Source of the DNA: Camellia lanceoleosa
Lineage: Eukaryota > Streptophyta > Magnoliopsida > Ericales > Theaceae
Reading direction: 5' to 3'
Assembly (NCBI GenBank): GCA_025200525.1
Contig: CM045767.1
Span: 3,545,437-3,609,436 of the forward strand
Length of the DNA stretch: 64,000 nt
Shown piece after piece: positions 1-64,000 of this stretch; the stretch's first letter is position 1; each line of letters begins with the position of its first letter. Below the pieces are notes generated by a model. The model was not told the DNA's origin. It worked only from the letters and a program-made list of their open reading frames with translations, and did no database searches. The translations under genes were made by a program, and so were the position numbers.

Positions 1-999
1 ATGGTGGGTCAGCCCTGTATAAAAATTTAGTAGGACTCACCACCCTGCAAAAAAATAAAGATAATATAATTTAATCATAAGTAACTTGTTAAAGAAGTAT
101 CAAAATGTATCATTTCATACTTAAATAATTCGAATTGACTAAAACTTAAAGAACAAAAGTTATACATAATCAAATTTTCTAAAAGGCTACACGAACGAAT
201 TTATAGAAACTGAACAAGTTGAGAGAAAAAAATTAATATAAAAACTAAAACGAAATTCAATCGAAAAATCTAGAACTGAAACGGAAAGACTGCCCTAAGA
301 TGAATTTTTTCAAAAAAGTTCAAAACACGAAAAGTGTTCAGAATAATGTTTTACTTCAGTTTACGCGAAATCAATAAAAATGAGTTCGTTTTGTGGGTTA
401 AAACAGCCTCTAAAATCTGCATTGTTAAAATGAATCAAAACTACAATAACCAAGATCATCAGATTATAAGTTCTAATTGATCTTTTTAATAAAAAGTTAA
501 AACACAAAAGTTGTCTAGAATCACGTATACATGCATCTGCTCCAATTGCATAATTTATCGAGGTCGTTTACTATTTTTCAAGATGTACAAATCAATACAA
601 TTCAAACCATACATATAAGTTCATATTTAATTCTTTGTACCTTAACTTCACCATTTCGCCCTTTCACTTTCGGCCTACACATATATCCTATGTGCCTTCC
701 GTATACCTAACACCGCTTCGAAGCCAAACTTGCACGGGGATATTGTCCCGAATTTGACTCACACTCCCCAGATGGTTAGCATATACGTACACACGTAAAT
801 CAAAGCACTCGTCTACTCATGAGAATGAGACAACAATACATATACACAACATCTCACTCATGAGAACAAATATAACAATGCCAAGCCTAAGGCATTCAAA
901 TAAATCTCATAATCCTCACTTTTTTTTTTATACACTCTTTCTTACCATCTCTCAAATAAAACAACAATCCACAGAGTCATAGTAGAGTATAAAAAATTT
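1..999. other. AT-rich intergenic DNA, no gene recognised
   Basis: No open frame with recognisable protein similarity is visible. The stretch is AT-rich with poly-A tracts. Around 650-780 there is a more GC-balanced block of the sort seen in gypsy-type LTRs (short CG-containing words and a CACGGGGATATTGTCCCG near-palindrome at about 734-751), so it may be an eroded LTR. I could not pair it with any other block in the window. Confidence 0.4.
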
Positions 1000-1349
1000 A
1001 TCTATGGGTGCCTAATTTATTTTAATTTCATATATTCATGAGTATGATTACAACCATAAAATAAATTCATATAAAAACTCTAAATATGGCATACACAACT
1101 AATTAAAATAATTAAAATTAATCCATCATCTACATACAAATACAAAATCAAACCAACATCAAATAAATAAAAATAATGAATCAATCCATCATCTAACCAA
1201 TATCTATGGATTCTAAGTTTATTTCAATTTCATATAATCATGAGTGTGATTACAATAATAAAATAAATACATATAAAAAATCCTAAACCTGACATAAACA
1301 ACTAATCAAAATAATTAAAATCAATCTATCATCTTCATGTAAATAATAA
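1000..1349. repeat. Direct tandem duplication, period about 202 bp
   Basis: The block beginning ATCTATGG at 1000 is repeated from 1202 with moderate divergence. Both copies hold the same order of words: a T-rich run, CATGAGT(A/G)TGATTACAA, AAATAAAT(T/A)CATATAAAAA, ACAACTAAT and CCATCATCT. The second copy runs up to the start of hAT transposase homology at about 1350. It has probably replaced or displaced the upstream transposase exons. Confidence 0.6.
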
Positions 1350-2595
1350 ATATGTCCACACACAAAAGAAGTTCTTTGTGATACTTTGCTTGTATGTATG
1401 ATGGATTGGAATATTGATAGAAAAATCTCTACTGTTACTGTTGACAATTGCTCCACAAATGATGCCATGATTACTATGTTAATGGATAAGTTGAGTAATA
1501 TCTCGCTTTTGTTGGGTGATAATTTGTTTCATATGCATTGTTGTACACATATTTTGAATTTGATTGTCAAAGATGGATTAGATGTCATACGAGTGGGTGT
1601 GGAGAAAATTCAAGAGAGTGTAACTTATTGGACAGCAACACCAAAAAGGCATGAAAATTTGAAGAAACAAATAATCAATTGCGTGATCCACATACTAAGA
1701 AATTAGGACTTGATTGTGCAACTAGGTGAAATTCAACCTATTTGATGCTTCAGACTGCCTTATTGTATAAAGATTTTTTTTTCGGTTGAAAAATAGAGAG
1801 CCCAATATAAGACCGTGCCAATGTGAGGAAGAATGAAAGTTTGCTAGAGAGATTAGTAGGAGGTTTAAGATATATTTTTTTATCACAGAGTTATTTTCTG
1901 GTACTAAGTATCCCACTGCCAATGTTTGTTTCCCAGCTTTATTTGAGATTAGGATGACATTGTCTCAATGGCTCTCTTGTGAAATTGAAGTGATTAGAAC
2001 AATGGCATCAAAAATGGTAGAAAATTTTGATAAATTTCAATTAGTGATACATGGTGTTATTGGAGTTGCGGTTGTACTTGATCCTAGGTATAAGATAAGT
2101 GTATTGGAGTTTTATTTTGAAAAACTTTTTGGAGACAAAGCTGAAGATGAAGTTGATAGGATTCGTCAGATTTGTTATGATTTGTTGCAAGAGTATCAAC
2201 ACCGAGTTGGTAAGGAGACCGATGTTGTTGGTGACTCTTCTAGTCATTCAGAAATTGTTACAGAGACCCTTTCAGAGTATGACTTGTTTATTAGTAGGAA
2301 GAGAAGTAAAAAAATGAATAATGTAATATTAGAGTTGGACCATTATCTAGAAAATGATGTTTTGCCAAGAAATTCAGGTTTTGATGTTTTGAATTGGTGG
2401 AAAGCCAATGGACCAAGTATCCGACTTTAAAGGCAATAACTAGGGATATTTTAGCTATTCATGTATCCATTTATTTATCGAGTCAACATTAAGTACTAGT
2501 GAAAGGTTGGTAAGTCCACATCGTAGTAGACTTCATCCAAACACATTAGAAGCATTAATGTGTGCACAAAGTTGGTTGTGGGGTGCAGAGATGAA
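1350..2595 (+). pseudogene. Broken hAT-family (zf-BED/RICESLEEPER-like) transposase
   Basis: Fragments of a cut-and-paste hAT transposase lie in consecutive frames. The first holds PHTKEVL and DWNIDRKISTVTVDN, with CCTHILNLIVKDGL further on. Next come ALFEIRMTLSQW, VVLDPRYK, and the C-terminal hAT dimerisation signature SERLVSPHRSRLHPNTLEAL with AQSWLW at about 2490-2590. Breaks include a TAG at 1704, a Trp-to-stop TGA in the conserved Arg-Trp-Asn motif at about 1728, other stops in 1780-1870, and a frameshift near 2415. The N-terminal BED zinc finger region is missing, with a 202-bp tandem duplication in its place. It cannot encode an active enzyme. Confidence 0.88.
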
Positions 2596-3710
2596 AAATA
2601 TTCATATTATTATTTCATCCAATCTACATATTATTATTTCACTTTTATATTATCATGGAATAATTTTAATATTAAATTTATATTCTTTACTTTTTAGGAA
2701 ATTCAACATTGGAATCGGTGGGTTATGCGACTATATATGATGATGATGAGATGGAGTCGGATGAGTCGTGTGCCACTTTTGTGTTAGTTGTCATCTTTTT
2801 TGTTTTAATTGTTAACATTTTTTACATCTTATTAATAGTATTGATTTTTTTTTTTTCTCCTTTTTGTTATTTAACAGGAATTCAAGTTGAAGGAGATGAT
2901 GAAAGTTGTAATGTGGTTTGAAAGATGATGAAAGTTGTATTGGACAATTTTATTTTTTATATTGTAATGGATTTGTTTTTTATTTTTATTTTTATTTATT
3001 TATTTATTTTTTTGGTAGCCTATCCAATTCGGGCTGTGCTTGAGACTAATTATTATGTTTGCAACTTGTTGAATTTTTCTTTCTATGGGCTGGTGGACTA
3101 AATATGCTACTTCAGTTGACAGATTATGGTTGCTGGATAAACCTGTCAACATGTTGAATGTTTTGGGTAGCTTATCCTATTGAGTATTGATTATTGAGTC
3201 TGTCAACAGATTATGCTTGGGACTAATCTGCTGAGTATTGATTGTTGAGTATTGATTATTTTTTATGTGCTTGGGACTAATCAAGGAATGAATCACAATG
3301 ATTATGCTATGTACAGGTTATGTTGCTATTGAGTTCATATTGACAGATAGCATGAAAATATGTACAGATTATGCCATGCTATGCTATTGACAAATAACTT
3401 GTTGAGTACAGATTATACTATGTTTTTTAAATTATGTACAGATTTTTTAATTTTAAAATAAGTATTAATTATTTGAAATATGTACAGATTTTTTTTAATC
3501 TTAAAATATGTACAGATTTTCTTAAAAGGATGTTTAAATTTTTTTTTTTTAAAAAAAAAATCAGAATCGGAATTTATGGGTTTGGGATACCCGATCCCGA
3601 TCGTGGGCGAGGTCCCGTGAGATCGAGGCGAGGACGGGAATTTCTCACTATCGAGGATCGGGAAGGGGGAGTGTGGTCCCCGGCCCCGCCTCGTCCCGTC
3701 ACCATTCCTA
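2596..3710 (+). mobile_element. 3' part and right terminus of the hAT element
   Basis: After the transposase the sequence is AT-rich with repeated TGTACAGATT words, then a GC-rich block at 3575-3710 ending ...CACCATTCCTA. Read on the other strand this gives TAGGAATGGTGACGGGACGA, the form typical of plant hAT termini. The following 8 bases (CGTCTAGA, 3711-3718) would be the target duplication. I found no matching left copy or left terminus in the window, so the left end is lost or lies outside. Confidence 0.65.
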
Positions 3711-3724
3711 CGTCTAGATAGGGG

Positions 3725-5527
3725 TGCCGCACGTGCGGGAATGGATGCCTCACGTGTAGGAGTCCGCTAAGTCCAAAAATCTGTCTTTTTCTCTCTTCTT
3801 GGGCTGAGTGTATCTCACTTTTTACACATCTCTCTCTCTCTAAAAATATCTTTTCCTTTCCCTTCTCTCTAAAAACCTCCATCAAACACTATAAACTCTT
3901 GATTTCTTCCAATCCATTGGACTTTTGACCCAACATCCTTCATTAATTTTGGAGAGCTAAGTAAGGGCTTCAGTTGTGTGGTGAAGATCGGGTTTAACAC
4001 CATTGATTTGGGACTTTCATCTCTTTTTCCTTCAAGAACTTAAGGTATGGATTTTCTTAGAGTTATATATTTTTTTACAAGATTGTGTTGATTTGGAACT
4101 CTTTTGAGAAGTATAGAAACTTTGATTTTGGCTCATGTGTTAATGATTTTAAAAGTGGGTTTACACCTTTTTTTTTTTTTTTAAATTCTCGAGAGCTTGA
4201 ACTACATTGTGAGAAATGATGCTTTGGAGAAATTTTTCTTTCAAAAGATGAGAAAATGGCTAGTTGGTGAAAACCTAGAAATTTGGAAAATTTTTTGATA
4301 GAAATTGAAAACTTATAATTTTGCTCTATAAAGTGTTAGAATGAATGAAGGATTAGGAAATTCTTATTGTTGTATGTATTTATGAAAAAGCCTGTGGAGC
4401 ATATGAAATAGTTGTTTTGAAATTGTTATTCAAAAATGTGAATATAGTCACGAAATGATTAAATTGTTAAGGATGCATGAAATGTGGAAGTGTTGCTACC
4501 CTTGAATAGATATAAATTATTAAATGTTTATGTTGTGAGATTGCATTGAAAAGGGAAATGAAAATTATGAATCGAAATGGAGGAATTGTGTGGAAATGTT
4601 GCAAGTGGAAGACTATTATAATTGTCTTGATATATGTTGCATTGGTATTTTAATTTATTTGGCTGTTAAAAATTTTAAATTTGAGATTTGAAAACATTTG
4701 CATTGAGAAAGGAATGTTGTGAAATAAGATATCATTGAAATGTTTTAGGGTAAATACATTGGTAAGTCTGGATAGGGGATGTAGATGAAATTGATTAAGT
4801 TGGCTTGAGTGTCCAGGGTGAAAGACCGAAAACATGCACGGATGAGGTACCATGTGCCTTTCGGTTAGCTACCGGTAAAGTGGGGGTTTTGGTAATGTTA
4901 GTTATGCCTACTTGCAGACACCAACCTAGGGATTACTTCAGTCGTATTTACCGTCCCTTTGAACTTGATTTAAATTGTTGAATTTTGTTGAAATTTTAAG
5001 ATTTCATTGTGCATGATGGTTTTCAAATGATGAAGATAAGACTTTCTTTTAAAGGCATGGCATAGTATGTACATTCCATTTCATGAGGCTTGTATAAAAT
5101 GTATATACTTTGTTAAGATTTTCCTACTAGGCTATGCTCACCCTATAAGATTTTGGTACAAGAAAAAATGTGGTGATTCCACCAAACTAAATGCGTGGAT
5201 ATATGTGTTGAGAGCACAAGGCTCTTGTTTTGTTGTGATTGTAAATTTTTTACAAGCCAAGGGCTATACTTGTATGGGTTCGAGTAACCATTTTATGTAA
5301 CCAGGCTTAAGCCTCGGACATTGTAGCCCTTGAGGGCACTTATTTATTTTGACTAGATGTTTTGCATGCTATAGATTTATGTACCGAAGTCATTGAATGT
5401 ATATCCGCATGTGGGATTATTTTGTAAACACCTTATGATCATTCATTCAAGTGTTGGAGAATTACTTCTGTTATCATAAAGAGTGGTGGTTGATGTATTT
5501 TATTGTGTATTTTCTTGGGGCATTACA
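3725..5527 (+). repeat. 5' LTR of gypsy element 1 (left edge uncertain)
   Basis: This block ends ...GGGGCATTACA at 5527, immediately followed by a tRNA-iMet-like primer site. A TATA box (CACTATAAACT, about 3886-3896) fits an LTR promoter. Bases from about 4270 to 4838 recur at 7750-8310, downstream of the gag-protease region, which identifies the block as an LTR. The exact 5' edge could not be fixed because the hAT element abuts it. Confidence 0.65.
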
Positions 5528-5530
5528 ACT

Positions 5531-5542
5531 TGGTATCAGAAC
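5531..5542 (+). promoter_or_regulatory. Primer binding site, tRNA-iMet type, gypsy element 1
   Basis: TGGTATCAGAAC follows the LTR end at 5527 by three bases. Plant LTR elements commonly use TGGTATCAGAGC, complementary to the 3' end of initiator tRNA-Met. The G-to-A change at position 11 is minor. Confidence 0.7.
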
Positions 5543-5962
5543 TACCGGGTTTGAATACTAGGGGTTCGTGGGAAGTGGTTGTTTCGCCACAATGGGTTCA
5601 TTTCGCATAATTAGGAGATGTTATATATTTCGTGGCTATGTAATAACATGTTTATATGACTAGATGGGTGTGGGGTTAGACTTTTGGGATGTGGTTTGAG
5701 CCTATTAAATTCCTTAAGGTTTTATTAGAAGAGTACTTGATCAATACTCGCTCTACTAAGAATTCTTGGTATTTCGTGGAACGAATTTCATTGTAAAGGA
5801 ATAATCTGTATGTGTTTACGTGACTAAGTGATTATGTGGAGTGAAACTAACTTGTTTATATGGTAGAGAGATATATAGAATTGTTGTGGTCAAATGTGTG
5901 AGGCAAGTTGCGAGCACATTTGAGGTTATGTGCTAAATTGTTTACTTTATTCCTTAATTAGG

Positions 5963-7735
5963 ATGTTAGGAAGGAGTCACGCCCGTGGTGGTAAAGGCGG
6001 GAGACGCGGAGGGCTTCACCGAGGTGTACATGAAGTACCGGTCCATGAGGTTCTGGTGCAAAAGGAAGGGTTCAGCCACGCTAATACAGTTGAGCAAGTG
6101 GGCCAAGCCAATGTGGCCGAGCAAGTGGGGCAAATAGGGATTCCGGAGCAAGCGGGTCATGCCGCAATGGGGGCCTTAGCCCAAGAAATGGCAGGGGCTT
6201 TGAGAGAATCAATAAATTTGTTGAGGGCAGAAAACCAAGCCCGAGAGAACGCCGTAGAGATAAAGGCAAGTTTTCTCACTAGAGAGTTTTTGCAGGCCAA
6301 ACCAAATGAGTTCTATGGTGGCCTCGAGCCCAAGAAAGCAGATAAGTGGCTTGAGCAAACGATAAAGACATTTGAGATGCTTCACATTAAAGATAATGAG
6401 TTAAGAGTGATTCTAACGAGTTACTACCTCAAGGGGGATGCGGGAAATGGTGGAAGTACGCTAAGGGTAGAGTAGAACCGACATAGGAAGCCTTTGTGGT
6501 TACTTTCCAAGATAAGTATCTACCTGCCACTACTAAAAAGAGATTGAGGCAAGAGTTTCAAGACCTCAAGCAACTTAACCTATCTGTGGTCGAGTTTGAG
6601 GCGACCTTCATTAGTTTGTCCCGATTTGCGTCGGAGTTGGTGGCAATGGAAGAGAGCCGTTGCATAGAATTTGAGAAAAGGTTGAAGACAAAAATTTTGT
6701 TCAAAGTTGCCAAAAATATGATTCGGAACTATGACCATCTTATGGAGGCGACGACACATGTAGAGATTACTATGCAGGCCGAGGAAGAGAGACTTCAGGG
6801 TTTGAGATCTAGGGGCTAGGAGTCACAGGCAGATTTTAGACCCAGTAAGAAGAACATGGGCACCTTTTCATCCCAGTCCCAACCACAACCGTCTAGATCT
6901 ACTTTTTTCCTTGCCTAGTGCGGGCTCAGAGAAGAATGCACCGGGTTGTTTTTTATTTTCAAGTGTGGCCAACCGGGTCACAAGGCTTTTTCATGCCCAA
7001 AAAAAGGAGGAGGGCAGCAGATGTTACCACTACCACCTCCTAATTGATCTCAGAGCCAGTCTCAGAACAAAGGGCAAGGACTTACTTGTTTTTAGTGTGA
7101 TTAGTCGGAGCATATGAGGAGAGCTTAGCCGTAGTTGGAAGACGTATCTGGCGTATCAAGGTCAAGGCAGACTTAGAGCCACCAGCAGACTTATTCAGTT
7201 CAAACTTCATGAGCTAATTAGGGAGCCACTTCGGCTCAGTCAGTGCAGCAGGCCTATGCTCCGAGAGACGAACAGGTTGATCAGAGGCTACAAGGGCGTG
7301 TATATATTGTTACTGCACCAGAGCAGTTACCCGGATCCACAATTGTGAGAGGTATTTTTGTTGTGTGCAATTCTATAGCTAATGTGTTAAAAGATTCATG
7401 TGCATCTCATTCATTTATATATATTATCTACTGCATTTGTTTCTACATTGGGGTTAGAAGTGGCACGGTTAGCGTCTCTACTCAGGGTAGAGTCACCAGT
7501 TGGGGGTACGGTTGACTTAGACTGAGGATGTCGCAGTTGTGAGATAAAGGTTGCCGGGCGCCGACTTCCGTTTGCTTTTGCGTTGCTAGACATGTCAAGT
7601 TTTGATGTCATTTTAGGCACAGACTGGTTATCTTCATACCGTGCTGTGATTGAATGTTATCATTAGAGAGTCACAGTGTGGACCTCGAGTGGTGACTATT
7701 TTTATTTTCTGGGGGACCAAGTTGATAGGGTCTTG
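5963..7735 (+). pseudogene. Gypsy element 1: decayed gag and protease
   Basis: Gag is readable in pieces: an RG-rich N-terminus (GRSHARGGKGGRRGG), the capsid region (FLQAKPNEFYGGLEPKKADK, then FQDKYLPATTKKRLRQEF), and a zinc knuckle reading FKCGQPGHKAFSCP at about 6957-7000, whose first cysteine is lost. Protease follows: DSCASHSFI at about 7394-7420, where the usual DSG is DSC, and FDVILGTDWL at about 7602. Several stops and frameshifts interrupt it (for example TAG at 6475 and 6819). Reverse transcriptase, RNase H and integrase are absent. The frame runs straight into a fragment of the 3' LTR, so a deletion removed most of pol and the start of that LTR. Confidence 0.85.
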
Positions 7736-7749
7736 TCACCAGTTTTTTA

Positions 7750-8310
7750 CCCTCAAAATTTGGGAAATTTTTTGATAGAAATTGAAAACTTATATTTTGC
7801 TCTATAAAGTGTTAGAATGAATGGAGGATTGGGAAATTCTTATTGTTGTATGTATATATGAAAAATCCCATGGAATGTACGAAATAGCTGTTTTGAAATT
7901 GTTATTCAAAAATGTGAATATAGTCGCGAAATGATTAAATTGTTGAGGATGCATGACATGTGGAAGTATTGCTACCCTTGAATAGATATAAATTACTATA
8001 TGTTTATGTTGTGAGATTGCATTGAAAAGGGAAATGGAAATTGTGAATCGAAATGGAGGAATTGTGTGGAAATGTCGCAAGTGGAAGACTATTATAATTG
8101 TCTTGATATATGTTGCATTAGTATTTTAATTTACTTGGTTGTTAAAAATTTTGAATTTGAGATTTGAAAACATTTGCATTGAGAAAGGAAAGTTGTGAAA
8201 TAAGATATCATTGAAATCTTTTGGGGTAAATACGTTGGTAAGTCCGGATAGGAGGTGTAGATGAAATTGATTAAGTTAGCCTGAGTGTTTAGGATGAAAA
8301 ACCGAAAATG
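7750..8310 (+). repeat. 3' LTR fragment of gypsy element 1
   Basis: This repeats about 4270-4838 of the 5' LTR with roughly 10 percent visible differences (poly-T followed by GATAGAAATTGAAAACTTAT, then GTGAGATTGCATTGAAAAGG). It stops inside the phrase ACCGAAAA where gypsy element 2 begins at 8311. The remaining half of the LTR, expected after element 2, was not found, so it was deleted together with the end of element 2. Confidence 0.8.
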
Positions 8311-8466
8311 TGATACCCTAAATATTTAATTAATACACAACCAACCACAATTATTAATAAGAATAATAATAATCTGTAATAGTAAAACAAAATAATTAAT
8401 ATTATGATGGTATGCTATAAAGTATAATTTAATTTATTAACTAGGGTCAATGTAAAATTAAGGCAA

Positions 8467-8502
<36 letters not shown>

Positions 8503-9722
8503 AAAAGCTATACGTAAATTAATTTGCCTTTATCAAATATATAATGAAGGAGATTTCCCTGGGAATTAAGTAAATCAACCATTAATGAGAGAAGATTTGG
8601 CAATTGTCCTAGAGAGGTAGAATTGGGCCATCTTTGCCATCTAAGTAAATAGGGGAGGTGAGTCATCAACCATGGATTCATTATGATAGGGTGAGTCAGC
8701 ACTAAGGAACATGTATATAAAGGGGGAGGGGGGGCTGTAAGAATAGTAAAAGATCGAACGGGAGAACCAAAAAAAAAAAAAAGGCAAGAGAATACAGCAA
8801 AATAGGAGGGAAATAGTAAGACTCAATATTAAGGTGAGTTATATTATACCTTGAGTCACCATAATATATTTTACGTACGTTTTGACTTACCATAATTTAT
8901 TTTATACAAATTATGTTTTATAAATTATATTAGTATTTCAATTACGTGGATTAATTTCTGAACTCTATTTGTTTAAAATGAAACCCATGAATATGTTTGT
9001 TTAAATTTTAGAAAATATTTGACTATGACCTTATAAACAATTATGTTTTGTAAGTACCACCACGGGAGTCCTACGCCTTGGGAGACTTAAATAACTATTG
9101 GCCTCTGTTTGGTCACTTTGTGGTCTTCTGTTTGCCATGGATCCATTGACCTCTGTTCTGACTGTCACTTTTGTGACCTCTATTCTGTTCTGTTATATAC
9201 CGTGGTTATGGTTTTTTATTTACATAATTTCAATATTCCAGTTTCTACCACTTTAAATAATTTGTTTATTCAAATTGAGTTATATAAATATTTTAACCTA
9301 ACTAACTATTCATGGTTATTTTGTGTTCCCTATACTCTCGGCATAATATTTCTCACTCTGTTGTGTGTTTATTTCTGTTACCCTATCAGGTGACGAAATG
9401 TAAAAAAGACCCGTAACCTCATGTAGTGGAACCTAAACAAGAATTGATGCTGATCCTTTATTTTATTTTATTTTCCCTTTTCTTCATTTTATTTATTATT
9501 TATTTACTAAGGGCTGGTCACTGCATAATAAAAATAAATAAATAGATAAAAGCCCTATAGATGTATTTTCTTTTATCAAAATAAGATAATGGAATTAATT
9601 TTTGCGTTTAATTATTTTCTTACTTCCATTTTGCCTCTGTCTACGCCATTTAATTTATTAAGATTAGAATTAATTAGTAAGTTACGATTCCAGCCCTAAG
9701 CCCCTGGGGTTGGGTCGTGACA
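8311..9722 (+). repeat. 5' LTR of gypsy element 2 (1412 bp)
   Basis: It starts TGATACCCTAAATATTTAAT and ends GGTTGGGTCGTGACA. The first ~570 bp are repeated at 15179. It contains a TATA box (TATATAAA, 8714-8721) followed by a G-rich run, and an (AAT)n microsatellite at about 8467-8500 that is shorter in the 3' copy. The end GTCGTGACA is shared with the solo LTRs elsewhere in the window. Confidence 0.85.
8714..8721 (+). promoter_or_regulatory. TATA box in the gypsy 2 LTR
   Basis: TATATAAA lies about 400 bp into the LTR. The 3' LTR keeps TATATAAG at about 15563-15570. This is the expected U3 promoter position. Confidence 0.6.
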
Positions 9723-9746
9723 AAGGTGATATCAGAACAATGGTTC
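9723..9746 (+). promoter_or_regulatory. Primer binding site region of gypsy element 2
   Basis: AAGGTGATATCAGAACAATGG directly follows the 5' LTR end. It is a damaged form of the usual plant TGGTATCAGAGC site complementary to initiator tRNA-Met. Confidence 0.6.
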
Positions 9747-9946
9747 ATTCCAAAAAAAAAAAAAACCTATTTTAATTTGATTAGAAAGTTTGAAAAGTTA
9801 TAAATAAAAATACAAATAAAACTATATAACTAGATACATATAATAAAATAAAATGACTACATAATAAAATAAAATAAATAATAAATATTTACTTGCGACG
9901 TTAGTCTTTTTATGTAAAATCTCATGTTTATTCTGGTGATGTAGGA

Positions 9947-10557
9947 ATGTCTGAGATTAACCTTAATGAGGCATTTTGAGAGGAGCTTGGGGCTATCAAT
10001 TTGGATGATATTTTAGCAGAGCACCCCGCCCCCACCTCACCGGAAGGATGGAGAGACTCAGATGATATAGTTAGGAGACTACACCCCGACCTTGCCCAAT
10101 TGATAGGTTGGCCAATCTATATACAGACTGATCCTACTGATGTACCATACTTACTGTGGAGACAGACTCGTGCCTATACGCGCAGGCGATTTCTTTGACC
10201 CACCCGTGTCTTCAGCCTTGCCCTAGGATATGACCGCTTGCACTATATCGTTGGCCCTTTGCCCCTAAATTTTGTGGCAAGAAGGGAAAATGTGTACCCC
10301 AAGGACTATATCTTCACCAATGTCCCTAACTCGCTAGAGATTATTAATATTGAAAATGTTGACTTTAGTAATGACTTGTCATATATCGAGACACCCAGCT
10401 AGATTGTTGATCAAGACTTTTTGGGATACATACAATCCGTCCCCATTTTCACGGTCCAGGCAACGTGGATGTGTTATGGTGTGGTCCAGTTAGGATGAGA
10501 ATTTGAGCTTTTTATGCTATACTACTTTTTGTGGTTGTTTGACCCACCACGCTAGAT
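9947..10557 (+). pseudogene. Decayed extra reading frame between primer site and gag, unknown function
   Basis: One frame beginning ATG (MSEINLNEAF) can be read for about 200 codons with only five internal stops. Visible stretches are DDILAEHPAPTSPEGW, DLAQLIGWPIYIQTDPTDV, VFSLALGYDRLHYIVGPLP and ENVYPKDYIFTNVPNS. Several of the stops (for example TGA at 9976 and 10196) are one C-to-T or G-to-A step from a sense codon, like the stops in pol. It is not gag, which starts about 230 bp downstream, and I recognise no domain. The composition is acidic at the start, then mixed with aromatic residues. Confidence 0.5.
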
Positions 10558-10789
10558 TTGGTAGAAGAAAATTTTTTGTAAGCTAACCATAATAAGTTCT
10601 AATCCCTTTTTTGTTTTTGTATCACATGGATAAGACACTAACATATTTTGACTTTTGAACAAGGATGTAATATTAATTGTAAAAATAGTAAAGTTGGTAT
10701 TTTATATATATATATGGCGCTATATATACTTATATATATGTTGCGTTATGAATGTAATGCCTCATTTATTACTTTGTAAAATAGCCAAT

Positions 10790-11770
10790 AATGGTAACAA
10801 AAGCGAGTCATCAGTCAATGGCACTAAGTCGATGAAAAAAATCATGGAAAGAGCAGTTACTAGCTTTTTGCAAGCATTGTAGACTAACATCAACAATGGG
10901 ATACTAGAACGGCGAGAAGAGTTGGTTATCATAAAACAATTCCAAGATCTGAAACCCACTACATTTACCGACGGTCTAGACCCAATGGTAGCAGACGCTT
11001 GGGTTAAAGACATGGAAAAAAAATTTCGCGTTTTATCCTGCACTGAAAGACAAAAGGTAACTTTCACCACTTTCACTTACAAAGATAATGCGCAGGAATG
11101 ATGGCTTCTCACCCTAGAGAAAGAAGAAATTGTGGCTTGGGCAAGATTCTTGGATGTATTTTATGCGAAATACTTTCCAGATTTGTTGTAGGAACAAAAG
11201 GCGTCAGAATTCATACATCTAAAGCAAGGAACCACAACGGTGGCCGAATACGAGAGCAAGTTTACACAACTCGCTCGGTTTGCAACATATGTCATCCTCA
11301 CCGAAGCTCGAAAAGCAAGAAAATTTGAAGCAGGATTGGATGCTGAAATCAAAGATAGGCTCGAGGTTTTGAAACTGCCAACCTATGCAGAAGTGGTAGA
11401 CCGAGCGTACATTACAGAAAAAGAGATTAAAGCCTCATGTTCCGGGGAACCAAGCCAAAAGAAGCAATTCTGGGAAAGAAACAATAGAAAATCTGGTGTT
11501 GCGCCTCCCAAGAGGGTGAATACGGGCACAACTAGCTCAAGTAATCAAGGTTCTACTAATCCTAGAGGTAGCATCATTCCAACTTGCCCTACTTGTGAAA
11601 GGGCTCATTAGAGACAATGCCATCGAGACACGGGGGCATACTTTAAATGTGGTCATGTTGGCCACTTGCTGAGGAATTGTCCAAAGCTGACCAATCCTAC
11701 AGTTAGCCCCTTTGGTCCAGTCAGAGAACCTGTAAGACCTGGAGGAGAGAGGAAGGACTAAAAACGCAAG
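10790..11770 (+). pseudogene. Gypsy element 2 gag
   Basis: The capsid region is recognisable (TTFTDGLDPMVADAWVKDME, YAKYFPDLL, VAEYESKFTQLARFATYV, RKARKFEAGLDAEIKDRLEV). A zinc knuckle reading YFKCGHVGHLLRNCP lies at about 11640-11685, where the first cysteine of CX2CX4HX4C has become tyrosine. Stops occur at about 10880, 11098, 11189 and 11609. Gag packages the RNA, and this copy could not make a complete protein. Confidence 0.85.
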
Positions 11771-11799
11771 GAAGGGCTTTTGCCTCAGTACTTGGAAAA

Positions 11800-14700
11800 C
11801 CAGAAGTTACCGAAAACGTTGTGTCAGGTATACTTTCTATCTATGGTCATTTAGCTTATGTCTTCATTAACTCTGGGTCAACTCATTCTTTTGTTGCACC
11901 ATACTTTGCTGCCAAGTTGGCATCAACACCCGAACCCTTAGAATATATATTGTTTATGCCTTTTCCTTCTGGTAATTTCGCCCTAAGTACTGATGTATAC
12001 AAACCCTGTGCTATATCCCTAAAAGGCAAAACCTTATACGTAGACTTGATTGCTCTCCGTATTGGGAACTTTGATGTGATCTTAGGGATAGATTGGCTGG
12101 TTGCCAACCACGCCTCTATTGATTGTAAAGCCAAAAAGGTCTCCTTCGGGTTACCAAACTAACCCGAGTTTATCTTTGATAAGACTGGAGTTTCTAACCC
12201 TCCTTGTATTATATCCTTCATGACAGCCTAACGACTTTTAAGAAAGGGTTGTCATAGTTATATTTGTTATGTGATCGATACTCAAAAAGAGGTCTCGACT
12301 GTTGATGTAGTCTCCGTGGTTCGAGAATTTTCGGATGTCTTCCCTGAAGAACTACCTAGTACCCCAGTTGACCGGGAAATCGAATTCACCATTGAAACTC
12401 AACCTGGTACCCAACTAGTATCAAAAGCCCCTTACCGCATGTCAATGGTAGAATTAAAAGAGCTGAAGACTCAACTCCAGGAATTACTGGACAAAGGCTT
12501 CATTCGACCTAGTACCTCACCCTGGAGAGCTCCAGTATTGATCGTAAAGAAAAAAGATGGCACGATGAGATTATGTATTGATTACCGGGAGCTAAACAAA
12601 GTCACCATCCAGAATTGGTATCCCCTTCTACGAATCGATGACTTGTTCGATCAATTACAAGGTGCCAAAGTATTCTTAAAAATTGACTTGCGTTCTGGCT
12701 ACTATCAACTAAAAGTCAAAACAGAAAGTATCGAAAAGACTGCCTTCAGAACTCGTTACAGGCACTACGAGTTTCTCGTCATGCCATTTGGTATCACAAA
12801 TGCCCCAGTAGCCTTCATGGACCTCATGAACCGAGTGTTCAAACCCTATCTTGATGAGTTTGTCATTGTCTTCATTGACAACATTCTCATATACTTCAAG
12901 TCACCGGAAGACCATGAGAAACACTTGCGAACGGTTCTACAAACACTACGTGATCACAAACTTTATGCCAAGTTGAAGAAATGCGAATTATGGATCACTA
13001 GTGTACACTTCCTCAATCACGTCATTAACAAAGATGGTATCTCGGTTGACTCCCAAAAAGTTACAGCAATCGTGGACTGGCCATGACCTACTAATGTGTT
13101 AGAAATATGAAGTTTCTTAGGCCTAGCTGGTTATTACCGACGTTTCATGTAAGATTTCTCGAAAATAGCATCACCTTTGACCCAGCTGACTCAAAAAAAC
13201 ACACTCTTTGAATGGACTGACAAACAGGAGCGTTGTTTCCAAGAATAGAAAAGTTAACTTGTGTCAGCTCCTATACTAGCACTTCCTACAGGAGCAAATG
13301 GGTTCATAATTTATAGTGATGCCTTATACAATGGTTTGGGCTGTGTTCTTATGCAAAATGGAAAAGTCATTGCTTATACCTCACGCCAACTAAAGACTCA
13401 TGAGAAAAGCTACCTAACTCATGATCTAGAATTGGCTGCAGTGATCTTCGCCCTCAAGATTTGGCGTCATTATCTCTACGATGCAACCTGTGAGATTTAC
13501 ACTAATCACAAGAGTCTGAAATATCTGTTTACATAGAAGGAATTGAATATGAGGCAACGACGGTGGCTAGAATTTATAAAAGACTATGATGTAGAGGTCC
13601 ATCACTATCCTCACAAAGCTAACATAGTGGCAGACACACTGAGCTGAAATACGACCAGAGGTTTGGCGAGCATTTTCGTTTCTCATCAGATTAATGGTTT
13701 ACTCGCCAATATAACCGTGGAACCTGTATTGATTGAAGAAATTAAAGTGCACCAATGTGAAGAGAAACTTTTGAAGAGAAAGTACGAGGAACAAAAGAGT
13801 ACGCCTGATCCTGATTTCATTATAAACAATAGGATACTAAAATTTCGGAATCGAATTTGCGTACCCAACATTTCGGAACTCAAGAAGAAGATATTGGTGG
13901 AAGCTCATAGCTCGAGATTTGCAGTCCACCCTAGCAACACAAAGATGTACCATGATCTAACGGAACACTACTGGTGGATAGGAATGAAAAGAGACATAGC
14001 AAGCCATGTCTCCAAATATCTGCATTAACAGCGTGTTAAATCAGAACAACAAAGACCTATTCCTAAATGGAACTGGGAGCACATTACTATGGACTTCGTG
14101 ATCAGGTTACCACAGTCATTTTCGAAGAATGATGCAATATGAGTTATAGTAGACCGATTGACAAAGTCAGCGCATTTTCTGCCAATCAAAATGATGCACT
14201 CTCTTAATAAGTTTGCCACTTTATACATCAAGGAAGTCATTTGATTGCATGGTATCCCAGTTTCAATCGTGTTTGACTGAGACCCCCACTTCTTGTCTCA
14301 CTTCTGGAACAAATTACAAGAAGCTTTGGGAACTACACTGAAGTTTAGCTTTGCTTATCACTCACAAACTGATGGGCAATTTGAAAGAACAATCCAGACG
14401 TTGGAAAACATGTTACGTGTATGCGTGTTGGACCTCAAAGGTAACTGGGATAAGCACCTACCTTTAGTAGAATTTGCCTATAACAACAGTTACCAAGCAA
14501 GCATTGAAATGGCTCCGTACGAAGCTCCATATAGAAGGAGATGTTGATCACCTCTGTGTTGAATGGAGGTTGGAGACAGGGAACTGTTAGGCCCTGAGAT
14601 CGTGCAAGTCACAAGTGAGAAAATCCAACTCATCTAACAGTGAATTCATACTGCTCAAAGCCGCCAGAAAAGCTATGCAAATACACGGAGATGGGACTTG

Positions 14701-15130
14701 GAATTTCAAATAGGAGATCATGTGTTCCTTAAGATCTCACCAACAAAATGAGTTATCTGATTTGGAAAAAGAGGAAAGTTAAACCCACGTTACATCGGGC
14801 CATTCGAGATACTGGAAAGGATTGGTCTTGTGGCATATCGCCATACCCTGCCACCTAAACTGTCCAATGTCCACAATGTGTTTCATGTTTTGATATTTCA
14901 ACGGTATCTTCGAAATCCAGAGTGTGTGGTTGATTACGAGGACCTTAAGGTTCAAGAAGATCTCTCGTATGAAGAACAACCGGTGCAGATTCTCGACCGT
15001 CGTAATCAGGTTCTCCGAAACAAGACTATACCTCTTGTAAAAATCTTGTGGAGAAATCATCGAGTCGAAAAAGCTACGTGGGAAATGGAAAGTCAAATGT
15101 GAGCAAAATACCCACATCTCTTCGAAAACT
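11800..15130 (+). pseudogene. Gypsy element 2 pol (PR-RT-RH-INT-C-terminal)
   Basis: Protease at 11821-12162 has NSGSTHSFV where family members have DSG, so the catalytic Asp is lost (AAC at 11869). Reverse transcriptase at 12271-13086 keeps KAPYRMS and [11 protein letters not shown] but its active site reads FIDN instead of FIDD (AAC at 12880). RNase H at 13261-13650 shows [20 protein letters not shown] and [20 protein letters not shown]. Integrase at 13663-14550 shows VHPSNTKMYHDL, MDFV and HSQTDGQFERTIQTLENML. The C-terminus runs to about 15130. Stops are numerous (13084, 13108, 13535, 13645, 14026, 14242, 14278, 14545, 14563), mostly TGA where CGA is expected or TGA/TAG where TGG is expected. 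Confidence 0.9.
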
Positions 15131-15164
15131 AAGGTACGTCGAGTTTGAGGACAAACTTCTATTT

Positions 15165-15178
15165 AGGAAAGGAGAATG
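15165..15178 (+). promoter_or_regulatory. Polypurine tract of gypsy element 2
   Basis: AGGAAAGGAGAATG immediately precedes the 3' LTR start TGACACCCTAAA. This is the standard position of the plus-strand primer. Confidence 0.7.
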
Positions 15179-15757
15179 TGACACCCTAAATATTTAATTA
15201 ATACACAACCAACCACAATTATTAATAAGAATAATAATAATCTGTAATAGTCAAACAAAATAATTAATATTATGATGGTATGCTATAAAGTATAATTAAT
15301 TTATTAACTAGGGTCAATGTAAAATTAAGACAAAATAATAATAAATAAATAAAAGCTATACGTAAATTAATTTGCCTTCATCAAATATATGATGAAGGAG
15401 ATATCCCTGGGGATTAAGTAAATCAACCATTAATGAGAGAAGATTTGGCAATTGTCCTGGAGAGGTGGAATTGGGCCATCTGTGCCATCTAAGCAAATAG
15501 GGGAAGTGAGTCATCAACCATGGGGTCATCATGATGGGGTGAGTCAGCACTAAGGAACGTGTATATAAGGGGGGGAGAGGGGCTGTGAGGATAGTAAGAG
15601 ATCGAAAAAAAAAATATATAGCAAAAATAAGAGGGAAATAGCAAGACTCAATATTAAGATTAGTTATATTATACCTTGAGTCACCATAATATATTTTACG
15701 TACGTTTTGACTTACCATAATTTATGTTATACAAGTTATGTTTTATAAATTATATTT
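15179..15757 (+). repeat. Truncated 3' LTR of gypsy element 2
   Basis: It matches the first ~570 bp of the 5' LTR closely, including AATACACAACCAACCACAAT and the (AATA)n run. The match ends at about 15757 after TATAAATTATATT, where the two sequences diverge abruptly. Confidence 0.85.
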
Positions 15758-15934
15758 ATCAGTTTTTATTAATGCATTTATTATTTAAATTTTGTTTTTC
15801 CAACAATTTGTCCTACTTATTTAATTATATGTAAGAAAATCATTTATTTCTAAATTGTTAAGATATTATTAACAAATTTAAATTTTTAACTTTGAGTCAT
15901 TAAATTTCTAATCGATGCATATTTTATATAAAAA
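15758..15934. other. AT-rich spacer
   Basis: Low-complexity AT-rich DNA between the truncated LTR and the fold-back element. No feature is seen. Confidence 0.5.
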
Positions 15935-17172
15935 AAAAAAAAGCAGGTTATTTTTACATGATTAAAAAAATTAAAAAATTAAATATAGAAGTAAAAAAAA
16001 TCTAATCACCTCACAATAAATTAAAATTAGTTAATAAGAAATAAAAAATTAAGAAATCATTTGAGAATAATAAACAATTCAAACAATTTCTCATTTTTTA
16101 CACCTAAAAATGAAATTAATCTTTACTTAAATGGAGAAATTATTTTAGGGTTCATTTGGTAATGAATTTTTTAGTTGACTTTTTGGCTTTTTTGATTTTT
16201 TTAACCTGAGACTTTTTTGTTTGTTTGGCTTTTTTGGTTTTGGAATGACAATTTTTTTTGTTAATTTTTTGACTTTTTAACTTTTTTGATTTTTTTTGGT
16301 CCATATGTGATTATTTAGCTCCAAATCCATTGCCAAACCAAGGCTTAGAATACTAAAATTCTCAATTAATTTGTTGTATAATACTTAAAATATATTTATC
16401 CATCTTTATTTTTCTCATTAAACTATTTTTATTAAATTAAAATCTTAAAATTAATTTCTCACCTTCATTAATTATAAATTTTTACTTTATTTTTTAATTT
16501 CTCACCCTTATTTTTTTTCTATTATTATTTATAGCGAAGTGTTATTATTTAAATTATCTAATTTTACTTCTTCCGTATATCAAATACTCATATAATTTTA
16601 TTGACAAAACTGAGAAATCAAACTCTAATACTAAGTTAGACACACAACGAAATAAAATATTTTGAAAAGAAATAAAATATAAATGTAATTTAATTCACCT
16701 TATTAAATATATATGAAATTATTATTTATTTTTCATAATTATTTAAAGTATAAATGTAATTTCTTGACTCTATTTTCTTCTACAATAAGGTTTTTGGACT
16801 TTTATAAATAAAAAATAAAATAAAAATTCAACGATTAATGAAGGTGAGAAATAAATTTTAAGATTTAATTTAATAAAAATAGTTTAAATGAGAAAAATAA
16901 AGAGGGAAAAATATATTTTAAGTATCATACATAAAAAATTAATTGAGTATTTTATTCTTCTCAAATAATTTCTCCATTCAAGTAAAGATTAATTTTAATT
17001 TTAGGTGTAAGAAATGAGAAATTATTTGAATTATTTGTTATTCTCAAATGATTTCTTGATCTTTCATTCCCTATTAACTAATTTTAATTTATTGTGAATT
17101 GATTAAATTTTTTCACTTCTCCTTTTATTTCTTTAATCACGTAAAAAATATTAACCTCTGTTTTTTTAGGGG
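15935..17172. mobile_element. Fold-back element with ~360-bp inverted arms
   Basis: The left arm (15935-16147 plus 16345-16500, interrupted by a MITE) is the reverse complement of the right arm (about 16807-17172) with modest divergence. Landmarks present in both arms are CACAATAAATTAAAATTAGT, AAATCATTTGAGAATAA, AATTAATCTTTACTT and TTTCTCACCTTCATTAAT. The ~300-bp centre (16500-16806) is AT-rich and non-coding. No target duplication was identified. It could be a fold-back or long-TIR non-autonomous DNA transposon, or simply an inverted duplication. Confidence 0.75.
16148..16344. mobile_element. Tourist-like (PIF/Harbinger-type) MITE, 197 bp
   Basis: It begins GGGTTCATTTGG and ends CCAAACCAAGGC, imperfect inverted ends (8 of 12). 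It is flanked by TTA on both sides (16145-16147 and 16345-16347). The interior is T-rich with many TTTTTTGA and TTTTTGGC words. The other arm of the surrounding fold-back element lacks it and so shows the empty site. Confidence 0.75.
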
Positions 17173-17259
17173 TAATTGACCTATAAATTTCAAATGAATG
17201 ACTTGTGAATTAATTAGTCCCAACTTTTATTTAATACTCTTGGAAGTCCCATTAAGTGC

Positions 17260-18933
17260 TAATTTTCGTTTTTGCCCATTGTGGTTAATTAGTAATGGTA
17301 ATTTATGATAGTTCTATATTCTATGCCTTTACACGCTTGAAAAAAAACATACTATAGTCTTTTATGTCTTCCACATTAGGTTGATCCACCCACATTTGTA
17401 CCTACCCCCGTGAGACGTTTGGAAAATGTACTAAAATAAATTATGGTTTCAAATTCGACCCGGACGTATACATTGGCACAAACATTGGACAACCGACCCC
17501 ACACATTAGCACTTTGGTTCGACGGTCATCTAGGATTTTGCGCCCAACATTTCACCGATCTCAGTTTGTAATACACACTAGTTTCAGCCACCGATCTCAG
17601 TTTGTAATGCATACTCGTTTGTATTGACGTGTTGTTTTGGAACGTTTGAGACATGTTTGTTTTTGGTGTGTAATTGTATCGTGTAGAATGCATGTTGTGT
17701 ACTATTCTTTGACGGTTCCTGTTGATGCGTGACCCACGTGGTGGTGTGGTTACCTTCGGTCATGCTGATCGTGATAAGTTGTTTGTGGTGGCATTCTTGG
17801 TACGACGTTGGAGCAAAAGTTGTTTAGCGCCCAAACTTGAAGTATTTGACTGAAATTGTAGTTTTCGGAGTACTATTCGCCGCGATAAAAATAATACTAG
17901 CCACTTGTGTTCGTGCGTGATTTTTCACTTACTTGCGAAGTTAGGAAGGACTTTTGTGGTTTTTGGATTTTGTGAGCGCCTGGAACGTAACAGCCCAATC
18001 GGAACACGCCATGTAACTGTGCTTGGTATGTTACTATGTAAACCATGTTTGAAGTTCATGTAGGGTAAGGGAGAAGTATTTCGAAATGGGATTGGTGTGA
18101 AAATTTGTGTGCCAAGTGTGTTAAACAATTCTAAAGAGTTCCTCCTATGGGAATGGATGTCTTGTGGGGTGGTGGCTTTGCTTATTGAAACATGTCATGT
18201 TGATGCGAATTGTTAATCAAAACACAAGTAGAAAAGTGTTTGTCAAGCTGTTTTCCGAAGTCATGGTGAACATTTAAATTATACCACAAACAAAGCATTC
18301 AAATGTGATTTCATATCTAGACAATTGTAAATTGGGGTAAAGTGCCTCCGACTCATGTACCGAAACGAGATAACTTTATTTATATTAAACGAGGTAACCA
18401 ATTGTTTGACGAAACTAGGGACGAAACATCCTAATGTTTAAATTTGAAACGGAACGAACGGGGCGAATGTGAACGCACCATCCACCATCACAGCGACATT
18501 ATTAGCACCGAAAGAATACAATAACATAGTGTTGTCCCCCATCCCTACAATGAAATAGAACAGACATGTGATTAAATTTAGGGAAAAAAACTATACATTG
18601 ACTCTGTGTTAAGTATGCTACATGACACCCCTGTGTGATGTGGGGAAAAAATGTAACGATACAACAAATATGCATCATACAATGTGTTCGCAACCACATA
18701 TGTGAACCGTGACCTATCGTCACGTAATGCCGTGCATCTACCATTGCCGCCCCACAATGCAACGTTGCTCATTTCCCCACACAAATCAAACAAAATCCAA
18801 ACACAAAAACAGAGCACATTTTAGAAAAACACAGTCGCAACAAAACCAAAAACACTACTCCTTTTCTTCGCAACCTCCCAGCCCCTCAACCGCAATCAAC
18901 ACCCCATCGAACGTTATTACCTTCAGCACCCCC
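17260..18933. other. Left interior of the non-autonomous MULE, no gene seen
   Basis: The content is moderately GC-balanced and non-coding. It holds a 36-bp tandem duplication at 17553-17624 (CACCGATCTCAGTTTGTAAT in each copy). Open frames here are short and show no recognisable domain. A captured host fragment is possible but I cannot identify one. Confidence 0.5.
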
Positions 18934-20342
18934 TGTAAAACCCAAGTTTTGTATATTATTATTTTTGGATAGGTTAATAATTAAAATAAATTGTATGGGT
19001 AATTTAGTAATCTTAAGAATTAGGTTTTCAACCCTTTAAAAAAAAAAAAAAAAAAAAAGATGAGAGGCTCGTGGATGCTGCGGCTGAGGAAGGTGAAGGC
19101 AGCAAAGGTTTGAAGAAAAAAATAAAGTTAAAGAAAAGAAAACATAAACCCTTTTCCCTTTCTTTCCTCTGCTTCTTCATCAGTGGTTCAATTGATTTGA
19201 GTTCTCAATAATTGAAGGCTTTAAAGTCAAACTCCTTTCAGCATAATCTTTCTTTCACTGAATTCTTGGTTTTTTGGGTTTCTCCATGGTGGCAAAATTA
19301 GGGCTATTTCAAGGTTTGTGACATTGAGGTGGATCTTAGTAATTTGAGTTTAGCTTGGAAAATATTATTTTAGCTGTTTGAGGTAAGTAACCCTCTATCA
19401 CTGTTGGTTCATTTTTATTCCTATTGAATCGTTTAAAATTATAAATATTTATTTATAGTTTCCATGTTCTCTTAAAATAAAATATGGGTCAAGTATAAAA
19501 CAACATCGAATATTATTATGAAAGTTATTTGAATATTTTGTGAAACTATTTTGAAAATTGTGCCAAATGTTTATTTTGAAAATATCGAATATTTTATTTT
19601 AAAGTTGTGTATTGTTTGAATTTTGAACATCACTCTAGTCTGACTATGATTTGGACCCTAGCCAATAGGGGTTATTTATTGGCACAGAAACTAGTTTCTA
19701 TTGGGGCTTTACCACCAGCCTATGTGTGGTTCTGGGCCTTGTCACGGGCTAAGTGACCGTAGTCATTAAGACTTGGGTTTTGTGAATCGATCATTGAACC
19801 ATTTGAATATCGATCTATCAGTTTTGGATAACGAAATTTCATCGAGTTACCCCATTGACTTTTAATTAAAATGTATAGCTACACTGTTTATTTTCAGCTA
19901 TGAAACCATCTTACAAATAATCGTGTCATTTATTGATTTGTATCAAAAATTATATTTATTGGTTATCGACTATTTATTTACTTCTTTTTGATATACTTGA
20001 TCCAGCTGGCAGTGATGGTTGGTTATTTACTAGGCTGTCTAGCTTACCCTTATTTTATTTTTCAGATTTTAACAAGTAGAGCTGCGCGGGGTTTTTACTT
20101 GTTGGAGTGCCGAGAGTAGGAATATGATTTAAGTACTTGGATCATTATTATTATTATTATTATTAGTGGACTTGGTAGAAAATTTCATATGATAAAAATT
20201 ATCTATTTGTATGGTTTTTAGCATTATGATATTTAAGGATTTAATTTGAGCATTTTACATTGTTGGTTATGTATTGGACTCTTAGCCTTGCATGCTCACT
20301 TAAATGAGTGTGCGGCGTTGTCATGGAGCTTGGGGCGTGACA
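18934..20342 (+). repeat. 5' LTR of gypsy element 3 (1409 bp)
   Basis: TGTAAAACCCAAGTTTTGTA...TTGGGGCGTGACA. Poly-A near 19036-19058 and an (ATT)n run at about 20142-20165 differ in length from the 3' copy. Confidence 0.93.
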
Positions 20343-20348
20343 ATTTTG

Positions 20349-20361
20349 TGGTATCAGAGCC
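20349..20361 (+). promoter_or_regulatory. Primer binding site, tRNA-iMet, gypsy element 3
   Basis: TGGTATCAGAGCC lies six bases after the 5' LTR. This is the canonical plant initiator tRNA-Met site. Confidence 0.85.
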
Positions 20362-20524
20362 AGGTTGTAATTTTAAAGGCTAGTATAGAATAATGGTGAG
20401 ATTGGGTAAATGTAGAACTGGAAACGCTTATAAATTGGTATAATGTTAATTTTTCTTTTTTTATGTTATAGGGACTTGAGAATAGAATAAGATGAGATTT
20501 TATTATTGATGCATATAGGTTGCA

Positions 20525-21690
20525 ATGGAACATGAGGAGACATTGGCAAATATGGCTAGGAATACACACCAAGGTCAAACGAATCGACGGACTGGTAATA
20601 ACAATCGGCGAAGGAACGTGACTAATAATGGTAGTGGTTCTCAAGCAGTCGGAGGAAATCAAGGGCAAGAGTTGGGACGACAAGAACAAGCTGCAATTCC
20701 CAATCCAATTGAAATGGTTCAAGTGCTTCAGACGTTGGCTGGGGTGGTGCAACAACAAACCACCATAGGGAATAACTTGACTAGACTTATGGAGCAACAA
20801 CAGCAGATGCAGCCAGGTGTTGGGCCACAACCAAGGCCACGTTGTAACATTACTGAGTTTAAGAAGATAACCTTGGCATTTGACGAAGCCATAGACCCTT
20901 TGGAGGCTGAAAAATGGTTGATAGAAATGGAAAAGTTGTTTCCCGTTTTTGAGTGTACGGATGATCAGAAAGTGACCTATGCTACGTTTATGCTACAAGG
21001 GATAGCTAATGATTGGTGGCAGATGGAGAAGCGCAGACACGAGCATGATGCCAACCCCTATACATGGGAAAGGTTTAAGAATGCATTCAATGAGAAATAC
21101 TTCCCTAGGAGTGTTCGTCTACAAAAACAGAGGGAATTTTTGAAGTTAGAGCAAGGGAATAAGACGGTTGCAGAATATGAAGCTGAGTTTATGAAGTTGT
21201 CTAAATTTGCATCAGCATTTGAAGCAGATGAGGATAGCAGAGCACGAAAGTTTAAAGGTGGGCTAAGAACGAACATTATGCAACAGGTGGTTCCTTTCGA
21301 GTTACCTACTTTTGGAGCAGTGTTGAATAAGGCTTTGTTGGTTGAGAGTGGCCTCACTAGAGCCCAAGAAGAGAAAGAAGAGAATTATAAAAAGAGGCCT
21401 AGTTTTTCCAACTTCCAAACTAACAGTTCGAAGGGCAATGCTAAGAGACAAAACACTTCTTCAGTTGGGAGTTGGGGAAGTCGAACTATGGGTAGTAGTG
21501 TTGATAAGAAGAATGATCGGGTATAATGCACTAGGTGTAATGGATTCCATCGGGATAGTGAGTGTCGTTGGAATACTGGGGCTTGTTTCTCTTGCGGGCA
21601 ATAGGGGCACAGGATAGCTGATTGCCCTAACCGGAAGGGGCATAAGATTGAACAGAAAACATGGACAAATAAAGGAGCATCAACAGACAA
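20525..21690 (+). pseudogene. Gypsy element 3 gag, two stops
   Basis: The 333-codon open frame starts MEHEETLANMARNTHQGQ. A Gln-rich segment (residues about 70-110) precedes the capsid region (FDEAIDPLEAEKWLIEMEKL, NEKYFPRSVRLQKQREF, VAEYEAEFMKLSKFASAF). The frame then meets a TAA at 21524 and continues through CTRCNGFHRDSEC and a zinc knuckle CFSCGQ*GHRIADC (TAG at about 21603). All Cys and His of the knuckle are retained. Apart from the two stops it is intact. Confidence 0.88.
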
Positions 21691-21748
21691 TGGGTCTTTA
21701 GGAAGTCAAAAGAAAAATGGAGGTCATAAGCCAAAGACTCAGGGTCGA

Positions 21749-24700
21749 GTGTACGCACTCACGCAACAAGATGTTCAGACTTCCAACACGATGGTGTCAG
21801 GTACTGTTTTAGTGTCTTCTGTTTATACACATGTGTTATTTGATTCTGGCGTTACAAATTCATTTGTGTCTATGGGATTTGTTGAGAAACATGGATGGAA
21901 ATGTGTCTCTAGAGAGATCGACTTATGTGTTGAAACCCCGATAGGAGGTGTTATGGTTGCTAACTTGATTTGCAAATCTCGTGTGGTTAGTATAGATGAC
22001 AGGAAATTGCTTGTAGACTTAACTGTTTTAGATATGCGGGACTTTGACATAATTCTTGGAATGGATTGGTTGGCAACCAATTATGCTTATGTTGATTGTC
22101 GAAGCAAAAGGGTAGTATTTCAGATTCCTAACTAACCAGAATTTTGTTTTGTGGGTAGTGGAGTTAACACTCCTCTTCTGGTAATCTCAGCTTTGCAAGC
22201 TAGACGGTTGTTAAGGAATGGTTGCGAGGGCTATTTAGCTTCTATGAGAGATACCCGTGAGACTGAGTTGAAGTTAGAGGATATTCTAGTTGTGAAGGAA
22301 TTTCACGATGTTTTTTCTGAAGAGTCACCAGGGTTGCCACTAGATAAAGAGATTGAGTTTGCCATTGAATTGATACCCGGTACGGGTCCTATCTCCAAGG
22401 CTCCGTATCGGATGGCCCCAGTAGAGTTCAAAGAGTTGAAGGAACAGTTACAAGAGTTACTAGATAAGGGCTTTATTAGGCCTAGTGTTTCTCCTTGGGG
22501 TGCGCCCGTTTTATTTGGGAAAAAGAAGGATGGTAGTTTTCGCCTTTGCATTGATTATCGAGAGTTGAACAAGGTGACAATCCAAAATAAATATCCTTTG
22601 CCTAGGATAGATGACCTATTTGATCAGTTGCAAGGAGCACAAGTCTTTTCAAAGATTGACCTTCGTTCTGGTTATCATCAGTTAAAGGTTAAGGCAGAAG
22701 ATATACCTAAGACAGCCTTCCAAACTAGGTATGGGCATTATGAATTTTTAGTGATGCCGTTTGGGTTGACCAATGCGCCTGCAGCTTTTATGGATTTAAT
22801 GAACAGAGTATTTAAACCCTTCTTAGATCAGTTTGTGATAGTTTTTATTGATGACATTCTTGTGTACTCGAAGAGTAAAGAGCAGCACGAAGAACATCTG
22901 AGAATAGTGTTGCAGATATTAAGGGAGAAGAAATTATTTGCTAAATTAAAGAAGTGTGAATTTTGGCTTGAGAGTGTATCATTTTTGGGTCATGTGATAT
23001 CTAAAGATGGGGTGTCTGTTGACCCCAAGAAAGTGGAGGCGGTGGTAGAGTGGAATAGGCCTACTAGTGTCACTGAAATTCGTAGCTTCTTGGGTTTAGC
23101 AGGTTATTATAGAAGGTTTGTTAAGGGATTTTCCCGAATTTCTATGCCTTTGACTCGTTTAACACAAAAAGGGGTTAAATTTGAATGGTCTGATGATTGT
23201 GAGAAGAGTTTCCAGGATCTAAAGAGTCGATTGGTGTCTGCTTTAATACTTGTAGTTCCGTCCAGAGATGAAGGTTTTACCATCTATAGTGATGCATCGA
23301 AGATGGGCTTGGGTTGTGTCCTGATGCAGAATGATAAGGTAGTGGCATATGCGTCTAGGCAGTTGAAGCCATATGAGCAAAATTATCTTACGCATGATTT
23401 AGAGTTGGCTGCCGTGGTGTTTGCATTGAAAATCTGGAGGCACTACTTGTATGGGGTGAAATGTGAGATATTCACTGATCATAAAAGTTTGAAGTATATT
23501 TTCACTCAAAAAGAATTGAATATGAGGCAAAGGCGATGGTTGGAGCTATTAAAGGACTATGATTTGACTATCAATTATCATCCAAGAAAAGCTAATGCAG
23601 TGGCGGATGCCTTGAGTAGAAAGACCCCGAGTAATTTGGCTACCTTGATCACTGACCAAAAGAATATCTTGGAGGACTTACAAAGGTTGAATATTGAAAT
23701 TAGATGGCATAGCCATGGAGTGCAGTTGGCAAACCTTAGAGTTCAACCCACATTGATTAACAGAATTAAAGATGCTCAGGGAAGAGATCCTCAGTTGCAA
23801 AAACTTAAGGCTGAAATGGAAATAAGGCTACAGATAGAATTTTGTATGCATAAAGATGGAACCTTGAGATTTGGAGAGAGGTTGTGTGTGCCTAATGATT
23901 TAGAGCTCAAGAGAGAAATCCTGAGAGATGCTCACAGTTCAGGATATACTGTACATCCAGGGAGCACTAAAATGTATAAAGACTTGAAGAAGAACTTTTG
24001 GTAGAATAATATGAAGAGGGAAATTGCTCAGTATGTTGCTCAATGTTTGGTATGTCAGCAAGTGAAAATTGAACATCAGAGACCTGCAAGTAAGTTACAA
24101 CCTCTTCCTATTCCCGAGTAGAAGTGGGAACATATTACCATGGATTTTGTGACAGGGTTGCCTAGGACCCAAGGCGGTAACAATGCTATTTGGGTTATCG
24201 TTGATCGATTGACAAATCCGCTCACTTTCTAGCTTTTAAGGTAGGGTTCTCCTTAGAGAAGTTTGCAAAATTGTATATCAAGGAGATTGTGAAGTTATAT
24301 GGTATTCCGGTGACCATAGTGTCTAATAGAGATAGCAGATTTGTATCTATGTTTTGGAGGAGTTTGCATACAACTTTGGGCACTAGTTTGAATTTTAGCA
24401 CTGCCTTTCATCCTCAAACTGATGGACAGTCAAAGAGAACTATTCAAACCTTGGAAGACATGTTAAGGGCTTGTGTTATTGATCTTGGAGGTTCTTGGGA
24501 TGAGCATTTGGCCTTAGTGGAATTCTGTTATAATAACAGTTATCATGCGAGCATTCAAATGGCACCATATGAGGCTTTATATGGACGAAAATGTAGATCA
24601 CCTATTTGTTGGGATGATGTGGGTGAAAGGAAGTTGTTAGGGCCTGAGATTGTACAACAAACAGTGGACAAGATCAATCTTATTAGAGAACGACTTCGCA

Positions 24701-25192
24701 CGGCACAGAGTAGACAAAAAAGTTATACAGATAATAGGAGACGTGATTTGGTGTTTGGGGTTGGAGACCATGTATTCCTTAAGGTGTCTCCTATGAAAGG
24801 AGTGATGAGGTTTGGTGTTCGTGGTAAATTGAGTCCTAGATTTGTTGGGCCATTTGAGGTTTTAGATCGAATTGGTGAGGTAGCTTACAGACTTTCCCTA
24901 CCACCTTCACTAGCTGGAGTTCATAATGTTTTTCATGTCTCAATGTTAAGGAAGTATATACCGGATCCTAGTCATGTGATCGATCATGCACCGTTGCAAT
25001 TTAAGGAGGATTTGACTTATGAGGAACACCCTATACGAATTGTTGATAGAAAGAAACAAGTTTTGAGGCGTCGAGTCGTCCACTATGTTAAGGTTCAATA
25101 AAGCAATCACTTAGAAAGAGAAGCAACTTGGGAACTCAAGGATGAAATGAAACGAAAGTATCCACAACTTTTTGAGACTTCAGGTATGTCAA
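21749..25192 (+). pseudogene. Gypsy element 3 pol (PR-RT-RH-INT-C-terminal), nearly intact
   Basis: Protease keeps a DSG triad (FDSGVTNSFV, about residues 31-40 of the 21749 frame). A TAA at 22133 separates it from the long 22151-24004 frame. Reverse transcriptase keeps [11 protein letters not shown], and RNase H keeps [40 protein letters not shown] and ADALSRK. Integrase has an HHCC finger ([15 protein letters not shown]) broken by TAG at 24002, a second TAG at 24118 and a one-base deletion near 24208. In the catalytic core the second acidic residue is Asn (SNRDSRF, AAT at 24325) and the final Glu is Lys (DGQSKRT, AAG at 24433). The C-terminal frame ends at 25099 with a last stop before the NHLEREATWELKDEMKRKYP segment. 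Confidence 0.92.
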
Positions 25193-25210
25193 ATTTCGAG
25201 GACGAAATTT

Positions 25211-25228
25211 TTTTTAAGGAGGAAATGA
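25211..25228 (+). promoter_or_regulatory. Polypurine tract of gypsy element 3
   Basis: AAGGAGGAAATGA directly precedes the 3' LTR at 25229. Confidence 0.75.
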
Positions 25229-26632
25229 TGTAAAACCCAAGTTTTGTATAATATTATTTTTGGATAAGTTAATAATTAAAATAATTGTATGGGTAATTTA
25301 GTAATCTTAAGAATTAGGTTTTCAACCCTTTAAAAAAAATAAAAAAATAAAAAGATGAGAGGCTCGTGGATGCTGCGGCTGAGGAAGGTGAAGGCAGCAA
25401 AGGTTTGAAGAAAAAAACAAAGTTAAAGAAAAGAAAACATAAACCCTTTTCCCTTTCTTTCCTCTGCTTCTTCATCATTGGTTCGATTGATTTGAGTTCT
25501 CAATAATTGAAGGCTTTAAAGTCAAACCCCTTTCAACATAATCTTTCTTTCACTGAATTCTTGGTTTTTTGGGTTTCTCCATGGTGGCAAAATTAGGGCT
25601 ATTTCAAGGTTTGTGACATTGAGGTGGATCTTGGTAATTTGAGTTTAGCTTGGAAAATATTATTTTAGCTGTTTGAGGTAAGTAACCCTCTATCACTGTT
25701 GGTTCATTTTTATTCCTACTGAATCGTTTAAAATTATAAATATTTATTTATAGCTTCCATGTTCTCTTAAAATAAAATATGGGTCAAGTATAAAACAACA
25801 TCGAATATTATTATGAAAGTTATTTGAATATTTTGTGAAACTATTTTGAAAATTGTACCAAATGTTTATTCTGAAAATATCGAATATTTTATTTTTAAGT
25901 TGTGTATTGTTTGAATTTTGAACATCACTTTAGTCTGACTATGATTTGGACCCTAGCCAATAGAGGTTATTTATTGGCACAGAAACTAGTTTCTATTGGG
26001 GCTTTACCACCAACCTATGTGTGGTTCTGGGCCTTGTCACGGGCTAAGTGACCGTAGTCATTAAGACTTGGGTTTTGTGAATCGATCATTGAACCATCTG
26101 AATATCGATCTATCAGTTTTGGATAACGAAATTTCATCGAGTTACCCCATTGACTTTTAATTAAAATGTATAGCTACACTATTTATTTTCAGCTATGAAA
26201 CCATTTTACAAATAATCGTGTCATTTATTGATTTGTATCAAAAATTATATTTATTAGTTATCGACTATTTATTTACTTCTTTTTGATATACTTGATCCAG
26301 CTGGCAGTGATGGTTGGTTATTTACTAGGTAGCTTACCCTTATTTTATTTTTCAGATTCTGAGGAGTAGAGCTGCGCGGGGTTTTTACTTGTGGGAGTGC
26401 CGAGAGTAGGAATATGATTTAAGTACTTGGATCATTATTATTATTATTTTTATTAGTGAACTTGGTGGATAATTTCATATGATAAAAATTATCTATTTGT
26501 ATGGTTTTTAGCATTATGATATTTAAGGATTTAATTTAAGCATTTTACATTGTTGGTTATGTATTGGATTCTTAGCCTTGCATGCTCACTTAACTGAGTG
26601 TGCGGCGTTGTCACGGAGCTTGGGGCGTGACA
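25229..26632 (+). repeat. 3' LTR of gypsy element 3 (1404 bp)
   Basis: It matches the 5' LTR along its whole length. It ends CGGAGCTTGGGGCGTGACA and is followed by CCCCA. Confidence 0.93.
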
Positions 26633-26836
26633 CCCCACCCCGAAATTCAAATATACAGACAAAGAAACCACCCACGCACGTCCTTCCCGAAGGTAGACAA
26701 CAGAACAACGTAATCAACGGGAATTACCACTCCCTTTGTCAAAACGTTACACACTACAATAAAGGTTAAAAGCATCACAAAATCAATCCCAAAACAGACA
26801 AACGGGGTCTTCTTTATATCATTACCAAAAAAACAG
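26633..26836. other. Right interior of the non-autonomous MULE
   Basis: Short non-coding stretch between gypsy 3 and the right terminal repeat. No gene is seen. Confidence 0.5.
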
Positions 26837-26910
26837 GATTTCCAAGAGTATTAAAAAATACAAAGGACTACTCAGTTCAAAACTCTCCCAAAGGGGATTT
26901 TACAATAATT

Positions 26911-27571
26911 TTTCTTTTTTTTAAATATGCATCTATTAAAAGTTTAATAACTCAAAAATAAAAATAAAAATTTGATAATAATATATGATTGAGAAAAGAT
27001 AAAATAATAATTTTTTTACATATGAATAAATAAGTAATACAAATTGTAGGAAAAAAATTTAAATCTATTTATTTTAACTGTAAAAAAAATTCAAATAATA
27101 AATGCATTACTTAAAATAGTAAATTTTAAGTTATTTATGTAGTGTGAAATAAGTATTATGTTAAGTTATTAGGATGTTATCTAATGTTAATTTTAGAGAG
27201 ATTATTTACTTTTAAGTAATTTATCAATAAGGTTTTTTTTTTTTTTTTTACATTAAATGATTTAATAATGTCTTAACAATTTAGATATTTAGAATTTTAT
27301 TAAATAATGATAAAATATTTATGTTTTTTGATAATATATATGGTAAAATATGTATGTGTTTTTAATAATATAGATGCAAAATCTCATGAGAGATGAGTCA
27401 AATTTCTTATTTGAATAAATAAAATAATTAATGATCAATTTCATCATTTTTTGTATGACATCGATGTGACGTTAGTAAATTCTGTCAAATAATCTACCAA
27501 TAGAGAATCTTGATAATAATTTTAAAAGTAAAAAAAGTCAATATAATTATTGAAACTATATGAAAAGTCTT
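26911..27571. other. AT-rich spacer between two MULEs
   Basis: About 660 bp of AT-rich DNA with poly-A/T tracts. No frame, repeat or RNA gene is recognised. Confidence 0.5.
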
Positions 27572-27665
27572 GTAATAATAGTAAATCCATTATTTAAGAG
27601 TATTGTTCCATAAAACCCATAGTGTTTTATAATATTCCATTAGGTCCATTTCATACAGAAAGACC
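27572..27665 (+). repeat. Left terminal inverted repeat of the MULE
   Basis: It begins near GTAATAATAGTAAATCC. It pairs imperfectly with 44065-44155 on the other strand, with small gaps. Confidence 0.6.
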
Positions 27666-27699
27666 AAAACATCCCTGAACAAAACACGCGCCTTTCTCT

Positions 27700-28024
27700 C
27701 TCTCTTTGAATCTAATAACCGTCTCTCTTACCCTTTCTATTCTTGCGTAGGAAATCACGCACAGTACCTTTACAGTCCAGAAATCGAAACCCATATTCCA
27801 CATCGCCTCAACTCCCACAAAATTGTATTCCTTCCATCGTAGCATCGGCGCATCATCTCATTGATCTTCTCCGTCGTCCCTACGCCGAGAAGACTGTCTT
27901 CGTTCCATTGTCACATCGTGTGAACATCTTCTTCGTCGTTCATACGCCCGGAATACTGTATACGTTCCTTCGTCGCATCATCCCTTCGTGCCAACATCTT
28001 TTTCGTCGAAATGGGCACAAAACG
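27700..28024 (+). promoter_or_regulatory. Probable leader and first exon of the PMD-Ulp1 gene
   Basis: The sequence changes from AT-rich to pyrimidine-rich and GC-balanced, like a plant 5' leader. Two diverged copies of a ~65-bp unit lie at about 27866-27930 and 27931-27995 (CGTCGTCCCTACGCC and CGTCGTTCATACGCC with GTCTTCGTTCC/TATACGTTCC). An ATG at 28011 begins MGTK and is followed at once by a good donor (AAAC|GTAAGC). How this joins to the downstream exons is not clear. Confidence 0.35.
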
Positions 28025-28250
28025 TAAGCATTCTACTCATTCGTGTATTTAAACCCTAATCCTCTTTATCAACAACCATTATTCTGAACTTTGACAAATA
28101 TCCCCTTTTCGTATGCGTACAATATATAGAAGTCCATATTGTTCATACCCTAACATTTATTCTGAACCCCTCCATCATAATCCTTAATTTTATTGATTTT
28201 TGCAGTAAAAAACATTACAGTTGCCATTACATTGTGTTCACAACTGTGAA

Positions 28251-28708
28251 TAGGGCTGTGCAAAATACCGCCCAATCCGCTAAAACCACACCGATCCGCA
28301 TCTATCTGCACCGCTCTAACCGCTAACCGCGGTTTAAACTTTAAAATTTATAATCCGCCAACCGAACCGCTCCGCTCCGCTATAGTTAATACATATATAT
28401 TTTTTAACCTCCAATGAAATATCAATGTAAAAATGAGTGTGAGAGAGATTTAAGATATGAAATTTATTACAAATTAGTGGCTATATATATGAAACATATT
28501 ATGTAAAATTACTTTGTGTTATATATCTAAAAAATATTATACAAATTAGTGTTACGTATTATACAAATGTATGATAATTAGTTAGAATATTCTTCAATCC
28601 GCCAAAAACCGCCCAAACCGCAATTTGTCAATCCGCTAATCCGCCAACCCGCCATTCGGTTTATAAATTTACTCTCAAACCGTCCGAACCGCACCGTGCA
28701 CACCCCTA
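28251..28708. mobile_element. hAT-type MITE, 458 bp, with perfect 8-bp target duplication
   Basis: It starts TAGGGCTGTGCA and ends TGCACACCCCTA (11 of 12 inverted match). It is flanked by identical ACTGTGAA at 28243-28250 and 28709-28716. The subterminal regions are full of CCGCC/CCGC/CCAACCG words on both sides (CCGCCCAATCCGC and CCGCCAACCCGCC), typical of small hAT elements. No coding capacity. The target is a copy of the TGTGAA motif of the host MULE. Confidence 0.9.
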
Positions 28709-28994
28709 ACTGTGAACATTCCAAAATGTTTTTGTTGTAATCGTTGTTATTGCAAGATGTGAACATTCACATTGATTGAAAATGGTTTGATAATCAAATT
28801 ATTGCAGATGTTATCTGGTTGTTGTTCAATAGTGTGAACATCCACACGGTTTCAAAATGTTTTGACCAATTCTGTTTTGTTGTAGTTGATTAAAAATGTG
28901 AACATTCACATTGAGTTAAAAATGTTTGGGTAATCAGGTAGTTATGGTGTTGTTGTTTTATGATGTAAACATTCTTGTGGATTGAAAATGTTTG

Positions 28995-29520
28995 GCCAAT
29001 TCTGTTGTTGTTATTGTTAATGAAAGATGTGAACATTCACATTGCCAGCAAATTTTAGGAGAATCAAATATTATTGGTCCTTTTGTTATTGGCTGTGAAC
29101 ATTCACATTGCCTGATACTTTTAGGAGAGTCAGATATTATTGTTGCTGTTGTTCTATGCTATCAACATTCACATTGCCGGGAAAATTTAGTAGAGTCAGA
29201 TATTGTTCATGCTGTTGTTCTAGGCTGTGAACATTCACATTGCCTGAACATTTTAGTTCAATCAGATGTTGTTGGTGCGTTCGTTTTAGGCTGTGAACAT
29301 TGGCATTGCCTAAACATTTTAGGAGAGTCAAATATTATTGGTGCTGTTGTTCTAGGCTATGAACAATCACATTGCCTGCACATTTTAGTACAATCAGATA
29401 TTGTTGGTGCTTTTGGTCTAGGCTGTGAACATTCACATTGCCTGAACATTTTAGGAGATTTTAGGACAATCAGATATTATTGGTGCTGTTATTCTACACT
29501 GTGAACATTCACATGGATTG
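28995..29520 (+). repeat. 66-bp minisatellite carrying the TGTGAACATTCACA motif
   Basis: About seven to eight copies have spacing 65-67 bp between successive motif sites (about 29028, 29093, 29159, 29226, 29292, 29357, 29424). Each unit contains GG(C)TGTGAACATTCACATTGCC, a TTTTAG-(G/T)A-GA-TCA block and TATT(A/G)TTGGTGCT. Because 66 is divisible by three, an open frame runs through it with a 22-residue repeat (GCEHSHCLNIL). I regard that frame as a by-product of the repeat. Confidence 0.85.
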
Positions 29521-29736
29521 CAAACATTAGGCCAATGACTAGGGATATTTAGATTTTTTTCCCCCCTATTGTGAATGTTTGCCTTGTTCATATTCTTGAT
29601 TGTTAATGGTGATCCAATAAGTTGATCCGTCATTTTATATGTTCGTGTTAACATGCACATGTTCTTCAACAACAATGCTAGAGACCTCTAAAAACACACC
29701 TCTAAACACACCTCTAATGAAGTGGAAAAGGAAGAA

Positions 29737-29765
29737 AAAATCAAAAATCAAAAATCAAAAATTAG
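29737..29765 (+). repeat. Short (AAAAATC)n tract
   Basis: About four copies of AAAAATC stand in tandem next to the left motif cluster. Confidence 0.6.
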
Positions 29766-30662
29766 AGGTCCCAAGCATTTTTCTGTTCTTCAATAGTGTT
29801 CATGGTTGTATAAAAATACATTGTTTTCCACACAGTGACACAATATGCACATTGTGTTTGTGCTAACACAATCAACATGATGTGAATGTTCACAACCAGA
29901 CACAAACTCTGGGCATTCACACCCACTGGCTGTGAACATGCACATCGATTGGAAATCTTGTGAATGTTCACATCTGCTCCACTACGCTAATCACATGAGC
30001 GTTGACTTAATTTTTAAAATGCTCCATTTTGCGGATGTTGCACAAAAACCGCATAAAGAGAGAGATGAGTACCATGTGAAGGAAGAAACCCCAAAAACAA
30101 ATACTAGCACCAATGTGGACATAAGAAATGTGAACTGCAAATCTAATATGACCGGACAGGTCAAATTCATGAAAAGCACCAAGTTCACACAAGCGCAGCT
30201 TCGGTGCCTTCAACAAACACCTTTTTGGAATTTGCTTGATGCATTAAGAAACAATCAGATTGACCTGGACAAATGCATGAAGTATGATGACGTCGTTGTG
30301 TATGTACTACAAATATACAAAGCTTTAAAGGATGCGTTCTACATTGGGGAGAAGAAGATGAACATACACAACAGCGACATCAAACTGATTTTCGGTGTGG
30401 ACTGTGGCAGCAAGTTGATGGGCATATCGTACGGTGCGAAACCAAAGAGTGGCATTGTAAACAAAATATGCAAAAATGTCAGCCGGTTGACTTCAAAATG
30501 GTTACGCACCCTTTTGACCGAGGCGTTAAAAGGCAAAAAGAAAGCTGACAACGAAGAAGTTGCCCGACTAGTGTGCATGTATGCTTGCCAAAAGCTTTTT
30601 TTCTCAACAAGCGGAGAGACGATAGGATAGGGCTACTACACACATATGGTCCCATTGGAAAC

Positions 30663-33133
30663 TGTCACGACCCCAACCCGCCCCTATGGGTTAAGGACAT
30701 GACCGGCCAGTAATCCTATGATTACCTACAACCTCAAACCAAAACGGACATAACTCGTTAGAGAAAAGGGGCCAAACGGAAGCAAAAATTTAAAACTTTG
30801 TCCATAGAGCGGTGCTTATATGCACAAAGAACAAATCATACTCATATGCGTTAATAACCCACATCAAAAGTATAGTAGCATAAACTTCTTTACAACATGA
30901 TCATCAAACTAAGCCAACCCATATCAGACTACATACAAATGTACACAAAACCCTTGCCAATAAAACCACATGTAATTACATAACAAAATGGCAAGGACGG
31001 GTCTCGCACGTGAGACACGAGGGCTGACTCTCCAAAATCTGGGTCGTTCTACACAGGCTTCACTGAGGCTGGGTCTGGACCTCTCTTGGCTCACCTACAA
31101 AGACATGGATGAGCGTGAGCGATAGCCCAGTGAATAATATCAATTACAGAATTTATGCAACAAGACGTAAAACAACGTTTTCCAAATGGCCTTAGGCCCA
31201 ATTCATTTCTGTAGTTAACATATATAAGGGTAATTTAAATCATAGTTCCGCACACACTGGCCTTTTACTCATTCAGCTTTACATTCATTCTGAAGCTTGC
31301 CTTGACCCATTTGATTATGTCAAAAGCGGCCTTTGGCCCACTTATTCATTTCAAAACGGCCTTTAGCCCACTTATTCATTTCAAAACGGCCTTTGGCCCA
31401 CTTATTCGTTTCAAAACGGCCTTTGGCCCACTCATTTATGTGAGAACGGCCTTCGGCCCATACATTCGTATCAAAACGACCTTTGGTCCATTTATGTTCA
31501 TCAAAACGACCTTTGGTCCATTTATGTTTAACAAAACGACCTTTGGTCCATTCACGTTAACAAAACGACCTTGGGTCCATTTATGCATTCATATCTAACT
31601 TACATCCACAATCCCAATTAGCAATTTATAAAGCTTAAAAGGGAGTAAACAATTGGACATTCACAAGCATTCAAATATCGATATTACTCACAATGATCGG
31701 CTTGTGGATTTGCCCTTGAGCTTGACCCTACACATTTCACGAACACAAAAGGGTCATTAACAGTTCAATCCGTTCTTCAATTCACATATTCCTCTTTAGG
31801 CTTTATTCATATCTCATTAACTCATTTATAATGCTTAACATATGCCTAAGAGTGCTTGCAAGTGAAAGAGAGCGAACACGTAATGCAAAACAAAATTTGA
31901 AAAACAAGGTCTCGCTCGGCGTGGACTTCCGCCGGCGTGGACTTCAGCGGACCCTTAGGTCTGAAAGTTCTGGTTGCCACAAATCCACCTTTCGGCGTTA
32001 ACTCTTCGCTCGGCGGACTTCTCTACATAGCTCCCCGCTCGAGCGTCAATTTCCCCGCTCGAGCAGGCATCATGTCTGCAGAAAGTGCTGGGGGCTCGAT
32101 TTCCCTTTCGGCGTGGCGAAATTCGAAATTCGGATGGTGTTCTTGAGCTCAAATTCAATTTTCGGCTTCATCCCTTGCATGCAATGGCTCAAATCTCACA
32201 TATGATCATACTAACATGGTATAAACACCAAAACACATCATCATGGAGCCTAATTTCAAGGATTAAACACTTGCATGCTTCAAATTGACACCAACTCACT
32301 TCTATCATTCATATTTATGCATTCAAAGCTCCTATCTCCATAAATTGTACATGCATGTGATGTATCACTTTCATCTTTAGTTCATATGATGAAAAGATGG
32401 TCAAGTACATGGCTTTCAACCAAATTGCAACATAAGTCATGTGATTCAAGCTCGAATATGCCAATTCCAAACAATTATATACATGCATGCATATATGGTT
32501 TTCCAACTCAACAAAACCAATTCAAAACATGCTCTTAACCATTAATTAGCTTTGAACACACATTGAACACACAAGATTACACATTAAACTCATGGATTCA
32601 AGAATCAATGCTTACCTAGAAGCCCAATCTATGGTCAATTCTTGAACTAGACTTCAAATCTCCAAGCTTGAGTCACAAATTATACAATTCTCTCCCTCTC
32701 TCTCTAAATGGCCGGCTCTCCCTCTCTCTTCTTGAGTTACATTCAGTCCAAAATGAGGCTAAGGAGAGAGAGATTGAGTGTTTAAGGCCTTGGCAACAAA
32801 GCCCACTAACACAATATTTAATATAAAATATTTGGGCTCTTAATTCATCATTTTAATCAGTTTAAATTGACCAGAATAAATTTTCAATTAAATTTCACCG
32901 TAGGCTCTAAAAATTATGCCAATTACAATGGCGTAATCAATTTCGGGTTCTGTAGCCGATAAGGCCCTCAATTTAATTCCCGAAGGGGACTATTCAAACA
33001 GATATTCCTACGGCAAACAGATATGAATTCAAAATCACATATTATCACATAATGGCACACAAAATCATGCTAAACACATAACCATAAACAAATTAAGGAC
33101 CAGTTTAGCACAGTACAGAACAGGGGTATCACA
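30663..33133 (-). mobile_element. Solo LTR A (2471 bp) inside the PMD-Ulp1 gene
   Basis: The ends are TGTCACGACCCC and GGGGTATCACA, flanked by identical GAAAC (30658-30662 and 33134-33138). Read on the minus strand it ends GGTCGTGACA, like the gypsy 2 LTR. No primer site, polypurine tract or coding region is present, so it is a solo LTR left by LTR-LTR recombination. The reading frame of the host gene continues in phase across it if one GAAAC copy is counted. Bases shared with LTRs B and C include CCGATAAGG near the right end and TGTCACGACCC at the left. Confidence 0.88.
31318..31582 (+). repeat. ~30-bp minisatellite inside solo LTR A
   Basis: About nine copies of a unit centred on AAAACGGCCTTTGGCCCA are present, each followed by CTTATTCATTTC or variants. 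In the later copies CGGCC/GGCCC becomes CGACC/GGTCC, so the short palindrome GGCCnnnGGCC drifts in concert. Confidence 0.85.
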
Positions 33134-33247
33134 GAAACCATGCGAGAATATGATTGGGCCAAGCAAATTAGAACAACGTTGATATCGTCTATTTTCCAAA
33201 ATGACAAAAATCCAGCAAAAGTCACCGGCTGTGTCATGTTATTGATG

Positions 33248-33722
33248 GTAAGTACCCATGTTGTCAAATAATAACATTCACATGTCCTTCAGTGTTGTGC
33301 ATCTAAGCCAACTGTGAACATTCATATATGTACCACTGATGTGAATGTCCATAGGCAATTACATTTGACAGCTGTGAATGTCCACATCTGAATCACTGAT
33401 GTGAATGTTCACATTCACTCATACTATACTGCTGTGAATGTTCACAACAGTGCCACAGATGTGAATGTTCACAACTGAATCAATGTTGCGAATGTCTACA
33501 TTCACTCATATATACTACTGTGAATGTTCACAACACTGCCACTTCACTTATGTTTCACAGATATGAATGTTCACATCTGAGCCAGTGATGTGAATGTTCA
33601 CATTCACTCATAACATACTACTGTGAATGTTCACATCTGAACCAGTGCTGTGAATGTTCACATCCACTCATGACATTACTATGCAAATGCTAAATAACAC
33701 TGTGTTTGTTGTTTTACTAAAG
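33248..33722 (+). repeat. Intron of the PMD-Ulp1 gene packed with TGTGAATGTTCACA
   Basis: Between donor ATG|GTAAGT at 33248 and acceptor CTAAAG at 33722 the motif or a near form occurs about twelve times between 33300 and 33662, alternating with CT(G)/GA(T) starts and with CATTCACTCAT(A/G)ACAT between sites. Seven copies are exact by my count. Coding exons on either side lack it. Confidence 0.8.
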
Positions 33723-35632
33723 TATTGGTTGTGTGAGCACACAACCATCCTACAACCTCACAAACCCAATGCTTTTCCACGCTGTGTGAAGTGGGATCTG
33801 ACTGCTTTACAGAAGAAGATGAAAACCACCTCTTTAGCTGATTTGGGTTATAATGAGGTAGGGCCTTCAACTGCTGATCAAAACATTCACATTATAACAC
33901 CACCCAAATATATACGTTACGTAACCTGTTTTTTTCATTGTCAGGTTAATGCCGGCAAACTCTTTGCAATCCCAACAGAAATACAAAGGTTCAAGCATAA
34001 AACATTGAAGGTGGAGCCTGAAATTTATGAACCAGCCACAACATCTCCCAACCCCTTTGACATCAAGGGAGAACAACACAATGGCAGCAATTTCGAATTT
34101 TCTAGGAATGAGGTCGAGCAACAGGACAGTGATGAGGACATTCACATTCCATTTAGCAGCCAACATTATAACACAGCTATTGTAATACCAAACACAAACC
34201 AACCTGATTTGATTGACATGCTTATCAAAGAAAATCGGAAGGCCTGGGGCGTCATAAGGCAATGGGAAGCGAAGTACAACACCTTCAATTTTCATGGGAG
34301 TTAAGGGCAAGAGTCATAGCTGATCTTGAACATAAATTGTTCAACCAGTCCAGCCCACCCAACATAAATACCGAAATACAAAAGTGCATGCAGCAGAAGG
34401 ATGAAGAAATCAAACGCTTAACGCAGCTGGTCATCGACTTGGAATGCGATAAAACAATTCTTCAAGATCTTTACGATGACCAGTCAGTCCATATTGTCAC
34501 ACAGGCTTTGGCAGAAAAGCAACCCCCTAGCCCAATGCAACACAATATCAGCCCACCTTCTAGGGTCAAGCGTATAAAGGAAAAAGATCGCAAAGAACAT
34601 TGCTTGCCTGACTTCCAGTACCCAGACTTACCGGGCCAAAAGCAACCCCATCTAGTCAAAATGGTTGAAGATGTAAAGAAACACCCACCAGCGAAGCAAC
34701 CAAAAAAATTATCCTTGACCAACAAGTTCAAAGTGTGGAGCAAGATGTCCAAACAAGACAAACAAAAAGTCCAAGCTTTACAAAAAAGTGGAGGCGATGA
34801 GTAAGTGACTGTGCAAACATCTAACGTTAACATTCACATTCCGTAATTGTCTATAATCATCACTGTGTTCAATTTTCTTGGTTTGTTCAGATCTGTGCAA
34901 TGTGAATATTCACATTGGTTTGTTTATAATGCACAGGCTGCTGGTGTGGAAAGGAGATTCAAAGGCTACACATGTGTATTTTGATGACATTGTCAACCTT
35001 ATCAAGGAGGAATCAATACACAGCAATGTATGCCAGTACAAACATAATTAGCTCTTCATGCATATGCACACACAGACACAGACACACTCACAGCCACAAA
35101 TCTATATAATATGACCCCATGTTTATGCAACTCATAGATGCATATACTGAACTGTTGCATGAACAACAAGAGGTGGTCAACCCAACTTCGGATGAAGCGT
35201 CATTCATCTTCACAAGCATGTGTTTGGTAATCTATCATTCCATTATTTGTAATGTGAATGTGGAACTTCACAGTCCATTAATTATTTGTACTGTGAATGT
35301 GAAACTTCACAGTCCATTAATTATTTGTCCAATGTGTACATAAAGTGATACGAGAGTACCATCTTCGCAAAATAAGTAAACACATTGATGCACATGTCAA
35401 GAACTACCAAGGAGAGAGATACCTACTATTCCCATTGCATTATGAGTACCACTGGACGATAGTTGTGTATGATGCTAAAGACAATTTGTGGAGGCATTAC
35501 AACTCATTGCACCCAAGAACAGGAATACATGACCAGCATATCGACCAAGCACAGGAAGTTATAAGTGGCTATTTTTGAACACAAATATGACTTGTTCTCA
35601 TACATTACATGACTGTACATACACATATGTTT

Positions 35633-37990
35633 TGTCACGACCCAAACCCGGCCCTATGGGTTTAGTACCAAAGAATCGCGATGTCTGAAATTACCGAAGT
35701 CTGATTAAGCAAACTGAGTACTGGCGGAAATCGATACAGTAAACAACTAGTGTCCATTGAGCTGGGAAAATCTGTATGCCAAAAACATTTTTCATGCATT
35801 CACATAGTTCAAGACAGTACAGTCTATATACAATCTATACAGTCATATACAAACATTCAGTACGGGGACCTAATCCCTCGATAACGATGCAAGATAAAAG
35901 CAGAGCGATCTATCTGATGGTACAATACAGTAAGGAGACCGATGGGGGATACAAAAACACCCCAAGCCATAGCATGGCAACTCGGAACCTCGCAGTGAGG
36001 CACATAGGCTGGCTTGACAAAACTGGGGACCAACCCACGCTCCTAGCTCCGGTCTGGCTGCTGAGAACCTACATATATATATATAAACAGTGAGCTAAAG
36101 CCCAGTGAATAACATAATGCATAAAGAGGTTATGAATGAATGTCCTTATAATGTAGCAGTTCATTAAACAAGATATTTGATCTTTTCGAGATTTGATCAA
36201 TCACCATATGTGGTACATCCATTAGCCTATAAACAGAGGGTCCAAAAGGACCGGTCTTAACAAACCAACGGAATGATGGCCATCAATCAAGAATGATATA
36301 GTTCCACAAGGAACCGACAGAGCTCAGAATAAGATAAGCGATAAATGCTAAGGATGCCACAATGTCTGATCAAAATCTGAGGACATACATTCATTCAGTA
36401 AATAATATCAGTTCAATAAACGGTTCAGTTCAGTATTCAAAAGATAATCATTTTGAACATATCTTTACACAATTGTTACTCACAGAGATTGGGCTAATAG
36501 CAGCTAGAGCGCGTCCCTGAGAGCCAACCCTAAACAGTTAACAAATAGAACACACACTAAGTTTTACAGTCGGGAATGATGATAATTAAATCCCTAAATT
36601 TCCTCGGTGTGGTTCTATGTCTAAATACTCACTAAGATGTCTTAAACTAGGCCTAAGAATGCCTAGGATGGGATAGGGATGCAAAAATACAGTTGGAAGG
36701 CATTTTTCAAAAGTTCTTGGCAGGGGTCTCGCCGGCGAGCCTTCCTTCGGCGAGGTTGCAAAATCAAAGGCTTAGCTCGGCGAACAATCCTTCGCCGAGC
36801 GTCCGATGAAACATAAAGTATCTTGGATGCTCGATTTTACGCCGAGCCACCAATCCTTCGCCGGCGTGGCTCGGAGAAGCGTTGGTCGCTCGGCGAGAAT
36901 CCTTTGCTCGGCGAAGAAGCCAAATCTGGAATTTCCAGATTTGCCTTCCAAGCTCAAACCAAGCATTCTCAACTCAATTCTCAACCTCTTGGGCCCAAAT
37001 TCTGGAAAATACATCCCAAAACAATGTATAACAAGTTTCAAAAGCCAATTTATGGATTCAAGCCCCAAAGGTGAGTCAATTAAATCCAACATTCAACCCA
37101 TTTCAAGAACAATTTTCCAAACATGCAATGCATGAACTTTAAACCAAAGTTAAGCTTCAATTCTTGCTCAATTGAGCTCAATAGTTGGAAAACAAAATGA
37201 AAACATGGACCATAGCTTAAATATGGACATGCATGTATAATCCATCATGAATTCAACTCAAAATACACCAATTCAAGCATGCATGCATGAATTATGCTCT
37301 AATTCAACATGTATGAACTAATTCATGACTTAATTCTACAATTGGGCAAGGATCATGCAAGAAACAACATAAACTCAACATTGAGAGGTTATACTTCCTT
37401 ACCTAAGTCTTGTATTTAGGGTAGGGAGGCTTAATTGTACAAAACTCTTTCAATTCTTCAAGATTTCAAGCTAAATCAACAAGAACAATTATCTCTCTCT
37501 CTAACTCTCTTCTAATTTCGGTGGGAACAAAGGAAGGGAGCTGATGAAGTGTTTGTATAGGACTCAAGTGATGTATAAGGCTCAAACACTTGACTAGACA
37601 AAGGCCCACTCATAATGGCATGATGGTAATTTTGGCAAACTCGTTAATTGGCTTAAATTAATCTAGTTTAATCATTCCTAATAAATTTTCAGATAAATAT
37701 ACCATTAAATCACAAACATTCTACTGATCCCAAAACTCTAAACGGTTCCTAATTCGGCCACCGATAAGGTCTTCAATTAGCAGTTTAAACATATGAATTC
37801 AAACAGATAATCAATCAATCAAACAGATGCAATATGCAATTCAATAGATAACTTATTCACTTCAGTTTCGATTTCAATCAGTCCATTCAGTACTTCAGTT
37901 AATCCAATTATCAGTCATTATCAGTTCAGTTTAGCAGTAACCAGTAGCTAATTCAGTAGTTTATCGATATTCAGTACGAGGGTTGTTACA
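35633..37990 (-). mobile_element. Solo LTR B (2358 bp) inside the Ulp1 region
   Basis: The ends are TGTCACGACCCAAACCCGG and GAGGGTTGTTACA, flanked by identical TGTTT (35628-35632 and 37991-37995). It is homologous to LTRs A and C: AGCCCAGTGAATAA near the left third, GGGATGCAAAAATA followed by GGCATTTTTCAAAAG at about 36670-36712, and CACCGATAAGGTCTTCAATT near the right end. No coding region. It sits between the Ulp1 His exon and the Gln/Cys exons. Confidence 0.88.
36724..36920. repeat. CTCGGCG/CGCCGAG palindrome cluster in solo LTR B
   Basis: About ten short CG-rich words (CTCGCCGGCGAG, TTCGGCGAGG, GCTCGGCGAA, TTCGCCGAGCG, CGCCGAGCC, TTCGCCGGCG, GCTCGGCGAG) are separated by 10-25 bases with CAATCCTT between them. 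Solo LTRs A (31912-32065) and C (62220-62560) have the equivalent cluster. Confidence 0.75.
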
Positions 37991-38569
37991 TGTTTGTTGG
38001 TGCCTAATTTGAAATTCCATACACAGAGGAAGTACATTGAGCATGTTGTGAGCGTTATTGCCGAGTCATCAACCCTACACACTAAGCTAGCAGGCCAAAA
38101 TCCAGCACAACCAATCAAAAGTGTTGATGTCTGTCCTCAGCAACGCGCCGACTTGTAAGCCTCACTACATTTTTTACAAATCCTCCATAATAATTATGCA
38201 AATATTCATGTCAACTGCTAATCAAAACCATTTCTTTTTTACAGAGTAGACTGTGGACCTGCAGTATGTTACATCATGCGGGCGCACATATTCCATGAAG
38301 AAATTGTGGGCAGCCTCACTAGTTCAGAATGGTGTGGACTACGAGATTTGTTAGTGCATAGTTTTTTGAATCATAAGAAATCAGAGCTTCATTAAAACCT
38401 ATAGGTGGGGGGTGTCCACCTACAAACTAACCAAGACTCGATATGAATGTTAATATGGAATGCGTTAACATTTTGACACAACAACTGATTGTAAAACAGT
38501 GATACAACATCTGTTAATGGGAAAAAACCAGCTGGGAATTTTGAACTACTTTTGGTGTTGTTATGTTTT

Positions 38570-39370
38570 ACAGATGTGAATGTTCACATTCACTACGATA
38601 TCCATCTTCTTTGTGTTGTTATGAGTGTAATTCATGCGAATGTTTGAACCTGAGTGTTCTATAATACACATACTTTGTGCAGGAGTGTACACTTGGTCTA
38701 CATGACATAATTACGGATCACTTACACATGTGTGAACATTCACATCTGTTCTTGCTCATAACAGTTGTAAATGTCATTCATGTCTGCCATATGTGAACAT
38801 TCAATTATGACATTCATATGCACTAATATTTGCAGATGTGAATGTTCACAGTTGCAACACTGCTCTGAATGTACATAGTCACTTATGACATTCGTAATGC
38901 TGTGTTGTGATAAGCATAATTTTTGCACTAATGTCTGCCAAATGTGAACATTCACTTATGATATTCATATGCACTAATGGTTGAAAGATGTGAATGTTCA
39001 CAGTTACAACACTGATGTGAATGTTCATACTAACTTATGCTAACAGCTTATATTCATGTCAACATTGACAACAATAAGGTAAAGAAGTTCAACCCATGTG
39101 CAAGTTTTTACATAATATGATTCTTTTACGTAAATGTAAATATTCACATCATAATTTCTGATTATGTGAATGGTAACAACGATGTCATGAATATTCACAT
39201 CTTATGAGTTGATGATGTGAATGTTTACATTAATGTAAACATTCATGTCATCTACTTCGATGCTGTTAACAGTAACAACAATGTGAACATTCCCAACACA
39301 GAAATGTTTGAAAGATCAACAATGTGAACATTCAAATAATGTGATTATATTACACCAGTGTTAATGTTAA
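38570..39370. repeat. TGTGAA-NN-TTCACA cluster between the two MULE genes
   Basis: This is the spacer between the convergent PMD-Ulp1 and transposase genes. Exact copies stand near 38574, 38732, 38836 and 38988. Many near copies (38800, 38941, 39014, 39128, 39217, 39280, 39322) surround them. No coding region is seen. Confidence 0.75.
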
Positions 39371-39591
39371 CATCATGCATTCATCCAAAACACAACCAAC
39401 ATAAATGTCAGATTGGTACCTTAAAAAAGTGAAAATAAAACACAAATCAAATACTAATGCATTATTATGTTTGCCAACGCAACGTAATCTTATTGCAACC
39501 CAATGTTTGCCAACACAACACAATCTTATTTCAAAAATAAATATAAGAATCCAATGTAAAATACAATGTTGAAATTAAAAAAAGGTACATC

Positions 39592-42500
39592 CTATATCGG
39601 CTCCGTGCATGACTTCCGATTATGGCTCCCCAACTTATCACATCTCCCGCACCTTATTTGCTTCAGTTTCTCACCCCTTGATAGGATCCTATTTTTCTTC
39701 GGCCTTCCGGGTGGTCTTTTCACAGTTGGCGAGTATATAGTGAAGTCCGTGGGATCAAAAAGCGGCTTCTCCACCGATAGTATAGGGAATATGGCTCCCG
39801 AATAGGCTGCACGATATGTCTCTACATGAAAGTAATGTTCCACACAATCATTGAGATTGTAACGGCTCTTCTGAATGGCAATAACAGCATGGTCACATGG
39901 GAATCCGTTGATTTGCCATTTGAAGCAAGAACATGTACGCCTCGAAACATCAACTGTAACAGATGGTATCGAATGAACTTCAAACACATCCTCATTGGCT
40001 TTGCTAACTTGCCAAGCCCTGCTGTCATTGAACGAATCCATAAGCCTTGTTTCGAATGTCGGACAAATAAGCTCATTCCATTTGTTTGCTTGGTCACGCC
40101 TTGCAGACATTTGCCGCATCAATTGAGTACGAATTGTGTCCACCATTTGAGTGATAGGAAGATTACGTGCTTCTTTAATCCAGTTATTGAATGAATCCGC
40201 CGCATTGGATGTCATCTCCCCATAACGCATGCCCCTGCACAATATCACAAACATTGTACAATACGGAATTTAATGATTCGACCATTAACGCGTTAACAGA
40301 TGTGAACATTCATAATCGACATTAGAATACCGATGTGAACATTCACATCGTGGTATAATAATGTATTTATTTATCTGCTACCAGTTTATAATAATGTGAA
40401 TGTTCACATTATATGCTTATTATGTTGTCAACTTAAACGATGGACAATATGTGAATGTTAACAACAACAAAATATGACACATGTCAAGATTCAAATCTGT
40501 AATACATTGCACGTCTATTTGAAAACTTAACAGATGTGAACATTCACATCAGTCATCATTAGTAGATGTGAACATTCACATCATTTACATTGAACATGAA
40601 ACACAATTCGAAGATTGTTACCATTCTAAATCGAAAATTCACATCGCTACCATTCTAAAATTCACAAAGATAAACACCTTAGGAAACTATTATTACCTGA
40701 AGTATGAATTTGCCCAATGCTCAGGTGCCAAGTCCTTGAAAAAATTATGAGCTCGTTGTTTACCCTCCTCTTTTAATTTTGCAAGCTTTTCATGGAACCC
40801 TACCACAGTTGGCTCGTAGGCACAGTCACCCAAACTACTTACTAGGTGATCCCTGAATCCATTATCAATTCCTTTCATCCGGTCTCTTAAATTGCTCTTC
40901 AAGTGTTGTAAGCAATAACCGTGATGAGCCGATGGGAACACCTTTGGCATAGCTTCTAACAGACCAAGATTACGATCCGAAATAAAAGTAATATGGCGCT
41001 TCCCATCAACAACCTTCCCAAGTTCATGCAAGAACCACGACCAATTGGCCGTGGTCTCTGAATCAACAATCGCAAAGGCAACAGGAAACAGACCTACAAC
41101 ACAACACCAATACACAACTGTTCACAATATTCCAAAGTGCATAGAAAACAGTATAAACGAAACAGGTCATGTGAATGTTCATATCTACATTGCCCTATTT
41201 ACTATTGTTATTTTTGGATTCAAGTTCGTAAACATCAACGATGTGAACATTCACATTAACAACCATTAATAATTCATTGTTGATTGTTGAGTCACTGACA
41301 ATGTTAACATTCACAGGACTGTTCATTAATGGATCAACTAACATTAGTATACACTAATGTGAATATTCACATCAGTGTGTAATAATGTGAATGTTCACAT
41401 TACTGTCATTACCATACACAGATGTAAACCTTCACATCAGTGCATACTAATGTCAATCTTCACATTACTTATAATTTACCAATCACTCTTTTGTCCAGAC
41501 AATGCTGCTCAGAGTGAATATTGACATGAATAGACAGCTAAAAAAAACTACTAACCATTGTTTCCGTCTTTCGCCGTTGCCGCAAGTAGCTGACCTTTGT
41601 ACTTTCCTTTGAGGAATGTTCCATCCAGGAATAATAAAGGCCGACAAGCATTGAACCCAGAAATACACGCATCGAATGACATAAAGAAGCGACAAAACTG
41701 TTGACTACTCGCATCATAGTCAATGTTGACATGACTCCCTGGATTGTACCGCATCACAGCATCCGAATACCACCGCAGCTGGTCAAATGATAACGAGTGC
41801 TCTCCATGAATAGCAGCCTTTGCTTTCTCCACACCCAACCATACGACATGGTAACTAACATCTAGCTCATAATCCCTCTTCAAAATAGTCACCACATCAC
41901 ACAGCCGAGTCAACGGCTTGTCCCTTACAATTTCGGATATGGTACTCGACACCAAATCCGAACTAACTCGCGGATTCTTCGATGTTCGGACATCCGTACC
42001 ACAAGTATGCACGTTACTAAAACTCTTGATATAGAAAAAATCATTTGCTCGTTGTGCTCTACAATGTATAGCCCACAAGTAGCCCCTCTCCTCCCGCATC
42101 GCGCACACAGCAGTAACTCTTTTTGTCTCGTTCTTCACGTATGTAAACTGAAACCCACATTGGATGGCATACTTACACAAAACGTCACGAAATTCTTGTG
42201 CACCTCCAACAAACCGTTGTCCCACATGCGTAATACCATTTACCCAAGGGACTGACAACAACACCTTCTCCTTATGGTGGCAAAATCTCTGTAGTGCATC
42301 AACTTCTTCCTCAACCCTAACACGCACCAATCCCAAACTACTTGACTGACTAATATCACTTTTCAACTCAACCACAACTTCTACATGTTGTACCCCCATT
42401 GATTTAGCAAGCAGTAACATGTTCTGAAATTCTTCATCATTCTCCAAATCACACCTATTAATCCTAGGTAATTTACAAAACAATGAAATAGAACCAGCAG

Positions 42501-42609
42501 ACAACTCCCCCCATTTTTCACACAAACAGTCCACCAAACGCGAATAACACAATGCGTGGGCAGCATTTATTACAGTGGTACTACAACCATATGTACACAC
42601 CAACATCAT
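39592..42609 (-). CDS. MURA-type Mutator transposase, three exons, apparently intact
   Basis: The proposed exons 42609-41556, 41093-40697 and 40234-39592 join in frame at GT..AG junctions to give 698 codons (697 residues). The N-terminal half carries the MuDR-type DNA-binding region with YAIQCGFQFTYVKNETKRVT and HTCGTDVRTSKNPRVSSDLV. The MULE transposase core has LFLDGTFLKGKYKGQLLAA (about 330) and FISDRNLGLLEAMPKVFP (about 393), holding two of the catalytic Asp. Where relatives usually read AESFN this copy has AADSFNNW. A SWIM zinc finger (CSCFKWQINGFPCDHAV, about 575) and a C-terminal CCHC knuckle (CGRCDKLGSHNRKSC, about 683) follow. The protein should cut and join element ends in the nucleus. 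The start is uncertain: an acceptor-like TTTTTACAG at about 42632 suggests an upstream exon. Confidence 0.85.
40235..40696 (-). repeat. Transposase intron 2 with palindrome cluster
   Basis: The intron is 462 bp. Exact TGTGAA-NN-TTCACA copies stand near 40333, 40394, 40533 and 40564, with near copies at 40298 and 40449. Donor TTCAG|GTAATA and acceptor TGTGCAG|GGGC are read on the minus strand. Confidence 0.75.
41094..41555 (-). repeat. Transposase intron 1 with palindrome cluster
   Basis: This intron also comes out at 462 bp. Exact copies stand near 41240, 41362 and 41386, with near copies at 41170, 41300, 41420 and 41455. Donor CAATG|GTTAGT and acceptor TTGTAG|GTCTG are on the minus strand. 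Confidence 0.75.
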
Positions 42610-42739
42610 AAAGCTATCTATCTCCTGTAAAAAGAAAACAATACAACAATTAACAATAATCCAAACCGATATGAATATTCACATTGCGCGAAAATTAGAA
42701 ACATACAAGTACAGTTCAAGTGTTAAATCCATAATTCAC

Positions 42740-43570
42740 ATTAAACAAGATGTAAATATTCACACCCACACAAAAGCCTCATTAAGCAAACATTAAAGTA
42801 AAAGTGAGAACATCCACATTCTTCACATGATATGAACACGATGTAAACATTTACATTGACACATATACTCTGAATTATAGAAGATCCACATTCATCAGTA
42901 ATCTCATGACCTCCCCTCCAAAGGACCATGATGTAAACATTCACATTGATCCATATACTCTCCATTATATCACTCACACAGAACCTTCTTACGCAAAACT
43001 TAAAGTAAAATGCAAATATCGAAATTCTTCATGTAATACTAACAGGATGTAGACATTCACATTGTTCCACACACTCTGAATTAGAGAATATCCACATTCA
43101 TCACTAATCTGATGACCTCCCCTCCATAGGATCACAATGTGAACATTCACATTGATCCATATACTCTCAATTATATCACTTACACAGAGCCTCATTAAGC
43201 AAAATTTAAAGTAAAATGCAAACAACGGCATCCTTCACATAATACTAACACGATGTAAACATTCATATTGTTCCACATACTGTGAATTATAGAGGATCCA
43301 CATTCATCACAAATCTGATGACTTCCCCTCCACATGACCACGATGTAAACATTCACATTGATCCATATAATCACAATTATATCACTCAGACATAGCCTCA
43401 TTAAACAAACATCAAAGTAAAATGCAAACATCCACATTCTTCACGTAATACTAACATGATGTAAACATTCACATTGTTCAATATACTCTGAATTATATCG
43501 CTCACACAGCGCCTCATTATGCATACATCAAAGTAAAAGGAATATTATAACATTCAACATATATCTGAAT
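42740..43570. repeat. ~207-bp tandem repeat in the right subterminal region of the MULE
   Basis: The landmark CCTCATTAAGCAAACAT or a variant occurs at about 42776, 42982, 43190 and 43396, with a shorter last interval to 43512. Each unit contains two palindrome-like sites (spacing about 91 then 116 bp), GACCTCCCCTCCA and TTATATCACTCACACAG. Most sites read TGTAAACATTCACA with one mismatch to the exact palindrome, and the site at about 43136 is exact. Confidence 0.82.
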
Positions 43571-44064
43571 GACCTCCCCTCTAATGACCACGTATGATGG
43601 ATGTAATTGAAAAAACAGAGCATCCAATCCATATCAATCCAAGAACAAAGGATCTGATCCATCCTACAAATCAAAACAAAAAGTAAACATGTATTCATAA
43701 CTACAATGATACTAACCTTAATTATCCAATCCTACAGTCGTCCAAAACTCAAAAACAACTGCTACAAGGCAGTTATACTCCAGAAAATGACAGAACCGAA
43801 CACCTTCAACTTCGTCCTCTTCACTTGAAAATCGTTATACCAGACTAGAACAGCAACAATCAAACCCTAGGACATCAACGCCTCAGAACGACAGCATGCA
43901 AGGTAGAAACGTAATGATTTGAATTAGAAATATAGAAACTGCCAAAACTGAATAACGAAATCACAGAAACGTGTGTTACGTATTAACACAGTGTATATAT
44001 ATATATAAGGGCATAATAATCCGCGTACAAATATAAAATTTAAAAACTGAACTTTATGGAATAA

Positions 44065-44155
44065 GAAGAAAACTATATGAGACTCATTGGGATATAATTT
44101 TTCTTTGTGGACTTTTTGGGATAAAACATCTCTAAATGGGATTTATCAATAAATT
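44065..44155 (-). repeat. Right terminal inverted repeat of the MULE
   Basis: On the minus strand it reads AAATTTATTGATAAATCCCA from the tip. It matches the left TIR over ~80 bp with gaps and resembles the right tip of the 17168-26910 element. Confidence 0.6.
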
Positions 44156-44266
44156 TCCCTTATTAAAAACTTCAGGAGAGATACATGTAATTTAACCATT
44201 AAATTATTTTAAGGAAAAAATTTAATAACCGTTGGTGTATAGTGTCAAAATGGATAAGAAAAAGCA

Positions 44267-44340
44267 TGGCGTCGCCCGGACTTGAACCGTGGACCTTCAG
44301 TGTGTTAGACTTACGTGATAACCAACCACACCACGACACC
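44267..44340 (-). tRNA. tRNA-Val(AAC)-like gene, probably decayed
   Basis: On the minus strand 74 bases fold as a cloverleaf. The acceptor is GGTGTCG with CGACGCC and discriminator A. The D-arm is GTG..CAC with loop GGTTGG. The anticodon loop CTAACAC has anticodon AAC. The T-arm has TTCAAGT. Compared with the usual plant tRNA-Val(AAC) (from memory of the family), the fourth acceptor pair appears swapped to G-C. The conserved A14 is G, and there is one A-G mismatch in each of the anticodon and T stems. These mismatches suggest a degenerating copy. No CCA is encoded, as expected in plants. Confidence 0.7.
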
Positions 44341-44462
44341 ATCACTCTGTTGACGATTAATTAAAATTTAAAGTTCCATATATATATGTAAAGTTTCAGT
44401 GATTTCTACATATCAGGGTATCGAGATGAGAGAGAGGGAGATGCTATGCAGGTAGTGTGTGA

Positions 44463-44470
44463 TATATAAA
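44463..44470 (+). promoter_or_regulatory. TATA box upstream of the amidohydrolase gene
   Basis: ATATATAAAG ends only about 20 bases before the first ATG at 44490, while the second in-frame ATG is at 44616. A TATA-driven start about 30 bases downstream would fall at or after the first ATG. Confidence 0.4.
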
Positions 44471-44489
44471 GAATCAATCGAGTTGTGAA

Positions 44490-47400
44490 ATGGCAGTGAG
44501 ACTGAGCTCAGTGAAGCCTCTGATTACAGATTCGCTGCCTTCTTGGCCCCGCAATTCGAGGCAGCTTTTTGCTTCCATTTCAAAGAATAGTCGAGTTGGA
44601 GTCTCAGCAACTCAAATGGCGACTAGTACAAAAGTCATTGATTCACATTTACATGTTTGGGCATCTCCTGAGGAGGTAATCAAACTTAACTTATATACAT
44701 ATCTAGATAGATAGATAGATATAGATATAAATTATGATGTATTTGGTTTGTATATTGTTGGGTTGAAGGCTGCAGATAAATTCCCTTACTTTGCTGGACA
44801 AGAACCCACTTTACCAGGTCATGTTGATTTCTTGCTTGAGGTAATCTCTTGCTTAATTAGTTTTCAACTCTTCTGAATTCTTCTGTAAATAATAGGATTA
44901 CCATTTACAGCCTGTTTGGATTGGGTGATTTGGGAAGGGAAAAAAAAGAAAAGAAAAGAAATGAATTTCTCTCGGTTCATATCACTCCTTTGGATAAGCA
45001 AAGAGGTGAGAAATGGAGTGAAATCGAGAGAGACCCATTTCACTCATGACCCTTATTTTGGAGAAATTTTTGTATGCTAACACTTGGCACTACCTTTCAT
45101 AAATCACAAATGTATATGCAAACACCCAACATAAATGTAGTGGAACCTACTATCAAAGTCAATCACAATAGTAGAGGTACCACATGGCATATAGCCCATC
45201 CGCATACAAAAATTACTCCTTATTTTGTATCTCCCCAAAAGTGGAGACATTGGGAGAGAAAAGAAACTATAACTAAATACTATTTTTTTTAGTTTTCCAC
45301 TATATATATATACACACTTTTTTGGCTAACTATTAGATAAATGTGCAATTGGGAAGTTAGTTTTCCATTTTCTTTACATTTTCCGTTATTGGTCCATGTA
45401 CCTAAGTAGAAATCTGAAGATGGGCTTCACGAAAATAAACCCATGGTCTTCTCATGAAAATTGGAGGCTTTTTGCTCCTTGAAAGTTCCAAGTTGACTAA
45501 TAACTGCCTATTTTGGTATCTATAATTGTAAGATGATATCCCAACATTTAAAAAAATAAATAAATAAATATTTTAGCTATAATAACATCTAGTGGAGCAG
45601 AAACCTTCAATAATCAATGTCATGTTTTCACAGTGCATGGCAGAAGCAGGAGTAGATGGTGCACTCATTGTCCAGCCCATTAATCATAAGTTTGACCACT
45701 CCTATGTGACAAGGTCAGTTAAAATTATATGTATTTTTGCATAAGAATAACAAAATAATTATTAACATGTGAATTGTATAGACTCGCGGGGGCAAGTTTT
45801 CCATTACTCCGACTTTTGGACCATCCTCTGCTAAAGAAATGGCCTTTTCGTTAAATTGACAAAGGGATTAGTTGATGGTTAGCATCATATGTTTAAGCTT
45901 GAAGATTAGCTGCAGTTAATGTCGGTAGTTTATCACATCAATTGATTCTTTTCTTTCCAAGTTCTTCCAGGTCTAATGTTAATAGGTATTTCTTATGCCA
46001 AGTTAATTATTGGACAGTGTCTTGAAAAAGTATCCAACCAAGTTTGTTGGTTGCTGCCTCGCAAATCCAGCAGAAGATGGGAGTGGGCTTAAGCAGCTTG
46101 AACATCTTATTTTGAAGGTCTTTAAAGAATATCAAGCTATTAGAAAACCAGTATGTTGTAATAGAAGAATCATTTGATGGAGAATCTTTTCTTGTGCTAG
46201 GATGGTTATCGTGCTGTTCGCCTCAATCCATATTTGTGGCCTTCTGGTCAACAGGTATTGATCTTCACACAAAAATCATTGCTACTAGAATTAACTCCGT
46301 GTTTTTTTTCTTTGCTTATTTCATGAGAGAATTATTGGAGCATGGTTATTAGTAACATTTTGTTGGATTTTAACCTTCTTGAAGGAGAAAGTGATGATAT
46401 TTCATTCCCATGTCTTTTATGGTTACTCGTGATGAAGTTTTTATCATGTTTAATGATCTTAACAGATGACAAATGAAATCGGAAAAGCAATGTTCTCTAA
46501 AGCCGGAGAGCTTGGAGTACCGGTGGGTTTCATGTGTATGAAGGTACGAAGTTCTTCATTAGCTCCTCTCAAAAAAGCCTTAATTGCATCTTTGTTGTTA
46601 CAGTTCTGCCTGGTCACGATTTCCCAGATTATCTATGCTGGGTTTTTTTATTTTCTTATTTTGTTATTGTCTTCAACGAATTTTTTCATATTCTTTCATA
46701 AATGTTTTACTGTTTAAGTGCATTTAGATTATGTGCATCTAAGAAGGAAAAAAAATTACTAGAATATGAAAAAAGTTCACTAAAGAGGCACAAAAAAAAA
46801 AAAAAAAAGAACAAAAAGCCCAAAAAAAGTTCCAAAAACTAAACAAAACAAGATGAACTTGATTGATTTATGTTCATGATTCACCCACTTGATATTCAAC
46901 TAAACCATGTTATTAGTTATAGATGCCAATGATTTTTGACTTATTAATAGATCTTTTCAGGGTCTTAATCTTCATCTATCAGAAATTGAGAAATTGTGTA
47001 CAGAATTTCCCTCGACTGCTGTAATGCTTGATCATGTGGCTTTCTGCAAACCACCAACGTAAGCACCCTCGTATATGACTTCTTAAGATAATTCCAGGTA
47101 AATGACTTTGGTGGTTGTTCTTATGTGTGTTATCTTGCAGAAATGACGAGGAAAGCCTTGCTTTCTCAGAGCTTTTAAAGCTATCTAGATTTCCACAGGT
47201 AGAATGTGCTGCACAACTTATTCTGTCCGCTCTTTGTAATTGTATGTTTTGTTTCTTGATTTTCCCATGCTTTGCTCCTTGATTTTATTTGGGTAAATTA
47301 CACTGCTAGTCTCTCTAGTTCGAGCAAGGTTTTCACTTTGGTCTCCATTGCTCCAATTTAATCCCTACACTTCCAATTGCATTTGGATGTAGTCCCTCTG

Positions 47401-48884
47401 TCAGTTGCGATAAGCATTTTGGAAGGAAAAAGGACATGCGCGACTCACTTGGGCATTTGAGCAATTCCTTTTAAAGAAAGAAAATTAAATAAATAATAGG
47501 TGGTCCGCATAGTTTCTTCTAAATCCCACTTTCATCCCTCTACTTTCGAATTTGTTGTTTTTCCATCCAAAATGCTAGTGGAATTGACAGAAGGACCACG
47601 TTGAAACATAATTGGAAGTGTGGAGTTCAAATTGATAAAATTGAAACTACAAAGACCAAAGTCAAATCGCACAAAAGCTATAGGAATCAATAGTGTAATT
47701 TTTCCTATTTATTTATAAGATTTTGGACAGGGTGACTCCTAGAACTGGCTGGACTATTTTTCGAGTATTAGTTGGACAACTAGGTTCCCACCCCCAACCC
47801 TTTCTGATAAAATTTGAAAGTATGAGAGCACACAAATTTTTGAATGCTTGTCTGATGTACTGCTGAACTGCTCTAGCCTAGAGCCTTCATGCTGATTATT
47901 ATTGACAAATTCATAGCAAATTCCATGGCCGTCTTTACCAATGGCGGATAGCTCTAGGCACATAGCAGCAACTCTAGATTAGACAAACCCCTGATGTTTA
48001 CACCCTTATAGGGTTAGACCATCTCCAACGCTTAACCAAACCCAGCATCAGATTTAAATTTTGATGAAAAAGCCACTTTTTTGAGCTCCAACGGTTTCAC
48101 CAAATCGATACCAAATCGAAAATTCAGCAAATTTTGCATCAAAATGAGAACAGGCGAAGCATTTCACCAAAACACTGTTCCTGACCGTTGGGATGAGAGA
48201 ACCGGGCGACCATCCGGGTGACCAACAAAAGTTCAAAAGGTTCGCCGGTTCAAACCAAAAAAAAAAAAAAATATTTTGAGTTCAAAAGGTAAAAGGTTCA
48301 ACCGGTTCAATTTGATGCAACAAATTTGATGTAAACCGTTGGAACGCGAAGTATCAAATCAAGGAAATCGCTCATTTTTGACTCAAATCTGATGAAATTT
48401 TTGCTGAACCGTTGGAGATGCTTTTACATACATGCATACATAATGAATTCCTTAGTGCCATTTTAGTGATAGTTCAGATATTAATATGTGGACTCAAAAC
48501 TTAACATGACAGGTTCATGTAAAATTTAGTGCCCTATTCCGGGTGTCAAGAAAGCCATTTCCATATGAGGATTTGTCTGAAGTTCTTTCCCAAGTAGTCT
48601 CTAGCTTTGGTGCCAACCGTGTCATGTGGGGCAGGTAGACATTATCTTCTTTTCTTCCTGGTATCTATTAAAAGACTCACACTTGAAAGAAGCAACTTTG
48701 AAATGACTTCGCTAATTTTCTCTTGCTCAGTGACTTCCCATTTATTGTTGCGGAGTGTGGGTATAAAGACACCAAAGAAGCAGTATCTGCCATTGCCAAT
48801 CGAGTGCCTCTATCATTATCTGAATTGGAATGGATCATGGGTAGAACAGTTATGCAACTCTTTCGCGGACACTGGCTCTCTTAA
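44490..48884 (+). CDS. Amidohydrolase-family (Amidohydro_2) protein, ten exons
   Basis: Exons: 44490-44675, 44769-44840, about 45633-45713, 46018-46117, 46201-46254, 46466-46543, 46961-47058, 47141-47198, 48513-48634, 48731-48884; about 333 residues. The protein is a TIM-barrel metal-dependent hydrolase of the 2-pyrone-4,6-dicarboxylate-hydrolase/lactonase-like group. It has HLHVW (metal-binding HxH, about residue 53), IVQPINHKFDHSYV, KYPTKFVGCCLANP, GYRAVRLNPYLWP, AVMLDHVAFCKPP and WGSDFPF (the active-site Asp is split by intron 9). The first ~45 residues are Ser/Arg/Lys-rich with few acids, like a plastid transit peptide. Met43 (MATSTKVIDSHLHV) could start a cytosolic form. The substrate in plants is not known to me. 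No lesions are seen. Confidence 0.9.
47291..47705. mobile_element. MULE-type MITE in intron 8 of the amidohydrolase gene
   Basis: It starts GGGTAAATTACACT and ends AGTGTAATTTTTCC. Inverted similarity continues inward (TTCACTTTGGTCTC and the complement of AAAGACCAAAGTCAAA). Flanking 9-mers ATTTTATTT and TATTTATTT agree at 7 of 9. Non-coding. Confidence 0.65.
48017..48423. mobile_element. Tourist-like MITE in intron 8 of the amidohydrolase gene
   Basis: It begins GACCATCTCCAACG and ends CGTTGGAGATGCTT, with TTA at 48014-48016 and 48424-48426. Many AACCGGTTC/CCGTTGG words are present. CATCTCCAAC ends are common in plant MITEs. Confidence 0.6.
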
Positions 48885-49589
48885 GCAATTCGACATCTCT
48901 TCGCTTGCAACATGCTGTGTTAAAAATCATGTACTGAAGATGGCTAGATTTGTGGAATGTTATTGTGAGGCTGATTATGTAGTTGGACACAGCTTATGAC
49001 TTTAAGTTTAGAGTAATTAGTTTGCTCAACAATTAGCTTTGGTAATGAGCTGGAAATTAGAAGTTAGATTGTTGCCATAGTTTTGGTAATGATTGCAAAA
49101 TTCAACTAAAAGTTGTGTACCTTGTGATCATGTTTTGCAATAGTTTGTTTATCCAGATTCGTAATTGATCATAATTTGTTTGTTGTGCAGCAACTCGATA
49201 AACACGTGGATAGTCAAAGCATGTTAGTCTAGTTCTACGCATCCATAAAGCAAAACCATCGAAGAAAACAATTCACATACACGATTCTCGTAATGTGATT
49301 GATTTCACTAACAAAAAAACCGTCTATACAACAATTCACATACAGGAGATTAATTTCACTAACAAAAAAACCGTCTGTACAACCTTTCGCTAACCGTATC
49401 GATTTCTAAAACTAAAAACCAGGTCTTGTAATCACCCCCATCATCATAAATCAGATGCAAATGTGGGGGGACAAAAAAAATTAAAGAATATCAAACTTGC
49501 AAATGCTTTACAGAAATTGTATACTGTACAGCTTTTAAGAAACAAAGAATAATACAATAAAAGCTCCTAAAACTAAATACATTCTTCGA
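48885..49589. other. Convergent 3' region of two genes
   Basis: 705 bp separate the stop codons of the amidohydrolase (plus) and EXA1-like (minus) genes. It holds both 3' untranslated regions and a small direct repeat (AATTCACATACA...CACTAACAAAAAAACCGTCT at 49270-49331 and again at 49332-49381). No other gene is seen. Confidence 0.6.
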
Positions 49590-52500
49590 TTAATCATCTA
49601 TCCCTTGAATTTCACCCATCATGATACGATTGCTTGTGACCTTGAACCCCAGAAGCGCTGGATTGATTTGCCTCCCTTTCTTCCCTTTCTTTTTCGCACT
49701 TCGGCCTCCCTGTGTTCCGTCCGATGACTCCAAACCTCCCAGTGAAAGATCCTCAGGCTGTGCCGGCTTCTTGGCATTGCTTTTGAGCATGTCGATGAAC
49801 GATGGCTCTGAAGCGTCAGCATCACTGCAAGACGAGGTCCGTCGAAAACATACATCTTTCTTGCCAGATGCCATAACGTCAGAACTTTGGCTTGCTGGAT
49901 TATTTCCCCCTGGCTCCTGTCTTCCCCCTAATGCATTCAAAATCAACTAAATACTTTGAGCCAGAGATAACCATAGGAGTAACCATAGTGAGGCAAAGAA
50001 AGAAAAGAAAAAAAAGATTTTGGTCTGTAATCTAGGTGAGAAAAGACAAGAAATAATTATATTTTCTCACTATCATGTTTGGATAAATAAGAAAGCAAAA
50101 TATGCCATAGGGATATTGATCAAATTTCTTTTTCTTCCTTATATTTTGATGGACAACTGCATTACCATAAAAAATACGCAATCAATTAACTTGTTTCTCA
50201 CAAATTCTCACCACTTTGGATGAGAAATGAAACCCCATAAAATAAGAAAATTCTCTCTCCATTTCTCACCAACCTTACAAAATCAAACATGAGAAGAGAG
50301 TTTTCCTTCACTTCTCATCATTTCTCATTAAATCACATGATCCAAACGTACTATAATTAAACTCTGCAAAAGCTACAAACAATATTCTTCTGCCCCAAAA
50401 TTTAGAATGCACACTTGCCCGCACACAGGTGTGCGAGAGAGAGAGAGAGAGAGAGAGACCTCTGCCTAACAGGTTTTTGTGATTGGCAAAGCCTAAAATT
50501 GCAGTTATACGGAAAGCAACTGATATGGAGGATTTATACACCAACTCAGAAGATTTCAAGTTTAAAAAAAAAGTGGGGTTGTAAATTGACATACCTTCAT
50601 AAGGAACTGAAGTCGGAGGATTTTTGCCTCTGATGACTGGATCAGAAGACAGCTCAGACAGCCCTTCTTGAGATGCTGCATTCCGTGAGACAGGTGGACG
50701 TTTCAGCAAAACATTGTCCCGCCCTTTGGATGCAACAGCTGGTACCCTGTCAAAATAGCGAAATGTATGTTACCAAAGACATGCAGAAATATTGGCAAGC
50801 TTGTAATTGACCACATACCCCTTCCTTCAACTCCAAAATTGAGAGAACTATTTTTTCCAGTATATAATACTAACATGCCGTTATATCAAACAAGTTAGAT
50901 GAACACAAGAAGTTGACTAAAACAAAAGAAAAAAATGGACTAATTTAATCAACTTAAAACCAAGACAACATAATCTTAGATTGTGTTTAATGACAATCCA
51001 CATACTCAACTTCCATAGGAAAAAAAAAAAAAAAGGACACGACACAAAATGGAATCTTTGACTATCTTAGCAAAATAGGTCAGTAAGATCACACATAATG
51101 ACCCTTAAGTTCAAAAACAAAAAAATTTGAAAGTGAAGATTTTTCCTTAGTGGTAGACTTCACTGCCTCTCTTTTAGTAAAGCTTTGTGCTATCCAGGTT
51201 TTTCCTTCAACTGATATTCTTAGAAAAATGAAGAAATGATTATATAATACTTTTACAAAAATTCAAAAAAGGAGATGAAGGACCAATTCCTTTTGGTGTA
51301 GCTTCGAGCTATCCAGGCCTTTCGTTTAAATATCTGAAGCAGTAGTGTAATACAACAAAAGGAATCCTTACCAGTCCTTGGCAACCTCTTCTGTAAAAGA
51401 ATCACGACGACCAATTTTGTCAGTGTAGAAGGCTGTATTGCCACCTGGAACCAGTTCTTAGAAACAATCACTCAAATGAACAAAATGGAAGCCAATCCAG
51501 AAAAGGTTAAGAGTAAATTACCAGTAATGCCTTGTGAATTACGCCTGCCAATGACATTTATTGGCATTTCCCCAAGGTCTATAGCAGGCAATGCACCCTG
51601 CTCAGCCATGCCTTCTGGAAGCTCTGCAGCTGACTTCTTCATCATACCAACCTCACTTTTGAATCCTCCTTGTTTTTTCGCCTCCATGTCCGAGGAGTCC
51701 CTTTCCATAGATGACTTAGCAATCATGTTGGAATTTGTGTAAATTGCTTGAGAAGTTTCATCGACGCCCAAAAAAAAGTGGTCTCCTTCCATTAATACTC
51801 CAGAATTGGATCTAACAGGCAGTCTTTCACTGCTTTCCAAAGCGCTAGCCTCCTCATCAGCTAAACGAACTTGTGGTGGTCCACCTGAATTAGAGTCATA
51901 AGGTCCGACAGTATATGAGTGGTTTATACCTGCTTCTTGATCTGATAAAAGACTAAAGGATTGATTAGAAGAGCTTGTTCCAGAATAGCGACCCGAAGGT
52001 GCCCTTCTGTCATAAGATACTCCATTGTTGCTCACATCTAAGGAATCAGTTGATTGATGGCCTGATTTTCGATGGAGCAATTCCATAAGCAAACGCTTTG
52101 AATTGTCGTCGCTTGTTCCTGCTGACATCCATAAACTCGGATCTTCAGGAGTCATTTTAACTTCTGAATCCCTAGCCTGTGGCTCAGAATTACGATGCAA
52201 TTGACGCATCCGAGATTCCATCCACTCATTTGGTGGCTGACCATTGTTCTCAGACCAGTGGCCCTTGATTGCATCAGAATGTGAAGCATGAAATTGATTG
52301 GGAACCAAAGGGTGGTGAGTGTGTGTACCAGAGGAGAACCCACTCATTACTTGACCAGGAGAGTGTACTCGTGCGGTTGGCTCTTGCATATCCAAACCTT
52401 GTCCGCGTGCCATAGAATTTACATCTAGGTTCATTCCCGGAGCACCACCGGGCAATGACATTCCCCGCTCAAATTGCAATAAGCCAGGATCATAGAGGCC

Positions 52501-55500
52501 CCGTTGAAATTGATCTTGCAATGAAAGATTCCTGTCAAGGTGACTCAGTTGCTCCTCGGGGGATGGTCTCTGTTGTTGCTGATAAAAATCTAATGGGCCA
52601 AACCCTGCAGACTGAGTTCGGTGTGCACCAGCAGGACTTCTGAGGAAGTGCTTGGTTTCATCAACAGGCCAGACAGAACCAATGTGTCTCTCTTCATCCA
52701 TTTCCATCCGCTGCCTCAACCCCGCAGACAACTGCCTCGCATGCAACTGCTCTTGCTGTTGCTGAAGCATCTGGTGTTCCAAAGAGCGCATCTGTCCATG
52801 CTTTGAACGTGACACAAGCTCCAACAGATCACTCTGATGCCCTTGATGTGGTGTTTGCCCAAATTTTGCTTGTATAAGATGCTCAAGGGATGGATCAGCA
52901 TGCCTTGGAGCATGATGTGAACGCTGTTGTAATTCATGAAAAATTTGCTGGTTCAACAAAACCTGATCAAGACCATTGTTTGTTCTAACAGCATCAACAC
53001 GAGACTGTCCATGGCCAGAATCATGCATTTGACTCTGCAGCAATTGATCAAGAAGCAGCTGCCGAGCTTGGGACTGCTGTTGCTCCTGCAATAGCAATTT
53101 CTGTTGATGAAGCTGATGTTGTTGCTGCAATTGATGCTGTTGTTGGAGCTGAATCTGCCGCTGCTGGTGCATCTGTAGGGCCAAAAGGTGTTCAAGATCT
53201 GGTCCTGTTTGATTGGCCAGCTGTTGGTGGTGAATAGAATTCCGACTATGTACTTGTTCCAGCAGTGATTCATTCATGTGGGGATGAGGAGATAACAGAC
53301 TGAGCTGTTGCTGATATTGTTGTGACAAAAGCTTTTCTGATGCATCAAAGCGGTTGGATTCTTGATCCATATGTTGCAACCGGAGAGCATCCATGGCATC
53401 TTGATACAAATTGGGGCCACGAACCATATTTCTTTTGTAAACATTAGACCATGTCTCTGCAGCATCAGTTGAATCAGCCACTGCTCCAAATGAACCAAGT
53501 CTTCCAGCTATAGGGTTGACAAGTTGATCAGGAGCACCACCACCAGAAGACACATTTGACAACTGGTTATGCCTTGGGAAAGGGCCTTCAAGCTCAGACC
53601 ATAACAACCCAAAAGGATGCAACTTATTGTTATTCTGATTTGCCATGCCAGATTCGGTAAATTCAGTTGCAGTATCATTAATGCTCATAGAAGTTTTCCT
53701 TATAGGATTGCCACCACTTCCAGGTCTACCTGGAAACACAATTTCTGTAAAGAAAATTGTAAACATTAGGACAAGATACAAACTCCATCAAAAGGGTAGT
53801 ACAATTTAGACCAAAAACAAAAAAAATGTAGCCAACCTTCTTCCTGAGCTCCCAAATCATGAAAGCGTTGACCCTCAGAATATGGGGCTTGCAATGGACC
53901 TTCATGCTCAGAAATTCTTGACTGAACATGCTGCATCGGTAGACCATCAAACCCAGACAATTGCCAGCGGTGGTCAATTGAGGCAGATGAATGAGCAATT
54001 TCAGGAACAGGGGCAGAAGCGGGCAAACCAAGCCCTGATTTCTCTTCCAAAGCTCCAGGCTGTTCGACATTGGAACTTATGTTGGTACTATAGGCATGTC
54101 CATCTATGACTTTCAGATGAGGCATAACCTCACCCAACTCTTGGAATGGCATTCCCTCAGGAGCATCTGACAAGCGGACAGGAAGGTCTGTCCCAAAAAA
54201 CCCTTGCTCAAACCATGAAATGATGTCAACCCCAAGAAACGGTCCCTGGATCTCTCCTTGAGGATCACAGTAGAACAAACTCAACTCCTCTGGTGGGATA
54301 CACCCTTCTAACTGATATTCATTGTGGCTGCCCTGAAAGTGCAGCGGATTGCCACTCCAACTCTGCTCAGAAGACGGAGAAACAAATAAAGAATTTGAAT
54401 CATTCGGAAGCTTGGTGCTGATATCAAACACAGCAGCGGATGCAATGTCATCAACAGAAGGATGTTTGGTAAAGGCAGAATCTGCAACTTTGAGATGAGT
54501 ATTCTGGTGAGCACCACTAATCTCTTGCACATCACAGAAATTATTCCTATTTGAAATTGTTGTCATCGCTTCATCTGCATTCATACCAATAGTAGCTGCG
54601 GGGACTTTAACTTCCCCTTCACGATTAATATCTCCTTCTGAAATAAAATAAATGTGGATCTCTGTTCAAAAGATCCCTAAAAACAAAAAAAACAAAAAAA
54701 AATAGAAATTTATTGTTACAAGGGTTGAAGGTTTGTCACAAACCATATATCAAATTCATTTTAGGACCCTCGTTGTTGAAGGTGCTACAATCGTCATCCT
54801 GTTGAGTGTTATCACACCCAACAACTCCAAAGATATCAGTGATCTCATCAGTGATAATTGAGGGAAGGCTACCGTGCTTCCCATTGGTGGGTTCCAAGTC
54901 TCCAGCATCTGGGTAGAAACATTCTCATGAGATGTAAGAAGACAGAAAGGAACAAAAGAATGTGCCAAAAACAAACAAATAAGGAAACAAAAAAAACAAT
55001 GCCCAATTAGTACACATAAATGTGTGTTTAGGCGGAGAAAGATTGAGTACACATCTAACCTTTGGCATAATGCACAAAGTAACGGTCCCAAGACTTGAAC
55101 CCATAACCTCAACGTTATTAGGTCAAGTCTTAACCATTGAACCAATGGCGCCAAACAAATAAGGAAACAATAAATAATAAATACATCAGATGTCACATAG
55201 TCATAAAATGAAATAAAGCTCTTTCTAAATGAATCACCTGCAATGTTATCAGTTGATCTGCCTTTTTTAAATGAACTGTACAACACCCCACTACTGGTGA
55301 TTTTTCCCTTCCATATATCTCCAAGTATACCCTGAAAACATAGCAGAAACATAAAGAACCCTCGTGTGAAAAAACACAAACATGGCACAGTACAAATATA
55401 TTCATCTGAGTCGCTAATTTAAAGAACTTACCTCCTCTTGTGCATCAGGAGCGACGAAAGCCAATGGCTCAATAACAGTAACTTGTGTCACAGGTGGTAC

Positions 55501-57009
55501 TTCCTCCATCTGGTCAGGAATTGCATCAAAATACCGATCTAGTTTTTGCCTGCGGTAAATGTCAAGAAGCTTCCCCCTCGGGTAGCAAAATGTATCAGCT
55601 GAGGAACATGGCTTACCAGGGACACTTTCAGTCCGGTCAACTTGAGCAGCATTAAGGGAACCTGCGGATGAAGGTCTTACAACTGATACACTAGATCTTC
55701 CCCGTCCTATAGTAAACCCCATACTAGAACCCTCTGCCCTTCCTCTCTCCAGTCCAAACCCAGGTGCAGCACGGTAGGAACCTGGCCCACTAGAATTTCC
55801 CTCCATCCTATGGCGTGGCCTCCACTTGTCACGTGAATCCGTGTCACGGTCAGGAGCTGCACGGTAGTTGCTACTTACAAATGATTGATTATCACTATGA
55901 GTATCATCCTTCTCTGCATCTGCCCTTTTTTCAGTCCGGGTTTCCTTATCTTTGTCATCAGGACCCCACCTAGATGACCACTTGCTATCACGGCGGGTAT
56001 CATGTGCAGAACTGCGATTACTAACATCATGCCACCTATCAGAGGACAAAGCCTTATTGTCAGTATTTTCTCTAACTGGAGTGTTATCAACACGACGATC
56101 AGTCTTCCTGCGATCTCTTCTACCAAGCAAGCCAGTTTCCCTCTCTTCTTCACGCCAGCGGCGACTGCTATCAGTCTCAGTTGCAATTTTTCTCCAATCT
56201 CTTTTGTCCTCCGGGACTTCTGGACGCCAGCCCTCCTTCTGATTGGGATCAACAGGATTTCCCAGAGACAGAGAACTTGGTTGACGCATTTCCTGTCATA
56301 CATTGAACAATAGAAAAAAGTGTGAAACATATATATTGTCTCAATCAAATACAGATCACATCAGAATGATGGAGATATATGTTTAAAAGGTAGAAATTGA
56401 GAGAAGGATAGCTGTGTTATCCTATTTTAATTGAACATCTCACAACATTTGCAAGATTGTAGTTCTATTAACCACCTCAATGGTGACTGCAAGAAAGTGC
56501 AGATTGCCATCCACGTTGCAATGGCAATACTAGACTCGACCAATTTATTGTTTCCAGAACCCAGTAAGCAGGTTGCAGTAAAGGTTTTGATTTAGGTCTG
56601 AATTGAGATGGTTAGAACTCATAATAAAATGTCAGTTCTGGTTGAAATCATGTTCTTTAGAAGCATTTTATACAACCCAGACAATGATTTTGTGGAATGC
56701 TCACATATTCTAATTCATTTAGAGTTGCTTTCTTTTTATTTTAATCGTGTCTTACTGCAACCCAGTTAGCAGGTTGCGGTACAAGGTTTCAATTTAGATC
56801 TGAATTAAGAAGGTCAGAAGTCATAATAATAATGTCAGTTCTGATTGAAAAAATAGCTATGCTACCTATTGTCTTATGAGTCAAAAGTAACATGACAAGC
56901 ACATAGATTGTGGAACCTAGCAAGAAGCATTTTGTACAACCCAGCAATCACTTTGTGAAATGTTCACATATTCTATTTCATTTAGAGTTGCTTACTGTTT
57001 ATTCTTAAA

Positions 57010-57044
<35 letters not shown>

Positions 57045-59482
57045 AGAAAAAATGAAAGATGTAAGTCAAATTTGTGGGGTTGATATCACAGCTGTAACCA
57101 GTTTAACCCACTCAAGAAATTGATTGTTTGGGTTGAGCAACCATTAATCTTGGCATCAGCCAATTGCCATGTTCACAGACTATACAATAAAGTACCAAGT
57201 CTTTTCAGGTTTTCTTTAAGAGGAGAAAGAACATCATTACATTATTTGACGGAGGGGTGGATGAAGGTCAAACCCGGGTCATATGCCAGGAAAGGCTTTG
57301 CACTTACCAATGGGCTAGGCCTTGGCTTCAGTACTAAGCCTTTCAGTTGTGATCAAGTCATTGTAAAAATTCAGCAATTAATTACCAAAACCATTTTAGA
57401 TATGCACCTAGGCGTGAGTATACAAAAATTAAATGGAACTATAAGACATACAATGAGTACAACGAAAACACAAGTGCACGCCAAATTCTTTACAACACAC
57501 ATAACGGACCCCCACAAAATTGACTCTGCCAAAATTAAATTAAATGCTATATTATGTTTAATAGCTTCATTAATTTAAGGTCAAAACAACTGAATATATG
57601 GGTTAATATAGCACATTTCATTCACTTCTTACAGCAATAATTAATGATAAGCACAAAAATTACGCTAATTTCAAAACTTCTTCGTACAATAAGTCAATCC
57701 AAAACTTGCTAGGTTGGTTATTTATTTCTATGAGAAGTTAATCTAGTAAAGTGATTGATTGAATTGACATCAAATATCAAAAACCAAAAATGAAAGCCAT
57801 CTTCTTGCGTAATCAACTAATCCATGCATTTCAAATCCACATCAATCCAAACAGACACTTAGTTCCCTAGGCATACAGTGGCAGCGACAACTAGGTAAAT
57901 TACATTAGGGTAGAATGCATGCTAGTTATGCCACTGAAACCAACAAAAGAAGAATCTAAACCCAATTGATAAGTTGCATGTAAAGAGTAAGAAACAGAGT
58001 CTTCTACATAAGTACCATGCATTAAAGGAAGTTACTGTTTTTATAAAACAATGCAATCATAAAAGGGTTATTTACACGAGGACCCCTAAACTATTGAGAA
58101 GTATCACTTTGACCTCTTAAACTATAAAAACGTATAAATTGGACCCCTAACAGAAGGGGTAAAAGCGAAACACGCCAAACTTGCACACTTTTATAGTTTA
58201 GGGGACAAATTGATACTTCTCAATAGTTTAGGGGGTCTCCGTGTAAACAATCCATCATGAAATTAGTATATCCTGCACCTTTACAGATATAAAATGGTAC
58301 ACAGAAGCATCAAAGGTTATTGTTAAGTTCAAAACAGAGGTACAATCATCAAATCATATAGAACTCACCATCTTAGTCTCACTCGGTTTAGCATAAAGCC
58401 ACTGGGGAGACAAAGGAATGCTACTTTCTGATGCTGCTTGATCTGAAGCAACTGCCAGTGAACATGTACAATTTCATGAGCACAGGGATATGCAAGAGCG
58501 ACAGCAGTGAAACAGATAAGCCCAAATACTCTTGTTAATTGAGAAAATTTTCAGTGCTAGAAGATTGCAAAATCAAACTAACCTTTCGCATCATCAAGTA
58601 GCCCTAACGCCGCCTTTTCATCATCATTACCTCTGGAAACTTGCACTGTATTAGCATCAACCCAACAGGGGCAAGTATTAATTTTGTAGCTCCATTACGA
58701 AATTCAACCACAATTATATAATTAAGCATCAACCTAGCACTAAAAAATCAATCCAAACCAAACAAAGAGTAGGGAACAGAACTTGGCATTTTTATAACAA
58801 ACATCAAAAATAGTCAGCAGAAATTGGGAAAACATATATAGATGCAATATGAAATTGTAGAGAAAAAAAAATAAAAAATAAAAAAAATAGGCCAGTTAAT
58901 AGAAAAAACGAATACATTATACATTCAACTCAGGAGTTGTAGATAAATTAACAATATAAATGTGGCAATCATATAAACTTTAATCAGATAAAGAACTACA
59001 ACACTATCACTTAAACTCCAATACAACATATTAACACAAAATAATCAAAACTTTGATTTGAAGCCTCAATATCAAGAGATATACACAACCCATACAGTGC
59101 ACCGAAATAAAGGTATAAACCTCAAAATCCGAACAAATGCTAAGTTTTCATGCGAAGAACACAACCAGAACACAACTGATCTGAAATACACAATTCAGAA
59201 AAATGCGTCGAAACCCTAGAATTCAAACTCACAAAATGAAGCATCAGCGAAAATTCAAATTAAAATACGTTTGGATCAATAATCCCCAATGGAACATTAA
59301 CCACATGACGATCAAATCCATCGAATTATAAATCAAACCCAATCAAAATTTAAAATAAATAACAAAAATAAATACAAAAAAAAGATATAGAAGATAGAGT
59401 GAGCACCTTTGGGGGTCCAAGAGTGATCGGAGGGTTTGGAAGAGAGGAGATCATCGGGAAGATTGAGCTTGCCTTCGGCCAT
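49590..59482 (-). CDS. EXA1: EXA1-like GYF-domain protein, eleven exons
   Basis: Minus-strand exons: 59482-59407, 58645-58583, 58451-58369, 56292-55432, 55331-55238, 54908-54744, 54637-53837, 53744-51522, 51444-51372, 50746-50595, 49927-49590. All junctions keep frame and give 1643 codons. The N-terminus [15 protein letters not shown] and the C-terminus [19 protein letters not shown] match the Arabidopsis EXA1/PSIG1 family as I know it. Order: an Arg/Asp/Glu-rich segment ([20 protein letters not shown]), an eIF4E-binding-like [15 protein letters not shown] in exon 4, the GYF domain in exon 7 ([29 protein letters not shown]), then in exon 8 a Gln-rich, low-complexity region. The family acts in cytoplasmic mRNA translation control and affects potexvirus accumulation and NLR-mediated immunity. 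No lesions. Several introns hold transposon insertions. Confidence 0.93.
50434..50458 (+). repeat. (GA)n microsatellite in EXA1-like intron 10
   Basis: About 12 GA units interrupt the intron, preceded by CACACAGGTGTGC. Confidence 0.8.
54991..55152 (-). mobile_element. tRNA-derived SINE, 162 bp, in EXA1-like intron 5
   Basis: On the minus strand it begins GGCGCCATTGGTTCAATGG. It has a Pol III A-box-like TGGTTCAATGGTTAAG and a B-box-like GGGTTCAAGTCTTG, and ends in GGGCATTG plus a T run (Au-SINE-like tail). It is flanked by identical 18-bp copies AAACAAATAAGGAAACAA at 54973-54990 and 55153-55170. Confidence 0.9.
56559..57005. repeat. Tandem duplication (~200-bp unit) in EXA1-like intron 3
   Basis: Copy 1 at about 56559-56755 and copy 2 at about 56757-57005 share ACCCAGT(A/T)AGCAGGTTGC, TTTAG(G/A)TCTGAATT, AATGTCAGTTCTG, CACATATTCTA and CATTTAGAGTTGCTT. 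Copy 2 has ~50 extra bases. It is followed by a (GA)n tract at 57023-57042. Confidence 0.75.
57240..57335 (-). mobile_element. Possible second tRNA-derived SINE head in EXA1-like intron 3
   Basis: On the minus strand TAGCCCATTGGTAAGTG resembles an A box and GACCCGGGTTTGACC a B box, about 30 bases apart, next to GCCTTTCCTGGCATAT. No clear tail or target duplication was found. Confidence 0.35.
58065..58253. mobile_element. MULE-type MITE, 189 bp, nearly palindromic, in EXA1-like intron 3
   Basis: The left half (GGGTTATTTACACGAGGACC, then CCTAAACTATTGAGAAGTAT) is repeated inverted at the right end (ACTTCTCAATAGTTTAGG, CGTGTAAACAATCC). Flanking 9-mers ATCATAAAA (58056-58064) and ATCATGAAA (58254-58262) differ at one base, as expected for a Mutator-type duplication. 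Non-coding. Confidence 0.85.
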
Positions 59483-60430
59483 CGGAGGGTCGATAAGTTC
59501 GGAGAGAAGATCCAGAGAAACGGACGGCAGTGATTAGCCGTCAGAGAAACAGAGCAAAGAGAAAGAGAGAGAGAGAGTAAGAGAGAAACCAATACAGAGA
59601 GCTTGCAGAGAGAAGAAGGGGAGTGAATGAGATTTGAGAGATTCCTAGGGTTTGAAGCTTTTTGCAGGACACTCGTACAGAAACGAGCGAGAGCGAGAGC
59701 GAGAGCGATAGATGGGTGTAAGGGAACGGGTGAGAAGGGTTTGTTTGGGTGGTCAGAACAGCCAAATCAACTACTTATATGATTTTGATTTTCATTTTCA
59801 TTTTAAATACTAACAAAATTAAAAAAACTAAAATGACACCGTCTCTTAATACTTATCCAAAAATTTTGAATTTTTCTTTTTTTTTCTTTTTTTTTTTGGG
59901 TGGAAAAAAAAATTAAAAAATTCATCTTTAAGATTGAGATTTTTATTTTTTACATTTTTTATTTTTAGTAAAATAATTTAATATTTTTTTATTTTTAAAT
60001 GTACCTAACTTATATACACTTAAAAAGTATAATATTTATATAAAAAAAATTAAATTCATCAAACATAAAAAAATATATATAAATTTAATATATTTTTGTA
60101 TTCTTATGTATTTATTGAATTTTTAAAATATTTTTTTATAAATATTTTACTTTTTAAATACATCTAAGTTATGTACATTTAGAAAGTAAAAATATTATTT
60201 AAAATATTAAAAAAAAAAGATATGAGGAAAAATTTTAATTTTCATAAAAAAAATCAAAACTAAACAAGGTGTGACCAAACCTGGCTCGGCTTAATATTGG
60301 GCTTAATATATTATTTCAAATTCAGTCTTAAAATGCATCAAAATTTTAAAAAAATTAGTCTAAGGTCCCTCTCCTATTTTTGATAATGAAGAAATCCATA
60401 ATATTATTATTTGATGTCTAAGATCCCTCA
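59483..60430. promoter_or_regulatory. Upstream region of the EXA1-like gene and AT-rich spacer
   Basis: 59483-59760 is the likely 5' leader: GAGAGA-rich on the plus strand, therefore CT-rich in the transcript sense, with (GAGAGC)n at 59686-59705. From 59770 to 60430 the DNA is extremely AT-rich. The words ATATTTTTTTA..TTTTTAAATGTACCTAA and the complementary-looking TTTTTAAATACATCTAAG occur in 59975-60205, suggesting an eroded fold-back. No gene is seen. Confidence 0.45.
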
Positions 60431-60918
60431 CAGAGAAATTTGATAGCTGGTTCCCGCTGCTCTTCTCTTTCTCTCTCTTGTCGATCTCCACTACCAGTTC
60501 AAAACCCTAGATCTCTCTCTCTCTCTCCTTCCTAGATCTATCACTTTGCCTCACACACACACACACACACACAGACTCACTTTCTCTCTCGCGCTAGAAC
60601 TGACTTTCTTTGGTGGTGATATCGAGAGAAAGTAGCACAATTGAGAACAATGATGGTGTAAAGCTGGATGCTCAGATCTTCAGATCAAGAAACAAGTAGA
60701 GAGAGGAGAAATAAAGGAGCGAAAAAAGAGGTTGGGGAATTGTGCTAGTCCATCCATACTTTGTACTGGGAGGTAGTCATGGTTTGATGAACTCGTGGTC
60801 TTCTCAACAGAGGCTTCACAGCTGTCACCTTCGACATAAGGGGCGTCAATCAATCCACCAGTAAGCCTTCTCTCATCGGATCCTCTGAAAGTCGATGTAG
60901 TTGAACCAGATTTGAGCA
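60431..60918 (+). promoter_or_regulatory. Putative 5' leader of a further plus-strand gene
   Basis: A CT-rich tract (60465-60536), a (CA)n microsatellite at 60551-60573 and a GC-balanced non-coding stretch look like a plant leader reading rightward. The phrase GAGCA|GTAAGTGC spanning the LTR insertion looks like a 5' splice site, suggesting a leader intron. The coding part would lie beyond the window. Confidence 0.35.
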
Positions 60919-61564
60919 GTAAGTGTCACGACCCAAACTCGCCTCTATAGGTTTAGCATCGTAATCGCCCAGTAATCATTGGATTACCGAAGGCCTCTGA
61001 ATAGATTAACATATAACTAGGGGCTGTGGAAGCAAATAAACAAACTTACATAGTCCATGGAACTATGCAGACATATATGGAACAGGAAATTAAAATATTT
61101 TCATATACATATATGCATATATACAGATATGGCGTCGAAAGTACAGTAACCTTACATCACCCAAGCCACATACACAAGATTTCAAGCGTGTTCAGACCAG
61201 ACATAAACATTTTGGAAGTACAAAAGTCCCAAGGGCACAAAACTCAACAGATCACAGAAGGGAACCTCTACGGGAGGCATGGTAGCTGACTGACACCAAA
61301 ACTCGCCAAGCGGCACTTCAGGCCTGGTCACGCGTTTGCTCACCTACATACATATAAACAAATAATGAACGGAAGCCCAGTGAACAATAACAGAGTAAAT
61401 GGTTTAATGAATGTTGTCCATAATAGTTACAAGAACGGTATTCAGTAGTTGCCAGAGATGGCTTCATAAACCTGTTCAGAAATCATAGTTCGTAACAGAT
61501 ACAGATACAGATTCAGAATCATATTCATAATCAAAATTTGTAGTTAATCGTACGTGGTACATTC

Positions 61565-61800
61565 ATTAGCCCTAGCAGAGACAGTTGGCCCATAAAGAAC
61601 AGCCATAAAGGTATACAGTTGACCCATAAAGGCATACAGTTGACCCATAAAGGGACGGCCATAAAGGCATACAGTTGACTCACGTGCATGGAGACAGTAC
61701 AGTTGGCTCATGAGACGTACAGTTGGCCCATAAATGGGACGTAATAATTCATAATAGTTGGCTCATGAGACATACAGTTGACCCATAATTGGGACGTAAC
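61565..61800 (+). repeat. Minisatellite inside solo LTR C
   Basis: About nine copies of TACAGTTG(G/A)CCCATAAA or CAGTTGGCTCATGAGAC are interspersed with GGGACG. It occupies the same relative position as the AAAACGGCCTTTGGCCCA repeat of solo LTR A but with a different unit. Confidence 0.75.
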
Positions 61801-62219
61801 AGAACAGATAACAAATATCATTTGAAGCTAAGAATGCCACGAATACATTTCAGAAACATTGAACAACCAATCATTCATACAGAAAATATTATTTCATAAA
61901 ACAGATCATCTTATATCATTCAAAAAATACTTATAATTGAACAAAGCTTTACAAAGTTATTACTCACAGTCGCCTTCGGGTACAGATAAACAGAGCAGAT
62001 TAATCAAGTGGTTCGAGGCACGCGACCTACACGAACATATATACAAACGCACACTTGTAATGTACTATCAAATTATACATAACTTGCTTTATTTATTCCT
62101 GGTGTGCCTTTAGTCCTTATCCCCATCATAGAGTTTTAAACATGGCCTAGGAATGCCTAGGATGGAATGAGGATGTAAAAATGTGCTGGAAAACATTTTT
62201 CAAAACTTGCTGAAAATAG

Positions 62220-62560
62220 GGTCCACGCTCGAGTGTGGCTTTTCCAGCTCGAGCGGACATACAGACAATAAAGCTTTGCTCGAGCATGACTTCCCTCGCT
62301 CCAATGGACTGCAAACTCTTGAAAAAGTACTAGTTGTATGTTTTTCATACTCGATGGACACTAGACCCACGCTCGAGCGTAAGACTCAGACCCTCGCTCA
62401 AGCGCGGATTCCCTCGCTCGAGCGGACTGCAAAACACATGAACTTCTGGGCATATGCATTTTATGCTCGAGCGTGACTCTCGACACTCGAGCGGAAGTGC
62501 ATGTACTCAGAGTGTACGCTCGAGTGTGAAGTCTTCCGTTCGAGCGTGGATTAGAAATCT
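62220..62560. repeat. CGCTCGAGCG palindrome cluster in solo LTR C
   Basis: About twelve copies or near copies of (C/A)GCTCGAGCG are spaced 15-40 bases apart, alternating GCTCGAG(C/T)GTG and GCTCGAGCGGA. CpG density is far above the surroundings. Confidence 0.8.
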
Positions 62561-63574
62561 GGAATATCCAGATTGATCCTTAAGCACAAAACTCAACCCT
62601 TAAAGCTTCAAACTTGATTTTTCTGGGCCAAAACTTGAGAAAATACATGAAGACCCCTAAAACAACATAAATTAAAGATCAATTCAAGAAATCATGGCTC
62701 AATGGCTTGCCAATTGTACGAAATTCCAACACAAATTTTATGAATATGTCATTAATACAACATGCATGAACTCCCTTGAATTCAAACACTCCAAAACATG
62801 ATCAAACTTGGTAATTTAATGAAAAACATGATGAATGACCAAATGTAAGTGAGGTTAACACAAGCATGAAAGAAGTCTTTGAAATTATGCTCAATTTGTA
62901 AGAAAATGCACATGCATGCATGGATTGATCTACCTCTCTACTCCTTAAGCTTGATTCTTACATCTTATAGTTCAATTTACTTGAATTCATGTATGAATTA
63001 ACTCAACTTCAAGGCTAAAGGCTTGGTTTCATACCTTAGATGTTCAATTGAGTTTTAGGTGCTAGAATCTTGAACTAGATGAACAAATCTTCAAGTTTTC
63101 TTCTTTTCTCCTAGCAATTTCCTCTTTGTGAATTCAATTCTTGAACCTAGGATCCAAATCTCTCAATTCTCTCTCATTCTCATGTTGAGCATCAAGTTGA
63201 GGAAGAATGAAATGAAAAGGTAAACTTAGTGGGGTCAAAATGGCCCTATAAGTAGTAATTAATCAAAATTAATCAAATGACATTAATTTAATCTAATTTA
63301 ATCGTTCCGAACCGAATTTTAATTAAACCTATCATAAAATTCTATAAATCCTAATTAGTATATAAATCAAGTCAATTTCTGTATCGGATGCCGATAAGGC
63401 CTTCAATTCGTAAATCGAAACTAAAACATAAACAGATTTTTCTACGCTAAACAGATAGAGGTACATTAATAATGCAATACACATGACATTAACTCATGAT
63501 TTCTTCTTAATCACTTGTTAGGCACACTTAAGCATGAATTAACGTTAATTAAGGGTCGGGGTTGTTACAGTAAG

Positions 63575-64000
63575 TGCTTGGATTTTTGTAGAACTTTTTA
63601 GTTTATAAATTTGTGGGTCATTTGATCAATGGTGAATATTGTAATGGGTAATTCCAGTCTTATTCAGATTTGATCTTTTGGGTTTGTTTTAACTTATTAA
63701 CAATTGTTGGAATAAATTTATGCGATGATTGGTTCTTTGAAGATGTATTCGGGAATTTCTCTGGATTTCATAAAGTAATATTTTGTCTTTACAATCCAGA
63801 GAAAATTAGTTAAAATGAACCCAGAGAAATTTGAATTTTCTCTACTTTATAAATGAACCTAGAGAAATATTTTTAGAATTTGAACTCAGAGAAAATTGGT
63901 CAGAATGAACCCAGAGAAATTTGATACGCACACCATTAGTGGATGAGTTCGAGCTCTGGTCTTCTCTTTTATCTGAATCTAAGTCTCTCAATCTATGGAC
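63575..64000 (+). other. Possible intron or leader sequence with small repeats
   Basis: T-rich DNA holds four or five copies of GAACC(C/T)AGAGAAA(A/T) between about 63818 and 63930. No complete frame is visible, and the window ends here. Confidence 0.3.

What the first reader, a model, noticed from the sequence alone, without database searches (positions are those of the whole stretch)
28700..43500. MULE-wide arrays of the palindrome TGTGAA-NN-TTCACA
By hand I count about 29 exact copies and a similar number of one- or two-mismatch copies. The copies I found are all between the MULE ends; I noticed none in the other 47 kb. A 14-mer with 12 fixed bases should be very rare by chance at this density. 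Copies lie near both ends, between genes and in introns, which suggests either a binding site spread by the element or concerted amplification. This is the strongest candidate for an undescribed system here. I know of no described MULE with such arrays, but could not search.
Basis: partly seen in the sequence, partly recalled or inferred. Interest (0 to 1): 0.9.

Follow-up and report, generated by a model that had tools for sequence, protein, structure and literature searches.

The report
Jumping gene's own anti-silencing sites
A jumping gene in what is likely a Camellia (tea-genus) genome carries dozens of copies of one short palindromic DNA word in its non-coding parts only; they are likely landing sites for a protein that the element family itself encodes, which is predicted to fold like the Arabidopsis VANC proteins and so would lift the plant's silencing of that element.

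Summary
TGTGAANNTTCACA occurs 30 times exactly in the window (shuffles: 0.03), always in non-coding DNA of one ~16.6-kb Mutator-like element: none in ~4.5 kb of exons, 5.3 kb of nested insertions or 47.4 kb outside. The 3.0-Gb own genome holds 34,402 sites against 1,215 for the reversed palindrome. All 42 loci chosen by accessory protein, not by motif (30 close; 12 of a subfamily 50-58% identical), carry 7-19 exact copies, partly in different repeat units.

The parts
27556..44159 (.). Mutator-like element with degenerate ends, including three nested insertions (5,287 bp)
   Evidence: Both ends are homologous to the ends of a complete 2.67-kb element on contig C1 (window 27582-27669 and 44000-44164); flanking TTATTGAAA / TTATTAAAA match at 8 of 9. 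The left end is uncertain by some tens of bases.
28711..29972 (.). Motif cluster 1 (intron 1 of the accessory gene): 16 sites with up to 2 mismatches, 9 exact; 66-bp unit
33313..33662 (.). Motif cluster 2 (intron 2): 11 sites, 7 exact; spacing 27/33
34825..35311 (.). Motif cluster 3 (introns 4 and 6): 4 sites, 2 exact; a 39-bp duplication; conserved among 30 relatives
38575..39372 (.). Motif cluster 4 (between the convergent 3' ends of the two genes): 15 sites, 4 exact
40301..40580 (.). Motif cluster 5 (second intron of MURA): 7 sites, 4 exact
41170..41526 (.). Motif cluster 6 (first intron of MURA): 8 sites, 3 exact
42670..43473 (.). Motif cluster 7 (upstream of the MURA coding sequence): 10 sites, 1 exact; 206-bp unit with two sites each
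39592..42624 (-). MURA transposase, exons 42624-41556, 41093-40697, 40234-39592; open reading frame of 702 residues
   Evidence: DBD_Tnp_Mut, MULE and SWIM domains above Pfam cut-offs; 92.9% identical to P0001 over 678 residues
28011..38393 (+). Accessory gene (PMD/DUF1985-like + Ulp1-like), exons about 28011-28023, 30035-30662 with 33134-33247 (one exon, split by a solo LTR), 33723-33856, 33945-34800, 34937-35027, 35136-35225, 35342-35560, 38027-38154, 38245-38393; broken by an in-frame stop at 30628-30630, the solo LTR and a frame change near 34300; the exon 1-2 junction is uncertain
   Evidence: pieces 82-86% identical to intact homolog P0179
28251..28708 (.). Nested hAT-like MITE, target duplication ACTGTGAA; no motif inside
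30663..33133 (+). Nested solo LTR 1 in an exon of the accessory gene, target duplication GAAAC; no motif inside
   Evidence: absent from relative L035
35633..37990 (+). Nested solo LTR 2 in intron 7, target duplication TGTTT; no motif inside

Best explanation
The arrays are likely the target sites of the element family's own VANC-type anti-silencing protein, whose N-terminal module is predicted to share the fold of Arabidopsis VANC21 on its target DNA. Shown: the motif lies only in non-coding element DNA in the window, it is in all 42 protein-selected family loci examined, its single copies are conserved on average, arrays are gained and lost, and transposase and accessory gene sit together. 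Predicted: the VANC21 fold and a long helical (coiled-coil-like) stretch, from models of homologs. Inferred: a dimer held by that stretch reads the two half-sites of RATGTGAAYRTTCACATY; many sites side by side raise local occupancy; binding removes DNA methylation and other silent marks over the element, so its genes are transcribed; non-coding passenger elements with the same sites are opened in trans. The Ulp1-like domain would act on SUMO or a similar tag in that step, but all 21 checked relatives have Asn where Ulp1 has its catalytic Asp (recalled), so its activity is open. In this copy the accessory gene is broken, so this copy would depend on intact relatives.
Confidence: 0.82

Rival explanations
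1. The sites are bound by the MURA transposase for transposition, like the reiterated subterminal sites of other plant DNA transposons (recalled).
For: MURA has a DNA-binding domain (DBD_Tnp_Mut) and is intact here; the motif also fills a non-coding element that must use a foreign transposase.
Against: The outermost ~0.7 kb of native DNA on each side has no copy with at most one mismatch; clusters sit in internal introns; the VANC21-like fold belongs to the accessory protein.
Confidence: 0.06
2. The accessory protein binds the sites but acts as an ordinary transcription activator or as an insulator; loss of silencing is a by-product or does not occur.
For: Nothing here measures methylation; clusters lie in introns and upstream of MURA, where enhancers could act.
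Against: Sites also fill the stretch between the two convergent gene ends and a non-coding element; for VANC21 the authors argue that removal of silent marks, not activation, is primary (PMC5735166).
Confidence: 0.07
3. The arrays are neutral: tandem duplication and gene conversion multiplied one chance word, with no binding.
For: Several clusters are plain tandem repeats, and inside single arrays the motif is not clearly better conserved than the rest.
Against: Clusters share the 18-bp motif and nothing else (0 masked hits); subfamily 2 has the same word in other units such as 40-41 bp, with four marginal masked hits to one 31-bp stretch; single copies outside arrays are on average more conserved than intron and exon sequence; exons and nested insertions are clean.
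Confidence: 0.03
4. The sites are host transcription-factor sites, for example heat-shock elements that make the MULE stress-responsive.
For: The core GAANNTTC is a two-unit heat-shock-like core (recalled).
Against: 0 three-unit heat-shock elements of either form in the element's non-coding DNA; the outer TGT and ACA are both present at 30 of 44 GAANNTTC sites there; the distribution is not promoter-like.
Confidence: 0.02

Closest known systems
VANDAL21 (Hiun) and VANC21, also VANDAL6 and VANC6, Arabidopsis (PMC5735166, parts 1-3 of 6 read; PMC10398659, part 1 of 6 and passages)
   Same: Mutator-like element with degenerate ends; transposase plus a fast-evolving accessory protein; short motifs in tandem repeats in introns, intergenic and terminal non-coding DNA; arrays gained and lost between copies; predicted N-terminal fold
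   Different: Targets there are YAGTATTAY (VANC21) and AGTTGTCC or AGTTGTAC (VANC6), not palindromes, and they differ between related families; VANC is described with DUF1985 and DUF287, here PMD/DUF1985-like plus Ulp1-like; here the target is the same in two diverged subfamilies
KIU-carrying VANDALs: VANC genes with an Ulp1 domain (review PMC13317346, passages only; primary paper Sasaki et al. 2022, EMBO J, not held)
   Same: VANC-type N-terminal module and C-terminal Ulp1 domain in one protein; motifs in non-coding DNA of their own kind; described as conserved in eudicots
   Different: Whether any of their targets is palindromic could not be checked; Ulp1-like domain here has Asn at the Asp position in 21 of 21 proteins with the pattern
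MULE groups with PMD accessory genes (PMC6446971, passages only: VANDAL group 'PMD and/or DUF in half the members'; PMD also in rice and Solanaceae groups)
   Same: Transposase plus PMD accessory gene, in places antisense to it
   Different: No motif arrays mentioned in the passages seen ('tandem' and 'subterminal' occur 0 times in that paper)
MAIN and MAIL1, host plant mobile domain proteins (PMC7156037 and PMC9899485, passages only)
   Same: PMD protein linked to a short DNA motif and to transposon control
   Different: Host proteins that promote silencing; their 'DOWN' motif CATGCAGTTT is unlike this one

Membership tests
VANC-type anti-silencing system (VANDAL group) | Mutator-like transposase with an accessory gene in the same element, with weak or degenerate terminal repeats | tested here: met
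   MURA and accessory gene in the window, and in L035 and L036; the two window ends align to each other no better than shuffles
VANC-type anti-silencing system (VANDAL group) | Accessory protein with the VANC fold | tested here: met
VANC-type anti-silencing system (VANDAL group) | DUF1985 by sequence | tested here: inconclusive
   Relatives P0198, P0207, P0204, P0195 match DUF1985 over the PMD region at E 7e-7 to 0.017, below the cut-off; P0179 and P0181 match PMD only
VANC-type anti-silencing system (VANDAL group) | Short motif repeated in tandem arrays in non-coding parts of its own elements and rare elsewhere | tested here: met
VANC-type anti-silencing system (VANDAL group) | Arrays gained and lost between copies; accessory protein evolves faster than the transposase | tested here: met
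VANC-type anti-silencing system (VANDAL group) | Motifs within a region in the same orientation (read from the asymmetric centre) | tested here: inconclusive
   Clusters 1, 2 and 7 are mostly one way (14 CA to 2 TG; 10 TG to 1 CA; 8 CA to 2 TA), clusters 4 and 6 mixed; around the accessory exon 29 of 30 relatives share the majority orientation, L005 not
VANC-type anti-silencing system (VANDAL group) | Target differs between related subfamilies (a reported tendency, not a defining feature) | tested here: not met
   12 of 12 subfamily-2 loci carry the same palindrome
VANC-type anti-silencing system (VANDAL group) | Protein binds the motif and causes loss of methylation | not testable with these tools
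   Needs gel shift or DAP-seq, and bisulfite sequencing
KIU-type VANC (with Ulp1 domain) | C-terminal Ulp1-like domain | tested here: met
   PF02902 26.7 bits, cut-off 20.7, in the window's spliced C-terminal piece; SENP and Ulp1 chains by profile and by fold
Heat-shock element | At least three alternating GAA units | tested here: not met
   0 of either three-unit form in the element's non-coding DNA

The most novel reading that the evidence does not exclude
A dyad-reading branch of VANC: coiled-coil dimers of PMD-type VANC-Ulp1 proteins read one palindromic address that stayed fixed while the proteins diverged to 50-58% identity and many arrays were rebuilt from other repeat units. It is now a shared anti-silencing code of about 34,000 sites in one genome that opens several subfamilies and their non-coding passengers together, the opposite of the one-family-one-motif arms race reported in Arabidopsis.
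Probability: 0.4. Interest if true: 0.8.

Novelty: new member of a known kind. Interest (0 to 1): 0.64.

Why it matters
VANC systems are sequence-specific erasers of silent chromatin made by selfish DNA, and possible tools for epigenome editing. This case puts motif-array evidence into Camellia (Ericales), gives a defined, palindromic, easily assayed target together with intact homologs, and shows a target kept between diverged proteins. The very many natural arrays make it directly testable whether array density sets methylation, with public tea methylomes and small RNAs. Tea plant mobile domain genes are a reported source of phased siRNAs (175 PHAS loci; PMC10673657, passages seen), so the host side of the conflict may be visible too.

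Tried and rejected
Heat-shock factor sites: rejected. Helical phasing of sites (recalled from the abstract of Sasaki et al. 2022, not seen here): none in the window, though a C1 passenger element has many pairs 20 bp apart. Better conservation of the motif inside single arrays: not shown. Aligning the window's two ends to each other: no better than shuffles (30 of 200 reach the score); the ends were found through the C1 relative instead. The 'DOWN' motif of MAIN/MAIL1 is unlike the palindrome. The letters TGTGAACATTCACA occur in 0 papers of the held library. The Foldseek search with the 811-residue model showed no VANC21 among its 50 listed rows, which the Ulp1-like part fills at the top; VANC21 appeared in the VIA second look and as Foldseek rank 1 with the shorter model. 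VANC21 was not found by sequence in the PDB. L001-L004 and L037 were brought in or chosen because they hold the motif and are not counted as tests of its presence. In the alignment L010 and L018 were dropped as the same places as L035 and L036.

Full report
WHAT WAS CHECKED. TGTGAANNTTCACA occurs 30 times exactly in the window, at 28758-43151, against 0.03 in shuffles; with two mismatches allowed, 75 times against 7.2. I read gene models from the sequence. Against these, 30 of 30 exact and 53 of 53 sites with at most one mismatch lie in non-coding DNA of one Mutator-like element; none lies in ~4.5 kb of exons, 5,287 bp of three nested insertions or 47,444 bp outside. The nested insertions are a built-in control: two of the three lie between clusters, and all three are clean.

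THE ELEMENT. It spans about 27556-44159. Its ends were recognised because a 2.67-kb element on contig C1 of the same genome has homologous ends; that copy has a perfect 9-bp flanking repeat, ATAAAAAAA, in A-rich DNA where near-matches are common, and the window's candidate repeat matches at 8 of 9. On the minus strand lies an open MURA transposase in three exons (DBD_Tnp_Mut, MULE, SWIM). On the plus strand lies an accessory gene of about nine exons, PMD/DUF1985-like at the N-terminus and Ulp1-like at the C-terminus. In this copy it is broken by an in-frame stop, a solo LTR in the second exon and a frame change near 34300. Exact sites lie in introns 1, 2, 4 and 6 of that gene, between the two genes, in both MURA introns and upstream of MURA, that is in 8 of 14 non-coding compartments; the other six, including both outer ends, have no site with at most one mismatch.

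THE MOTIF. The half-sites are 2 bp apart in 30 pairs; the only other pairs in a scan of 0-15 are two at spacer 8. The centre is CA, TG or TA in 29 of 30 exact sites, so the word is a near-palindrome with a pyrimidine-purine centre; in the window the consensus extends to RATGTGAAYRTTCACATY, and in relatives to about AGATGTGAACATTCACATCAGT. The seven clusters use different units (66, about 60, 39 and 206 bp, or none) and share only the motif: masking it drops hits between clusters from 127 to 0. CpG is depleted in most clusters (observed/expected 0.08-0.47, one 0.80; five exon stretches 0.44-0.88; flanks 0.49-0.62).

THE GENOME. The window is G000:C10:3545437-3609436 of a 3.0-Gb assembly. The motif occurs 34,402 times; the control, the pattern read backwards and also a palindrome, 1,215 times. 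Of the 50 sites listed in that answer, 45 fall into six clusters of three or more. The host is very probably a Camellia by protein matches, perhaps C. lanceoleosa: contig C6 has 209,741,645 bases, the contig length listed for protein P0201 of that species. That rests on one number.

COPIES CHOSEN BY PROTEIN. With P0179 (subfamily 1), 30 of 30 loci have 7-16 exact sites: 335 in 117.6 kb, 324 of them outside tblastn-coding stretches, control 0; the other 11 lie in tblastn matches that may run into introns. With P0181 (subfamily 2; 50-58% identical to the window's pieces), 12 of 12 loci have 8-19 exact sites: 152 in 47.6 kb, 0 in 28.7 kb of coding DNA, control 0. In the one subfamily-2 locus examined for units (L045) they are 40-41 bp. 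Motif-masked window arrays leave four marginal hits in subfamily 2, all of one 31-bp stretch. These loci are the best-scoring ones (52 of 7,816 and 56 of 7,243 candidates were scored), so they favour well-kept copies.

CONSTRAINT AND DYNAMICS. Across 30 aligned relatives the four sites in introns 4 and 6 have mean diversity 0.035, the rest of introns 4-6 0.081 and the exon parts 0.049; two sites are lower than all 178 intron windows, two are not exceptional (55 and 18 of 178 windows as low). A 39-bp unit with one site is present in 18 and absent in 12 of the 30. Two near-complete relatives, L035 and L036, have 40 and 41 exact sites (60 and 63 with at most one mismatch, 0 and 2 of them in tblastn-coding stretches) and an 8-site array in intron 7 that the window lacks; both lack the solo LTRs and the MITE. 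Gene models of other Camellia copies hold peptides that look like read-through of array sites (P0153, P0127, P0146, P0142, P0148: 5 of the 102 accessory-protein hits P0121-P0222), P0153 with a 9-residue insertion at the 38575 site.

RATES. In Rhododendron simsii the tags Rhsim02G0220500 (P0207, accessory) and Rhsim02G0220600 (P0049, transposase) are likewise close, so the two-gene design probably reaches another family of Ericales.

HOW IT LIKELY WORKS. Established elsewhere: VANC21 binds YAGTATTAY in tandem repeats in non-coding parts of VANDAL21 and causes loss of methylation over the element (PMC5735166, parts 1-3 of 6); RNA-directed methylation acts on the same regions (PMC10398659, part 1 of 6). 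By analogy the accessory protein would bind the palindrome as a dimer and lift silencing. Dimerisation, binding and demethylation are inferred. The C1 element, in which twelve family proteins found no coding match, with 22 sites (8 exact), would be a passenger opened in trans.

SAME AND DIFFERENT. It works like, and by predicted fold, gene content and target layout belongs with, VANC-type systems; by the Ulp1-like domain it resembles the KIU-carrying VANDALs described in a review (PMC13317346, passages). It differs from VANC21 and VANC6 in its palindromic target and in keeping that target across diverged accessory proteins. Since the primary paper on VANC diversity in eudicots is not held, I file it as a new member of a known kind. 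Literature searches behind the novelty statement.

Noticed in passing
window 18934-26632: A long terminal repeat retrotransposon: two direct copies, 18934-20342 and 25229-26632, 97.1% identical.
   Followed up: no
window 44266-44341: A tRNA-Val (anticodon AAC) gene on the minus strand about 100 bp beyond the right end of the MULE.
   Followed up: no
window 28251-28708: The nested hAT-like MITE landed inside what looks like a copy of the motif: its 8-bp target duplication is ACTGTGAA and CATTCC follows.
   Followed up: partly
window 60924-63569: Another stretch that starts with TGTCACGACC and ends with GGTTGTTACA, like solo LTR 2 in the MULE; possibly a third LTR of that kind.
   Followed up: no
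L001/L004, contig C1:859055-861722: A 2.67-kb element without matches to the twelve family proteins tried, its ends homologous to the window's MULE, with TA-centred sites in many pairs 20 bp apart.
   Followed up: partly
L037, contig C1:2768500-2775000: A diverged relative (N-terminal matches of 45-49%) that also carries the palindrome, 9 exact copies; it was chosen for the motif.
   Followed up: partly
P0133, P0184 (homeobox); P0174, P0191 (sulfotransferase); P0168 (CRAL-TRIO): Database proteins that join accessory-gene parts to unrelated domains; annotation fusions or gene capture.
   Followed up: no
P0198, P0203, P0206, P0207, P0208, P0210 and others (Rhododendron): Repeated peptide stretches in these accessory proteins, as reported for variable regions of VANC proteins (PMC5735166).
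   Followed up: no
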